A stretch of 64,000 bases of DNA from positions 806,001 through 870,000 of the forward strand of contig JAHLTZ010000001.1 of the NCBI GenBank assembly GCA_025786725.1, given 5' to 3'. The position numbers and the translations under genes were made by a program. Below the pieces are notes generated by a model. The model searched no databases and was not told the origin of the DNA. It worked only from the letters and a program-made list of their open reading frames with translations. Each line of letters opens with the position of its first letter. Positions within the stretch are counted from its first letter, which is position 1. Source of the stretch: Syncephalis fuscata (Eukaryota > Zoopagomycota > Zoopagomycetes > Zoopagales > Piptocephalidaceae). Of the stretch, positions 1 through 64,000 are shown piece after piece.

Positions 1-2
1 GC

Positions 3-104
3 GATAATCCAAGCTTAGGATTACAACTGGCGGGAGGCATGCTCTTTATCGCTGCTTACTTAGCCATTCGATTACCTTTTGCTATTCATGTCAAAAAAGA
101 ATAA
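3..104 (+). CDS. 3' end of a membrane protein (partial)
   Basis: An open frame enters from the left edge and stops at TAA 102-104, leaving 33 codons. They contain one hydrophobic segment (LQLAGGMLFIAAYLAIRLPF) and a short basic tail ending KKE. That would fit the last transmembrane helix and cytosolic tail of a multi-spanning permease, possibly a paralogue of the convergent MFS gene next to it, since such genes are often tandem. This is inference: only the last helix is visible and no family motif is present. The frame is continuous to the window edge, and the stop is followed by a 43 bp gap before the stop of the opposing gene. Confidence 0.5.
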   Translation, partial: DNPSLGLQLAGGMLFIAAYLAIRLPFAIHVKKE

Positions 105-147
105 AACTATTAGATATCATTAAACGTTTATTTCAATGCTGTGCCTT

Positions 148-1833
148 CTAAATCTTTACAAGCCATTGATGAGTCAATTTTTGTCTGACGAGAATAATAG
201 CCATAGTGGCACCGCAAACAATCATGACGCCTGTATAAACAATTAGTGGCATATAGCCATGTTCGCTTTTAGTAGCATCAAGTATAGCACCGGCAATGGG
301 CGATCCAATCAAATTACTAACACCAGTTGATGCATAAATCATACCGGTAACCGTAGTGAGACCGTCCATACCTATAACAAAACATAATAAATCTATATAA
401 ATATTTGTCTGGTATAAGCACTGGTGGACACTTACCGAATGCTACAGTAATAACCACTGGTGTTAATGCAGCAAATCCGCCCATAAATAATCCATACAGT
501 AGTGAGAATATTACCAAGGGTGCCATGCCGGTCGAAGGTAACCAAACTACTAAACAAACTATACCAGCAAGCATGACACTGCCGACATACGTGTTGATTC
601 GACCCACGTAATCAGATGCTAATCCTAGTGTGATACGACCCACGGCTGATGCACCATTCATAATGCCTATTAGTACAGCGCCATCCGTTTTTGTAAGGTC
701 AGCCGATGTTGCATAGGCTAAATAGATATTTAGTATACTATTGTTATAAGCCATATCCACTTACAAGGAATATAGTAGAATGGTACTAGATATCCCAAAC
801 TACAAAACATGTTAGTAATCCATAACCCAAAAAATGCTGGATTCTTAATTCGTTCCCAGAACCATTGACGTGATCCAATAGCTGGCGCAGTCGTTTCTTT
901 TGTATTATCATTATTATCATTTACTATTGCTTGTTCACTGTTTACGTTAATAATATGTTCCGACTTTTCTTTAATACTATGACCGTTGGAACCTATTGAT
1001 GAAGTAATATCTGCTACAATGCCTTCATTCTTATTATCCATATTATCATTTTTACTATTAATTGTTTCTTTATATTCCTTTACTTCTACTTTTGCTTCTT
1101 CCATTGGAGGCTGTGGTCTGTGGCGGGCAGACGTATAAGCAGAATGGCAATCAACATAGCTACTAATATCCATGCAGCTAGACAGCGCAGTGTCCATGCA
1201 ACACCGATGGTATCAATAAGTTTACGTGTTATCGGTGCCATGGCCATACCGCCTAATCCAGAGCCTGAAACAGCAATACCTGTAGCAAATCCACGTCGCT
1301 TATCAAACCATCTTGGTGGCGTGGCTACAACTGGATAAAAGGCGAATGAAGTACCCAGACCAAACATCAAGCCTTGTGTTAGATAAAGATGCCAGATCTA
1401 TACAACGTATTCAAGTAGTCAGTAATTATTAGTATTAAGGAACATTGATTTACCTCGGTGGCCCATGATGCCAACAGTAGTCCCAAACACATCAACACGG
1501 TACCGATAAGCATAGCTATACGATAGCCTAACCAGTCGCCCAATCGTCCAGTTAATACGCCAAATAATCCAAGGGAAGCATAGGATACGGAGCCGACAAA
1601 TGTTATGCCAGTAGTTGTAGCTCGGCCACGGTACATCTCGGTATATTGCTGTTGGAACACGCCATAGGTATATTGCACACCATACATTGCAAATAGAGCG
1701 AGAAATGACGCAAATACCACGACCCAGCCGTATAGTTGTCACGGCTTATAAATAGGGATTTACGCGACACATGATCTGTCGACTGAGTAGCAACAGTAGC
1801 TTTATTAGTCTTCGTTAAAGGCGGCGAGGTCAT
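148..1833 (-). CDS. MCT-like MFS permease (frame breaks)
   Basis: Major facilitator of the monocarboxylate-porter-like group (the fungal group of Mch-type transporters). Exons on the minus strand are about 1833-1454, 1397-765, 717-436 and 371-148, all with GT-AG introns of 46-64 nt. The predicted protein has a short Thr/Lys-rich N-terminus, then helix 1 with YGWVVVFASFLALF, the family-typical QYTYGVFQ, a long charged Asn/Asp/Lys loop between helices 6 and 7, and PFYYIPSYATSADLT opening the second half. Two places need one extra base to keep the frame: near 1735-1740, just before YGWVVV, and near 1120-1130, just after helix 6 (LIRLP to RHRPQPP). With both restored the topology is a normal 12-helix MFS. 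Substrate is unknown. The breaks could be assembly deletions or real decay. Confidence 0.75.
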
Positions 1834-2090
1834 AATGCAATAATACGCTAGCAATGCCAGCTAAACAGCTTGTTGGTAAATTATCAGATAAAAAGTAAAA
1901 TGTTGGGGTCAAAATAAATTAGTTTCAATCCCTTAAAATACTGAGTAATGTCATACAAATGGTTTACTTTATTGATAAGCATCGATTGGATTTATTTAAT
2001 ATAGTAATATTCGGTATTCATTAAAATTGATATGATTGATGTTATTTATTATATTGGATATTTTAATGCAATCAATGATATATATATATA

Positions 2091-3581
2091 TTAGCGTATA
2101 TCTTCAATATCGAGTGAAGTCGATGCCGCGTTGAGTGCTCGTAGTTGCCATGGCTCCAAGTGAGAACGGGCTGTAAATGATGTACGTGCTTTTTTAAACT
2201 TTTCTCCTTCATTATTAACTGCACACTCATATGCTGTCTATATGAATCAGTTAGGTTATTGATCCGTCATTAGTGTGACTATCATTAATCACTTACCTGT
2301 AAAAATTGCCCCTGATGTGATGACTCGAATGAAGGTAACATATCGATGGATTTGCATTATGCCCATCAAGACGGCCCCATGCACCGAGTGCCATCCAACA
2401 AAGACCGCCATTAAACAAGTGTTGTGGAATGAGCAGCTGATCCGAAGGTCGATGGCGCATTTCATCAAGTGCTGCGTCGAAAGCATGTACTGAATGTAAA
2501 TAGTGACCATATCGTGCAGCTGTTTCTGCTTCATGAATGCGTGTATAACAATGCCGTCTAATTTGATATTAATAAACCATTAGTTATTTGGCTAATTAGA
2601 CGCATTAATAACTTACCCGTCGCCTGCTCGTTCATAAAGATCGGCTGCACGTCGATAGAGCTGTGCTGCACGTAGACCAGTAGCACTAGGCCCGGTCTTT
2701 TGTTCTTCTTCTTCGCGAGAAATACGTCCTATTTCAGCTTCAGCCAGTTTACAAAGTAGACCAGCTGCACGCGATTCACCTGTAGTGCCACAAAGCATAA
2801 ATAACTCAATGGCACGCTCAAGACAAGCAATTGCTTTTCCATCTAAATTTAATTCGTACATATTCATAAATAAATAGCAAATACGTAATACATTTTCGAT
2901 ACATACCATGTCGACGTCCATTGGCGGCTTGTACATGGCATTTATATGCCTCTTCAAAACAAACAGCCGCTTCATACGCAGCCAAATCATCACCGCCACC
3001 AGTCTTAGACCCGAAGCTGATGCTGCAAATGCTTCGCCAGCAGTAATGTATGCTTTGGCTGCCTGTGAAACTGCCTCATTGTTAATTAATTATCATTACA
3101 AAGCTGGCCATCGATTCAAGTAGCCATGGATGCAACACTTACAATTGCGTTTACCTTTCGCGCTAGTTGCACTCTCCTTAAGTTCTTCTGCTTTATCTAA
3201 TGCATCTGAATTTGCCGCCGCACCAGCTGAACTGCCTGTTGACAACATGCTGCCTTTAACGCGTGTTTCATTGATAGGCCACCAACGTCCAAGCCAACCA
3301 AGGTAGACGGCTTCGGAGCCATTGGCATAGTGCACCGTTGCTATAGCGCATACTTGGTAGTTCTCGTAGACAATGTCGGGCATAGGGGTGGCTGCAGTGG
3401 CCAGTCGTCTCAAAAAGCGTCCGACATTCGCGGCTGTTGACGCTGTTGTTGTAGAAGCCGTGCCATCTGGAGAGCGATCTTTACCTATACTTGTGAGATG
3501 GTTGCGAAAGTGTTCAAATGTAGGCGTGGTCTGTTTGGAATAGTACAACAGTAGTCCCAGTAGGAACAGTAATGGAAACAT
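2091..3581 (-). CDS. alpha-SNAP (Sec17)-like protein with N-terminal extension
   Basis: Soluble NSF-attachment protein, the adaptor that brings NSF/Sec18 to SNARE complexes for disassembly. The exons give SNAP-type helical repeats in order: AKAYITAGEAFAASAS, LAAYEAAVCFEEAYKCH, IACLERAIELFMLCGTTGE, AAQLYRRAADLYERAGDG, then LPSFESSHQGQFLQ, which matches the FPAFxDSRExxF region near the SNAP C-terminus. Introns are short GT-AG. Frame must be restored near 3003 (one base missing) and once or twice in about 2350-2400. The first exon is odd: from ATG 3581 it codes for a hydrophobic segment (LLFLLGLLLYY) and a region ending YLGWLGRWWPI, not part of SNAP. It may be a separate small membrane protein whose ORF overlaps the SNAP 5' end, or a fusion. 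Splicing of AAA-G or AAT-T to TTTCACAG keeps the frame open. Confidence 0.65.
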
Positions 3582-4028
3582 GGTGACGATGAAGTTGAGG
3601 AGTGGAGCGGAAGCAGTCCAATAGAAAGACGAGTCAGTAGTTTATATGGACAGCTGACAAGCAGCCATGCTTTGTGTCCAAGCCTATTATTGCTACTTCT
3701 ATCGCCAACGGTGCCATGACCATATGAGCACAATAATGCAATAGTCTATAAACTGCTTCAAAATTGAAGACATAACAATAGCGTGTAAATAAATAGATTT
3801 ACAGATAGATAGATGTTAGTATATTTATTAATGTTTATTATTGTAAATAGTGTTGGTATAAAGAATAGTAACTAATATTAATGATGGTGATTTTATAGTC
3901 AATAATAATGTAATAGTAATAATGTAATAATAATGGGAAAACTGACATTCACGATCATCAATGGTGTGGATCAGCAAGACGACTAATAGTTCCTCCTCTT
4001 CCACACACACCTATTTGGAATCGTCGCC
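3582..4028. promoter_or_regulatory. divergent promoter region, SNAP-like gene / eL42
   Basis: 447 bp between the divergent starts. It is AT-rich, with a short TAGATAGATAGATG repeat near 3800-3813 and a pyrimidine-rich CTCCTCTTCC tract just upstream of the eL42 start, of the kind usual for ribosomal-protein genes. No ORF with support. Confidence 0.4.
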
Positions 4029-4956
4029 ATGGTGGGTATATAACTATGAAGATGAATACACATCCACGCCGGTACTGCCTGCTTCATGCCATCTACTATG
4101 CTAGATGTATATACAAATAAATGGATGGATGGATGGATAGATGGATAGGAGAGTGAAAGGATGGATGGATGGATAAATTGTAGCAAAGACTCTGTAACCA
4201 ATCTAGTAGCAGCCAGTTTCATTGGTATAGAATACGTTTGTAGAGTAAAATAGACATGTTAGTAGGCATGAAGCAGTGCAGTTTATAGGCAATAGTGGAA
4301 TAGTAGAAGCGACTTTAAACACACACATATATTGAATCTATTTATTTATCAATCTATCTATTGTATTACAGGTCAACATCCCAAAGACCCGCAACACCTA
4401 CTGCAAGGGTAAGGAGTGCAAAAAGCACACCCCCCACAAGGTGACCCAGTACAAGGCGGGCAAGAGAGCCGATGGCGCTCTTGGTAAGTAATGGGCATAT
4501 ACATATATATATATGTATATATATGCGTGGATATATGCAATGGCAAATGGTCAACGTGTATAATAGTTTGCATAAATACAATACACATGCTGTCGACCAT
4601 TCATGCTACGCGATATAAGTGATTAAAACTAATCATCGGTTTGACTATTAATAGGTGAACGTCGTTATCGTCGCAAGCAAAGCGGTTTCGGTGGTCAAAC
4701 TAAGCCAGTTTTCCACAAGAAGGCCAAGACCACCAAGAAGGTCGTCCTCCGTCTTGAATGCACTGCATGCAAATACAAGCACCAGTTGACTTTGAAGCGT
4801 TGCAAGCACTTCGAACTTGGTGGTGACAAGAAGACCAAGGTGAGTAGCATCCAATATATGCTTAAATGGTGTAATTAGATGATAGCCATAACTAATATAT
4901 ATATGTATTTTATCTGCGTGTTACTACGCATATAGGGTGCCGCTCTTGTTTTCTAA
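4029..4956 (+). CDS. RPL42: 60S ribosomal protein eL42 (L44/L36a)
   Basis: Component of the large cytosolic ribosomal subunit near the E site. The model is 4029-4031, 4372-4483, 4655-4839 and 4936-4956: 321 nt, 106 residues, exactly the family length. The first exon is only the ATG, in a GTCGCCATGG context, followed by a 340 nt intron with a GTGGGT donor; fungal RPL42 genes often have an intron right after the start codon. Zinc-ribbon cysteines appear as CKGKEC near the N-terminus and CTAC and C in the second half. The conserved block [19 protein letters not shown] is intact, and residue 56 is proline, the form linked in yeasts to cycloheximide sensitivity. Intron 1 holds a GATG microsatellite near 4119-4175. 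All splice phases close and the protein ends GAALVF, so this is a high-certainty call. Confidence 0.96.
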
Positions 4957-6200
4957 GCTGTCAACTATTCAGCTTTTGTGCGCACATTCCTTTCTATTTG
5001 CACGGTGTAGTCATGGCGTCACATGCGTACAGATAGTGATGACTGCGTGTTGAAATAAATTAGCTTCACCATAATACATTTATTATGCAAGCAACAAAAT
5101 TTAACTATGGCTATTATTACTTTGTTGTGTTGTAATTGTTATAGCAATATTATTAAGGGATTGTTAAAAATACACCAAATTAAGAAAATATACCACAATG
5201 TCTACCAAACTATTTAAATGAGCTATATTTACCAGTATCAAAAAACTGAGAATTGCCGCTGATGAGTTTAAACTTGTTGGTAATTGCAAATGATGCAACA
5301 TTGACCAAGTAATCAAAGGAGGAAAAAATAGGTAGTAGCTTAGTTAAACGTTTTAATATCAATTTAATAAAAAATTATTACTATTATTAAATGACTTCAA
5401 CTTTAACAATAGCTCAAATTAGCTTATTTATAGCAAAGATTGTAATTGTATAGATTCTGATATAAACTAAAATGAACTAAATTATAAAAAGGCATTATTA
5501 TTTAATTAATAGTGTTATGTATTTATAATAATGCTGAATAATAAAAGTTACAAAGCTAAAAATCCCTGATGGAAAAAGCGTTAATTACAATAAACGCAAC
5601 AAATCTTAATTTAAAGCTTTACTAATTTACGTAATTTAGTTAATTGTAGTAATATTAATAGTAATAAAAATTGTGTTTTATTTGTTAAAAAACTTTTAAC
5701 AATATACTCGTGATAAATGCAACTAAAAAATACAATACAACAATATGATATGTAAAAATTAGCACTAAAATGTTGAAATAGTGGTTAATGCTGGAATAAA
5801 CGTTTTTATTGAAAAATAAATAAAGACTACTAATGAAGCAGCTATCAAAAAAAGTGTTATTAAATAGTGTTTAGTCTACAATGAATGTAATTACAAAAGA
5901 CGAGGTACGATATAAACAAAGAATGATTTAATTAATAAATTATTAAATAATATATTAAATAAAATAAAAAACAGTCTATAAAATTTCTTTTATTATTATA
6001 GAAAATAATTAATAATAAAAAATAAAATAAAGAGTATTATTAATGCAATGTACCACTAAATACAATATAAATGTAAATAGCTCCAAGTTATTTTAATTAA
6101 TTAAAAGTTTAGCACAAAAATCAGTAATGTAAGGAAGTAAAAAATGGACATAGAGTTATTGTGAACACGTAATGGATTCGTAATAAAAACAGTTAACAAA
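4957..6200. other. AT-rich intergenic region
   Basis: 1.24 kb between the convergent 3' ends of eL42 and the ammonium transporter. Very AT-rich (poly-A/T runs, TAATAAT strings). It should hold the 3' UTRs of both genes (AATAAA-like signals near 5053 and 5817), but there is no coding or RNA signature that I can support. Confidence 0.6.
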
Positions 6201-7556
6201 TTACTTTCGAGTTTCGATGGAGTCTAGAGTGGGTGCTTCTAGAACGGTAGCTTGATTTTCAAGGCTATTTGTTGGTTTCATGATTTGGTCGTAGTTGTAC
6301 TCGCCCATTTGAGTGACATCTAAGCCAAGTGCTTCCTCTTCTTCGTCGACGCGTAACCGAAGAGCGGGTATTTTGTTCATAATAAACAAAATGATAAAAG
6401 TAATGCCAAATGCCCAGGAGGCACCGGCAGCACTAGCAGCCATTTGAATAGGCAATTGAATCCAATTTCCATTAATCCAGCCTCCTTCAATAACGGCACC
6501 GTCCAGCTGAGCAATGCTAGCGTCGGTAAAGATGCCTGTAAGCAGATTGCCAACCAGACCACCAACACCGTGTACACTAAATACGTCAAGTGCATCGTCG
6601 TATCCAAGGCGGTGTTTAAGGTCACCGGCAAAATGGCAAACACAACCGGCGATAATGCCAAATACTAGTGCAGCCCATGGCTGGACAAATCCCGATGCTG
6701 GTGTAATGGCTACAAGGCCAGCTACTGCACCACTGCAAAAGTGGAAACTACTTAGCTTGCGTTCATGACGGTAAGCAAGTAGCAGCCAGGTAAGACCGGC
6801 AGCTGCAGCGGCAACGTTTGTGACAATAGCTGCCATACCAGCACGGCCGTTTGCGGCGACAGCACTACCAGGATTAAATCCGAGCCAGCCAAACCATAGT
6901 AGAGCAGTACCAAGCATAACATTGGCGTAGTTGTGCGGCTTGAAATCCTCTTTGCCAAAGCCATGACGACGACCGACCACAAGAGCGTAGGCAAGTGCAG
7001 CAAATCCACTGCTCATGTGCACAGGAGTACCGCCAGCGTAGTCCAGGCTGCCCAGTGTGCGTAGCCAGCCATTAGGTGCCCAGGTCCAGTAGGCGATTGG
7101 ATTATAGACCACTGTAGACCAAATGAATAAAAATACAATGGCCGGCAAAATACGAGATCGTTCGGCAGCCGCGCCAAATGCCAAAGCCGGTGTGAGTGCG
7201 GCAAACATACTCTGGTAGGTGCAGTAGACGGTGCCGGACACAGTGGGCGCGTTAGGATGAGGTGTATCGCCAACATTCATAAGAAAAGCTTGTTTAAGAT
7301 TGCCGATAAAGACGCTGCCGTCCTTGGCCAGTGTAAGAGAGTAGCCCCAGATGAACCACTCGAGTCCGACGACAGCCAAGCTAAGCATGCTAAGGAAGAT
7401 TAAAGAAAGGGCGTTCTTGCTACGCGCCATACCGCTGTAGAAGTAGCCAACGCCGGGAATCATGATAAAAACCAAAGCGGTCGAAGTGAGTACCCAAGCT
7501 TGGTCGCCATTATTAAGCGGCATTGCTGCCGCTTCTTCGCGTCGAATTAAATGCAT
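6201..7556 (-). CDS. ammonium transporter (AMT/MEP family)
   Basis: Plasma-membrane ammonium permease. Single exon, 451 residues, no breaks, normal length. The N-terminus (NNGDQAWVLTSTALVFIMIP, then GVGYFYSGM) is the typical first helix, and the signature DYAGGTPVHMSSGFAAL follows. The twin pore histidines are His180 (PVHMSSG) and His329 (VFSVHGVGGLVGN). The cytosolic tail is rich in Glu (DEEEEALGLD) and ends near LDSIETRK. The start at 7556 gives an 11-residue charged leader; a second Met at residue 12 is also possible. It is intronless, unlike most neighbours, and higher in GC than its flanks, which could just reflect strong expression. Nitrogen control is likely from the family, but no site was identified. 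Membrane segments and motif order make the family certain; MEP sub-type is not assigned. Confidence 0.95.
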   Translation of the reverse strand: MHLIRREEAAAMPLNNGDQAWVLTSTALVFIMIPGVGYFYSGMARSKNALSLIFLSMLSLAVVGLEWFIWGYSLTLAKDGSVFIGNLKQAFLMNVGDTPHPNAPTVSGTVYCTYQSMFAALTPALAFGAAAERSRILPAIVFLFIWSTVVYNPIAYWTWAPNGWLRTLGSLDYAGGTPVHMSSGFAALAYALVVGRRHGFGKEDFKPHNYANVMLGTALLWFGWLGFNPGSAVAANGRAGMAAIVTNVAAAAAGLTWLLLAYRHERKLSSFHFCSGAVAGLVAITPASGFVQPWAALVFGIIAGCVCHFAGDLKHRLGYDDALDVFSVHGVGGLVGNLLTGIFTDASIAQLDGAVIEGGWINGNWIQLPIQMAASAAGASWAFGITFIILFIMNKIPALRLRVDEEEEALGLDVTQMGEYNYDQIMKPTNSLENQATVLEAPTLDSIETRK

Positions 7557-9531
7557 GATAGAAAAGAAGAAAGAAAATTGAAATACAACGTAAAGTTACA
7601 ATATCGCCGTAATAATTTCAAATGATTTGCGTGCCAGGCGTAACGTCAGCGCGTAGATTGATAAGATTGAAAGCAAAAAAAGATAAAATAAACAATAAAC
7701 GTTGATAATCGGCTTAGTGAAAGCGTGGCTTGTTGTGTAATACTGGATTGGTTCGTTGACCATTGTTCTCCTATATATATAGACATTTGTCCAAATAGAC
7801 CTCGGAAGCAACTTGGCGATGACAATAGACGTGTCAGGGCGTTGGCGCGTACATAAGTTGCAATGCCGTATGATAGGTAATATACGGCGATTTGATAGCC
7901 AATAAATCTGGACTGCGCTATGGAGATGTTACGCCAAAAATGGAATGCTGTCTGTTTGACTGGGTGGTATTACCATAAACAAGAGCACATATTGCTTGCT
8001 CGTCTTTCAGTGGTAAGAGTGCGATAGAAAATATTCATATGCAACCACAGGCAGTGGATTCGGATAAGCGTGTGATTGGATGGATTAACACGCGCGGATT
8101 TCCAATAGAAAAGTCTTTGATGGCGAGCTGCTAAAGCTCTACGTATTTGGCATACGTGAGTCCGCTGAATAAAAGCGGAGCTGCACATATAAGCAATTGT
8201 TTATAGGTACAGCACATAGCCTATTGACACTCCTTTTAATTATAGAATATGCAGCTAGAATTGGCATTATCGACCTTGAGTGTTCCAGGAGATAAGAACA
8301 CAAAAAATATTTAGCTTCACGTGCACCCGTGTGGATACGAGAATTTAGAATGGTCGTACTGGAAAACTTCAAACATGGCTATTTTCTAACAAAAAAAGGC
8401 AAAAGTGTATCACATGTGTGCACTTGAAATAAGTGTTTTAAAAGCTGGAAAGCTGGCAATATTTAATTGGTGTTACTGAAACTATTAGGTATAATAGTTT
8501 ATATACAGCATTAATAGCTAAATACTATTGCGCAGTTATTTATGTATTTTATGCTAACAATCCATTGTATACCATTTATATAATATCAAGTTGTAACTAT
8601 ATTACTTTATTAGCTTAAATGTGCCGTATCATAGTTGTGAATCAATAATTGAGCAGTAGGTTGCGCTTAGGCAGAATATCAAGGCCTATCGAAAAATGCA
8701 CACATAAAATAATTGAATTCAATCCAACCCATGGAATAAAGGCTCCGCAATTATCATAAATAAATAAGCTAAAAAATTAAAAGTTTATAGTTACGCAGAA
8801 TGACATACAAAATAATTAAATTACTAAACAAGTATAGTTTTGAGCACATATTAAAACAAAAATATTATTAATATAAAAAAGTGAATGATCATACTATTAC
8901 AAATCTAGTTAAAGAAGTTGCAAATTAAATGGTCAAGTAGCACCTTATCCCGACATTACTTTGTATATACTAACAAAAAACAATGCAATGGTATTGCATT
9001 GTATGATGGCCAATGGATAAACACTATTTTTTAGCTGAAAGCTATAATTCCAAAAGTTTTGTTTATTAATAATACATGTTAGAATGTAGAGTATGCGTAT
9101 GGTGATTATATGATATCACTTATTATTTATTTTGTTGACGTGTGTTAGACGCAATGTTTTTTTAAAATTATTATTTAAATTAAAGTATAGCAGCATGAAT
9201 ACGGACAGCAATATTAATATGTTACTAAGTAAGAAGAAAGAGAAAGAAAAATGTAGTGATGTAGATTGTCAAATGTTCAATAAATATAAGCAAATTTATA
9301 ATACTGATGTTATTTGACACCAACACTACCCATTAGCATAGAACATATTTTTAGTATTAATCAGTATATCAAAAGCTTAAATACATATAATAAAACAATT
9401 AAAAGTAGTCCAATAATGGACTAAAGAATAAAAGTTAATCGACCCAAAAGCATCTTTATTATAAAATAATTAAAGTGAAGCAATAAAAATGTATTATTAT
9501 TTTTTGTCATTTTTTTAATAAGCACAACAGT
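7557..9531. other. intergenic region between ammonium transporter and MTG1
   Basis: Nearly 2 kb. The part next to the transporter start (7557-8400) has mixed composition and should hold its promoter. The rest (8400-9530) is very AT-rich with poly-A/T runs. The short ORFs here have no recognisable domain, no intron structure and biased composition, so I annotate nothing. Confidence 0.55.
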
Positions 9532-10852
9532 ATGAATAGCTTTCGTCAGTCATTCACGTACCATAGGTCAATTAATTGGTTTCCTGGCCATATGGCCAAA
9601 GGACTACGTCAAATCAAAGAACGACTGCAGCGTGAGGTAGACCTTGTGGTCGAGGTGCGCGACGCAAGAATATCCTTCGAATAATAATAAAAAACATGCT
9701 ATTATACTAAAAGTATTCCTTAACTCTGTAGTACATTCCGCTCTCGTCAACGAATCGTCAGTTTGAGACGCTTGCCCGTCGAAAACAACGGCTCATTGTC
9801 TACAACAAGGCTGACCTGGCGGACCCAGCAGCTGAAAAGGTAGGTATTTTACAGTGAGTGGGTGTAAACGACGTTGTTTGAGCGAATAGCCAGGCACCAT
9901 AACCAACCATTCAATTGCTTGTTGTAGCCAATTACAGAAGCATACAAAAAGTATCTTCGCCAGCCAGTACTATTTACGGATGCTAATGGCAATCGTAATA
10001 TTGATAGGCTGCTTCAATGTGCTTCAGGTATGTCTTAGAGTATGTTCGCGGCAAACTGTCAAAGCAAACGCGCTAATTATAGAAAATAGATGTGGCGCAG
10101 AACAATGCAGGACGTTTATCGCGTACAACTGTGCTGGTTGTAGGCATGCCTAATGTCGGCAAATCATCTATAATTAATGCGCTGCGACGGCTTGGATTAG
10201 GCCGCGGTAAGTAATTTTGCACATGCTACTAACGTGCGATCATTGTGCTGATAAGAAAATAGGCAAGGCTGCCGCAACAGGAGCACAGCCCGGAGTAACA
10301 AGGGCCGTAGTTGGAACAATCAAAGTGTCTGACAACCCAGATATCTATCTCATCGATTCTCCAGGTAATTAGCAGAGTGCTTAGACAACGACACACGGCT
10401 AACGTCAACTACTAGGTGTGATGATCCCGCATATTCCAGATCCAATCACATCGCTTAAGGTTGCAATTACCGGTGGGATCCGTGACCACTTGGCAGACGA
10501 AGAGATTATGGTTGATTATCTACTGTTTAGACTAAACCGAATGGGCAACACCTCGTAAGAAAGACAGCACTGGCTGATCCATTTCTACATTTAAACTGAC
10601 GGTCACGGCCATACCTTTGCAATTAGCTATACTGACCTATTTGGCTTGGATCGACCTACTGATAACGTGCAAGAGCTACTAGCTTGCACAGTGGCACGGA
10701 TTGGTGCTGTTCGAAAGGGCGGTGAAGCAGACAGTGCTGCTGCAGCCATGTACATTCTACGCAAATATCGTGAGGGCCGTCTTGGCCGTTTTACATTGGA
10801 TGGATTTGACGAGGCAACTTTAAAAGAATATTTTCATTACAATGCCAAATAA
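9532..10852 (+). CDS. MTG1: mitochondrial ribosome-associated GTPase 1
   Basis: Circularly permuted GTPase of the YlqF/RbgA/MTG1 family, which acts late in assembly of the mitochondrial large ribosomal subunit. Exons: 9532-9669, 9735-9839, 9928-10027, 10090-10206, 10263-10364, 10416-10554, 10627-10852 (927 nt, 308 residues, all phases closing). The permuted motif order is visible: INWFPGHMAKGLRQIKERL, then DLVVEVRDARIPLSS, then NKADLAD (G4), then GMPNVGKSSIINALR (G1), then GAQPGVTR (G2) and LIDSPGVMIP (G3). Intron 1 (9670-9734) does not start with GT: it reads ATATCCTT at the 5' end, has TTCCTTAAC 14-22 nt before the end, and finishes GTAC, which is the U12-type AT-AC signature. The other introns are short GT-AG introns. 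The start is the first ATG in frame just before the conserved N-terminus; a classical presequence is not obvious. Confidence 0.93.
9670..9734 (+). other. U12-type AT-AC intron in MTG1
   Basis: A 65 nt intron after codon GCA-AGA (Ala-Arg). The 5' end is ATATCCTTC and the branch-site region is TTCCTTAAC; the 3' end is GTAC, followed by ATT-CCG. Removing it gives VRDARIPLSSTNRQFE, the conserved family reading. No GT-AG choice gives this frame. The three elements match the minor-spliceosome consensus almost base for base, with a short branch-to-acceptor distance as expected. Confidence 0.9.
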
Positions 10853-11674
10853 AGCAATCCGTTTATAACTGTTGTACGCCAATTTAGTAGTATGTTAGCA
10901 CAAATGACAGCTTTATTATTGCACAGAGCGGATATCGACAGACTGAATCCCGGTGACCCTTCAAACACATGCCAGCACAACTATGTCATTGGTTGCACTG
11001 TCAGCTAACAAAAGAATTTCTCCTCTGACCCCGTATCATTAGCAATCAGAGCTATCGCTAACGAATGTAATTTCGAAGCAAAAGCAACAACTCGATATCA
11101 ACAGGTTTGGCTGTTTCATATGCGTGCACCCCTGTTATTGATAGTGAAATTGTTTACATCGTGCATCCACTTCTTTATGGCCTTAGCTTTTCGCCCACGT
11201 ATAGATACCAAGTGCAACTTCAAATGGCTGTCATCCATTAGCCGAGACAGAACTGGTTACTCGCCTTTCGTATGCTTCAATTCTACTTGCTTGTCCACGT
11301 GTTACATGCAAGAAGACTTGCCATTGGCTGCTTGGTGAACCTGCGTTTTTTCTTTTCCAATGTATTGCTGAGGACAAAGAGGCAACTGAGTTGCCGCATC
11401 GAGGTAAACGAATATCATATAAACCATGTCGTTTTTCAACGTCTTCAGTTCGGTGTTTACCTACCCCGCCACAACTTACTACAGCTACTTTACTATAGCC
11501 TTGTCGATCCGTTATTCCGTTCACTATTAGCGGCTTATTTTATCCTACGTAATTCTCCTATTAGGTATACTATATTATTATTTCCAACTTGTTGGTTATT
11601 ATTACACGCAATCGACTTGCGTAATTCTTGATTGATTCTCTCTATTCGACTACGAATACTATCATTAGTAAATT
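10853..11674. other. intergenic region upstream of the CAP gene
   Basis: 822 bp holding the MTG1 3' end and the promoter of the secreted CAP protein. Short ORFs on both strands (for example 11272-11631) are Leu/Tyr/Arg-rich with no domain and look fortuitous. Pyrimidine-rich tracts precede the ATG at 11675. Confidence 0.5.
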
Positions 11675-12502
11675 ATGAAGTTCTCCACAGTTGTTGCTGC
11701 CATTGCCACGTTGGCTATTGCCGCTCAATCGGCCGATGCCATGGATCCAAACAAGATTCTTTGTCTTGTAAACGAAGTCCGTGCTCGTAATGGTAAGCCA
11801 GCATTGAGACTTAATGTTGGCTTGAATCTTGGAGCTGCCGCCTACAGTAATGTCATGTCCACTATTCTACAAATTGGTCAACGTCCAAGCCACAATTTCG
11901 GCCCCGTAGGATTCCAGCAACGTCTTGACTCTATTCTTGCCCCTCTTGGTTTGAAGTTGGGATCTGAGAACACTTACAACGGTAAGGACACCGAAAAAGA
12001 AGTTGTTGACGGCTGGATCGCTTCCCCAACACATTACCAGAACATTCTCTCCGACGCTACCGATATGGGTGTTGCTTTGGCTACCAGAGGCTCACAAAAG
12101 TTCTGGACTCAAATCTTTGGTACTGATGGTAAGCAACACAGTTACCCAGTGTGCCCCGGAGCGAGCCCAACTCCAGCTCCAGTCCCGGCTTCTCTGCCTC
12201 CTCAGGTTCCAGCTCCTCAGGCTTCAGCTCCTCCAGCCCCAACCCCAGTTACCTACACTCCAGCTCCTCCAGCCCCAGCCCCAGTTACCTACACTCCTAC
12301 AGCTCCATCGACTCCAGCTCCAGCACCACGTAAATGCCACAAGAAAGTACACCATTGCAACGAAGGTGAAAGCAAGTGCGACAACGGCCAAATCTCACAC
12401 TGCCGTCGTGGTCGTTGGGAAGTAGCATTCTGCCCAGCGAGCCACTACTGCAAGGTTGACTCGCCCATCAAGGCTTGCTGTGCCAAAGTCCCAGGCTATT
12501 AA
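11675..12502 (+). CDS. secreted CAP/SCP (PR-1-like) protein with Pro-rich linker and Cys-rich tail
   Basis: Single exon, 275 residues, start in an AAATTATGAAG context. Order: signal peptide (about residues 1-22, cut near SADA-MD), CAP domain about 25-160, a Pro/Ala/Thr/Val linker about 161-218, and a C-terminal module about 219-275 with eight to ten cysteines. CAP motifs seen: ILCLVNEVRARNGKPALRLN (helix 1) and SHNFGP (with the conserved His), then SENTY (the GEN-like motif) and WIASPTHYQNIL (the H-x-x-N motif). CAP proteins act outside the cell; sterol/lipid binding is known in yeast Pry proteins. The Cys-rich tail, with CDNGQISHCRRGRWEVAFCP-type spacing, recalls small chitin-binding modules of the CBM19 type, but this is inference. 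The linker contains a near-perfect DNA direct repeat of about 36 bp around 12219-12295. Confidence 0.85.
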   Translation: MKFSTVVAAIATLAIAAQSADAMDPNKILCLVNEVRARNGKPALRLNVGLNLGAAAYSNVMSTILQIGQRPSHNFGPVGFQQRLDSILAPLGLKLGSENTYNGKDTEKEVVDGWIASPTHYQNILSDATDMGVALATRGSQKFWTQIFGTDGKQHSYPVCPGASPTPAPVPASLPPQVPAPQASAPPAPTPVTYTPAPPAPAPVTYTPTAPSTPAPAPRKCHKKVHHCNEGESKCDNGQISHCRRGRWEVAFCPASHYCKVDSPIKACCAKVPGY

Positions 12503-13021
12503 ATTCGATTTAATTTTAAATTAATCTGAATTTGTTTGCAACAAAGGCCGTTTGCGTATACCAAATGATTGTAATGGATGCATAGATGCTTGTTATTACA
12601 AGGCTTCAAAAAGTAAAGTAATTTTGCCACCTTAATATTAATTTATTGAATATAATGTTTATGATTAAGAGATGACGTTGCAATATGCCAAGTCATAATT
12701 TATTTGCTCGGTTGTTTTAATTAAAGAAAATCAAAAGCAAATGCTAAACAAAACATGAGTAATACAAGTACCATTTACTTAGCTATTTTATATAATAGAA
12801 TAAACGCGAGGAGGACAGCAGAGTAAAAACCAGTTATGTAACAGTTTTAGCCACAAAATAACATTATTACATAAGTAGTAGTGGCGATCAAATGTCTTTT
12901 TCTAACAACATTCGCGCCATTGAACTGCACATTCAATCTATTGAACATGGGGACAAGTGGTGAGTTTGATTTAATCGTCACATCATCACACTTATTGCTT
13001 TTTGGGGACAAATGACTAATA
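12503..13021. other. intergenic region with a partial repeat copy
   Basis: AT-rich, about 520 bp. Around 12928-12966 is a degenerate copy of the terminal repeat of the adjacent element: CAATCTATTGAACATG followed by GTGGTGAGT. Otherwise nothing coding. Confidence 0.45.
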
Positions 13022-13829
13022 TTTAATAACGCCCAATCTATTGAACATGATAATGGGTGGTGAGTGACATCAGTCATCAAATACTCGTCATCATAGATTC
13101 GTTATCCAGTATGCATATATCCACCACTTATCTATATCATTCCCATTCTGTCCCACACTACTATGTATCATTCTACGATACACTAGACACATTTTATTTA
13201 TTATATACGGCAATATACTTTACTCATTCCACTCATTCCACTATACACACTATAATTTCAACATCATTTTATATGCTTTCTCATCATATATTCATCATTT
13301 TATATAATACTTTATACTCATATAGTCCTCCTCTATCCAAAACTATTTTTACATTTATTCTAGCTTTATTATTAATAAATGTCGACTAATTCCGCTCATT
13401 GATCGTGCATATATGCTCAATAACTTTAACATTGCTAATTTTGCTCAATATTGCATATTCATTATAATGTGTATCATTTCATTATATATTGGCTATACGC
13501 TATCTATAGCTGTTGTCGGTATGGCTCCAACTCTTTATGAATAAACATTGACATATTGCACTTAGTTGGTTCACTGAATTATATTGGTAGAACAAACAAT
13601 ATGGATATGAACGGATTATGTTTTATTAAATTTATTTATAAACAAACTAGTTTATGTTAATTAGCTATGGTTTTAATGTTAATCAAGCAAAATGACGGGT
13701 ATATATATGGTAATAACACATACTGTAATGATATATACATACTGGATAATAAATCTATGATGATGAGTATTTGATAATCGATGCCACTCACCACCCACCA
13801 TTATGTTCAATAGATTGGGTGTTATTAAA
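13022..13829. mobile_element. MITE-like element with about 98 bp terminal inverted repeats
   Basis: The left end (13022-13120) and right end (about 13733-13829) are inverted copies of each other, roughly 85-90% identical by eye. Both outer ends read TTTAATAAC followed by RCCCAATCTATTGAACAT when oriented outward-in. The flanks show AATA at 13018-13021 and at 13830-13833, a possible 4 bp target duplication, but in low-complexity sequence. The 600 bp interior is AT-rich and shows no transposase, so it is a non-autonomous foldback/MITE-type element. Superfamily not assigned. Confidence 0.65.
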
Positions 13830-16800
13830 AATAACCATTTAGCATCAGATTACAATATAATTAAACAGTTTAATCATTAGTATTTTCATTATTTGGTATC
13901 ATGCTCAATAAAATAAATATGTACTTTTCTTAATTGAATATTATCAATTGTAATAGTTTTGGCGCAAATAATTAAAATAGTTGACTAAATTAATTATTTT
14001 TAACAAATTATAATACCACCACAGCCATTATTTAAAACGCAGACAATTATTAAAAAGTATAATTTCTATATAACGATATCGGTGATATTGTATTTGAATG
14101 GGGTATGCGACCAGTGCCGCTTCTCCTTACCCCTTTCCAGCCAACGGCGATAGTTTACATGCTGGCTGATTAGTATTATTAAAGCAATGGTATCTCCTTT
14201 TCGGTCAGCTCTTCCCCTTGTCTGAATGATTAAAAGTGCGCTACTCGAAGAGCGCAGCTAATCAACTATTCCGCTTAGCAGCACCATGCACTACCCCTCG
14301 CCAGAGCCAGAGTAGGCATCAAAGCTATATCACAAGTGGGAACGACGCTCGGTCACCCCCATGGCTAAATTCAATACCAGCTAGTTGCTAGTAGCGCTGA
14401 CAACACTAGTACAGCTACTAGGCACAGCTATCTTCCAAGGCATTCCCCACTCCTTTTTACACCACCATGTGGTATATGGCTTCAGTAATTCAAGGATAAC
14501 GCACAGTACTGATAGGATTAGCAACACCTTGTAACATCCACCGATAATCGCTGTATAAATGTCCCATCATTTACCTGTAATGGTTGGTTTATTCAACTTA
14601 TGCTTTGATATTAGGACATCTTCAACGCCGCACTATTACATTCTTTAGTTTACTTGTGAAGATAAATTGTGTACTACCTTGCCATTGACACGCCGAAGTT
14701 TTCATACTGCCATTTGTACGTTTTGCTGCAGCTGACGCCACCAATCGACCATCCATTCTCTCTTTTTTCTGTGTGCGTGCGTCTGCGTGCGGATACCTTT
14801 CTACTACACTGTTTGCCTGTGCTGCTACATTCAAGCATTCGCAGTCACACTGTTACTACTGAAGTTTTATATGCCAAGACTAAAGTCTGAAAGCAGAAAA
14901 AACTAATCGTGTTATCTCAGCCACTGGTAAGTCAAAAATAGCAATAGCGTCGATAGTGTATTTTAGTAGATATAGATCTATAGATTTATATTGCCTTTTA
15001 TCTCATTATGGATATGCCAATCTATATGACACATGGTCATTGGATATTATTGTCATGTTTATTTTTATTTCGTAAATGGTCTTAACACTTTTTTACTTTA
15101 TCTCAATCGCAAATCTGCTTGCATGGTCGTTCAAATATTCCTGATATGTGCTGCATAGTCGTTGCTGTTTTCCTGTTTAATTTTACTCCTACCTCCTAAG
15201 AAAATGGTTGAGAATTACCATAATGGTACATTGCCATTGAAGCTGCATCTGCACTTGCTTCATCGCTGCGATTGGCCGTAAAGCAGTCGCCCATTTGAAT
15301 TTTGGATGGTCAGTGTAGCTTTTTTGACAGCCATAGCACGCCACTTGTTTTTGTCGGCATTGTTCGCGCCATATTGGTAAAGTGCCGAATAGCTGTGTTC
15401 TTGTTGGTTGAAATCAATCGTATTTGAGCTACCAAGAATAGCTTACCGATTTTAATCCGGTTATCTATAAACAGCATCGTTCTACGGCCACTTGCTTATT
15501 CGGATACATCTTGCTCCCCCCAGAACACAATGGCCTTTTCCATTAACGATAGTGACTGGTATCAACAGGCTAGCTTCCATTTCCATCATCAGAGTGATCA
15601 CGGACAAGCCTTCGTGTTCCCAACACCGATACACAGACCGTACAAACGTGCATGGGTTTACAGCGACTAAATTAGCTCCTCTGTGCATGCAAAACACTGT
15701 GCATCATAAAATTGCATTGCTGACAACCGTGACAGCACTACCATCACCGGCAATTGTGACCGCAGTTCATTTTTCCGATAGTATCACTACTACCGGCAAG
15801 TAAAAGTCTTGCTGCCAAGCCCTTTTATTTTTATTTTCTGTTTGACACAATCATGGATGGCGATTCGTCATGGTTGGCACCACACGTAGACGGCCATTTG
15901 TACATATTTTTACATGTGGGCACCAGGGTTGTAGCGCTATCTCTTGCTCGTATAGCGGATCCGTATTCACTTGGTGCCCATGGTCCAATTAACTCGCCTT
16001 GAATGCTATTATGGTGGATGTATTCAAGGCGAGCCAATTAGGCAATAGGTACTAAGTGAATACGGATCCGCTATACGAATAAATGTCATTGTGAGTGTAT
16101 AGCTGCTTGGAACCAATACGCGACGTTACACTTTTGGCTGGTGTCACCAGTAGTTCTTCGCCTTTCTTGGCCCCATGCTGTTGCTTCTATGTCTATTTCA
16201 CGTCACGCTCGAGACGATTGGCTTCATACTTTGCAGTATACGATGGCGCACGTCCCCATGGCATTGCTTCTAGCATAGCTATTTTGAGATGCATGTTACT
16301 GCACGAAGAAAAAGCATTTTATACACCTGTTACTATTGCTATTGCTGCTTCTGTTGCCCACCGATAGATGGTAGTGCCTCCCGCTCGTCTGAAACCATAT
16401 GGTGGCAACCTGCTTCTTATCAAACTAGTCGCTAGGATCTTGTCAGGCGATTAAAGCAGATTGTGTTGCACATGCTCATTGTTACAGTCTTTCATGTTTT
16501 TCCCAGCTACCAAAGCTTGAATATTTAAACTCCGCTCGCTTTATGTCAGAATAATGGGCACGTTAAATGCTTTAGAGTTGGTTAACAATGCTTTTATTGA
16601 GTATGAGTATGTACAGCTGTATAATAGCTGTAAAGCTGGTGATGTAGCATTAATGTCAGTGTATGTAATTGCTAAATTAGGCAACAGTTCGGGTCTCAAT
16701 AAGTTTATTGGATATTGTGATTGGATAGTCCACTGATATAAAAGAAGCGGACTAAAGGTGGTGTTATCGCTTCTTTCTAATAATTCCTCTTGACTGGCTC

Positions 16801-17440
16801 ACCTCACGACGCATCTTTTTCATTGCCAGCTCACAGTGCAGGTACCACCGTCCCAGGTCTTTCTTTGTTTATTTCATCCTTTTTTGACCTATCTGTCTCC
16901 TACACGAGGACGTTACAATTACTAGCCGCGTGACCTATATTTATTGTTGTGTTGCTTAGGTGGTCGTTCCCACACACAGTTTGCTATCTCACTGCCAGTA
17001 AAAAACACCATAGGCGTTTTTTACAGTTAAAAGCACTTCTTTGCCACTGTACCAGCCCATTTGGTACTGACTCATCGTTTTCTTATTCCGTCACGTCCAC
17101 ACGTCACCACACGATTGTTCTTGGCCCTTCTACTTGTTTCTACTCCGTGTACCTTTTGGCCATTTGTCTTATTGAGATCCTCCACAACACTTTTACTCAA
17201 TCCATTTAGCTTTCATAGAGTTTGACTGTCATACACCTGCTCTGTGAGTAACGAAGCTGATCTTTGCTTTTATGTGGCAAAGCAGCAGCTTAAACTGAAT
17301 CAAGTCTTTGCATATAGACCATATGCTAATATGTGCTTTATTTTTCTTTAGACATACGTTAACAGTCATTTCTTTCGACTATTACTACTGTTGCCGCCGC
17401 TGCTACCAACACCAATACCACTAAACACAAGCGTGATAAA
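13830..17440. other. long non-coding region / bZIP leader
   Basis: 3.6 kb before the bZIP start. The first part is AT-rich. From about 14080 the composition shifts to a higher GC level without a supported protein; ORFs on both strands are short and lack domains. A good donor (CTG/GTAAGTC) lies at about 14928 and a pyrimidine-rich acceptor (TTTTTCTTTAG) at about 17352, so part of this could be a large intron in the 5' UTR of the bZIP gene. That is inference. A long hairpin at 15948-16078 is listed separately. Confidence 0.4.
15948..16078. repeat. 131-nt inverted repeat able to form a long hairpin
   Basis: Left arm 15948-16004 and right arm 16022-16078 pair over about 57 positions with a 17-nt loop. 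The outer 25 positions are a perfect match (starting TCGTATAGCGGATCCG), followed by a mismatched middle and a perfect CGCCTTGAAT/ATTCAAGGCG inner stem. The hairpin lies in the non-coding stretch upstream of the bZIP gene. The arms could be a structured RNA, a small-RNA precursor or a relic of a foldback element. Confidence 0.8.
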
Positions 17441-19084
17441 ATGTGCGAGGATCCATTCGACTCGTTTGTTGACATGCAAATGATTGACGACACTATGAAC
17501 AGTCTTGCATGCACATCTGCATCCCAATCACCAACAATGTCTATATCCCACCTACCTGAAACTACGAACTTTTCGCTACATCATCAGTGGAATCATATGG
17601 CAGCCAGTGCTGCACCTACCATGTCTGCACCAGGTGGCGTAACATCAGGATCTGCTGCATCCGAATTGTTCAAGTATTATCTACAAGACCAGCTTTCGCT
17701 AATGGAGACCAATCCAGAGGCTGCCGCCGTAAATGCTGCCGCTGTAGCTGAAGTAGCCGCCGCTGCTGCCACCGCTGCTGCAGCAGCCGCTGCCGCCAAC
17801 CGAGTATCGTTATCAGCGGCTGCACAGCAGGCTAAAAACATCTTTGATCATTATCCCACGTCCACCGACGATCCAGCCCTTCTAACTCCGAAGACAGAGC
17901 CAGAATCACCGCTCCAAGGCTTCTCTACCTTGCCTGGTCTAATGCCGTCCGAAACTGATGCCTGGATGAATCAGCTTCTTAAGCCAACCACGCTATCGGC
18001 TGGCTCGGCTGTACAGCCATACCAAGTGCTATTAAATCCACTAAAAGCACAGGAAGTCGACCATCTACACGAAGAAGAGACTCGGCACTTTACCAAGCCA
18101 ACTCCTTCAACGTACGCCGGTCCACGTCGTCATACTCGTAAACACTCGCAGTCCAATCCTTATCCTACCTTTTCGACCGTTTCTGAGCTTAATACGTCAG
18201 TATATGCGAATAATAATAGTAATAATAATGCCCTAAATGCATCTACAAATACTATTGGCGATAAAAGCAGCTCGTCGTTACGATCTGGCAGCACTCGTAC
18301 GATGCCACGACGCAACAGCAAACTATACGATCGTGGCAGCGTTTCGCACAGTGATGAAGATATGGAAGACGAGGATATGGTTAACGAGCTTCTTTCTCTA
18401 CGCAATGGCGTAGTCCAGCATGGCCTTAATACACGTCGTGATCCATTGCCAGATGAAGATGAAATTCGTAAAATGACACCCAAAGAACGCCGTCAGTTGC
18501 GAAACAAGATTTCAGCTCGCAACTTTCGACTTCGCAGAAAAGAATATATTGGTACGCTAGAGGCTGAGGTAAAAGAGGTACGCAACGAGCTTAACGACTG
18601 CCGTACACGTTGCAACGACGCCGAAATTGAAAACCGTGCGCTTAAAAAGGAACTGAACTCAATTCGCGACCAATTGGAAATGGCATTGGCAGCTGCCACT
18701 GCAGCTAACTTGCCGGATCTTAATATGACTACATCGTCAACCTTTGAACGCACATTGCTAGCTCATAGCACTCTGTGCACGCCATTGTCACCGGCCACTA
18801 GCTGTGCTTCCACTGCAACATCGTCGGATCATATTATGATGTCACCCTCTGCTTCGCCGTCAACGCCGTGCTGCAACTCATTTAGTCTATTAACTCAAAA
18901 ACGACAAATACATCGCAATCCTACGAGCACACCTTTACTTACACGCAACAACTCTCCAGCACCGGTGGCCAATTCTCAACGGCTAACGCTAAATACCGAT
19001 GATATCCACCAAAACTGCTCGACAGCCAATGGCACTGCTGTATCTCATGTCAACTGGAACAAAAGCCGGCTTATTGTTCACTAA
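17441..19084 (+). CDS. bZIP transcription factor
   Basis: Single exon, 547 residues, start in a GATAAAATGTGC context. Nuclear DNA-binding regulator. The basic region at about residues 346-372 reads KERRQLRNKISARNFRLRRK and has the invariant N-x7-R (NKISARNFR). The leucine-zipper heptads continue through LEAEVKEVRNELNDC, then AEIENRALKKELNSI and DQLEMAL. The N-terminal half has Gln/Ser/Thr-rich activation-like sequence, a run of nearly 30 residues dominated by Ala (about 93-120), and acidic stretches just before the basic region (SDEDMEDEDMVNEL). The C-terminal 120 residues are Ser/Thr/Pro-rich. RQLRNKISARNFR-type basic regions are typical of a widespread fungal bZIP group without a single agreed function, so no symbol is given. 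A long upstream non-coding region suggests complex regulation. Confidence 0.92.
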   Translation: MCEDPFDSFVDMQMIDDTMNSLACTSASQSPTMSISHLPETTNFSLHHQWNHMAASAAPTMSAPGGVTSGSAASELFKYYLQDQLSLMETNPEAAAVNAAAVAEVAAAAATAAAAAAAANRVSLSAAAQQAKNIFDHYPTSTDDPALLTPKTEPESPLQGFSTLPGLMPSETDAWMNQLLKPTTLSAGSAVQPYQVLLNPLKAQEVDHLHEEETRHFTKPTPSTYAGPRRHTRKHSQSNPYPTFSTVSELNTSVYANNNSNNNALNASTNTIGDKSSSSLRSGSTRTMPRRNSKLYDRGSVSHSDEDMEDEDMVNELLSLRNGVVQHGLNTRRDPLPDEDEIRKMTPKERRQLRNKISARNFRLRRKEYIGTLEAEVKEVRNELNDCRTRCNDAEIENRALKKELNSIRDQLEMALAAATAANLPDLNMTTSSTFERTLLAHSTLCTPLSPATSCASTATSSDHIMMSPSASPSTPCCNSFSLLTQKRQIHRNPTSTPLLTRNNSPAPVANSQRLTLNTDDIHQNCSTANGTAVSHVNWNKSRLIVH

Positions 19085-19962
19085 AGTCATGGTCAATACA
19101 ACACGCGACTGGCTTTGTTTTCACAAGTTACGCAATAATCATTTTGGCCATTCAGATTTGCACCAGCTCTTAGTGTAAATCTATTAGATCCGTGCTATAA
19201 TGATGTTTATTGCAATCGTTTTATTGACATTGAGGCCATTTGACAATGCTATAGTTGTCGCGTATCTATTGCATTAATCCCATTTCAGCTTTCATATGAA
19301 CTTAAATCATGGGACCTTTGGCCTTTTCCTCTATTTGTATAGCTTGCTTTCTCACTCACGCTCGTATTTCATTGATTTTTTGCGCGCTCCTTATCAATGA
19401 GTTCAATTTATATGCCACACATGCTAGTCGATTGCTCTATCGACATTATTTATGCTGGTAATTATATTGAATTTAATGATGATGGTAGCCGTCGCCCGTC
19501 CTTCTATTATTCAACCTTTTTGCTTGGTCGGTGTCAGCAGCTGACATGATCTATTTTTGTCAACGGTGACCTGTTCTTCTTCGCTTTTTTTGCGATTGGT
19601 ATCCGTCATAGTTGAGTTTTTTATCCGTTCCATTTTTGCGCGCACTGTTGGTTATTTTCAAAAATAACACTGGGCGCATTTTGCATTTCTAATGCACGGT
19701 CTTTTCGTCAGTTTGGCCGCGCAATGGCAGGTTCTTTCACGAGAACGACAACTAAAAATCAATAAAAGATTTTAAGTGAATTACTTTAAATATCATAACC
19801 AAAATATTGGTTTTTAATAATGTTAATACTGTTATAAATGCTGCTAATAATATTTTTATTACTATTAATTCAATAAAAATGTGTTATAATTTATCCATTT
19901 TGACCATTGTTGCCACTAAATCAAGTAGACTTTTCTACTTTTATTTATTTATAAATAGGACA
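19085..19962. other. intergenic region bZIP / TAM41
   Basis: 878 bp. Mixed composition, then very AT-rich close to TAM41. A small perfect stem (GGTTATTTT-CAA-AAAATAACAC type) lies near 19649-19669. The frame of TAM41 stays open upstream to about 19807, so a longer N-terminus cannot be excluded. Confidence 0.45.
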
Positions 19963-21553
19963 ATGACGCGTCATCCAGTTTTCTTTACGCCTAGCGAAAC
20001 GCCAGACTCGTCGGGTGCGCAACATGATTTTACGCCTGCAGCAGTGTCGACGCCTTCTCCGCTCATTACAATAGACAGCGACTTAAAGCGTGTTCTTGAT
20101 CAATTTCGAGCGCCGGTCCGCTTTGCTTTTGCTTATGGCAGCGGTGTGTTTCGCCAACGAGGTTACAACTACTTTGAAAAAGGCGGCCCAAACACTAAAA
20201 CTAGTAGTGTGGGCGATGTAAGTTGTTTGTGGCGCGTTATTCTATTGAATATGGCCACCTTAACTAACTGCTTATTATGTATTGTTGAAACCGAAATAGC
20301 CACCACTTGTCGACCTTATCTTTGCCGTAAGCCATCCTGCACACTGGCATAGCGTTAACCTACAACAACATCCTGAGCATTACGGCGGCATTGTTGCGTC
20401 GTTAGGTAGTAGTGCAGTTACATCGCTGCAGGAAAATTTTGGTGCCGGTATCTGGTTTAATCCATTTGTTACGGTCGAAGGCATAGTAAGTTGTCGTATT
20501 ACTTTATTATTTAATGTAAAATAAACTTATTTTATTTAATTAATTAATAGCGAATTAAATATGGTGTTATATCAGTCGATACACTTTGTCAAGATCTTTT
20601 GGAATGGGAGACACTTTATCTGGCTGGCCGAATGCAAAAACCAGTACGTAGTTACTAAACTATCGTTTTAATATCAAATATTTTCTTACGCAATCAACAG
20701 CTACGTATTATTAAAGATGATTATCGTGTACGCTTGGCAAATCGAGTTAATCGACTTCATGCAATGCGTGCTGCTTTGCTATTGCTACCCAATCAATTTA
20801 CGACCGAAGAGCTTTTTATGACTGTAGCTGGATTATCGTTTACAGGTAAGTTGTTAGCTGATTATATTAGTCACTAGTATATTATTTACCACTTGCATGG
20901 CTCTCACATAATCTAGGCGATTTTCGGATGCAGATGGGTGGTGAACATCCCGATAAAGTGGCCAATATTGTACGTGCACAAATAGAGTATTTTAGAAAGT
21001 TGTATGCGCCAATTATCCAGCGACTTGACGATCATATAGTAACGAAAGGTGAAGATCGCTTTGAAGTAAGTTTATTAAATAAAGTAGCAAGTATGGAGCC
21101 AACAAGTACAATTAATACTGGCTATAATAGCAAAATGACAATCCTGAGGCGCGAGCCCAGCTTATTCGCCAGCTACCTGAACGTTTCTATCAGCGCATGC
21201 TGCTCGAGCATAAACACTGGCTGGTCAATGAAAATCGCCGCCGTGACTACGTGGCAGGCAAGTACCTAATAAAATGCCACCTAATTGTATTTAATATATG
21301 ATGCCACAGATGAACCTAAACTAAGCCAAGCTATAGCTCAATCGCCTGCACTATCAGTTTATGTACGCCAAGGTAAATTGTATATAGCATTGTTAATCGA
21401 GTGCATTTTAATCAATAGTGTCTACTAGGCATTCATAAAACTGTTCGTTGGCCAGCCATTAGCCAGTCATTGAAAGGAGTAGTAACTGCTGGTATTGTAC
21501 CATCTATTCGCTATGGCTTAGCCAAATTACGCAAGGGCGTACTTCGTCGTTAA
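19963..21553 (+). CDS. TAM41: mitochondrial CDP-diacylglycerol synthase (TAM41/Mmp37)
   Basis: Makes CDP-diacylglycerol from phosphatidic acid on the matrix side of the inner membrane, the first committed step to cardiolipin. Exons: 19963-20217, 20300-20485, 20551-20643, 20701-20845, 20917-21065, 21131-21257, 21310-21372, 21429-21553 (1143 nt, 380 residues). Family motifs: VRFAFAYGSGVFRQRGY (nucleotidyltransferase GS), then PPLVDLIFAVSHPAHWHSVN, then QQHPEHYGGIVASLG, then FNPFVTVEGIRIKYGVIS, then GDFRMQMGGEHPDKVANIV. The C-terminal LKGVVTAGIVPSIRYGLAKL is the usual membrane-associated end. Intron 6 (21258-21309) is GC-AG with a strong GCAAGT donor. I chose ATG 19963; an in-frame upstream region starting at 19807 or 19879 could add a hydrophobic presequence. 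Confidence 0.95.
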
Positions 21554-22767
21554 TCGCTGTCGTGTTTTTGTTTAATATTTATACAGAATACCTATGATAG
21601 TCAGTATCTGGTGATAATAAATATCTGAATTATTGTTTAGAATGATATTGCGTGTAATAATATTAATTTATCTAAATGGACAAGTATTGCTAATAAACAG
21701 GTTATGTTTTTGATATAGTCATTAAATAAGATATGATACAATTGAATACTAGTGCAGCTGGCTTAATACTATATTATCTTATTCCATATTAACACTAATA
21801 TTCAATCGTAAACCATGCATTAAATATCTCTCTTCTTGTAATATATTCTATGCCGTATTAATGTAGCATAAATACTTTAAATATATTTATGGTATTTATA
21901 GATCAGCATATGGTGCAACAATAATGACGTTTAAGTAAAAATGTTTTAATTTGTAAACTGATTGAGTTTTATTTTGAGCCTTTTGAAATTTGTCCCAATT
22001 GAAAAACTATAAATAAATTAAAATATTGCTGAAAGAGTTGTTTAAGTGGTGGAATAAAACAAAGAATAAAAAGCAATGGCATAAAAGCAAAATATAATTA
22101 TATAACAATGTCATCAGTAAAACAATGAGTGTAAAAGAAGAATAGATAGCAAACAGTAAAGACAAGTATATTCATGGAACAATGTCATCAGTATAATAAG
22201 AAGGATGGATATCAATGCATAAACAAATGTCATTATCATAGAACACGATACTATAATTGACAACTAAAATTTTAAACATTAAATTCAGTTATAAGCAACA
22301 ACTTTTGTTGAATGTTAAATGAAATACATGTAAACATATATATTGTTACAAGGTAGAATATAAAATAAATAGAACAGCTAGTCAATTGGTGATAAATACA
22401 GTGGTTGAAGATGATAAAAAACGAGCAGCTAGAATGTGTATAAAAGTTAATTATTTTATTTGTTATGTAAAGTCAATGTTAATTGTATAGTATAGTTATA
22501 AAGGTAGGAAGGGAAGAAACATTAAATGAAGTATCAGAGATGTTTGCGTCTGATAGTCAGCTGAATGTTTACAAGGCTATTGATTTACATTGTTAGTATA
22601 ATATTTACATTGTTCAGTAGATAATCACCTATTAACCAAGTGATGCAGTTGCGGTAAAGGTGATCATAACGTGATCTATACACACCCAAATCAACACTGT
22701 CGTAACAACATCAACTCAACTCACTAGTTGTTCCCTTCGTTTTTTTCCACGCTGGTCATTAGTCAAC
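21554..22767. other. AT-rich intergenic region TAM41 / MOCS1
   Basis: 1.2 kb. Very AT-rich. The short sequence ACAATGTCATCAGTA occurs at about 22106 and 22181, and a related AAATGTCATTATCATAG at about 22225. No ORF or RNA gene that I can support. The last 80 bp, with Thr/Asn-like AACATCAACTCAAC repeats, form the MOCS1 leader. Confidence 0.5.
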
Positions 22768-25123
22768 ATGCATTCAAGATTGCTAAAAACAGCAGGCCAA
22801 CGAGCTTACTGGGCCATAAGAGAACTCGATAGACCAAGAAGCTGTCTAACTGTACTGCGTCGGTGTTATGGACACGAAAGTGCATCTATACGTACACCAC
22901 CACCACCACCAACAACAACAACAACGACAACATCAACAGCGGAACGACTACGTATTAAAACTAAAATAGCAGCCATCGACGAGACGCGACCGTATGCTGC
23001 ACCGGAATTAAAAGACTTACACCAACGGCAACATACCTATCTACGTATTTCACTTACAGAGCGGTGTAATTTGCGCTGTACATACTGTATGCCTGCTGAA
23101 GGTGTACCCCTGACTTCTTCCGAGAAGTTGCTAACACCAGACGAGCTACAACGGCTGGCACGTCTGTTTGTCAGTGCAGGCGTTACTAAGATTCGCTTGA
23201 CGGGCGGTGAACCCACTGTACGCAAAGATATTATTGAAATAGTTGGTAAGTAGCTGTGTGCGCGTGATAAAGCACTTTTTATGAATGGTTAATAACAATT
23301 TATTAGAGGGATTGAATCAGCTACGTCCTCTGGGGCTTCAATCGATTGGTATGACAAGTAATGGTATTGCTCTTAAACGAAAACTGCCAGCATTGGTGGC
23401 CAACGGCTTGAATGTATTGAATGTTAGTCTTGATACACTTGATCCATTTAAATTTGAAATTATGACACGAAGACGAGGTATATGCAGCTATTGCACTAAC
23501 AGGGACATATAAATTAACCGGTTTATCAAACTGTATTTATCTAGGTATGGAACGTGTGCTTGAAAGCGTCGACGAAGCTATCAAAGTAGGCGTACCCAGA
23601 GTGAAAATGAACTGCGTTGTAGTAAGAGGAATCAATGACGCAGAAGTATTAGACTTTGTTGAATTGACTAAAAGCCAACCAATTGATATGCGATTTATTG
23701 AATATATGCCATTTGGAGGCAAGTAGATACAATAGTATAGGAAGAATAGATGATAACCGAGTATTTAATATTGTATCCATCTGTTGTTGATTATACACAT
23801 TTATAGGCAATCGATGGGAACAAAAGAAGCTGGTACCGTATCAGGAATTACTTGATATAATCCAGGAGAGACATGGATCGGTAGAGAAGCTAACCGATGA
23901 TCCTAATGATACGTCAAAGGTAAGATACTGTTTGAAATGATAAGAAAGCAAACTAATGGATCCTATTAGGCATTTCGTATTCCTGGCTATACTGGCCAAA
24001 TAGGATTTATCACTTCAATGTCCGATCATTTCTGTGGTACTTGTAATCGATTGCGTATTACAGCCGATGGTAACCTTAAGGTAGGTGATTATTAACATAA
24101 AGAAACAAGCAAAATACTGATACAATCATATTGTAGGTCTGCCTGTTTGGTAATGAAGAAGTCAGTCTAAGAGATAAAATGCGTCAAGGTGAATCGGACG
24201 AGCAGTTACTAGCATCTATCGGCGTAGGTGTGAAGCGTAAACGTGCACAACATGCTGGCATGGCCACGTTGGCCAAATCGGATAATCGTCCAATGATATT
24301 GATCGGTGGGTAGTTGCCATCTGAACAGGTGAGCATAGAATGGCTTGTAAGTGGCAGGGATTAATTAATAAAGACTGTATGATTAGATGGACAACATTAC
24401 TACAATAGTAACTCTTTATCATCAAGAACAAATATACAACAATCTTACTTGCCATCCACTGCACTATTTACTTCATTGTCATATAAAAAACTATTCGTAT
24501 CCCAGCAATTATTACCTGCACTACACTCTGTTCCATCTTATGCACCCACAACTACTCTTCGTTCATTTTCCACTACAGCATCCACTATGATGGCTGATGA
24601 TCAAGCAGAATCGAATGTCGATAAAGATGCATGGCCACAACAACATCTAACGCATATTGATCCTAATTCTGGCCGTGCGGCAATGGTCGATGTATCCGAC
24701 AAGCTAATTACTAAACGAACAGCACGTGCTAGTGCACGGGTTCATTTAGGAGCAACGGCATATCGTCTAGTCGCAGATAATACGAAAAATGCCAAGGGTG
24801 ATGTATTAGCGGTAGCGCAATTAGCAGGTATTCAAGCCGCTAAACGCACCGCCGATCTCATCCCACTTTGCCATCCTCTTCAACTATCGCATGTCAGTGT
24901 AGACCTAGCACTGGACCACGAGTGCCGACAAGTCAATATTATGGCCTCGGTAACATGTACGGGCAAAACAGGAGTAGAGATGGAGGCATTGACGGCGGCA
25001 TCAGTGGCGGCTCTTACGGTATTCGATATGTGCAAGGCAGCCGATAAAGCCATTCTAATCGATTCTATCCGAGTTATTGAAAAGAAAGGCGGTAAAAGTG
25101 GTCACTATCAAGCAACTGTCTAG
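22768..25123 (+). CDS. MOCS1: MOCS1: GTP 3',8-cyclase (MOCS1A) and cyclic pyranopterin phosphate synthase (MOCS1B)
   Basis: First two steps of molybdenum-cofactor synthesis. The MOCS1A part, exons 22768-23245, 23307-23477, 23545-23718, 23807-23919, 23970-24080 and 24137-24313, encodes 407 residues ending ILIGG-stop. It has the radical-SAM cluster [11 protein letters not shown], the SAM-binding [11 protein letters not shown] and the second cluster [15 protein letters not shown]. The intron after GGA-G at 23719-23806 is GC-AG. A mitochondrial-type Arg-rich N-terminus precedes a poly-Thr run. The MOCS1B (MoaC) part has [14 protein letters not shown], then [12 protein letters not shown] and [20 protein letters not shown]. 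Using an alternative donor at 24306 (GTGGGT) and the acceptor ending at 24386 removes GG and the stop, and gives one 650-residue MOCS1A-MOCS1B frame. Otherwise MOCS1B starts at ATG 24587. Animal MOCS1 has the same layout. Confidence 0.9.
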
Positions 25124-25265
25124 CAGTAGTAACATAATAAATAACAGATTAATGAATAATTGTAATATAATATTTATTTAGATTGTTACTTTTATTGATA
25201 AATGCAGTTTATTTATATGCCTATTTATAGTTTAATAAATAGTAATATAATCCATTGATTTACTA

Positions 25266-26320
25266 TTAGATTACAGAGGAGGCATAACCAGGAGCAAAGA
25301 ATTGAGCTCCATTTTCCAATAGACGATAGTGCAATAGTCTAGGATGGAATTTGGTCGATCGATCTGTCTCTACGCTCGCTGCACCTCTCATTAAGGTTAT
25401 TTGGCCATGTACATCGCGAGACACGCCACTTTCTAGTCCTTGAACAGCTAGTATGGTATGTGGCAGACGTGCAATAAGTTTCATGCACAGATCGTGTTCT
25501 GCATCTGCTTCAAAGGTAAGATCGTCATGTGCCAAAATAACCAAGTTAATTTGATGCTAATATAATAATAATAAGTACATAATTAAATAATTAAATAAAT
25601 ACAAGTGTTAATTAATATTGTGTCGAATAACTTACGGTATCACATAGACGACGCAGTATACGTGCAAATCCCACTACTATTTGTACTGGACATCCAGCAA
25701 ATAAAAGTGCCGTTAGATCATCGACAACCACTACAGTACGTGTGGTTAGTGTCGTTGTATCGTTACCATTTCCTGCACAGATGGTTTCACGCAATGAATC
25801 TACCACTGCCTGTAGCGATGCCTCCCAGTCAATCGTAGATGGATTGTCGTTAGATTGGGCCATCCAAGCAAAAGAGCGGGTAGGTGCAGTAGGTACTTTT
25901 GACAGTGCAGTGTCTGGACGAGATGTACTTGTATCATTGGCATTGATTGGCACTGTAAAGCGACTCAATAAATCCATAAAATAAAGCTGTCCTTTAGACT
26001 TGGCTGCTACTACATTAATGCCCTATATATTATATCGCGCGTATCCTTCTTAGCCTAGATTACTTTATTCTATACAGCGTAATTACCAATTTTTTACCGA
26101 TCGCTGCATAATGAGAAAATATCTGTCCCGTGCCCATGAATACCACCTGTGGACGCGATGCAGCTACAGTACTCGTAGAAGCACGTAGAAAAGCGGCTAC
26201 ATAGTGATGTAACAAGAAGTTGCCATCGGCTTCTAAACTATCGGTAATGAGGTGACATTCACCAACAGGTGGCAGCTCGTTATCACCGTATAATAAAGTC
26301 GATAGTGTGGTATATACCAT
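25266..26320 (-). CDS. ELP6: Elongator complex subunit Elp6
   Basis: RecA-like, catalytically inactive ATPase-fold subunit of the Elp4-Elp5-Elp6 ring, needed for wobble-uridine modification of tRNA. Exons on the minus strand: 26320-26087, 26022-25636, 25556-25266 (912 nt, 303 residues). Seen: HLITDSLEADGNFLLHHYVA at the N-terminus, then FLRAS and VVFMGTGQIFSHYAAIGKKL, GINVVAAKSKGQLYFMDLL after intron 1, then VVVVDDLTALLFAG (Walker B-like strand) and INLVILAHDDL after intron 2. No Walker A, as expected for the family. The C-terminus GQITLMRG and HYRLLENGAQFFAPGYA fit the last strands. Convergent with MOCS1, 142 bp apart. Assignment rests on the overall pattern rather than an invariant motif. 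Confidence 0.85.
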
Positions 26321-26604
26321 GGTAGAAGTGTAGAAAGATAAAATTTAATCAATTCATATTTTATTTATTTATTAATTAATTAATTAATGGTTCTAACTAC
26401 AACATTAACTATAACAAAGTAGTATTTACTAGTGTATATACAGTGTCTCTGAAATCTGATTTGATATAGATTCGGATTACTAGTCATTTTGCTCAAATCA
26501 TTACAAAAGTAGTAGACATTAAGGAGGGGAAAGTAAAGTAAAGTGGACGGCAACTTTTGGTTTTCTTCTTTTTACTGCTTGTTTATTAATACATTTCTAC
26601 CCAT

Positions 26605-27410
26605 ATGGATACACCTGTAGACGGCGGAGGAAGCGGATTTCGCGGACGTGGACGAGGTATGCCGCGAGGCCGTGGATTCACTCGCGGTTCATTTGGTCGA
26701 GGTGGAGGTGGTAGTGGTGGTAGCGGCAGTGCCGGTGGCGGTGGACCTGCTAGCTTTAATCCTGTTTATCCTAGTGGCGCTAATAGGTAATACAGTAAGC
26801 AGTTTATTGTTTGCAAGCTAATATGAACATCCATGACTAGTGTTGCTGGTGTTGGTAGCAGTGGAGGTGGACCAGGAGCATTTCCATCTCCTGGACGTCG
26901 ACCAGTCAATAATCCAGCCAGTATGGGCGGCCATGCCAGTCTTACTAGCATTACCGGGTAAATAACTATAGCTATAGCTATAGCTATATATACATAATGC
27001 TTTATCCATTATGTAGATATACTAACGACTTGATAAACTATTAATAGTATTGATATGGGAATGACAGCTAATATGCCATTTGCACCACCTGTACAAAGTA
27101 GCAGTAGCAGTGGACATCGATCAAGTAGTGCTAATGTATTTGAAGTAGGTATTTTTATTAATATTGTTTATTAAATACTATTACTGGATTAGTGGCCATG
27201 ACTAACACAAATATCTATACCTCACTTTCACGATAGACAACGCCAAGTCGATGGGAGTTGGAACAGCGCGCTAAAGTAACTGTATCGCATGCACATATCG
27301 CTTCACCGGGCACGTATTATCCTCGTGTCTCTCGTCATAACAATCCTATCATTCCTGGACTGCCACGTCCTAAAGAAGTCGTAAATGTAGTAAATCTTGG
27401 TGATGCATAG
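26605..27410 (+). CDS. Gly/Arg-rich (RGG) protein of unknown function
   Basis: Exons 26605-26786, 26841-26957, 27048-27144, 27237-27410 (570 nt, 189 residues). The first exon is almost all RGG/GRG and Gly-Ser repeats (GFRGRGRGMPRGRGFTRG), usual for RNA-binding or methylated nucleolar proteins. The middle is Ser/Pro/Gly-rich and the last exon has a better conserved-looking SRWELEQRAKVTVSHAH, then YYPRVSRHNNPIIPGLPRP. No folded domain recognised. Intron 2 contains a tandem AGCTAT repeat (26967-26985). Function unknown; an RNA-related role is inference from composition. Confidence 0.7.
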
Positions 27411-28036
27411 TCTTACATGAACCTATAATACAGACATTATCGCGTGTTTTCATCTCTATGACTCAGTATGTGTAGGCTATTACCGTATTGTCATTGGTGT
27501 ATGTATGTAAATGGATGTACACGTCAACAGTTGCCAAATGGACTAGCATAAACGTCACTCGGCTACATGTACCAATTGTAAACGGCACTTCTATTCGTTC
27601 CTTCACCCACCAATTTTCAATGATGCAAATATTGGTCCACTGCTGATACCCGCATAACACTTGTACCTTTCTTTCATTCTTTCACCTTCACTTCGTGTGT
27701 TTCATACTGCCGCTATTACTACCACGCTGTGCTTTCTTATTCATATCTACTATCCTTAGTAATAGTAATAGCTTTATTATTGCAACTGTTTGTTTATTGC
27801 GTCTATGCAGCAAACAGCCAGTTGAAGAAGAAGCGACGACTGTTTATTGTTTATAACTGTTGCTGCTGTTGCATACCATCTCTTTTGTGGCTGTTTGATT
27901 GTTTAGAGTGTTTGTAGCAATCAGATTAGCTGCATTGACCTGAGTGTGTATAGTATACGTATTGTATACATTGCTTGGCTTGCAAGTACGCAAACTAGCG
28001 AGAAAGAGTAGAATATATAGTAGACTAGTTTTACTT
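27411..28036. other. intergenic region RGG protein / CCDC6-like
   Basis: 626 bp with pyrimidine-rich stretches (TTCTTTCATTCTTTCACC) that probably belong to the promoter and leader of the downstream gene. No supported ORF. Confidence 0.45.
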
Positions 28037-29885
28037 ATGGAGTTTCCACACAAATTGCGTCGGCTTTCACGTCCGGAACCTTTGCCGGAAAGTACAGCTG
28101 ATTTGCAGCAATTAGTACAACAGCAATCGGCTGAAATTCAGCGACTTAACAATCGATTGGCACTGTTTTTACGTTCGCAAGCGGCAGCAACATCTACTAC
28201 AAACAGTGCAGGTAGTGCAGTTGCTGGGGCTGATGCCGCGACCCACGCCTCTATTGTAAGTGAATTTATGATAAAAAATAGAATGGCTACCAAGATAGCA
28301 CATGGCTTGACTAATACATGCAATACTCTCTTTATGTTTGCCCCATTAGCCGCAAGGTAAACGGGAAATCCTTGAGGATGTTGAGCGTGATACCAAATCG
28401 CTGAATCAATCACTTGCCTCGGATTTGGGTCAGGTGAGTGCTATTTAATAAACGAGTTGATGGCACTAGCTAAATAGTTGACGTTTATTGCGATGGGGTA
28501 GGCTCGTCGTACAAAGTTGGCACTTGAACAGGGTGATCCTGTATTAAAGGACGATTTGCGTTCATTGATACCCAGTTCGTCAGATGATCCTATTGTACTG
28601 AAACAGGCGCTAGAGGAGGCTGTTAGTGTGGGACAGACACAGCAGGACTGGATTAAGAAATTGCGCTTTGAGTTAGAGATGGAAAACGGACAGATTAATA
28701 TACTGCGTCATGAAAACCAGCGTCTGCGTCAACTTACAGTGGATTTGCAAGCATCGGCCGAGCAGGAGGAAGAATATATATCGAACACGTTGTTAAAGCG
28801 TATTTCGGCACTTAAGAAAGAGAAGGGAGAGTTGCTGCAGCAAGTGGAACAAGAGGAAGAATATCTTACAAATACATTACAGCGCAAATTAGAAAAAGTA
28901 AGCTAATTAGCATCAGCGTGTATAAATAGTATATTTAGTTTACACGTATAATGTGTATTTAGTTACAACAAGAAAAGATTGATTTGGAAAATGCACTGGA
29001 ACGTGAACAGGAGTTTGTTGTTAATAAATTACAGAAGCAATTGGACGGGCTAAGGATGCAGCAGTCATCGGGGCGTGATTCCACCTCGGGCAGTGCCAGT
29101 GCTACCAATATGAGTTCGCCGATTGGGTCTCCTACCATGTAAGTCATAACAGTTTATTCCATATACGCTGCTAAACAAACGTATTAATGATAGGCGTCAT
29201 CATCGACGTCCATCCCACTCGGAGTACTTGAGTTCGCAGCAAACGGTTACAGAATTGTTGAAGGCCGAAGTCAATGGTGCACGCATAAAAATATCTGAAT
29301 TGGAAAAGGATTGTAAGTAATATTTATGGCAATAGCATTAACTAACAGTATTACCAGTAATTACATTACATAATCAAACGGGTGCTTATCGCAAGGAGCT
29401 TATTGAATTACGTCGAAGGACTGGATTACCCGTGGAAGATCTAGTGGCCGATGAAAGGTTAGATTGTTTATAGATTAGTCGAAATAAAGGCTTATATGTG
29501 TATGATTTTTGTTACTATTTTAGACTAAATACTGTACGCCATCCTATTATTTCTAGACAGGTAGGTGAATTTATTAATTCGATATGTATGCTATTAACAC
29601 AGTATTAATACAGAGATCCACCTCCAGTGTCAGTGGTAATCGATCGGAACCTACACCGATGGATACACCACGCGCTCGATCTGGTTCCAGTACGAGTGGC
29701 AGCAGTATTCATAACGAGCCACGATTTTCACAAAGTGTACCCGATCTGGGTCAGCCTACGCTTCGAGCAAATGGTAAGTCATGAATGATGCCACTACATA
29801 GAAATAAGAAAACGAACACGCTTTATTATTAGCCTCGCCGTCATCTATTAGTAAACGACGAAGTATAGGCTATGATGCGCGTTAA
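28037..29885 (+). CDS. CCDC6-like coiled-coil protein
   Basis: Long coiled-coil protein of the CCDC6 family, whose human member is a cytosolic/nuclear scaffold fused to RET in tumours. Exons include 28037-28257, then PQGKREILEDVERD after an intron, then 28502 onward. The hallmark repeated E-E-Y-x-x-N-x-L blocks are clear: EQEEEYISNTLLKRISALKKE, then EQEEEYLTNTLQRKLEK, then EREQEFVVNKLQKQL. A later helix TVTELLKAEVNGARIKISELEKD and a Ser/Arg-rich tail with PTPMDTPRARSGS follow. It ends RRSIGYDAR-stop; its TAA (29883-29885) overlaps the stop codon of the convergent gene. Other short introns are GT-AG. Cellular role in fungi unknown. Confidence 0.8.
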
Positions 29886-30898
29886 TTATCGAGTATAACT
29901 TGGACGGGATAGCGCTTACGCACGGAATTAAAGCAATGGATACGTCGTCCTTGCTATCAGACGCAGCGAATATGTTTTAAACTAATGATAAAAATAATGG
30001 TTGCGTCCTACTTACTTTAACCGCTTGAATGAAATCATGTTTGGAGATTCGTGCTTCAGTTAATTCGCCTCGAGCCAGTAGTTCGGCGCGAAATGTACCC
30101 GGCAATAAATCTAAGAGTTATAGAATTGTTATAATTATTTCATAGTGTTATTACCGCTATGTATACCTTGATGTATAGCGGTGGGTGTCAACCATCGTAT
30201 TTGACCATCCGGTAATAGATCCTCAACGGCAATATTAGCAATGGTTGTTTCAGTAATGTCACCGCTATTATTCCATAATATAACGTCAAAAGGAGAGTTT
30301 TGATCATTGGGATTGACGCCTAATGATGTGACCAGCTATTTACAAATACGACAACTATTACAATAGTATAATTACCATGCCGTTGACGTGCTTCGTTATA
30401 TATATCTCGATTAGTTGTTTTATGAGAGAGAAATGATGTATCTTGAGTATTGATTGGTTGGCTATCCAGTACAACTATAGGTAAAGGTGCTACATTACGT
30501 ATTAATGACACATTAGTTGTTTTTATACGTGATTGTAGCTACCATCATTATCATCATCATTGTGTTGAGTAGCAGTAAATGGCGATACTTCAATTGATAC
30601 GTGACCATCTCTACTCCATAGTAAACGAATCTATAAATATTAATTGTTATTAAGATAGCAGACGCATAATATATCTTTATTACTCGAGCAGTTTGTGCGT
30701 TTGCCTGTTCTTTTATCGTTTCATCTAGCTGTTGGCGTAGCTTGTCGATATTAGTTTAATAGTAAAATGGGCTGGATATCTACTATTAAAATAGTCGATA
30801 GAATCATATAATCGCTGTAAGTGTTGATCCAATAGTAAAATACCATGTTCTGGTTCATAGAGCATGGTTTCCAATAAGGAAAAGTTGTACTCTTTCAT
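29882..30898 (-). CDS. aminodeoxychorismate lyase-like PLP enzyme (class IV)
   Basis: PLP fold-type IV enzyme, closest in pattern to fungal 4-amino-4-deoxychorismate lyase (Abz2), which makes p-aminobenzoate for folate. Seen: FSLLETMLYEPEHGILLLDQHLQRL at the N-terminus, RIRLLWSRDGHVSIEVSPF, then PLPIVVLDSQPINTQDTSFL with SHKTTNRDIYNEAR, which carries the HKTTNR lysine motif. Next come FDVILWNNSGDITETTIANI and GLLPGT-type FRAELLARGELTEA, and the end CFNSVRK. Introns are GT-AG. One is easily missed: a GTAGCT donor in the Asn/Asp run near 30543, with its acceptor near 30494. One base seems missing near 30755 (between HFTIKL and IDKLRQQL). Exact substrate is not certain: branched-chain or D-amino-acid transaminase relatives share the fold. 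Confidence 0.75.
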
Positions 30899-31319
30899 GG
30901 TGGATTGATAAATGATAAATAAAGGAGAAAGAAGTAAAGTGTTTAATTTATAATTATTGATTGATAGAATCTATGGTATTCTAGCTATAAAAGTCATATA
31001 TCAGCGCAATAATTATCTGTTTTCTACTTTAGTTTATGCATCGATAAATATACACGTCAAACTAGTCAAGTTGCTTACTGGTAGTGTCTTTGCACCTTGA
31101 ATGAGCCGAATTCACCGCTATGTTAGCATATTTATGGAATAGAATTGCTTACAGCGTTTATGCAACCATAGTTTAAATAAAAGAATGACACAAATTCCGT
31201 AGGCAGCAAGTATAAAAGTTTAAAGTTCAATTGTTTACGATTTATACTGTAGTTAGAGATGTGACAGTAGTAAAACTACGTGATTATTGGTAATTTTTTT
31301 CATTTCGTCTTTTTTTACA
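30899..31319. promoter_or_regulatory. divergent promoter, ADC-lyase-like / Zwilch
   Basis: 421 bp between two divergent starts. AT-rich with a T-rich stretch (TTTTTTTCATTTCGTC) next to the Zwilch ATG. No other feature seen. Confidence 0.4.
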
Positions 31320-34300
31320 ATGAATTTTAAAAACACATTCATACAAGCTAGAAAGGAATGCCAACCACCTAATGTAAGAATAACATAGTAAATTATTATA
31401 GGGCATAGTAATGAGCAATATTATACATATACATGTGTATATAACACTTTAGTTATGTGGTATTGACTTGGATGCAGATACGCGTCTTTGGTATTTACCA
31501 TCAGAGGTCAAACATCCATTCCGCGATATCATCGGTGAGGCGTCCTTTTATTTACTAGAATGCAATGTTGGGCCGGTCAGTATGAATATAATGGGCACTA
31601 TAGTTGATGTTGATACTGTATCAATAGAGTAAAATAGCCCTTTTACCCGTTGAATGTTTATTGATTGATACACCATCAACAGCAGCAATAGTAACACCAG
31701 AATGCATAGCTAATGATGACAGTAAAAAGTCTAATGCAGGTTATTAATACTAAACATAACAAATTTTATTCTAATTAGTTTGGACAATAGAATACACAAC
31801 AGTGGCTATGGCCAAATAATATGAATTCATTCTGCCCACTTAAATATCAACATGCCCGGTAAGAGTGGTGCAGTTTATCTACACTATTTAGTATTAAATA
31901 CCAATAGACGCTATTTATCGTGTATTTCAGAAGCAGGTGTATTAAAGGAGACAGAAGAAATAAGCGCGCTATTTGTCTATTGTACAACAGCAGACATGAC
32001 TGATAGGATGTTATTGGGTATACATCATATTGAAAATAAAGGTTAGTCAGTAGTTTTATATTTCTGCGTATTTTTAATAGTTTAATAAACAAATGACAAT
32101 TTATTTATATAGGATTTGAGCGTAAAATAGATCAAATTACACGACAAGGTAATAATAGCAAATATAATTATGGAAATATGGTCATTTATTTTAACGTGTA
32201 GGACAAATGACCAGTAAAGAAGCATTAAAATCAATAGTGACCCTGATGGATAGTGAAAAACAGTCAGTAGGTAGAATGATAATAAATACAATAGCGTAAT
32301 TATATGTCAATATAGTTGATGTTTTCTGGTACTTTTGATATTGTGCCTCCCACCTCGGTAAATAATAACAATAATAACAATACCACCATTTCTACTAGTG
32401 CAACTAATGAGCTATCTATTGGTAATAATATAGCACTCTAGTAGTTATATCACACTGAAAGCCACTTGGCCCAATACATACAAAAATATTGTTGATACAT
32501 ATAAACATATTGAAGATACTACTGACACTGACGATGGCAATACTACACATTCTAAACATTGGCTATGGCCTAGTTATACCCAATGTGAATTACTAGTGCT
32601 AGTAAGAAGTAAATAGCCATATGTAACTAATAGCTAATCAAACCATTAGACAATACAAATGGCGTCTTGTTCAGTCGATTCCGAGGAGAATGATGTACTT
32701 TCAGTGCTATCTAATCAATTAAATCGATGCATTGAATGGTGTACATCGATAAAAGCAAACGCTGGGATGTGGCAGTGTTCCACTAATTCATCTGACACAG
32801 TGCCGTTCACGCAACGTGTTGAGCAATTTTTATTGTCCTATGCTCGTCGCGATTCATCTGCCATCGCCGATATCATCTATCAATCGTGTAACTTTTCTAC
32901 ACCTATTACAAATGCATCAATCAAATTACGGGAACTCGACTTTACAGAGCAGTTATGGCAACTATGTCAAATGGCCAATGACCAAGAAGAAATAGCCGAT
33001 GCTATTTATGCCGTCTTAGAAGAAGTAAGATCTGGTCGAGTCCAACCGACGGTAAGCTTTTACATAATATCGACATTGTTATTAATACTAGTACTAACTT
33101 TATTATAATAGATTCATCATTATAATCGTACAACATTGGCCAACCTGATACGTGATGCACGTCGCCTAAATACTATGGTTGATGCCGTTAAGCGAAGACA
33201 GCAGCTTGAGACTATTACCCTTGAAGCAGAACAATGTGTATCATCTCCGTTAAGCTGTATCACTGCCGTGGGTTTAGTTAAATTGCAACAGGATTATATT
33301 TATTATTTATCCGGAGCTGGTAAGTTACCTATCGTTTAATTACTTGACATGTGTACCAAAGGAGCTATTCACAAGCCTTTACTCACACGTAAAATAGACG
33401 GCGAATTAGTTAGTCCATCAAGTTTAGTAAGTGTATCGATAGTATTTTATTAGTGCAGCCTCTATTTTACATTAACATCATAATATCTCATTCTATATTT
33501 TATGCACTGATCTGCAATGTATAGGAATCACTATTTGGCCCATCGTTGTTATCTAACAGCCAAGCTCTTTTGACCCGACTTCAAGTAGCGCATCGTATCA
33601 TGGCGTTAGTTGAAATGCTCCGTATGCATTTACCATTGCTGTCGCGCGATACACTACGCCTACTGATACATGGTCTGTTCACACGTGTAGCGCATGAAAT
33701 GGCCTGCATTGGGCGTAAAGGTACATCCAGGAACGACGATAAGTCTGCAGCACCGATAGCCATTCCCGTCATTGATTGGACCACAGTTACACTATGCTGT
33801 CGGCTGGCCATTCCCCGTCTATCAAGTACGGCTAAAGCATTGATTCGCCGTTTATCAGCCATTGGGTAAGCGCTAATAGAGGACAACAGGTGGTGCATGT
33901 GTGTGGTGAGTGAATGAATGCATGCATGTAATGCCGATAAAAGACACTTTGGACTCTTTGCCAATGAATTAACGTTTAAACTCCGTGTATAGATGTCCAC
34001 CCACGCGGTACGCATTCAACCGGTTACATTGGATGAATATATTCAATTACCGCCACGTTTATCAAATAGTGGAGAAGCAGTGGCAGCAGCTACCGCACCA
34101 ATAACAACCCATGATATACTGCTGTTATTGAATAGTCAACAGCATTACCTGTCAGACACATTATTACCATCTATACCAGATGTCATGTCGTCAAGTGACA
34201 CCATGGCTACTTTAACTATACAGCAACAACAACAACAGCCACATCAGGCCTGCTCGCCGTCACTAAATGACAGTACCACAGTCGTCTCATATCCAGCCTC

Positions 34301-34379
34301 GTCTAGGAACGACAAAGACAATGCATCCCCATCAACTTTGTCACATAGCGTAATACTTGTCACTCAGACAATCCTTTAA
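31320..34379 (+). CDS. ZWILCH: Zwilch, RZZ kinetochore complex subunit
   Basis: Zwilch forms the Rod-Zw10-Zwilch complex, which brings dynein and Mad1/Mad2 to kinetochores. Many short exons. Matches to animal Zwilch run in order: LNINMPGKSGAVYLHYLVLN (animal LKINLP region), then the ATWPNTYK block, then (after an intron at about 32590-32647) LNRCIEWCTS, then LRELDFTEQLWQLC (animal SDLDFAEQLWCKM), EEVRSGRVQPTIHHYN (LQRGDIQPWLHSGS), and SCITAVGLVKLQQDYIYYL ([20 protein letters not shown]). Next come RLQVAHRIMALVEMLRMHLP and, in the last exon, LDEYIQLPPRL. The C-terminal extension is Ser/Gln-rich. An intron from 31577 (GTCAGT) to about 31628 keeps the N-terminal frame. The stretch 31780-31850 could not be put in one frame, so the model there is incomplete. 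Well-supported fungal Zwilch genes are uncommon. Confidence 0.8.
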
Positions 34380-36402
34380 TTCACAATGAATTTCATGATT
34401 ATGCACTGCACCATGGTCATTATGATGGTACAATATGACGAGGAGAACGAAGCAGGTAGAAATGCCGACACCTTGAATAAATTTAATGGGGCATTCAAAT
34501 AATTAATTACTGTCGGAGTGCAGTGTAAATGCAGAATGTCAATAAAACATGTCCGATCACACAGAAAGGCAATGGGGAAAGTGATTAAGTGGATGGCATG
34601 GAAGGAAGAAAGGAATACCGACAGTATAATAATGCTCAGTAATTCATTTGTAAATTTGGATAGTCAATAAACGAGAATGATGAATAGAAAGAATCTAAAC
34701 TTACTTGACCACGTGCAATATAGCACGCACATCCATCTAGTCTTTTTCTTAGTGGCAGTTTGGACCTGCGCCGTCCCCGTTTTTTCATGCCTTTCTGCAT
34801 AAATATCATATCCACACACGCACACACATACAACTACAAGTATACAGATGCATATCTATCTATATACACACCGGTATTCTCTAGGGCTTATTACGGTGAT
34901 CAGTTTTATTATTACTGTTATTACTGCTATTTCTACATTAGGCCTACTTATTATTAGCCACCATCATTGGTATTGCTATTGCTGCCACAGCGGTTACTAA
35001 AATAGGTCTACCTCGCCCAATCTTTTCTTCTCTCTTTCCCTCTCCTATCTCACTGCCACCGTGCTTCTTTCAATTTCGCTACACAACCGCCCTATTTTTA
35101 TCCTTTTGTTCTTGCGCTTTTACTTAAAAGTCGTAACGGACAATATAAGGGATTCTATATTACAAGTGTTTGATTATCAACTGAGCTATTAATACAGTTG
35201 CTGTCATCGTAAGCGGGCTTACCTCCTAGTGTTGTCGTCGTGTCGTGCTAACTAGTTGGCTTACTTCGCTCGTTCGTCTTAAAACACTATTTTCTTGCTA
35301 CCTTTATTCCTTGCATTGCCGCCTAGTACGTTTTACGTTCATCGTCATCGTTACTTGTGTGAGTGGTGTACGTTGTGTGCCTATAGCATACACGTCCTTT
35401 TTTCTTCTACTTCTTCGCCTATTAGTTTTCTAATACAATTTTCACCACTTTTATTACAACTACTACTCTACTACTCTACTATTACTCTACTATTGTTGAT
35501 TATTGCAGTGGTGACGGCTACTCCCACAACAATATCAATTGACAAACTATTGCAGCGTAAACAAGTTCTATGCACCATCTCTAAACGTGCATCGTAATCA
35601 TTCCCGTCAACCAGCCTTTATTCTATATTTGACTAGGTAAGTGAACAAACGAGCATGTACGATGCTACAAATGTGTCCGTGTCATTCAGTGTATCAAATG
35701 GTCGATTTCTTTACTATATAACCTGTTTCTGTTCGGATTGTTTTATCAATGTCAGTATCAATACGTATAAACAATGCTACGCATCAAATCTAAATCGTAG
35801 TACTGTTTGTGCATATTTAAATTAGTATTGTTAAAACAATACTGACGAAAACAGGTTATGATGGCAAAGAAAAAAGACCACTTTTGGCGTGTAACAAAAT
35901 TCAGGTGTAGCACGGATGAATGCTACTAAAGCTTGTCATTATTGTTTCTTGTATTATTCTACGTTCTACTTGTAGTGGAAGTGTTTGTGTACTTGTCTAT
36001 CGATTTGTACAAGTATTTAGATATATATAGAATGCTCAATCTTTTTTGATAATGCTTTTCCTTTCTATAATGGTCAGCTAAGCCCCGTTTCGTTGTCTCC
36101 TGTTTCAACCTGATTTGCTTCCAACTGTTGCCATTTTTACAAAAGTTCAAGGAAGAGTTTGTTACATTCTCTAACAATATGGGTACGGCGTGTGTATACC
36201 ACCCTTTCTTACCTCTTTCTTCTCGTCTATTTATCTAAATAACGGTTATTACATTTGCTCTTGGTCCTTTTTTTCCTTACTCGCTGTTGGCTATTTTTGA
36301 CCTACATTATACCATATTATCTGTGTAGTCTACAGTAATTACACGTATCGGCTACTACTTTTACTACACTACTACACTACTACTTTTAACTTTTACTCTT
36401 TT

Positions 36403-36434
<32 letters not shown>

Positions 36435-36506
36435 TTGGTACAAGCTTTTATGTACAATAGTGGTACTTATTCTAGTTCTTCTTACATATCAGCGCCATTT
36501 TAGTGC
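34380..36506. other. non-coding region left of the palindrome
   Basis: 2.1 kb. It contains pyrimidine-rich stretches, TACTAC microsatellites (about 36350-36435), a hairpin-forming repeat (35717-35859) and a good donor (CTAG/GTAAGTG at about 35637) with no supported exon. Short ORFs on the plus strand are Leu/Ser/Tyr-rich and look fortuitous. It may hold distal promoter or leader sequence of the first receptor gene. Confidence 0.4.
35717..35859. repeat. 143-nt imperfect inverted repeat
   Basis: The outer arms begin with ATAACCTGTTT and end with the inverse AAACAGGTTAT, and the inner parts pair through ATTGTTTTA/TAAAACAAT. About 40 positions pair with mismatches around a loop of about 60 nt. 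It is similar in size to the hairpins at 15948-16078 and 46178-46325 but unrelated in sequence. Confidence 0.65.
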
Positions 36507-37230
36507 ATTATTTCCAAACTTGTAGTGCAGTCGACCTTTCTGTCTGCAGCACGTATACTTTGTTTTCTTTCTTCTTATTTGCGTGTACGTACGGTGTAGT
36601 ATACGATACCAGTTCAATTGCTTCTCGGTTCCTGCTTCTTATTGCACGGCATATCTAGTCAAAAGGAGCTGGTTCTCTGTTCTTTATTTTCAATTTACCT
36701 TTTTGATATCCACTAGTAAGCATTGGACAGTAGTCTGTAAGTACTGGGCTATAGCGATAATGACCAATCCATCCGTGTACTCTATTGGATGTTGTACAAA
36801 TGTGACTTAGCACATTATATTATAATGCTAGTATAGCGCTATCCATATCCATATCCATATTATTGCTATTATGATGATGATGTAATGTAATGCGGCGGTG
36901 TTTAAAGATGACGTGGCAGGAGTGCGTAATTATTAATTCAAATCGAAGGAGTGTTGTTGAAAGGAGACAATTCTGTGTAAACAAAGAATACGGCAGTTGT
37001 TGCTGTGATGATATGGTTCCCCAGACAACATCGATTGATGACGCAACAGTAGTGCGATGTCGATAACGTTGCTAGTTACGTTGACATGGCGTGCTAGTCA
37101 ATGGAATCAATGTAATAGCGATAATGAGTGAATGAGAGCAGATTGATTGATTAATTGAACACTTGACCACAACTTTTGACATTTAGACATTTACTAATCG
37201 ATGTTATGCGTATTTTATAGACAAATCAGT

Positions 37231-38277
37231 ATGACACGCCTTAGTAGTACACTTGCCTTTGTTGGCATCGCCTGCTTACTGGCTACTACGGCGATGGCTA
37301 GACCTGATGCTCCAACGTATAAGCAACCCATCACGACTTCAATGGGTACACCGGAAGTTTGTAGATTTCCATTCTTTTATGATAATAAGTGGTTTTATAC
37401 CTGCATTGCTACGGATATTGAGCCTGGTAATCCTGGTAAGCCATGGTGCGTGCTTAAGGACGAATATGTGCCAGCCAAGCCTGCAAACAACTGGCTTTAC
37501 TGCGACATGAGCAAGTTCCAATCTGCTGGTATTTTATCCGATGGCCACCGATACTCCTGTCTTCCGCAAACGCTACCTAATATAACATACACTGGCTGCA
37601 TTGGTGACACTGAAAAGGGGCCTTCTAGCTGCAAGACTGATAATGACGGTACTGTGGTTACTGGCTCTTGCCTTACTATAAGGTCTCAATTAGATCTCGG
37701 TGGTGACAATACTGCTAAAACCGGACTTGCCATCTCGGTCGGTGCCAACGACGCAAATTCCGATGATGATTCTACCAAAAAAGGCAGCAATAATGTTGTT
37801 ATTAGCTTGGCTGCAGTGCTCAGCGTCGCCGGCGTAGGCTTATTGGCTGGTCTATTCATTTATCGTCGCCGCCAATCGCGTCAAAATCTATCATGGCGCC
37901 AACAAAATAAAGATGAAGGTCAAATGGAATCGAGCGCAGCTGGCCCCGGATTTGCTGCCATGGCTGCCGTTGGTGCTACCGGCTATCGTGAATCAGCATC
38001 AAGCAGTAATATCTTTTCGCCAGTCAGTCCAGGCGAGCGTATGTACCCAGTTATCAGCACATATACACCTACATTAGGCGACGAGTTAGAGATCCAACCA
38101 GGTGATAAGGTCAGCATTCTTATTGAATATGACGATGGATGGTGCCAGGGTGTCAATCATACACGCGGTGGTCTTAAAGGTGTATTCCCACGTCACTGTG
38201 TTGATATGACTGCCGGTATGCCAGTAGATGATGCAGACAAGACGGTCAATTCAAGTACAGCCACCATCGCCGTATAA
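37231..38277 (+). CDS. receptor-like protein A: signal peptide, FN2-like domain, TM, SH3
   Basis: 348 residues, single coding exon. Order: signal peptide 1-24 (MTRLSSTLAFVGIACLLATT, cut after AMA), a fibronectin-type-II/kringle-like module about 44-91, four or more further cysteines to about 147, a TM helix about 189-211 followed by YRRRQSRQ, a Ser/Ala/Gln-rich juxtamembrane part, and a C-terminal SH3 domain 272-326. The FN2 signature is C-x-F-P-F, an aromatic pair before C, PWC and finally WLYC. The SH3 has ALYDY-like STYTPTLGDELEIQPGD, then DDGWCQG and GVFPRHCVDM. I start at 37231, because an acceptor (TATTTTATAG) ends at 37220 and the Met at 37201 would sit in the leader intron; a donor (TCT/GTAAGTAC) lies at about 36738. 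Topology suggests a surface sensor linked to SH3 signalling. No known family name. Confidence 0.85.
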   Translation: MTRLSSTLAFVGIACLLATTAMARPDAPTYKQPITTSMGTPEVCRFPFFYDNKWFYTCIATDIEPGNPGKPWCVLKDEYVPAKPANNWLYCDMSKFQSAGILSDGHRYSCLPQTLPNITYTGCIGDTEKGPSSCKTDNDGTVVTGSCLTIRSQLDLGGDNTAKTGLAISVGANDANSDDDSTKKGSNNVVISLAAVLSVAGVGLLAGLFIYRRRQSRQNLSWRQQNKDEGQMESSAAGPGFAAMAAVGATGYRESASSSNIFSPVSPGERMYPVISTYTPTLGDELEIQPGDKVSILIEYDDGWCQGVNHTRGGLKGVFPRHCVDMTAGMPVDDADKTVNSSTATIAV

Positions 38278-39203
38278 ATCATCCATTTCGCTTTTAATTA
38301 TCGTACTTTTCTCTCTCTCTTGATTCTTTACGCTCACTCCACTTCCACTGCCAACACAATACACCACATTACACCTACGATATATATATATATACATACA
38401 TATATAATCACATTAACAATAGCCTCCACACCTACATCAGCCACCACCATATTAAACCTTGTTGACAGCCTACCAAATGGCACCGCAATAATGATGATGG
38501 CTACTATTATTATTACAGCTATTATTATTACTATTAACTGTCATCGGTTAACGTAATAATAGTAATGTTGCCGGTATGGCTAACAACAATAAACGATACA
38601 ATGACGCATACGATCCCGTTGCGCTGTTGACCAGCACACAGGACTGTATGCAATCAATGGCGTACGTGTGCGTATAGATGTACGTGTTGATGCTTTGTAT
38701 ATGTGTACGCAAATCTATATATTATATATCCATAGGTGTAATCGTGTTGTAGTGTTATACTTTTATTATTATTATAATCTTGATTTACACTTGTTACTGA
38801 TTAGTATTATATTGCTAACATTAACATTGCCATCACACCACCAACGCCACTACTACTACCACTACCACAACGATAACTAGCACAATCCATACTCCAATTT
38901 CTGTCACAGCCCATCTGTTCTTTTGGTTAAATGCTTGGTTTATTATTTATCCATAATTCCGTTTATTAATTGAGCCATTTGTGATATGCCCTAATTCACA
39001 AAGGTGCTACATGTTTACGCGTTCATTGTTGATTAAATAACGATGATTTACATATAATATTGAGTATATGGTAGATGAATAGCCATATTAAATACATGTG
39101 TTTATGTGTGTGTTTATGTTTGCGTGCGTGTTTATAATATGTATAATAATCATTGTAACAGCTTATACAATTAAATTAAGATGGATCCAATTTAAAAAAG
39201 CTT
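38278..39203. other. 3' flank of receptor A (within palindrome arm)
   Basis: About 930 bp between the receptor stop and the RAD51D stop, copied almost exactly at 40941-41868. AT-rich with TATATA and TTATTATTA runs and a TGTGTTTATGTGTGTG tract near 39098-39115. Short ORFs here are identical in both arms only because the whole arm is copied. Confidence 0.6.
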
Positions 39204-40779
39204 CTATGTGATGACAATGGCTATATAATAGTTAAATAATGGCAATAAAATGTTAAGTTAGAAATTAGTAATTTATATTGTAATGTACTTGCTTGCTGTT
39301 TGGACTTTACAAGTAAACAGTATCTAACAGATTTAGATTGCGATTCACCATCCCGCGCAATATAGATACGCGCATGAGGTGTATAAGACCAAGTAGCACC
39401 CAGAGCTGGTTTAGACAAGGCATTTGACTGAGGTGGCTGGATAGCTAAAAGAGCTGTAGAATCTAAAGCGATTCCGTCGTCATCTTCAATAGGTTGACGC
39501 ACCGCACTATTTAATATCTATAGATGCATGATTAAATTTAAATTGCTAATAAAACCATTCAACTTACCAAGACTATACTGGAATGTTTGTGAGCTATATC
39601 GGAAAGGACATAAGCCAGTTCTGACATAAGAACATGTCCTAAACACAGTTATAGCATATAAAAGTGACTATTACAGTTATATACCTTGACGTGCTTGGTT
39701 GGATAGTAAAGGTGCCAATACAGCCGATACCGAATCAAGAACAATCAGCAATGGAGACTTTTACGGGAATAGTAGTAAGTAATTAACTCATCAAGTATTA
39801 AGGTTGTTATTCAATATTTATAATTGCTATACTTACTTGAGAGTTACTAAAGCCGCCCAACTGTTCAAGAGCATTAAATACATCATAAATAGTATTGCAG
39901 GAAAATACGCGAACATATTTTAACACCGACATACAATCTATATGATTCCAGTTTTAGTAAATTATATATCAATTTAACATTTAGATACCTTCACGGTTAG
40001 ACCATTGATTACAAAGAAGTGTATATAGCTTATGGGCGGAAAATGAGCCACACGTGTCTATATAGGCAATGAATGGAGTGGTACCATTAGCACTTTGATC
40101 CTGGTTATTATCATTATCATTGTTATCAGTTTGATTAAGCATTAATGAATGTAATAACATAAGACATTGCACAACTGTACTAAAGGCAATCTAGACTCAT
40201 AATCAGTTAATGTCACCTGTTACAGTTATACTATTTAAATATTTACTTGGGTTTTTCCCGCTCCTGCTGGCCCAAATAATTCGGTAATTTGACCTGGCAG
40301 TAGACCTCCATTCAATAATCGATCTATACTAATAGTAGTGATCCTTAAGTATGCTATTAAGCGGTTGCAGATTTAAACTATATATTTACCTAGTGTAGCC
40401 AGTGGATAATCGAGTGCCTGACGGTAGTATTCCAGCTGGAAAAAATGATGTAGCTGATGTAATAAGCGAGCTAGCAGTATCGAGAGAAATATTAAAACTG
40501 TTTATTACTCGACTATACAACTGTTCAACTAGCTGTGCCTTTTCATTATTAAACCAATTCAACCAGATTTAAACTTACCGAATGTGATAGATTTGTTTTT
40601 TGACAAAGCGTTTGTTTGTCAGTAGTAAGTACGTCTTGAGCTGAAAGTAATCGTATATAGTTAAAGCAATGACTACTATTGACGTACTATATGTTATTAT
40701 TACCCGTGTAAATACTGGCATTAGACAATATGTCTAGTACTTCTGCTGGTATTCCGTCAATGTTTGAAAGGCGCGTCAT
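39204..40779 (-). CDS. RAD51D: RAD51D-like RecA-family recombination protein
   Basis: RAD51 paralogue for homologous recombination. It starts MTRLSNIDGIPAEVLDILSN at 40779 and is interrupted by many short introns. In order: AQDVLTTDKQTLCQKTNLSH, LDYPLATLDRLLNGGLLPGQ, the Walker A GPAGAGKTQ, FIAYIDTCGSFSAHKLYTLL, then SVLKYVRVFSCNTIYDVFNA, Walker B SPLLIVLDSVSAVLAPLL, then KPALGATWSYTPHARIYIAR and YCLLVKSKQQAT. KPALGxxWSxxPxxRIxx and the short C-terminus after CLxKSxxQ point to RAD51D rather than RAD51, RAD51C or XRCC3. An Asn/Asp-rich insertion (TDNDNDNN type) follows Walker A. The last intron is 39221-39288 and the last exon is only 39204-39220 (TIVIT-stop), lying inside the left palindrome arm. 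The gene sits in the palindrome spacer. Confidence 0.85.
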
Positions 40780-40939
40780 GAAGTTGTTATGGTATACAGA
40801 TGTATTGACGAAAATAAACAAGCTGGCTGGAATAGTAACCAGACTGTTAAAAACGTTTAATTACAATATAAATTACTAATTTCTAACTTAATATTTTATT
40901 ACCATTATTTAACTATTATATAGCCATTGTCATCACATA

Positions 40940-41868
40940 GAAGCTTTTTTAAATTGGATCCATCTTAATTTAATTGTATAAGCTGTTACAATGATTATTA
41001 TACATATTATAAACACGCACGCAAACATAAACACACACATAAACACATGTATTTAATATGGCTATTCATCTACCATATACTCAATATTATATGTAAATCA
41101 TCGTTATTTAATCAACAATGAACGCGTAAACATGTAGCACCTTTGTGAATTAGGGCATATCACAAATGGCTCAATTAATAAACGGAATTATGGATAAATA
41201 ATAAACCAAGCATTTAACCAAAAGAACAGATGGGCTGTGACAGAAATTGGAGTATGGATTGTGCTAGTTATCGTTGTGGTAGTGGTAGTAGTAGTGGCGT
41301 TGGTGGTGTGATGGCAATGTTAATGTTAGCAATATAATACTAATCAGTAACAAGTGTAAATCAAGATTATAATAATAATAAAAGTATAACACTACAACAC
41401 GATTACACCTATGGATATATAATATATAGATTTGCGTACACATATACAAAGCATCAACACGTACATCTATACGCACACGTACGCCATTGATTGCATACAG
41501 TCCTGTGTGCTGGTCAACAGCGCAACGGGATCGTATGCGTCATTGTATCGTTTATTGTTGTTAGCCATACCGGCAACATTACTATTATTACGTTAACCGA
41601 TGACAGTTAATAGTAATAATAATAGCTGTAATAATAATAGTAGCCATCATCATTATTGCGGTGCCATTTGGTAGGCTGTCAACAAGGTTTAATATGGTGG
41701 TGGCTGATGTAGGTGTGGAGGCTATTGTTAATGTGATTATATATGTATGTATATATATATATATCGTAGGTGTAATGTGGTGTATTGTGTTGGCAGTGGA
41801 AGTGGAGTGAGCGTAAAGAATCAAGAGAGAGAGAGAAAAGTACGATAATTAAAAGCGAAATGGACGAT
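40940..41868. other. 3' flank of receptor B (within palindrome arm)
   Basis: Inverted near-identical copy of 38278-39203, AT-rich with the same TATATA, TAATAATAA and CACACATAAACAC tracts. No gene supported. Confidence 0.6.
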
Positions 41869-42939
41869 TTATACGGCGATGGTGGCTGTACTTGAATCGA
41901 CCGTCTTGTCTGTATCATATATTGGTACACCAGCAGTCATATCAACACAATGACGTGGGAATACACCTTTAAGACCACCGCGTGTATGATTGACACCCTG
42001 GCACCACCCATCGTCATATTCAATAAGAATGCCGACCTTATCACCTGGTTGGATCTCTAACTCGTCGCCTAATGTAGGTGTATATGTGCTAACTACAGGA
42101 TATAGGCATTCTGTAGGACTAAGTGGTGAAAGTATTTGACTGTTTTCTTCAGAACCGTAATAACTTGATGTATCGTTATTGATTCTAGAGGTACTTGCAG
42201 CAGTCATAGGAACAGTAAGTTCAGTACCAATAGTACTTGGATCAATTCGTTGCATACTCCTGTCTTCGTACTGCATCGACATACTTTGTCGTGATTGCCG
42301 ACGACGATATACAAATAAACCAGCAAGTAGAGCAATGGCACCTACAAAAAATGTAATACCTAGAACGCCACCAAGACCAATGCTGCTTTTATTGGGTGAG
42401 TCGGTGTTTTCGGTTACAAGAGCCGCTTTGGAAACAGAATCGACGCTTTCCAAGTTTTGTTTTACACTTAAACATGCTCGGTAATCTTGTTTACCACCAA
42501 CGTCAACGAGACATTGAAATATGCCGTTTTTAGTATCAGCACTACATCCCATATATGTCTCATTTTTGACTTTTTGAGGAAGACAGTCTTTACGTACGCC
42601 ATCAACTATAGCACCAGGCGCATGGAATGTTTTCATATCACAGTAGGCCCATTCGGGAGATTTGGCGTTCTGAGAGACATATCCTTTTTTAAGCATGCAC
42701 CATGGTTTGTCGTCCGTGCTACCAAGAGAAATACAAGTTGACCAATACTTTTTACGACTGAAAAATGGTAGCTCGCACGATGTTGGCGTGCCCATAGCAA
42801 CCGTGATGTTTTTACTATCCTGTGGATTGTTTGTAGTATCCTGTGGGTTATCTTGTGAGTTATCAGGTCTAGCCATCGCCGTAGTAGCCAGTAAGCAGGC
42901 GATGCCAACAAAGGCAAGTGTACTACTAAGGCGTGTCAT
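41869..42939 (-). CDS. receptor-like protein B: signal peptide, FN2-like domain, TM, SH3
   Basis: 356 residues, inverted partner of receptor A. The signal peptide is identical, and the SH3 is nearly so (GDELEIQPGDKVGILIEYDD, GVFPRHCVDM). The part between is strongly different: an Asn/Gln/Asp-rich spacer (NSQDNPQDTTNNPQD) not found in A, then an FN2-like module with the same cysteine frame (C-x-L-P-F-F, TC, PWC, WAYC) but most other residues changed. Two further C-pairs follow, then a different TM helix (GLGGVLGITFFVGAIALLAG) and a different juxtamembrane region rich in Ser/Thr/Tyr. The RRRQSRQ stop-transfer motif is kept. An in-frame Met 10 codons upstream (42969) belongs to the likely leader intron, as in A. 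A and B are probably a divergent pair with shared regulation and different ligand specificity. Confidence 0.85.
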   Translation of the reverse strand: MTRLSSTLAFVGIACLLATTAMARPDNSQDNPQDTTNNPQDSKNITVAMGTPTSCELPFFSRKKYWSTCISLGSTDDKPWCMLKKGYVSQNAKSPEWAYCDMKTFHAPGAIVDGVRKDCLPQKVKNETYMGCSADTKNGIFQCLVDVGGKQDYRACLSVKQNLESVDSVSKAALVTENTDSPNKSSIGLGGVLGITFFVGAIALLAGLFVYRRRQSRQSMSMQYEDRSMQRIDPSTIGTELTVPMTAASTSRINNDTSSYYGSEENSQILSPLSPTECLYPVVSTYTPTLGDELEIQPGDKVGILIEYDDGWCQGVNHTRGGLKGVFPRHCVDMTAGVPIYDTDKTVDSSTATIAV

Positions 42940-43663
42940 ACTGATTTGTCTATAAAATACGCATAACATCGATTAGTAAATGTCTAAATGTCAAAAGTTG
43001 TGGTCAAGTGTTCAATTAATCAATCAATCTGCTCTCATTCACTCATTATCGCTATTACATTGATTCCATTGACTAGCACGCCATGTCAACGTAACTAGCA
43101 ACGTTATCGACATCGCACTACTGTTGCGTCATCAATCGATGTTGTCTGGGGAACCATATCATCACAGCAACAACTGCCGTATTCTTTGTTTACACAGAAT
43201 TGTCTCCTTTCAACAACACTCCTTCGATTTGAATTAATAATTACGCACTCCTGCCACGTCATCTTTAAACACCGCCACATTACATTACATCATCATCATA
43301 ATAGCAATAATATGGATATGGATATGGATAGCGCTATACTAGCATTATAATATAATGTGCTAAGCCACATTTGTACAACATCCAATAGAGTACACGGATG
43401 GATTGGTCATTATCGCTATAGCCCAGTACTTACAGACTACTGTCCAATGCTTACTAGTGGATATCAAAAAGGTAAATTGAAAATAAAGAACAGAGAACCA
43501 GCTCCTTTTGACTAGATATGCCGTGCAATAAGAAGCAGGAATCGAGAAGCAATTGAACTGGTATCGTATACTACACCGTACGTACACGCAAATAAGAAGA
43601 AAGAAAACAAAGTATACGTGCTGCAGACAGAAAGGTCGACTGCACTACAAGTTTGGAAATAAT

Positions 43664-44494
43664 ATACTGCAGTAAAGCTTTGCGTTGCGTTCAAATGAAT
43701 AAAAGTAAACGCTATTGAATAAAAGAAAGTCAATAGCAATTGCTAATAGGTGCAATAACTATAGACTATGAAGATATGAAGTTAAATGCAAGTCGGAATG
43801 GCCAACAACAAAGGAAAGAAGACCAAAGGCTTCAAAGACTAAGACTAGCGACAGCTATTCAGATAGACAATTAAGTAAAGTGTGAGTGAGTGTGAAAGAG
43901 TGAGTTAGGAAAGAGAAGCGAGTAGAAGCGTGCAGGATAGCAAAGGATAGCGTGTTAAAACCTGATGCGCATGCCACTTACCATGCAATCCACATGAATT
44001 CACAATAATAATTAAGAACAGGTTAAGAGAAAAAGGCACAAGGTTAAACAACAATGCCTGCTTTCTGTGAAAGGCGCGACAAGGCAAAACTGTCCTACAC
44101 ATGTGCATCTAGAATACATGCAATTTACTTTTATACTATTCATAGTTGCACATCTTACAGTGCCGAGCAGCAATTAAGGGAGTCGAGTATCATCAATGCA
44201 GCCACTATTCCTACCACCACCAACACTATTATTTTATTATTGCTGCTGCTAGTGCTGTAACATCTATGGTGTTACAAATAGCAATGAACAAGTTTATTTC
44301 AATCTAATTCTGCATAATTTCATGGTACTAAGAGTATTGGCACATATGGACTGGCAGAACGCATGTACTATGTCGTGCTAGTTTGTGCCATGTATCAATA
44401 ACCGGTAATGTAAAGTAATGTGTGGTATTAGATAGACAATGAATGAAAACAAATATAAACTCTTTTCTATTACATATGCGACTAGAAACCAATA
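43664..44494. other. intergenic region right of the palindrome
   Basis: 831 bp of unique sequence holding the 3' end of the DnaJ gene and whatever lies upstream of receptor B. A 14-codon ORF with Lys-rich sequence (MANNKGKKTKGFKD) at about 43799 is too short to support. GAGTGAGTGTG-type simple repeats near 43882-43900. Confidence 0.4.
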
Positions 44495-45897
44495 TTAAGA
44501 AGAAGTAAATCGTTGGAATTCATCACACATCGGCAAAGGAGCCCGTTCTGCACGACGAACAGCCTCCTCGTCATAGCCAATGCCGAACCAGCCTTTGGCC
44601 CGTTGAATCTCCTGTTGCCGTCCATGGCGTTCCTGGCGACAACGTCGTTCCAAATGATAGGCGTAGTCGTTCTCGATTGTTTGCTCATAGCGGGCCAATC
44701 GCTGCTTATTGCCACCCACATACGAGTTAAGATCGCGGGCATTCACATAGTATGGCACGTGACGGGGTGTCGTATGTTGCTGTGAATGATGATTGTAAGT
44801 GCGACTGAATGAATAGGTCGGCTCAGAAGGCCCAGAGAAGATGTTACTTGAAAAGGTAATAAATAAAAGGAGTAGCAGTGGTAGTAATTGAACTAAATAA
44901 CCAAAACCTGTCGTATTCTCTTCTCGAGCTGCTCTACGCTGTTGTTGTTGTTGTTGTTGAGCTGCTCGACCACCACTATTAAATCGTTGAAATCTTACAC
45001 CATTGCCCATAAATGATGCTGATGAAAAGCCTGTATTTATATTAATTAATTAATAAATTACATATACATATTATAATCGATATCAATAATCTATTTACCT
45101 TCATTAAATCCACCATTGAAAAACATATTAAATAATTGTTCAGGCGTAATTTCTGATTCAAAATTAAATGCAGCACCGCCACCACCATGATGAAATCCAG
45201 GACTGCTACCACCACCTCGAGATTCTGGATCAGCACCATATCGATCATAATGCTCTCGTTTATCTTGATCACTTAATATTGTAAATGCTTTACTAACCAC
45301 TAAATAAATAAATAAATATCTATTTAATTAATAATTGATATTAATCAACAACTTACACTTGAATGCTTCATCTGCACCAGGTGCATTATTTTTATCTGGA
45401 TGCAATTGAAGCGCCAACTACACTGATGTTAATTTCAAGCTATTTATTTCTGCTAGACTAATTACCTTGCGATATGCTTTTTTAACATGTACTTCAGTGG
45501 CAACCTTTTCAAGTTCTAAAATACCATAGAAATCACTTTTTGAACATGATAACACACGCTTTACCGCTATTGTATTCTCTTCCGTATAACTGGCAGACGT
45601 TTTTGATGAAGAGGGCCCACTGTCAGTTGATGCAGTGCGTGCACCACTACCACTGCCGGTACTTGTTGCAGTACGTTGTCGCAATTCAGGCTGTGCATTT
45701 GTACTGCGAGCTGATGAATCGGCCGTACTAGCTGTTTCGGCCAGTACAAGCTTTTCTATCAGCGATTCAGCCTCACTCGTTGGGTAGAGATTATTTGATT
45801 TACGTGCAAATCTCAATGCCCCTGCTACATCACCTTCATCGCGTTTCCGCCGCGCTATACCAATGCAACGAGACGCTTCGTCTTTATTCATCTCCAT
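44495..45897 (-). CDS. ER membrane DnaJ protein (DNAJB12/DNAJB14 type)
   Basis: Hsp40 co-chaperone anchored in the ER membrane, J domain facing the cytosol, working with Hsp70 in ER-associated degradation. Exons in order: an N-terminal MNKDEASRCIGIARRKRDEG (the conserved start of this sub-family) and a Ser/Thr-rich linker; the J domain SKSDFYGILELEKVATEVHV, KKAYRKLALQLHPDKNNAPG (HPD present) and AFTILSDQDKREHYDRYG; a Gly/Phe-rich stretch; ITPEQLFNMFFNGGF; a Gln-run; the TM segment LVQLLPLLLLLFITF; and a C-terminal DUF1977-like domain with PYYVNARDLNSYV and ending CDEFQRFTSS. Introns are GT-AG of 50-80 nt. Domain order is exactly that of DNAJB12/B14 and of yeast-type Hlj1 relatives. Confidence 0.9.
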
Positions 45898-47746
45898 TGT
45901 GAATCGTGTGTTCGTTTAATAAACGATCAAGAAAGTCAAAAGCAATGAGTACCAAGAAAATGCTTAAATAGTCGTCAAATTAGAATAGGTAGATAGTAGA
46001 TAGATCCAGAGTCGTTATAGTTTGCCAACACCAACTCGGAATAATAGGCGGTAAAGAGACGAAAATAACCGTACACAACAGTTTGAAACGGTGTCTGGTC
46101 GGCCTAGAAACACCACAACAGACAAATAAAAGGCAGTGGCGGATAAAGGCGTGGATAGTCGCTAAAAGAAGCCTGTAGAATACAATTCTGTGTGTGTGTA
46201 TTATTTACTGGCCTTGGTCATCCTCCTATTCACACCACACATTATAGAGAGAGAGAGAGTATTATGAGTGAGTGAGTGGATAACCAAGGCCAGTAAATAA
46301 AACACACACACACATAATTGTATTCAATTATTCTACACCATTCTCTCCCCTAGACAATAATCATTTATACGGTCAAACAAACCATAACACCATCCAGCCT
46401 TTGTTAACAGTATAAACTTTTTCATATTAATAAACTGGTCTTTAAATCATTAGATGCCATCAGCTGAGCTGGCCACCTGATTTACACTTTTAGCGTTGCA
46501 TCTAACACAGCACAGCGCTTAGCAATACACATCACGAGCAGCAACCATATCGTGCAGATAATCACCACTAACGCTTTTTTATTCTACAGTTTGTTCGGCA
46601 AAATGGTTATTGGTACTGATTTGTATTGGCTGAAAGTACGAGAATAGGCCCTAAATGCTTGTTTTGAATGGAGTTTATGCTAGCATGCGCAGTTACAGGC
46701 ACATGACTCGTTAAACTGGGCTTGAACAATGCCCAGGATTTCAGTAGTTCATTGTTCTCTCTCCCTCCCCTCCTATACATCCATATCGTCATTTCTATGG
46801 TATGCTATAGTATTTATTGCTGCTGTAATCATCATGTCGCATTGTTTGATGGAGTGGGGGGTCTATTGTTACAGAGTGAAAGAGCAGGACTGCTGTCGCC
46901 ATTTCGAATTATAAATAAACTGCATGCTGGTTGGTGTTGTGTATGACTCGGCCATAGATAGACATACACCGACATACACACACCGGTATGCAATGGTCGG
47001 CGGAGATTGGAGGTAAATACGAGTGCCCCAAATTTAGTAGTGTCTATGTGTGATATCCAAGGCCCAATGTACACGCGTTGTTGTAATAGTCGATAGGGAC
47101 AAACATGTGAGCTTGAACAACGGTCCAGTCACTGGCGTACAGCGAGTTGGCACAACTATTGTCATTTCTTTTCTTTACAAAATTTCGAGATTTTTGTATT
47201 TGAGCAGATATTTGGTGTATTTGTCTGATAAGTATTAGACAATTATTTGCGTTGAGGCAACAAGTAAGTAATGGTTATAGTGTTTTATAGTGCTGTATAG
47301 TTATTAGTAAAAGTCGGAGTAAAAGTAAAGAATACTTGGCAAATGTTTATAAAGTATTTCTAAAGTTGTAATTCTATTTGAACAGCAAATATAGTGCAAT
47401 CTCTAGAGTTTAGCTTTATATAAATAGTAAAAGATAATAATACATTTATTATATGACTAATAATATTAACATAACTAATATGGCTGCCATTGCTATTGCT
47501 ATAATTACTATTGAGATATGAGCGTCTACTAACACATCGCAAATAACTTGTAGAGTCTGCCAAGCATAAAAGTGTAACAAGGTAAGCAGCAAAGGTGGTG
47601 AATGTAAAAATAACTAATCCAACATATGTCTGATTTACTATTACAGTCGATCTACTATTTAATTAATGATAAAGCGTCGCTTGTACGCCAGTTATTTACC
47701 ACTCGACGTTTAATCTTATAACGGTACCATTTCTATCTCTACTGCC
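45898..47746. other. intergenic region DnaJ / unknown protein
   Basis: 1.85 kb upstream of both flanking genes. It contains the hairpin at 46178-46325, GAGAGAGA and TGTGTGTG simple repeats, and pyrimidine-rich blocks. No ORF with domain support. Confidence 0.45.
46178..46325. repeat. 148-nt inverted repeat with simple-repeat arms
   Basis: Arms 46178-46221 and 46282-46325 pair over about 42 positions. They run GAATACAATT, a TGTGTGTGTG tract against CACACACACA, then TTATTTACTGGCCTTGGT against ACCAAGGCCAGTAAATAA. The loop is about 60 nt and contains GAGAGAGA and GAGTGAGTGAGTG repeats. Confidence 0.75.
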
Positions 47747-49194
47747 ATGAGCGATACACTTGAACCACAGGCCGATAAGTTTACGAATGGGCTCGGTGCC
47801 TACCGAACACCCGCAAGTAGTCGAGACCCAGTACACCCGCCTTTGAATCATCCTGCCACGCCCTCATCTACTGGTAAGTTATAATGGGCGCCATATGATT
47901 GGTGAATGGTCATTTTATTAATCTATTTATATATCCTATATTCGTATTTACGTATTTTATAGCCACGTCACCTGTATCCAATGCTGCGGGTAGATCGATT
48001 GATAAAATGGATGTCTCCCTTCGAGATATATTAGAACGATATACACATAATGACGAGATACTATGTCTTGTTCTTACGGCAAAAATCGAAGAAGACAAGG
48101 TAAATACATCTGGTGTAGTTGTTCTAGTCGTTAATAGTCCAATCATTGTAGCGACATGCAGCTCAAGCCAATGCAAAGGCTGAACAAGCAAAATTAGATT
48201 GCCGACGGGCCGAATTAGAATTGTTACAACGACAAAAGTCACCGAGTAAGTAATTATAAACTATAATAGTTATGGTAGCTATAATAATTTGTAACAACTA
48301 TTAGGTGGCGGTAATAACACTTTACCTATTTCACGTATGGCTCGAGCTTCGAGTGATTATTATTTATTACGATCAAACTCAAGTTTATCACATTCAGATG
48401 GTAAACGGCCATCATTGGCTGAGCATAGAAATACTTTATCTTCAAGCTATTTAAATTCACATATAGCTCATAATGGATCCGACAACGATGCTGCCTATAG
48501 TCGTAGTCATAATGCTTCCTCTCCATCCTCTTCCGCTGCTTCTTTACCAGCCACGACTGCTGCTGCTGCTGCTGCCACCACGACTGCCACTTCAAGTTAT
48601 ATGATACCTTCATTTACCGACTGTTTAGCCTTTTCGCCTGCTGATATGACGCATATGCCACCGCTACCGTTACCTAATGCTGATAAAATGGAACATCGAT
48701 CAACAAGCTTAACAGAGGCATCCGCAAGAGCAATATCCAATAACGGCGGTGGTAATGGTATAGGCTCGCATAACCTTAGTCGTAGTCGTTCAGCTTATTC
48801 AAATGCTAGCAAGTATGCTACACCCTATATGAATGGACATAGTAGTCATAACCATAATAGCAGCAACAGTAACAGCAATAACAATATCGAAAAGCATAGT
48901 ATGGACGATAGTGAGATCTGTCTAACACCAACGACGCTTAAGCGACGTCAGCACGAAGAAGCTATGCGTACAGTACGTGAACGTGTTCTATCAAAGCGTC
49001 GCGCTATGAGTATGCATGATAGACCTGCACCCAAAATGCGTGCCAGCCATGATGTATTAAGGACACATCATCCACGGGACAGATCTCCACCAAATCATCA
49101 ATTAGCCAATCATTCATTTGTATCCATGGATAACCGCAATTTAACATTGCCACCACTTTCAACTACACAACATGCACTACACCGTGCCACATAG
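47747..49194 (+). CDS. low-complexity protein with a short conserved helical block, unknown function
   Basis: Exons start at 47747 (MSDTLEPQADKFTNG) and continue after three short GT-AG introns to 49194. The only conserved-looking part is SLRDILERYTHNDEILCLVL, then TAKIEEDKRHAAQANAKAEQ and AKLDCRRAELELLQRQKSP: a predicted helix/coiled coil seen in fungal proteins of unknown role that share the ILxxHxxDxExLxLVLxAKxEED pattern. The rest is Ser/Asn/His/Thr-rich with Ala and Asn runs and basic stretches (LKRRQHEEAMRTVRERVLSK). The third intron ends with a choice of acceptors; the one at about 48151 (ATTGTAG) keeps the frame open. Probably nuclear or regulatory by composition, but this is inference. 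Confidence 0.7.
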
Positions 49195-49539
49195 TCATTA
49201 TTATTATTAAGATAATGACTATAATGACTGTTACGATTATACTGCACATTCCTTATTAAGAAATGTTATCTTTTTTATTCATTTGTTTCGTTTTTCCGTT
49301 TTCTCAACGGGCAGTATTTAGTATGACTGCTGTACTATTCCTATTGGTATATTGTTATGTTTACAATAAACTTTTTACATCTTTTAGTAATATTAATACT
49401 GCTGATATTAATATGGATGCGCATATTTAGTCATTTATTGCGCTTCCTTAATAGGTAGTTAAAATGCCTATTATAGCTGTATAATTATATAGATTGCTGT
49501 ATTATACTAATGATTATAGCAAATACACGATTGTTTATA
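49195..49539. terminator. convergent 3' regions
   Basis: 345 bp between the stops of two convergent genes. AT-rich with ACAATAAACTTTTTAC near 49361 (AATAAA poly-A signal on the plus strand). Nothing else seen. Confidence 0.4.
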
Positions 49540-50523
49540 CTAATTGAGACTAGCATAATATCTTTCATTATATGGATCATTAATGGTTACATTAGAGGCA
49601 GCCAGTAATATAGGCGTTTCTAATTCCATATTTCTAGATTGGAGTAGTGCTTGTAGATCGTTGGTTCTACCGGCGGAATCTGGCCATGTATTATCGGGAT
49701 AGCAGCATAGCATAGCTCGACGCGTATGTAGAAAGTCTGTCAAGTAGGCGCGTTCAGATCTTTGACCACGCTGCCCGGTAAGATTAATGATTCTTTGGAT
49801 ATTAATATCCGGCTCTGTAAGATGCCAACCATGTTGCACGATTGTATCGTAAAATATAGTGATACCCAGCGCTGATTGAATATTAAGACGGTGGGCAAAT
49901 CGAAGGGCTGGTTCAAAGTACATTTCACGCGCTAGTTTTAGTTGAGCATTGCGAAAGACCGCATCGTTCTGCGCTGTTCTACGCCAGGCATTAGGAAAGC
50001 CATTTAGTTTATTGACACTGCTACGCTGTGTATCACATGGATCGAGCGAGGCAAGACGTCGTAGTTCAGGTATGTAAGAGGCAAATGGATTATTGTCGTC
50101 AAGTCGTTGTCGATTGTATCGTTCAATGACCATTAGTGCATCGCCGGTGGCAGTGGTAAATCCAACCACACCGGCCGTAAAGCCGCGTTTATCATTAAGA
50201 TTCTCTATATAGTCATAATGAGGTCGGTCATCGCCATTCTCAAATGCACTTGTTATACGTCGAGCCACCATGGCTGTGTATTCGCTTGCATCGGCCATTG
50301 GCCAGTGGTCAGTATCGGGGAACTCGCCAACGACCGATTCTGAGTATGAGTTTGCACAGCTATTTGAGCTTTTCTTTAAACGTGAAAACTTAAACGCCGA
50401 ACATAAATCATTATCAGGTAGATAATTCCCCGAGCAGTAACGCCATGCGCCATCAACCATACAACAACAAGCTGTAATGATCAATACAATACTTAATAAA
50501 TGATAATACACCGCGAACAACAT
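49540..50523 (-). CDS. secreted GH46 chitosanase
   Basis: Endo-acting glycoside hydrolase that cuts chitosan. Single exon; the true start is ATG 50523 (327 residues). A signal peptide is clear: MLFAVYYHLLSIVLIITACC. GH46 motifs: the catalytic acid Glu95 in RRITSAFENGDD, the second catalytic residue Asp111 in YIENLNDKRGFTAGVVGFTT, then GDALMVIERYNR, PELRRLASLDPCDTQ, then REMYFEPALRFAH, then the substrate-groove block SALGITIFYDTIVQHG. Cysteine-bearing N-terminal extension before the domain (CSGNYLPDNDLCSAF). GH46 is mainly bacterial, known also from some zygomycete fungi and algal viruses; no introns here in an intron-rich neighbourhood. Chitosan is a cell-wall polymer in zygomycetes, so self-wall remodelling is possible. 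Confidence 0.92.
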   Translation of the reverse strand: MLFAVYYHLLSIVLIITACCCMVDGAWRYCSGNYLPDNDLCSAFKFSRLKKSSNSCANSYSESVVGEFPDTDHWPMADASEYTAMVARRITSAFENGDDRPHYDYIENLNDKRGFTAGVVGFTTATGDALMVIERYNRQRLDDNNPFASYIPELRRLASLDPCDTQRSSVNKLNGFPNAWRRTAQNDAVFRNAQLKLAREMYFEPALRFAHRLNIQSALGITIFYDTIVQHGWHLTEPDINIQRIINLTGQRGQRSERAYLTDFLHTRRAMLCCYPDNTWPDSAGRTNDLQALLQSRNMELETPILLAASNVTINDPYNERYYASLN

Positions 50524-50796
50524 TGTATTCAACTAGTTAGTGAGTATGCGAGTACTTGTTCTATTCGTAAGCAAAACTGTCTTTATTTAAAGCTCAAGTA
50601 TGAATCAACGCTTGCTTGTGTTCCACCTGACTATGTCAGTGGTCCGATCCATCATAATCGATTTATAACTGGCACAAATGTGTATTATATACACAAAAAG
50701 ATAACACATAAGTAATTAGTTTTAATTTGACCACTAATACATTATTGTTATTATCAACTACCATTATTATTACATTTTGTTTGTTATTATCAATTG

Positions 50797-51921
50797 TTAT
50801 TGTACATCTGTGTTACGTGAATATCCAGGTGTGCCAACATGTTCACTATGCATCTCATCATCTAATTCCTCATCGGCCTTGCCATCAACACCGTCGTCGT
50901 TCATTTCACTATCTTCGATAAGACGTGTTTCTGTCTTGTTGTTCTTGTCTAATCCCAGACTTTTAACCATAGGCTGAACCATCTAATACCATTATCATAT
51001 AAGTATTTATTAGTATTAGCACTATTATAATTATTTACCTTGGCAAATGCTTCAAATTGGTCATCAACCTGGCGTAATTCTTCACCACGCTTTTTATTTT
51101 CATATAGAAATTCTTGTCTCTGCTTTAATAGTTCATTTTCTTGTTCTTTCAATCTAATCAATATTACTAATCAGTTCCTATACTAACATATAATCATATA
51201 ATCATATAATAACAATACCTTTCTCGTTCTTGTAATTCAAACTGTAATCGATTCAACATTAATGTATGGGCATCAACACTGGTTGTGCAAAGTTCTTCAG
51301 ATGCCTTTTCCATAAATTCTTCTTGTGTATACATATCTACTTCAGTATATAGATATCTATTTAACAAATATAATTATATGTATTTGTTGTTGTTGTTATT
51401 ATTATTATTATTATTACTATCAAACATAGTCTTTTCTTTGTAGCTTACTCTCTTTCGCGACATTTGCGAATCTCTTCACGTAAATGTGTCTGTTCGTATA
51501 GCAAGTTTTGTAAATCTAAATGCTGCTTTTCAAGATTGTCTCGAAATGTTGTGGCATAAGCTTTGGCATCTCGTCCATTAAAATAGGCTGTGCGATTGAA
51601 TTGCTTCAATTTAGCTACCATGCCGAGACCAAGTGAAATCGTACGTTCACGATCAACTCTCTAATAGTTCAATGTTACATACACGTCCATGGATCGTTAG
51701 ATTCTTGTTTCTATGCCGCAAGCCATAACTATCCCCTTCACTACTAGCAATCGTTAACTTGCCTGATGAGTGTTGGTACCACTAAGTTCCGCCGTGTATG
51801 CACCATCAACTAGACCTTTAAGTTTATGGCATGCATCAATAATACGATCAAGATGAGCTTGTGCTGCATCTAGATTAGCACCAGGTATTTCCTGAACCAT
51901 TGCTGTAGATTCCGATGCCAT
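50797..51921 (-). CDS. THOC5: THO complex subunit 5 (THOC5)
   Basis: Component of the THO complex that couples transcription to mRNA export. Short fungal form. Exons: MASESTAMVQEIPGANLDAA to the GTNTHQAS end, then RVDRERTISLGLGMVAKLKQ and FNRTAYFNGRDAKAYATTFR, KQHLDLQNLLYEQTHLREEI and RKCREREYRYLYTEVDMYTQ, EEFMEKA and TLMLNRLQFELQERERLKEQ, then ENELLKQRQEFLYENKKRGE, and a final acidic tail (SEMNDDGVDGKADEELDDEM). The LxxLLYEQxHLxxEIxxCxxF-type block and the repeated RLxxELxxRxxLxxxxxxLxxx coiled coil are the family hallmarks. The C-terminal large domain of animal THOC5 is absent, as usual in fungi. Introns are GT-AG, 50-110 nt, the longest with a TTATTATTA microsatellite. Confidence 0.82.
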
Positions 51922-52319
51922 ATTATACTGATGTAGTGTAAAAGTCGCGGTCAATAAATAAAAAGGCAACGAGGAAGAAGCGTTAAGATGAATCTATATT
52001 TAAAATAAACTGTCGTTTTCTAAATCATGATAGTTTTGACAACATGACGTCGTTTAAAAATCACGTACTATTTCTAGTGTTGTAGTTATTGGTTCGGTAA
52101 AAGGGGGCAGTCCAATAATGAGTATATTAATTATAAAGGGGAAATACTACTTGACCATAGCTAGGATGGGACATGGTTAAGCTGTACAAAGTTGTAGAGA
52201 ATATCGCCACTTTGTCGTAGTTTATTAGCCATTTCATTATTATTTACAAAGCATTGTTATTATTATTATCGATAACTGGTCCGGTTAAATGTTACGCACG
52301 CCTTACACGGCAACTATTC
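51922..52319. promoter_or_regulatory. divergent promoter, THOC5 / NADPH oxidase
   Basis: 398 bp between divergent starts, AT-rich. The oxidase frame stays open upstream to 52254 but without an ATG, so the ATG at 52320 is used. Confidence 0.4.
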
Positions 52320-54590
52320 ATGGCAATGCAAACAAACGATAATATAATTGATCAATCAGAGGAACGTGTTACCATTTATCCACTACATCCACGACCCGGT
52401 GCTATTAGAGAAATTAGTCGAAGTTCAAAGCTATTTGCTTTAATGAAAGAGGATGGTCTTTCGGATGTCGTTGTTACGCGTGGCACATTGAATGGATTGC
52501 GTGGTCGATATCTCACCTCACTAGCCAATATGCCCAGGGCCAATGAGGAGAGAACAGCAGCGTCAACATGGCCAGTTGAAGCGGTAGAGATGTTATCGAA
52601 TACACTGCGTGAACAACAACAACACGAATCAACACGACCCGTCCATCGATCATGGCGTCGTTCCATAAGAAGATCCTGCTTCCATTGGCGTAAGTGACTA
52701 CGAATATATTTAGTATTACAAGTGGGCGGTTAATTAATAGTTTGTGTAATTAGGCCAGCGTATTTTATTCGGTAGTTTAGCGTTAATTGTTCAAGCTGCA
52801 TTATTCTATTTTGCGTGGACTGATACCACATTTCGTAGACGATATCATGGTGCACTTGAATTCTATGGCCCTACCTCGCTTATACTCGCCCGTTCTGCTG
52901 CCAGTGTTATTAATGTACAAATGGGCATATTGTTATTTACGTTGTGTCGTATTACAATCACGTATTTACGTAAAATTATTCCAAATCGAATTATTCCACT
53001 TGATAATATTCATGTAGCACACCGTGTTCTTGCCTGGTCGATTATGGCTATGACACTAGTTCATATCATCGGTCACTATTGGAGTATATACAATGTCCGT
53101 CGGTTAATCGCCACCACACATAGAGACAATCATCGTGGTCATAATGGCTATAATAGTCATAATAATAGCAATGACGACACATTGATGCAAATTCTATTAC
53201 ATCCAGCTAGTTTAACTGGACATGCTATGCTTATTATCATCCTATTAATGGCCTTTACGTCATTTGGTAAGCCATACTATTTCATACTACAGTTCACAAA
53301 TGCTAATCTAACTGTAATGAAGCGTATGTAAGAAAGCGCAATTATGAAATGTTTTCCTATACACATCAATTATACATGGCATTTATACCACTGCTTTTAT
53401 TACATGGCGCATTTTGTTTTCTTAAAAGCGACCAGAAACCTGAATGCTCAACAATGGGCGGTACATTTTGGCATTATGGTCTACCCGGACTTGTTTGGTA
53501 TATTGGTGAACGTATTTACATTGCCGTTTATCATAGCCGTTCTACAACCATCCTTGGTGTCTATGAACATCCATCACAAGTGATTGAAATACATGTGGCA
53601 CGACCGCCTAATTTCCATTATGGTACTGGTCAATGGGCCTATCTCTCTGTAGCTGAGGCAAGTCCATGGCAGAAACATCCATTTACGATTACATCGGCGC
53701 CGGAGGAAAAGGACCATATTTGTTTTCATATTCGGGTTGTTGGCGACTGGACACAACGATTGGCTGCTCAATTGAACTGCTCACTCGATATAACAAGTCC
53801 ATTCTCGGCACTTTTACGATCCCAGGCCACCAGTACAAATAACAGTAGTGCTGTTAGTAATAATGGTATTAGCAATACAGCATTAATGCCACCCATTCAA
53901 ATCGATGGCCCTTATGGTGCCGTATGTGATCATGTACTCGATTACAAAGTGGCAGTGCTTGTGGCTGGTGGTATTGGTGTAACACCATTTGTCTCGACAC
54001 TTAAAAGTATTTGGTAATAATCAACATGTATAATATAGCAATACTAATTCAATTGTAGGCTTCAATGGACAAATGCCTCCCATGAAATGAAATTGAAAAA
54101 AGTGTATTTTATTTGGATTTGCCGTGATTTCAAGGTAAAACTAGTCATTATTATTATTATTATTATTCATTAGTATTGACATTGATGATAGGCATTTGAA
54201 TGGTTTTACGACTTGTTGGCCACTTTAGAAGATGGCCGTATAAGCTCGCTATTATCAATGCGTATCTATGTTACTGGACAGTTAGATTTAGAGCAGATTT
54301 GGAATGTGGCTATGCGAGCCGGTCATAATGAAGATGCTCTAACCGGCTGGCACATGCCCACCTTCTATGGTCGACCTAATTTCAATGTTCTATTTCATGA
54401 CCTTACCGAATCACATCCTCAGACAGATATTGGTCTATTTTGTTGTGGCCCTCACTCACTTACTGCCACACTACGCCGTCACTGCCAACGCTACACATTG
54501 GCCAAAGGATCAGGCACGCGATTTTATTTTCACAAAGGTAAAAGAAATGAAAATGAATTGATTTTGGATACACACACTTTTGTGCGTTAA
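52320..54590 (+). CDS. NADPH oxidase (fungal Nox, gp91phox family)
   Basis: Transmembrane flavocytochrome that passes electrons from NADPH via FAD and two hemes to oxygen, giving superoxide. Five exons, all short GT-AG introns. An unusually long polar N-terminus (about 120 residues, Arg-rich end WRRSIRRSC) precedes TM1. Heme-ligating His pairs: VAHRVLAWSIMAMTLVHIIG and SYTHQLYMAFIPLLLLHG (spacing 13-14). FAD site HPFTITSAPEE, NADPH sites VAVLVAGGIGVTPFVSTLKS and FCCGPHS. The C-terminus FYFHKGKRNENE fits ending ExF-type Nox tails less well (ends DTHTFVR). A Ser/Asn-rich insertion lies between the FAD part and DGPYGAVCDH, and a His/Asn-rich loop follows TM3-4. No EF hands, so a NoxA/NoxB rather than NoxC type. 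Confidence 0.93.
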
Positions 54591-54700
54591 ACAATAACTA
54601 CTAACACTGTTGTTATTGTTATTGCTGTTGTTATTACTACTGCTTCATTGTATGATTTCTATATGTCTCTAGAACATTTCAACTAGTCTCGTTCGTTCCA

Positions 54701-55724
54701 TTAATGGTTAATGTGCTTTAACGCATCTGAAAATTCGTGGGCAATACGTTGCATTGCACGGTTATTGGCTATTATTAATATGTAAGTAGGTTATTAACAA
54801 TACAATAATAGTATATTGATACTTACCTATAATAGGCAGAATTGTTTGTAGTAGTTCGTGCTTCTTTAATCCCTAAAATAAATGTTAATAATAAATATTA
54901 CAATTCTATTTTATTAATTACACAAATGGTTGGTTCCCAGGATGAATCTGTTTTAGCTGTTGTTGTCTTGGATGTATCATTCATAGTCGTTGTGGTAATC
55001 GTGAAATCCACAGCCATTCTATTATAGTCAATTAATTAACCAATTATAATATAATATAATATAATATAATATAATATAATAACTTACGGATAAGAGGGTC
55101 CTAATAAATCTCTGCATAATTCTTCTGTCTTATCAATTAAACTATCATTGGTCAATCGACGTACGTATTTCAATAACCAACGTTGATATTCTTCGGGTGA
55201 TGCAAGTAATTCAGCACTCGTTAATTGAGACTATTTAGCAATCAACATTAATATACTTATGCACTTTTATCAATATATCTATTTACCTCTAAATGATCAA
55301 TTGATAGTAATGCTTGTTGTTGTTGTTCCGATCGTAATTGATCACTACGTTGAACACGTCCATGATCAGTACAAGTACGTTCAGCGATAATCTGAGCCAC
55401 AGTTAATGGACCTCCGCCATGTACATCAGGATTCAATGCAGTGGCCACTGGTGCAAAATACTCTGATGCTGCATACCACGCATCAACAATACGTGACCAT
55501 GTCTTCATATTTTGATCATAGGCAAATGCACAGCCATTTGATGTACATAATACAGGTGTGCCATTAGCATGCACACAAGCATCAGTAATAGTAACACCAT
55601 TACTGAGTGTATCAGATGAATTAGCTGTTGTAGCTGATTCTTTGTATAAAATGGCGGCAATGGATTCATTCGACAAAATAGCCAGACGTTCTTTAATATC
55701 CCTGTAACAACATTAGATATCTAC

Positions 55725-55759
<35 letters not shown>

Positions 55760-58700
55760 GATTTATACTTACCAGATAGATAATTGGCCAACTGATGTTA
55801 AACATAGTAAATATCGACCATTACAATCAAGAAACGATGCCGGCGCATTTAAACAAAGACATGGAAATAGTCTATTAATTATAAATGTTATCAATATGTA
55901 TATATGTATAATATAATATATATGACACTTTTGATAACTTACCGCCGTCCATTGGGCGAGAATACATGAATAGTGCCATCTTCACAAGCCGCAGCACTAA
56001 ATATAGAACTGGCCACCAATAGAAGAGTAGAACTGGATAGTAATTGTTTCCATAGTATTTTACCTTGACGTGAACATATAATATGAGATGCACCTATAAC
56101 AATAACAACCGTCAATTATCCATTATTTATTAATTCATAAACCTACCACTTTGATTGGGTATTGAATTATGACACTCAAATACTAAAGACTGGTCACTGA
56201 CCCGACTACGAGAGAATACTGAATGAACCTTGGGTATGCTTAGACGAATAGATGATACCGCCAATTCAGGTGCCAAGAATGTGGCCCGTGTCTAATAAGT
56301 ATAATTAATATGTCATTATTAACAATAGTGACTACTTACCTCAATAGAATGGGTTGAGGTCATTTTACTTGGACCTTGATTTGCCGCATCACGGACATCT
56401 GATACCGATCGTTTCCGCCCCACTACAACCGTCTCTAATCCACTTAATGGCATAGCCCGTGAAGGAGGAGCAAGCTCCATGGCATGGTCCATAGCCATTG
56501 AATGTATAGATGATGTATTCTATTGATATATCGTTATTAATAACTATTAAATACTAAACAGTGTAGTATTACCCGGAATCCTGGTGTAGGCGGTGTAGGT
56601 GTAGGCGGTGCTGATGGAAATGAATGCATCGGTGCAGTATGTGATGCTGTTGTTGTTAGTCTATTGAATACATTTATTATAATAACTATATCAACAATAT
56701 ATTAATAATAGTTACCCTCTAATGAACTGTGGCTGGATACGTCGTCTACCATCTGCAGTAATAGTTACTCGTTGTGGCTGTGTTGGCGCAGTAGTAGTAT
56801 CTTGTCCACTATGCGTGGATACCATGGTTGTTATAGTATCTACTGCTTTACTCTGTAATGGTGGCACTGATCCACTACTAACTGATTCTTTATCATTTAT
56901 TGTGGATCTGCCCATAAGCATAGCAAGTCGATTAGATGACTGTGTGGCTTGAGTAACTGCATGTTCTTGTTCCATTTCTAATTGTTCTGGTGTTTCGGCT
57001 AATTGAATTGATTTCACTTGTAATCCAAGACTTGAGAAATGTGCCTCCTAATTAAATAATAATAATAATAATAATAATAATACATTCAATCAGTCAGTCA
57101 TATATATCTATATATATATATAATAGTTGTTACTTGTTCATGATTGGTAAGCGGTTCTCCTAATTCTTGTTCATTCATTTGAATAACAGCAACTGTTCCA
57201 TCTAATGAACAAGCATAGACTACACAGCCATCTTTCGACCTATTCATTATAACATATCAAATAGTCGGTTATCTAGTTGTTATTCATTTAAATCATCCTA
57301 TTACCAGGCAATATCCAAAACACCTTGTGTGAATATGTCATGCGCTACTAATAAAGATCTTGATCGAGCAGTTAACCAAAATGATACTGAATGATCTTGA
57401 CTGCCTACAGCACAAAGTGCACCAATTTGACCTGATTGCTGTACTAATGAATCATCATCTTTAGATACTGGTAGACGGAAGAGTCGTGGATTAAATCGCT
57501 ATTATAATGAGTATTAAATAATTAGTAACTAATCAGATCCATTAGTATTTACATACTACTACTTCAACTGCTGCATCATGTCCAATAAAATGAACATCAT
57601 TCTTCCAAGTATCTCTATGAATGACCGCAGCTGATGCAACCCCTTTGTTAGAAGCATTGGCCGTCACTAATTGGACACCATCTGGTGACCAGCTGTATGT
57701 CAATATTATACAATTAGTTATGGGACCATTATCTATCATATACTCCGTACCTTGGTCGACAAAAGAATGTTGTCGATGTCGATTTTGTATACGGTGCAGT
57801 AATTGTCTTTTCTATTTGCCAGTCATGAACACGCCATACAATTGCTGACTTGTCATCCGACTTGTATTATTGTAAATATAATGCCGATATTGTATATATT
57901 ATGATTACTATACATATACTTACTTGTGTGGCCAAGTATTTACCCATAGGATCCCATGCTATTCCCTTAACAAATCCTTGATGTTGTTCAAGTTTCTTAA
58001 TCATTTCTGTATGAATATAATGCTACTGATTAATATCAAGTGACTAAGTAATTGAAATGACAATATGAATAGTTACCAAATGTCTGTCCATTCCATATAA
58101 TCACCTTACTATCAAGGCCACATGATGCAAGATATTGATTATCTGGAGACCAGGCTAGATCAGCCACATCTACCAAATAATACAACAGGGTTATTACTAG
58201 CTAATTGATTGGATACAATAAACAATTTAATACCTGATTCATGGCCAACAAGTCGTTTAATTGCCTTCCAATTTTCAAGGTTCTGTGCTCCATCTAAACT
58301 ACCAAATACCCCTGCCCATACTATCAGGAGACCTATATATATATAAAGTATTGTTATGCTGTTCTTATCTAACATGATAGCAGTAGTAGCCCTAGTAATA
58401 GTTACTATTACCGCTAATGAATGCAACTTACGTGTCAAGCATCCAAATAACAATGATTTTATCATCTGACCCGGTGGCTAAATACTGGCCATTTTTACTA
58501 GACCATTTAACACATAATACAGCACCTAAAGTGCATTTATCATGTTAATAAATACATACAATATATTCTGTATTAACAAGTAGATTACCGTCATGAAGTG
58601 CTAACGTGCAAAGAAGTGCACCAGGTGGTTCTGGTACACGGCTATGCTTAAGTATTACTTCAGTGCTCCATATTTTCACTTTGGTATCTAAAGCGGTAAT

Positions 58701-58932
58701 ATGTTAACAAAGCGTAATCGCCAGTATTATAAAAAGCAGCCTACCAAGACCACCAGTAACAAGACGAGACCCGTCTGGATGAACGTCTAACGAAAATATA
58801 TTTACTTTACGTTGACGTTCATCTATTAACCGTGATTATAGAGTGCATATAGCGAGGTTATTCTAAAGATTGCGTTCAAATAAGAACCAACTTACCAAGA
58901 TGGCCAATCCACGCCGGCTTTGATATATGCAT
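54701..58932 (-). CDS. HIRA: HIRA-type histone H3.3 chaperone
   Basis: Subunit of the replication-independent histone-deposition complex (Hir1/Hir2 in yeast). About 20 exons from MHISKPAWIGHLG (58932) to HEFSDALKHINH-stop. N-terminal seven-bladed WD40 propeller: VNIFSLDVHPDGSRLVTGGL, CVKWSSKNGQYLATGSDDKI, NWKAIKRLVGHESG, DVADLAWSPDNQYLASCGLD, FVKGIAWDPMGKYLATQ and SFWLTARSRSLLVAHDIF are seen in order. The Asf1-binding B-domain motif is present as TITADGRRRIQPQFIRG (about 56712-56770). The C-terminal Hira domain includes SSTLLLVASSIFSAAACEDG, then FLDCNGRYLLCLTSVGQLSI, then SPEEYQRWLLKYVRRLTNDS and HELLQTILPIIG. One protein carries both WD40 and Hira parts, as in animals and Hir1/Hir2 fusions. 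Introns are rich in microsatellites (ATCT, ATAAT, AAT). Confidence 0.93.
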
Positions 58933-59782
58933 TCTACCACTATAACACTAGTAGTAAGAGTACGAGTACTAATAATATTGGATCGGTAAAGTAATTTGAA
59001 AAGATAAAAAGAATCCGGTTATGTTATGCCAAGGATAACAAACAAACAAACAAACAAACAAACGCAATGACAACAACAAATACACGTCGTCGTCTAATGT
59101 GGCCAATTGAAAAGTATTCAGTATAAATCGGAGATTGATCACGTCAGGTATTAAATAATAGTTTGTATTAATAAAAAACTATAACTATTTTAAACTTTTA
59201 AACTTTCATTAATAACAAAGCACCAACTACGTATATATAAAGTCTAATATTGTAAATGATTACGTATTTTTACTTACTGACTTTAATGTGCAATAATATT
59301 TATACTTTAATGACTTTGCTATGTAATACTATTACAACTTTATAACATGACCCCTCATTGTGTGAATATGCATTGTTAGACTATTTATATAATAAAACAA
59401 TTTTGAAACATCGTTGTACATTGAGAGTTGGAGATAAATACTATTCATGCATTAGTTTCAATAAATTAGTTAAGCTATATTGCAGCAACAAAGAAAATGT
59501 TGCTAAACGTGCAGCAATATGCATGTCCGAACAGTTGCTGCTGCTGTTACTTATTGTTACTGTCACCTTTGCCAATTCCAAGTCATTGTGCGCCCAGTCG
59601 GGCATGTTCTGTTTCAGGCCCCCATTTACCATTTGCCATTACATTTGCCATTGACCATTGATCCTCGTGTTCAATACCATCGATTTTGTTGTTAAATTTA
59701 CGTTAACTTTTCTATTTCGCTGCACTTGATTTTCTATACTATTTTTTGTGCTCTACTATTTTATTCATATTGGTGAACCAGT
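58933..59782. promoter_or_regulatory. divergent promoter, HIRA / metacaspase-like
   Basis: 850 bp. Contains an AAAC tetranucleotide repeat (59037-59063) near the HIRA start and pyrimidine-rich sequence before the metacaspase-like ATG. ORF 59358-59654 lacks any domain and is not annotated. Confidence 0.4.
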
Positions 59783-62700
59783 ATGACTGAACCAGCAACA
59801 GCTATCGTTCCTGTTAAGAAAATACATCCAGCAGTCGAGGCCATAGCAGTGATATACAACAACAACAACAGCCAGTAGCACCATTATCGCCATCCACTTC
59901 TTCTAGTGCTGCTCCAACAAGCAACGATGGTATAGCGTTGTTTTTATCAACGTTAACACTTGTTAACCAACAAAAGAATACTGCTACTATAACACCGCCC
60001 AGTGCAATATCACCGCAATCAAGTCGTCCACTGCCCACACCACCAGTCAGAAAACATCAGCACCTGTATCCCCTATTACCCCGGGTGATGGCTCATTTGA
60101 TCCACTAAATCAATTATCACGACCATCTTCTTCGTATTATCCAACAAGTGCCACATCTATTGATGGTCTATCGCCTTCTGTACTGCCATCAAGTATAGCC
60201 ACTAGTGATACCACACCTACATCTGCCTTTCATCGCCAGATACAAGTACATCACCAATATTGGCAAATGCCGTGCCATTCATAGATGGTTTAGCCAATCC
60301 AATGGCTATGTCATCAACTACGGAGACTGGTCCACTATTAACTGATCCAACACAGTATCCTTCGCCTCCATTGACCAACATGGTCGCACCTACTAATACT
60401 GCCGGTATTGTATTCCATAATGGTCAATATCTCCAGATGGTACAAACACCCAATGGACCACAATATGTTGTAGTGGCACCATTTATGAATAATTCAGCCA
60501 TGCCATCAACAGCTATAGTAGATACTACCGTAGACACTACTATTAATACAACCATAACAAATGATCAAACAAAAGAGGTAATTAATCTATTCAATTTATT
60601 ATAGTAACTAATTATTATTAGACAACCACTCATATAAATGAGGTTGTGTCCATTAAAGATGATGCTGTAATTAATACAGTATCTACTACTGTAGATATCC
60701 ATACAGTTACACCTGTTATAACTAGTAGTGAAATACCAGTATCAGCCGATACAGCCGATAATACATGCATCGTTGATATTCAAGCTACTACTAGTACTAG
60801 TACTATTATTGATAATACTGCCGATTCTATTACTGCTTCTAATGAAGCAGATATTGTTGCTATTGCTGCCGCCACTGATGCTCTTATTAATGCTGCGGCT
60901 CAAAAATCGGCCTCACTTAGTGCTGCTACTCAAGCACCCACTGTTAACACTAGCGTTGCTACTAGTCAACCAGCTGTACCTCAACAACAGCCACCTACTG
61001 TTATTAATAATACATCTACTAATGTCACTCAGATGCCTATACCAATTAGTCATGCTACAACGATACCAATGACAGGCCATCCAGCCGCTCCAATGTATAT
61101 CAACAATCCTGCCATGGCTATACCTGGCACAACAACACAGCCTATGATGTTATCTCATGCCAGCACTATGCCGATGTCCTATGTCGCATCTAATGGTCTT
61201 ATTATGAAGCCTGGTAAAAATATCAATATGAGCAATAATACATTCATGGGTGGACTATTTTCAAATAAAAAGTCACCAACCGCACCTGTGATGGGGACAC
61301 AAATAATCAATGGACAAGTAGTTGGTGTTCCAATGATGAATGGTCAAATGGCCGGCACTCAAATGGTTAATGGTCCATTAGTTGGCCCTCAAATAATTAA
61401 TGGACAACTAGTTAATAGACAAATAGTTGGTGGGCAAGTAATTAGTGTACCAATTTTTGGTGCTCAAATGGTCAGTGGTCAAGTAATTGGTAAACAAGTA
61501 GCTGGTGGACAAATAATTGGCACACCAGTTACTGGCGCCCAAATGGCCAGCGGTCAAATGGTCGGTGCACAAGTAGTTGGTGGACAGGTAGTTGGCACAC
61601 CAGTTACTGGCGCCCAAATGGTCAGCGGTCAAATGGTCACTACACAAATGGTTAGCACTACAGCAACTGCCGGTATGGTACAAGATCAAACAGCACTTAT
61701 GCCTATTACTGGTAAACGGCGTGCATTACTTATCGGTATCGATTACCGCAATACACAAATGCAACGATTAGGTAATCACTTTATTATTATTAAGTGTGAT
61801 TAGTATTAACAATGATATCTTTAATAGGTAGTGGTGCGGCAGTAGGTGAATTTTATAAGTTCCTGACTGGCCATTGCAATTATAAGCCATCAGAAGTGCT
61901 TGTACTTACTGATGCACAGCCAAATCCTAAAATGCATCCAAATCGAGCGGTTATTATTAAAGCTATTGAATGGTTAACCAAGAATGCAGCACCTGGCGAT
62001 TCATTCTTATTTTATTATTCAGGTCGCAGTGCTATGGTAAGTGTTTAGTAATGATTTATTTGCTTTATTAAACAATATTCAGATTCAAGATATGACAGGC
62101 GAGGAATTAAATGGTGTTTGTAATTCTCTTACACCTATGGATCATCTAGTGACTGGCCAATTAGTAAATGCGGTAATTGTTTTATTATTGATTAATTTAT
62201 TCACTTTGCTAATTGATAACTGTGTAGGATATCAATACGATTTTGGTTAAGCGTATTCCAGTTGGTGCTCGACTACTGGTACTTAATGATATAGTGACAC
62301 CGGGCTCGCTTTGTGGCCTACCTACTGTTTATAAAGGGGATGGCAGTAAGCGTGGTGTGGTTAGTGATACGGCTGGTTTGGGTGCAATAGCCGCCACTGC
62401 TGGTCTTAAGCTTCTTTTTGGTCTGGATGCCGGTGCTATGAATTCAGCTGGTAGGGGGGCTGCAAAAGCCGCTAAAGTAGCATATAGTAGGAATAAGCGT
62501 CAATCTAATCGAGGAACACCGGCATTGGTTGTGGCTATTGGAAGGTAACGATAAACAGTAGACACAGTATCAATAGTACTAACTAATAATACCAATAATA
62601 ATGGTAGAAAACCACCTAAAACGGCATCGAACGCTGCGGCTCAAGTGCCACCACCGCCACCTGGTACCGTGGCCCGTTTATTCATGGAGCTTTACCAATG

Positions 62701-62827
62701 TAATCCGGTTCTTTCATACGAACAATTACGTGTCGGTATGATTCAGCAATTTATGACTCGTTATGGACATCGACCGGAATTCTCGTCAGGTAGTGATCTT
62801 TTGTGGAGGGGACAGATTGTTATTTAA
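59783..62827 (+). CDS. metacaspase-like protein lacking the catalytic dyad, with pentapeptide-type repeats
   Basis: Type-I metacaspase layout: Gln/Ser/Pro/Thr-rich N-terminus (QQQQQPVAPLSPSTSSS), repeat region, then a caspase-like p20/p10 fold. p20 is recognisable by GKRRALLIGIDYRNTQMQRL, then SEVLVLTDAQPNPKMHPNRA and WLTKNAAPGDSFLFYYSG; p10 by RLFMELYQCNPVLSYEQLRV and MIQQFMTRYGHRPEFSSG. Both active-site motifs are changed: HYSGHG reads YYSGRS, so the catalytic His is Arg, and DSCHSGS reads NDIVTPGS, so the catalytic Cys is lost. The DEV/YPxD segment is replaced by GVCNSLTPMDHL. Nucleotides 61297-61656 code for exactly 24 five-residue repeats. The N-terminal part (59783-60260) needs one extra base in about three places (near 59840, 60050 and 60232). 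Probably a regulatory pseudo-protease. Confidence 0.8.
61297..61656 (+). repeat. 24 in-phase pentapeptide-type repeats in the metacaspase-like protein
   Basis: 360 nt, 120 residues, 24 units of five with consensus (G/T/A/V)-Q-(V/I/M)-(V/I/M)-(G/N/S); for example TQIIN, GQVVG, TQMVN, GQIIG, AQMVS. No indels break the phase. DNA units are partly degenerate, with one longer near-identical stretch (about 61519-61545 and 61591-61617), which suggests expansion by unequal crossover of 10-residue blocks. Confidence 0.9.
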
Positions 62828-63013
62828 TAACAAACCAGTATAAATAAAATTGATATTAATTATTACAATTCAAATTCGCTTAATTCACTTATTAGTTATT
62901 ATGTAATAAAATACTTAATTAACTAGTTCAAATTATGACCATAGATTTTGTATGGTAAAGCATCTAGTAATTAACATTATACTAATACGATGCATCCGGT
63001 TATATTTATTGCA

Positions 63014-64000
63014 TTAATAATTCTTATAGCCCACTAGGTTGATACGCTCAACCTTGGCCATAACCTGGGCTTCTTGATCGGACAAGTAGCGGTCCATCAA
63101 TTCTAGGTGGGCTTTTTCTTTTACACCGAGTATACGTACGGCAAGTAATCCGGCATTGGTGCTATTATTAATAGCTACTGTGGCTACTGGAATACCTCGC
63201 TATAAGTATTCATTATTAGTACTCATGTATATTATTATGTTATTATCGTATGCTTACAGGCATCTGAACAATAGAGTAGAGCGAATCAACACCATCAAGA
63301 CAGCTGCCTTTTACCGGTACACCAATGACTGGCAATGAAGTCTGAGCGGCCACCATGCCTGGTAGGTGTGCTGCTCCGCCAGCACCGGCTATAATGCATC
63401 GTAGCCCACGTTCGACTGCTGTACGTGCATACTCGGTAAGACGGCCTGGTGTACGATGGGCACTAACAATTGTCAGTTCAAATGGCACATCGAATTGTTC
63501 AAGTATTTCTGCAGCCGCTCTCATTACTGGCAAATCCGAGTCACTTCCCATAATAATGCCCACAACCGGCTGGCCACATGATGTAGGCGACGAGAACAGC
63601 GGTGTATTTAATTGTAGCATAGTCATGGCTGTCTCGGCGGATGCCTCTTCTGCGTCGGGTTCAGCTGCATCGAGTTCGCTAAGAATAGGTGCCATAGACG
63701 ATAGGATGCTGACCAAGCTGGAGCCTACTACAGTAATATGGCCCATCTTACGACCAGGTCTTAGTTCTGGTTTGCCGTAAAGATGAACAGTGGCGCCTGG
63801 TACATTTAGGGCAGCTTGTGTCGCACCAGTCATACCATTACTGCCTAGTAGATTAACCATAATGGCGGCGGGTACCTTTAAATCAGTACCGCCTAGTGGC
63901 AATCCAACAACGGCTCGTAAATGATTTTCAAACTGAGACGACTGGCATGCTTCAATAGTGTAATGGCCTGAATTGTGTGGTCTTGGAGCAATCTCATTAA
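63014..64000 (-). CDS. ADE2: phosphoribosylaminoimidazole carboxylase (3' part; runs off the window)
   Basis: De novo purine synthesis: fungal bifunctional AIR carboxylase with an N-terminal ATP-grasp (PurK) and a C-terminal PurE domain. Exons here are 64000-63258 and 63199-63014; the 5' part lies beyond the right edge. Seen: [20 protein letters not shown] (PurK end of the ATP-grasp), [30 protein letters not shown], then the PurE domain [60 protein letters not shown] and [20 protein letters not shown]. It ends [20 protein letters not shown] then [13 protein letters not shown]. All PurE active-site motifs are intact. A linker rich in Asp/Glu/Ala joins the two domains. Confidence 0.96.

Follow-up and report, generated by a model that had tools for sequence, protein, structure and literature searches.

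How do two mirrored receptor genes remain nearly identical in their flanks and unlike in their cores within a single palindrome? This question is raised by a locus of Syncephalis fuscata, a fungus living on other fungi, that lies in a 64,000-nt stretch of contig C1 (here called the window, with positions counted from its first letter; Table 1). Our analysis indicates that the palindrome probably holds an old two-receptor pair, the flanks of which evolve in concert while the cassettes stay apart.

Table 1. Features of the S. fuscata palindrome (window positions)
Feature	Position	Strand	Remarks
Left palindrome arm	36507..39284	+	5′ region, gene A, 3′ flank; RAD51D-like last exon at inner end
Right palindrome arm	40860..43663	-	same parts around gene B; mirrored RAD51D last exon
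Receptor gene A	37231..38277	+	348 aa, one exon
Receptor gene B	41869..42939	-	356 aa, one exon
Cassette A (mature ectodomain, TM helix, juxtamembrane part)	37309..38055	+	identity break
Cassette B (mature ectodomain, TM helix, juxtamembrane part)	42091..42861	-	identity break
FN2 domain of A	37360..37503	+	fn2 profile match, C1:843360-843503
FN2 domain of B	42640..42777	-	fn2 profile match, C1:848640-848777
SH3 domain of A	38050..38202	+	residues 274-324, Pfam match
SH3 domain of B	41944..42093	-	residues 283-332, Pfam match
Spacer	39285..40859	.	inverted on C56 (C56:2364-3937, minus), outer parts in same orientation
RAD51D-like gene	39176..40779	-	10 exons, 347 aa
RAD51D-like last intron	39221-39328	-	straddles spacer/arm border
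RAD51D-like last exon	39176-39220	-	inside left arm
Mirrored RAD51D last exon copy	40924..40968	+	right arm

Across the whole window, a scan listed four inverted pairs of at least 80 nt, one of them a 103-nt pair elsewhere and the other three building the palindrome: 36502-37308/42862-43668 (99%), 38001-38320/41826-42145 (90%), and the 978-nt pair 38307-39284/40860-41837, for which the scan gave 100% and base-by-base alignment revealed two differing sites (39243 and 39252), the only ones in the 3′ part of the window arms. The same alignment found 3 of 802 sites to differ in the 5′ part (36628, 36805, and 36893), with divergence concentrated in the cassettes and few differences in the flanks. 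Scan and alignment together confirm the palindrome of near-identical flanks and unlike cassettes proposed in a first-pass annotation made from the letters, which had also described a sharp break at both sides of the cassette. The break is indeed abrupt at the 5′ edge, where the signal peptide ends (37308/37309), but the 3′ edge is gradual in the window copy, with 11 differences from 38056 to 38281. In a second genomic copy, on contig C56, this edge lies nearer the cassette (3 differences in the same stretch). Comparison of ~2 kb beyond each arm returned as sole matches 88 nt at 70% (E 0.003) and 22 nt (E 0.5). Two haplotypes joined head to head are an unlikely source of the palindrome, because these outer flanks are unalike and C56, which separately carries both genes and the spacer, has variants of its own. 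A search for RNA families across 35000-45000 gave 0 matches at the gathering threshold.

The proteins encoded by A and B share a layout of signal peptide, FN2-like ectodomain, TM helix, and SH3 domain. Both exceed the Pfam cut-offs for fn2 (PF00040, 22.2 bits; A, 29.5 bits, E 7.4e-7; B, 24.9 bits, E 2e-5), SH3_9 (30 bits; A, 36 bits, E 6.4e-9; B, 36.9 bits, E 3.3e-9), and SH3_1 (22.9 bits; A, 27.8 bits; B, 25.8 bits). Hydropathy peaks place the TM helix around residue 189 in A (modelled helix 190-219) and residue 192 in B. Solved FN2 domains of MMP-9 (E 5.6e-5) and fibronectin (E 8.5e-4) were matched by sequence, and the four cysteines are conserved. At the DNA level, the cassettes are identical at 363 of 702 aligned codon bases (51.7%), and their codons comprise 148 amino-acid differences, 47 synonymous-codon differences, and 39 identities. 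NG86 dS between A and B was 1.65 in the ectodomain, 0 in the signal peptide, and 0.09 in SH3 plus tail, and was saturated and not computable for FN2 alone and for the TM plus juxtamembrane part. Six-frame genome searches with protein A and fn2, by which distant forms may be missed, recovered A and B on C1 and C56 (four full matches) and no third cassette of the kind that the first-pass annotation had suggested seeking; the sole extra match was weak and confined to SH3 (C261:31148-31318, E 6.7e-4).

C56 carries the same palindrome, with both genes and the spacer, at ~1% divergence from the window copy (background, 106 mismatches in 15,120 aligned columns), and may represent another haplotype or a segment duplicated recently. 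It begins within the left arm, at window position 36919, so the left outer junction is not visible in it. Searches of the genome found a second copy of neither window 24000-36480 nor C1:940001-946000; none was found for C1:300001-306000 either, although shorter stretches related to it occur. We also noted a dispersed repeat in window 17000-36500.

The arms are homogenized within each copy, because the substitutions that distinguish the copies are common to both arms and none is arm-specific in the inner arms. Specifically, the 3′ arm (38282-39284) has eight copy-specific substitutions, all common to both arms, and the part of the 5′ arm covered by C56 has one, with 0 arm-specific substitutions in either. 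SH3 and tail have two copy-specific substitutions and one arm-specific substitution, the latter at 38113 in the SH3 start, and the cassette has 0 copy-specific and 318 arm-specific substitutions. Gene B of C56 differs from that of the window by five amino acids, all in the tail and all equal to the tail of A. The arm-shared, copy-specific variants in two copies and the A-like SH3/tail of B on C56 support the arm-to-arm gene conversion suggested at first pass; consensus polishing during assembly could have helped even out the arms. The accompanying idea that cassettes are exchanged with another allele or locus was not borne out: both copies, from one isolate, have matching A and matching B cassettes, with 8 synonymous and 0 amino-acid changes in the cassettes, and the genome searches gave no further cassette to exchange with. 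The contrast between these figures and the 148 amino-acid and 47 synonymous-codon differences separating A from B is only suggestive, because synonymous change between the two genes has reached saturation.

Two features absent from the first-pass annotation concern the spacer, namely, a RAD51D-like gene that uses an arm exon and the inversion of the spacer in C56. There, the equivalent right-arm exon copy (C56:4003-4047) comes after the gene, which is intact in both orientations. The protein has a Walker A motif (GPAGAGKT), and RAD51 homolog 4 provides the best 3 of the 28 PDB matches listed (E 3.3e-26 to 4.5e-26) for a query that was an earlier gene model differing only in the C-terminal end and stop. 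The inversion is less certain than the palindrome, and the orientation difference between C1 and C56 is seen at the assembly level.

Among related proteins, P0001 has an A-type cassette and P0002, from S. plumigaleata, a B-type one. These two were compared as proteins alone, and may differ in species and may not share one palindrome. They are alike at 24/24 signal peptide and 18/21 tail residues, with ectodomains at 29%, whereas ectodomain likeness reaches 45% for A-P0001 and 43% for B-P0002. Approximately unbiased (AU) tests on tree groupings that were picked after the alignment had been seen rejected A+B (p 2.4e-4) and P0001+P0002 (2.5e-4), as well as the crossed pairings (4.1e-4, 1.9e-4), on the cassette data. 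On the flank data, they rejected A+P0001 (5.7e-5) and B+P0002 (4.8e-5). Diagnostic columns that are type sharing, genome sharing, and crossed occur at 16:2:6 in the cassette (type against crossed, p 0.052) and 1:14:0 in the flanks. Ectodomain-only data gave 9:2:5 and weaker AU p-values (0.003-0.007), and A+P0001, with a support of only 87/88 in the cassette tree, was unresolved in the ectodomain-only tree; A+B in the flank tree had a support of 75/3, with long-branch warnings. Cassette and flank trees thus conflict, which supports the notion of old, separately kept cassettes. These look older than the species: judging from the protein trees, the divergence of A from B appears to predate the separation from the S. 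plumigaleata lineage.

We propose that A and B are single-pass surface receptors that have long formed a pair. Homologous recombination would repeatedly copy the promoter region and signal peptide, along with the SH3 end and 3′ flank, from one inverted arm to the other, as the variant patterns show, and would occasionally resolve with a flip of the spacer, as the assemblies suggest. Conversion would halt at the edges of the cassettes, in which ectodomain, TM helix, and juxtamembrane part are probably too diverged, and A and B would have been kept apart since before the S. plumigaleata lineage split because this divergence stops conversion. Gene conversion works poorly between stretches only 52% alike, so sharp edges would need no selection to explain them. 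Purifying selection would now hold both cassettes constant within the isolate, in keeping with the absence of amino-acid changes between copies. The pair might act as two sensors or adhesins with common expression, one SH3 output, and different extracellular ligands. A self/non-self role is possible, and so, as a conjecture, is one in allorecognition or mating.

Other histories could be written for such a locus. A and B may have begun as idiomorphs of one locus that were joined head to head in S. fuscata, as homothallic fungi carry both mating-type idiomorphs, with the alternatives still found in the S. plumigaleata lineage as P0001 and P0002. The nearly identical flanks and different cassettes of the latter would agree with this origin, and the S. 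plumigaleata matches listed hold one such receptor, P0002, on a contig of 975,987 bases, the same length as the contig of the RAD51D-like protein (53% alike between the two species). However, the missing A-type entry is a weak point, because A and B of S. fuscata are likewise missing among the matches listed, though genome encoded. Moreover, both copies in the isolate hold A and B, and no mating gene was found linked to the locus by an HMG-box search (eight genome matches, 0 on C1), which leaves an idiomorph origin fairly unlikely. Its fuller form, in which this early-diverging fungus has, in receptor form, the equivalent of a mating or compatibility locus with two idiomorphs, with ancient trans-specific cassettes in shared flanks, a self-compatible mirrored pair in S. 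fuscata, relatives that may carry one cassette each, and the same SH3 output reading both, we regard as unlikely. We are more doubtful that this is an allorecognition or host-recognition locus under diversifying selection, with cassettes varying between individuals. The position of the edges at the signal-peptide end and SH3 start, which leaves the outward-facing, TM, and juxtamembrane parts variable, would suit such selection, as would the suggestive excess of amino-acid differences between A and B. Yet cassette proteins are identical between the copies, no additional cassette turned up, the A-P0001 ectodomain likeness fits reasonably with what the RAD51D-like proteins show, and low identity by itself can halt conversion at the edges.

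A recent inverted duplication in which the center of one copy was replaced by a diverged cassette, through introgression or ectopic conversion, would account for almost identical flanks around saturated cassettes; genome searches returned no donor, and the P0001/P0002 lineage would need the same event with the same two cassette types, so that we deem it very improbable. Much the same low probability attaches to the assembler having made the palindrome, the arm identity, or the spacer inversion. Identical arms are difficult for short reads, spacer orientation differs between the two contigs, and the published passages at hand on S. fuscata do not give a sequencing method. On the other side, A, B, the spacer, and the arms all show variants particular to one contig or the other, neither the window nor C56 contains any N, C1 runs for 1,005,272 bases, the outer flanks differ, and A and B types also appear in other records. 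The old pair with concerted flanks remains our preferred reading.

Conversion-homogenized palindromes are best known from animal sex chromosomes. Mammalian sex-chromosome palindromes, such as human Y palindrome P6 (PMC3723533), have inverted arms >99% alike through gene conversion, as does the present one, and undergo occasional inversion between the arms, for which the spacer orientation on C56 is a candidate parallel. The S. fuscata arms differ in being <3 kb and in lying in autosome-like fungal DNA, in each having an unconverted core that codes for a receptor ectodomain, and in flanking a spacer with a RAD51D-like gene that uses an arm exon. This compact fungal palindrome converts all but the outward-facing part of each gene, together with the TM and juxtamembrane parts, and those parts seem older than the species. 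The locus thus lets one test cleanly, in nature, where conversion ends and whether selection or plain divergence acts at the edge. If related species turn out to carry the cassettes as alternatives, it would become a candidate locus for recognition or mating in Zoopagomycota, for which a literature search on the mating-type locus yielded, by title, only peptide topics; the published passages available that name S. fuscata hold nothing on this receptor locus. In yeast, the HML/MAT/HMR boxes are mating-type cassettes with unlike cores between shared flanks. The flip-flop mating-type loci of Komagataella phaffii, in the passages available, likewise have two unlike cores in inverted orientation with shared flanks, and recombination in the repeats inverts them (PMC8709784). 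The S. fuscata cores, in contrast, encode FN2/TM/SH3 receptors and not transcription factors, and each arm supplies its gene with a promoter region. The inversion seen between the contigs flips only the spacer and so would leave both genes unswitched.

As for the receptors themselves, a literature search for FN2 plus SH3 plus transmembrane in early-diverging fungi gave no fungal receptor by title among the papers listed, and the print record may hold more. Yeast Fus1 and Sho1 are TM proteins with a cytoplasmic SH3 domain, which A and B resemble in layout only. FN2 domains are known from fibronectin, MMP-2/9, factor XII, and mannose receptors; solved ones (MMP-9 and fibronectin) match by sequence, and the four cysteines are conserved, but A and B are single fungal membrane receptors with SH3, and the predicted FN2 likeness does not imply collagen or gelatin binding. 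A fungal single-pass TM/SH3 family (P0013-P0059; Piptocephalis, Basidiobolus, and Mucoromycota) shares with them an N-terminal ectodomain or signal peptide, a TM segment, and a C-terminal SH3 motif (YTPTLGDELEIQPGDKV), whereas A and B stand apart as a mirrored pair with concerted flanks and an ectodomain over the Pfam fn2 cut-off.

The genome analysed (28,950,602 bases in 299 contigs) is that of the zoopagalean fungus Syncephalis fuscata, a member of a mycoparasitic genus, and the window covers positions 806001-870000 of its 1,005,272-base contig C1. An inverted-repeat search and base-by-base alignment recovered both arms, both genes, and the sharp central break in identity described in the first-pass annotation. 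The receptor genes, A in the left arm and B in the right, encode proteins of 348 and 356 amino acids, respectively; both match fn2, and both carry a signal peptide, a hydrophobic helix, and an SH3 domain at the C-terminal end. The unlike core (cassette) runs from where the signal peptide ends to where SH3 starts. A and B share 363 of 702 codon bases in this core; protein identity is 36% for the ectodomain and 26% for the juxtamembrane part, whereas the signal peptides match completely (100%) and SH3 and the tail reach 93% and 76%, respectively. Among the protein-database matches, neither A nor B occurred under its own species name and the RAD51D-like neighbor did; the deposited S. fuscata annotation may lack both receptor genes.

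A second copy of A, spacer, and B lies on contig C56 (21,811 bases), which aligns with window positions 36919-58744 and continues as contig C5, so that this copy starts inside the left arm and extends to at least 64000. A similarity search of the genome found no second copy for four C1 test stretches, including 24000-36480. C56 could represent either the second haplotype or a recent duplication of the region. The palindrome may mark where the heterozygous (or duplicated) block begins, as loss of heterozygosity from a fragile site would produce; alternatively, the start inside the left arm may be an assembler break. Divergence between the copies amounts to 106 mismatches in 15,120 aligned columns right of the palindrome and 15 in 1,574 in the spacer, with 93 transitions and 15 transversions between them.

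Substitutions were classified from one alignment of the four arms. The 3′ arm carries eight copy-specific sites (common to both arms of a copy), none arm-specific in both copies, and two private to the window's right arm; the C56-covered part of the 5′ arm has one copy-specific and no arm-specific site. The cassette shows 0 copy-specific and 318 arm-specific sites, and the opening 83 bases of the SH3 part show 0 and 1, respectively. SH3/tail positions 38139-38281 hold two copy-specific sites, along with private sites in the window's right arm (eight), the window's left arm (two), and the C56 right arm (two). Variants common to both arms of one copy indicate that, once the copies had separated, the two arms of each were homogenized, in support of the proposal that gene conversion keeps them alike. 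The conversion tract on C56 extends nearer the cassette than in the window's copy; the two B proteins differ at five amino acids, all in the tail, where C56 B carries the residues of A.

Both cassettes are now under constraint: between copies, cassette A has three synonymous and cassette B five synonymous differences, and neither has an amino acid difference. This argues against cassettes varying between haplotypes in this isolate, to which, rather than to the wider population, the result applies. Of the earlier interpretation, the conversion half stands on the arm variants, whereas exchange with another allele found no support, the cassettes encoding the same proteins in both copies, and the self/non-self role fared no better by what could be tested.

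The sequence comparisons also suggest an age for the cassettes, which goes beyond the earlier claim. Two related receptors, P0001 (from a 6,871-base contig in a JGI record) and P0002 (Syncephalis plumigaleata), share 24/24 signal peptide, 18/21 tail, and 45/154 ectodomain residues. Ectodomains pair A with P0001 (72/159) and B with P0002 (65/152), and juxtamembrane parts agree (29/50 and 21/58). The trees, of 14 rows, combined A and B with the 12 highest-ranked of 59 matches from the receptor protein search. The cassette tree joined A with P0001 (87/88) and B with P0002 (98/98, starred), whereas the flank tree joined A with B (75/3) and P0001 with P0002 (92/83). AU tests rejected the swapped groupings both ways and, for the cassette, the crossed pairings, on groups picked after the fact, with few flank columns and long branches. 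When the ectodomain columns were resampled 5,000 times, type sharing exceeded genome sharing every time and crossed sharing in 99.8% of the resamples; diagnostic columns in the ectodomain were 9:2:5 (type-sharing:genome-sharing:crossed), and the ectodomain-only tree did not resolve A with P0001. P0002 and P0074, the RAD51D-like protein of S. plumigaleata, each lie on a contig of 975,987 bases and hence are very probably linked, though not necessarily adjacent.

The spacer (39285-40859) is in opposite orientation on C56, a flip seen at the assembly level. Protein and structure-database matches identify its gene product as a RAD51D-like recombinase; P0073 of S. fuscata matches at 99% across 90% of the query and differs from the present model by two residues at the third exon. 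The P0073 C terminus, PLSSHRSFFKLDPS, is encoded within the left arm (39220-39176), and the last intron spans the arm border. The S. plumigaleata protein ends in ELFKFDSSS, which by eye resembles PLSSHRSFFKLDPS. On C56, the flipped gene reads into the right-arm exon copy and stays open, with three amino acid differences and no stop. The RAD51D-like gene (39176-40779) takes its final exon from the arm toward which it is oriented. With an exon copy in each arm, a spacer flip leaves the gene unbroken while the arms are alike. We infer that a neighborhood with convergent receptor and RAD51D genes was probably the source of the arm duplication.

Given homogenized arms around old, unlike cassettes, diverged cores would let recombination engage the flanks only; the promoter, the signal peptide, SH3, and the 3′ region would remain similar and the heads distinct. 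A pair of receptors would thereby be maintained under a single control and with a single output, each with its own ligand head, for which host wall, partner, or own wall are candidate ligands. Rival explanations are an idiomorph origin of the cassettes and an allorecognition role of the locus, the latter facing the identity of cassette proteins between copies. The locus works like a sex-chromosome palindrome (PMC3723533), but with a core skipped by conversion. Mating-type cassettes (PMC8709784) resemble it in shared flanks and inverted-repeat switching; however, the locus falls outside their definition, because the A/B cores encode no transcription factors and the inversion seen here leaves the genes unmoved.

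Features in and around the palindrome (window positions)
Feature	Position	Strand	Evidence or location
Ammonium transporter	6201-7595	-	Pfam
CAP secreted protein	11672-12502		Pfam
bZIP factor	17363-19084		Pfam
Radical SAM and MoaC (molybdenum cofactor) ORFs	22675-25123		Pfam
Mirrored copy of RAD51D-like last exon	40924-40968		Right arm
Glycosyl hydrolase family 46 (chitosanase family) ORF	49540-50532	-	Pfam, E 8.4e-45
Ferric-reductase-like oxidoreductase	52750-54017		Pfam

The glycosyl hydrolase family 46 ORF is of interest in a parasite whose hosts are chitosan-walled fungi. A dispersed repeat of ~340 bases occupies 22002-22344, the target of nearly all of the at least 47 genome matches listed.
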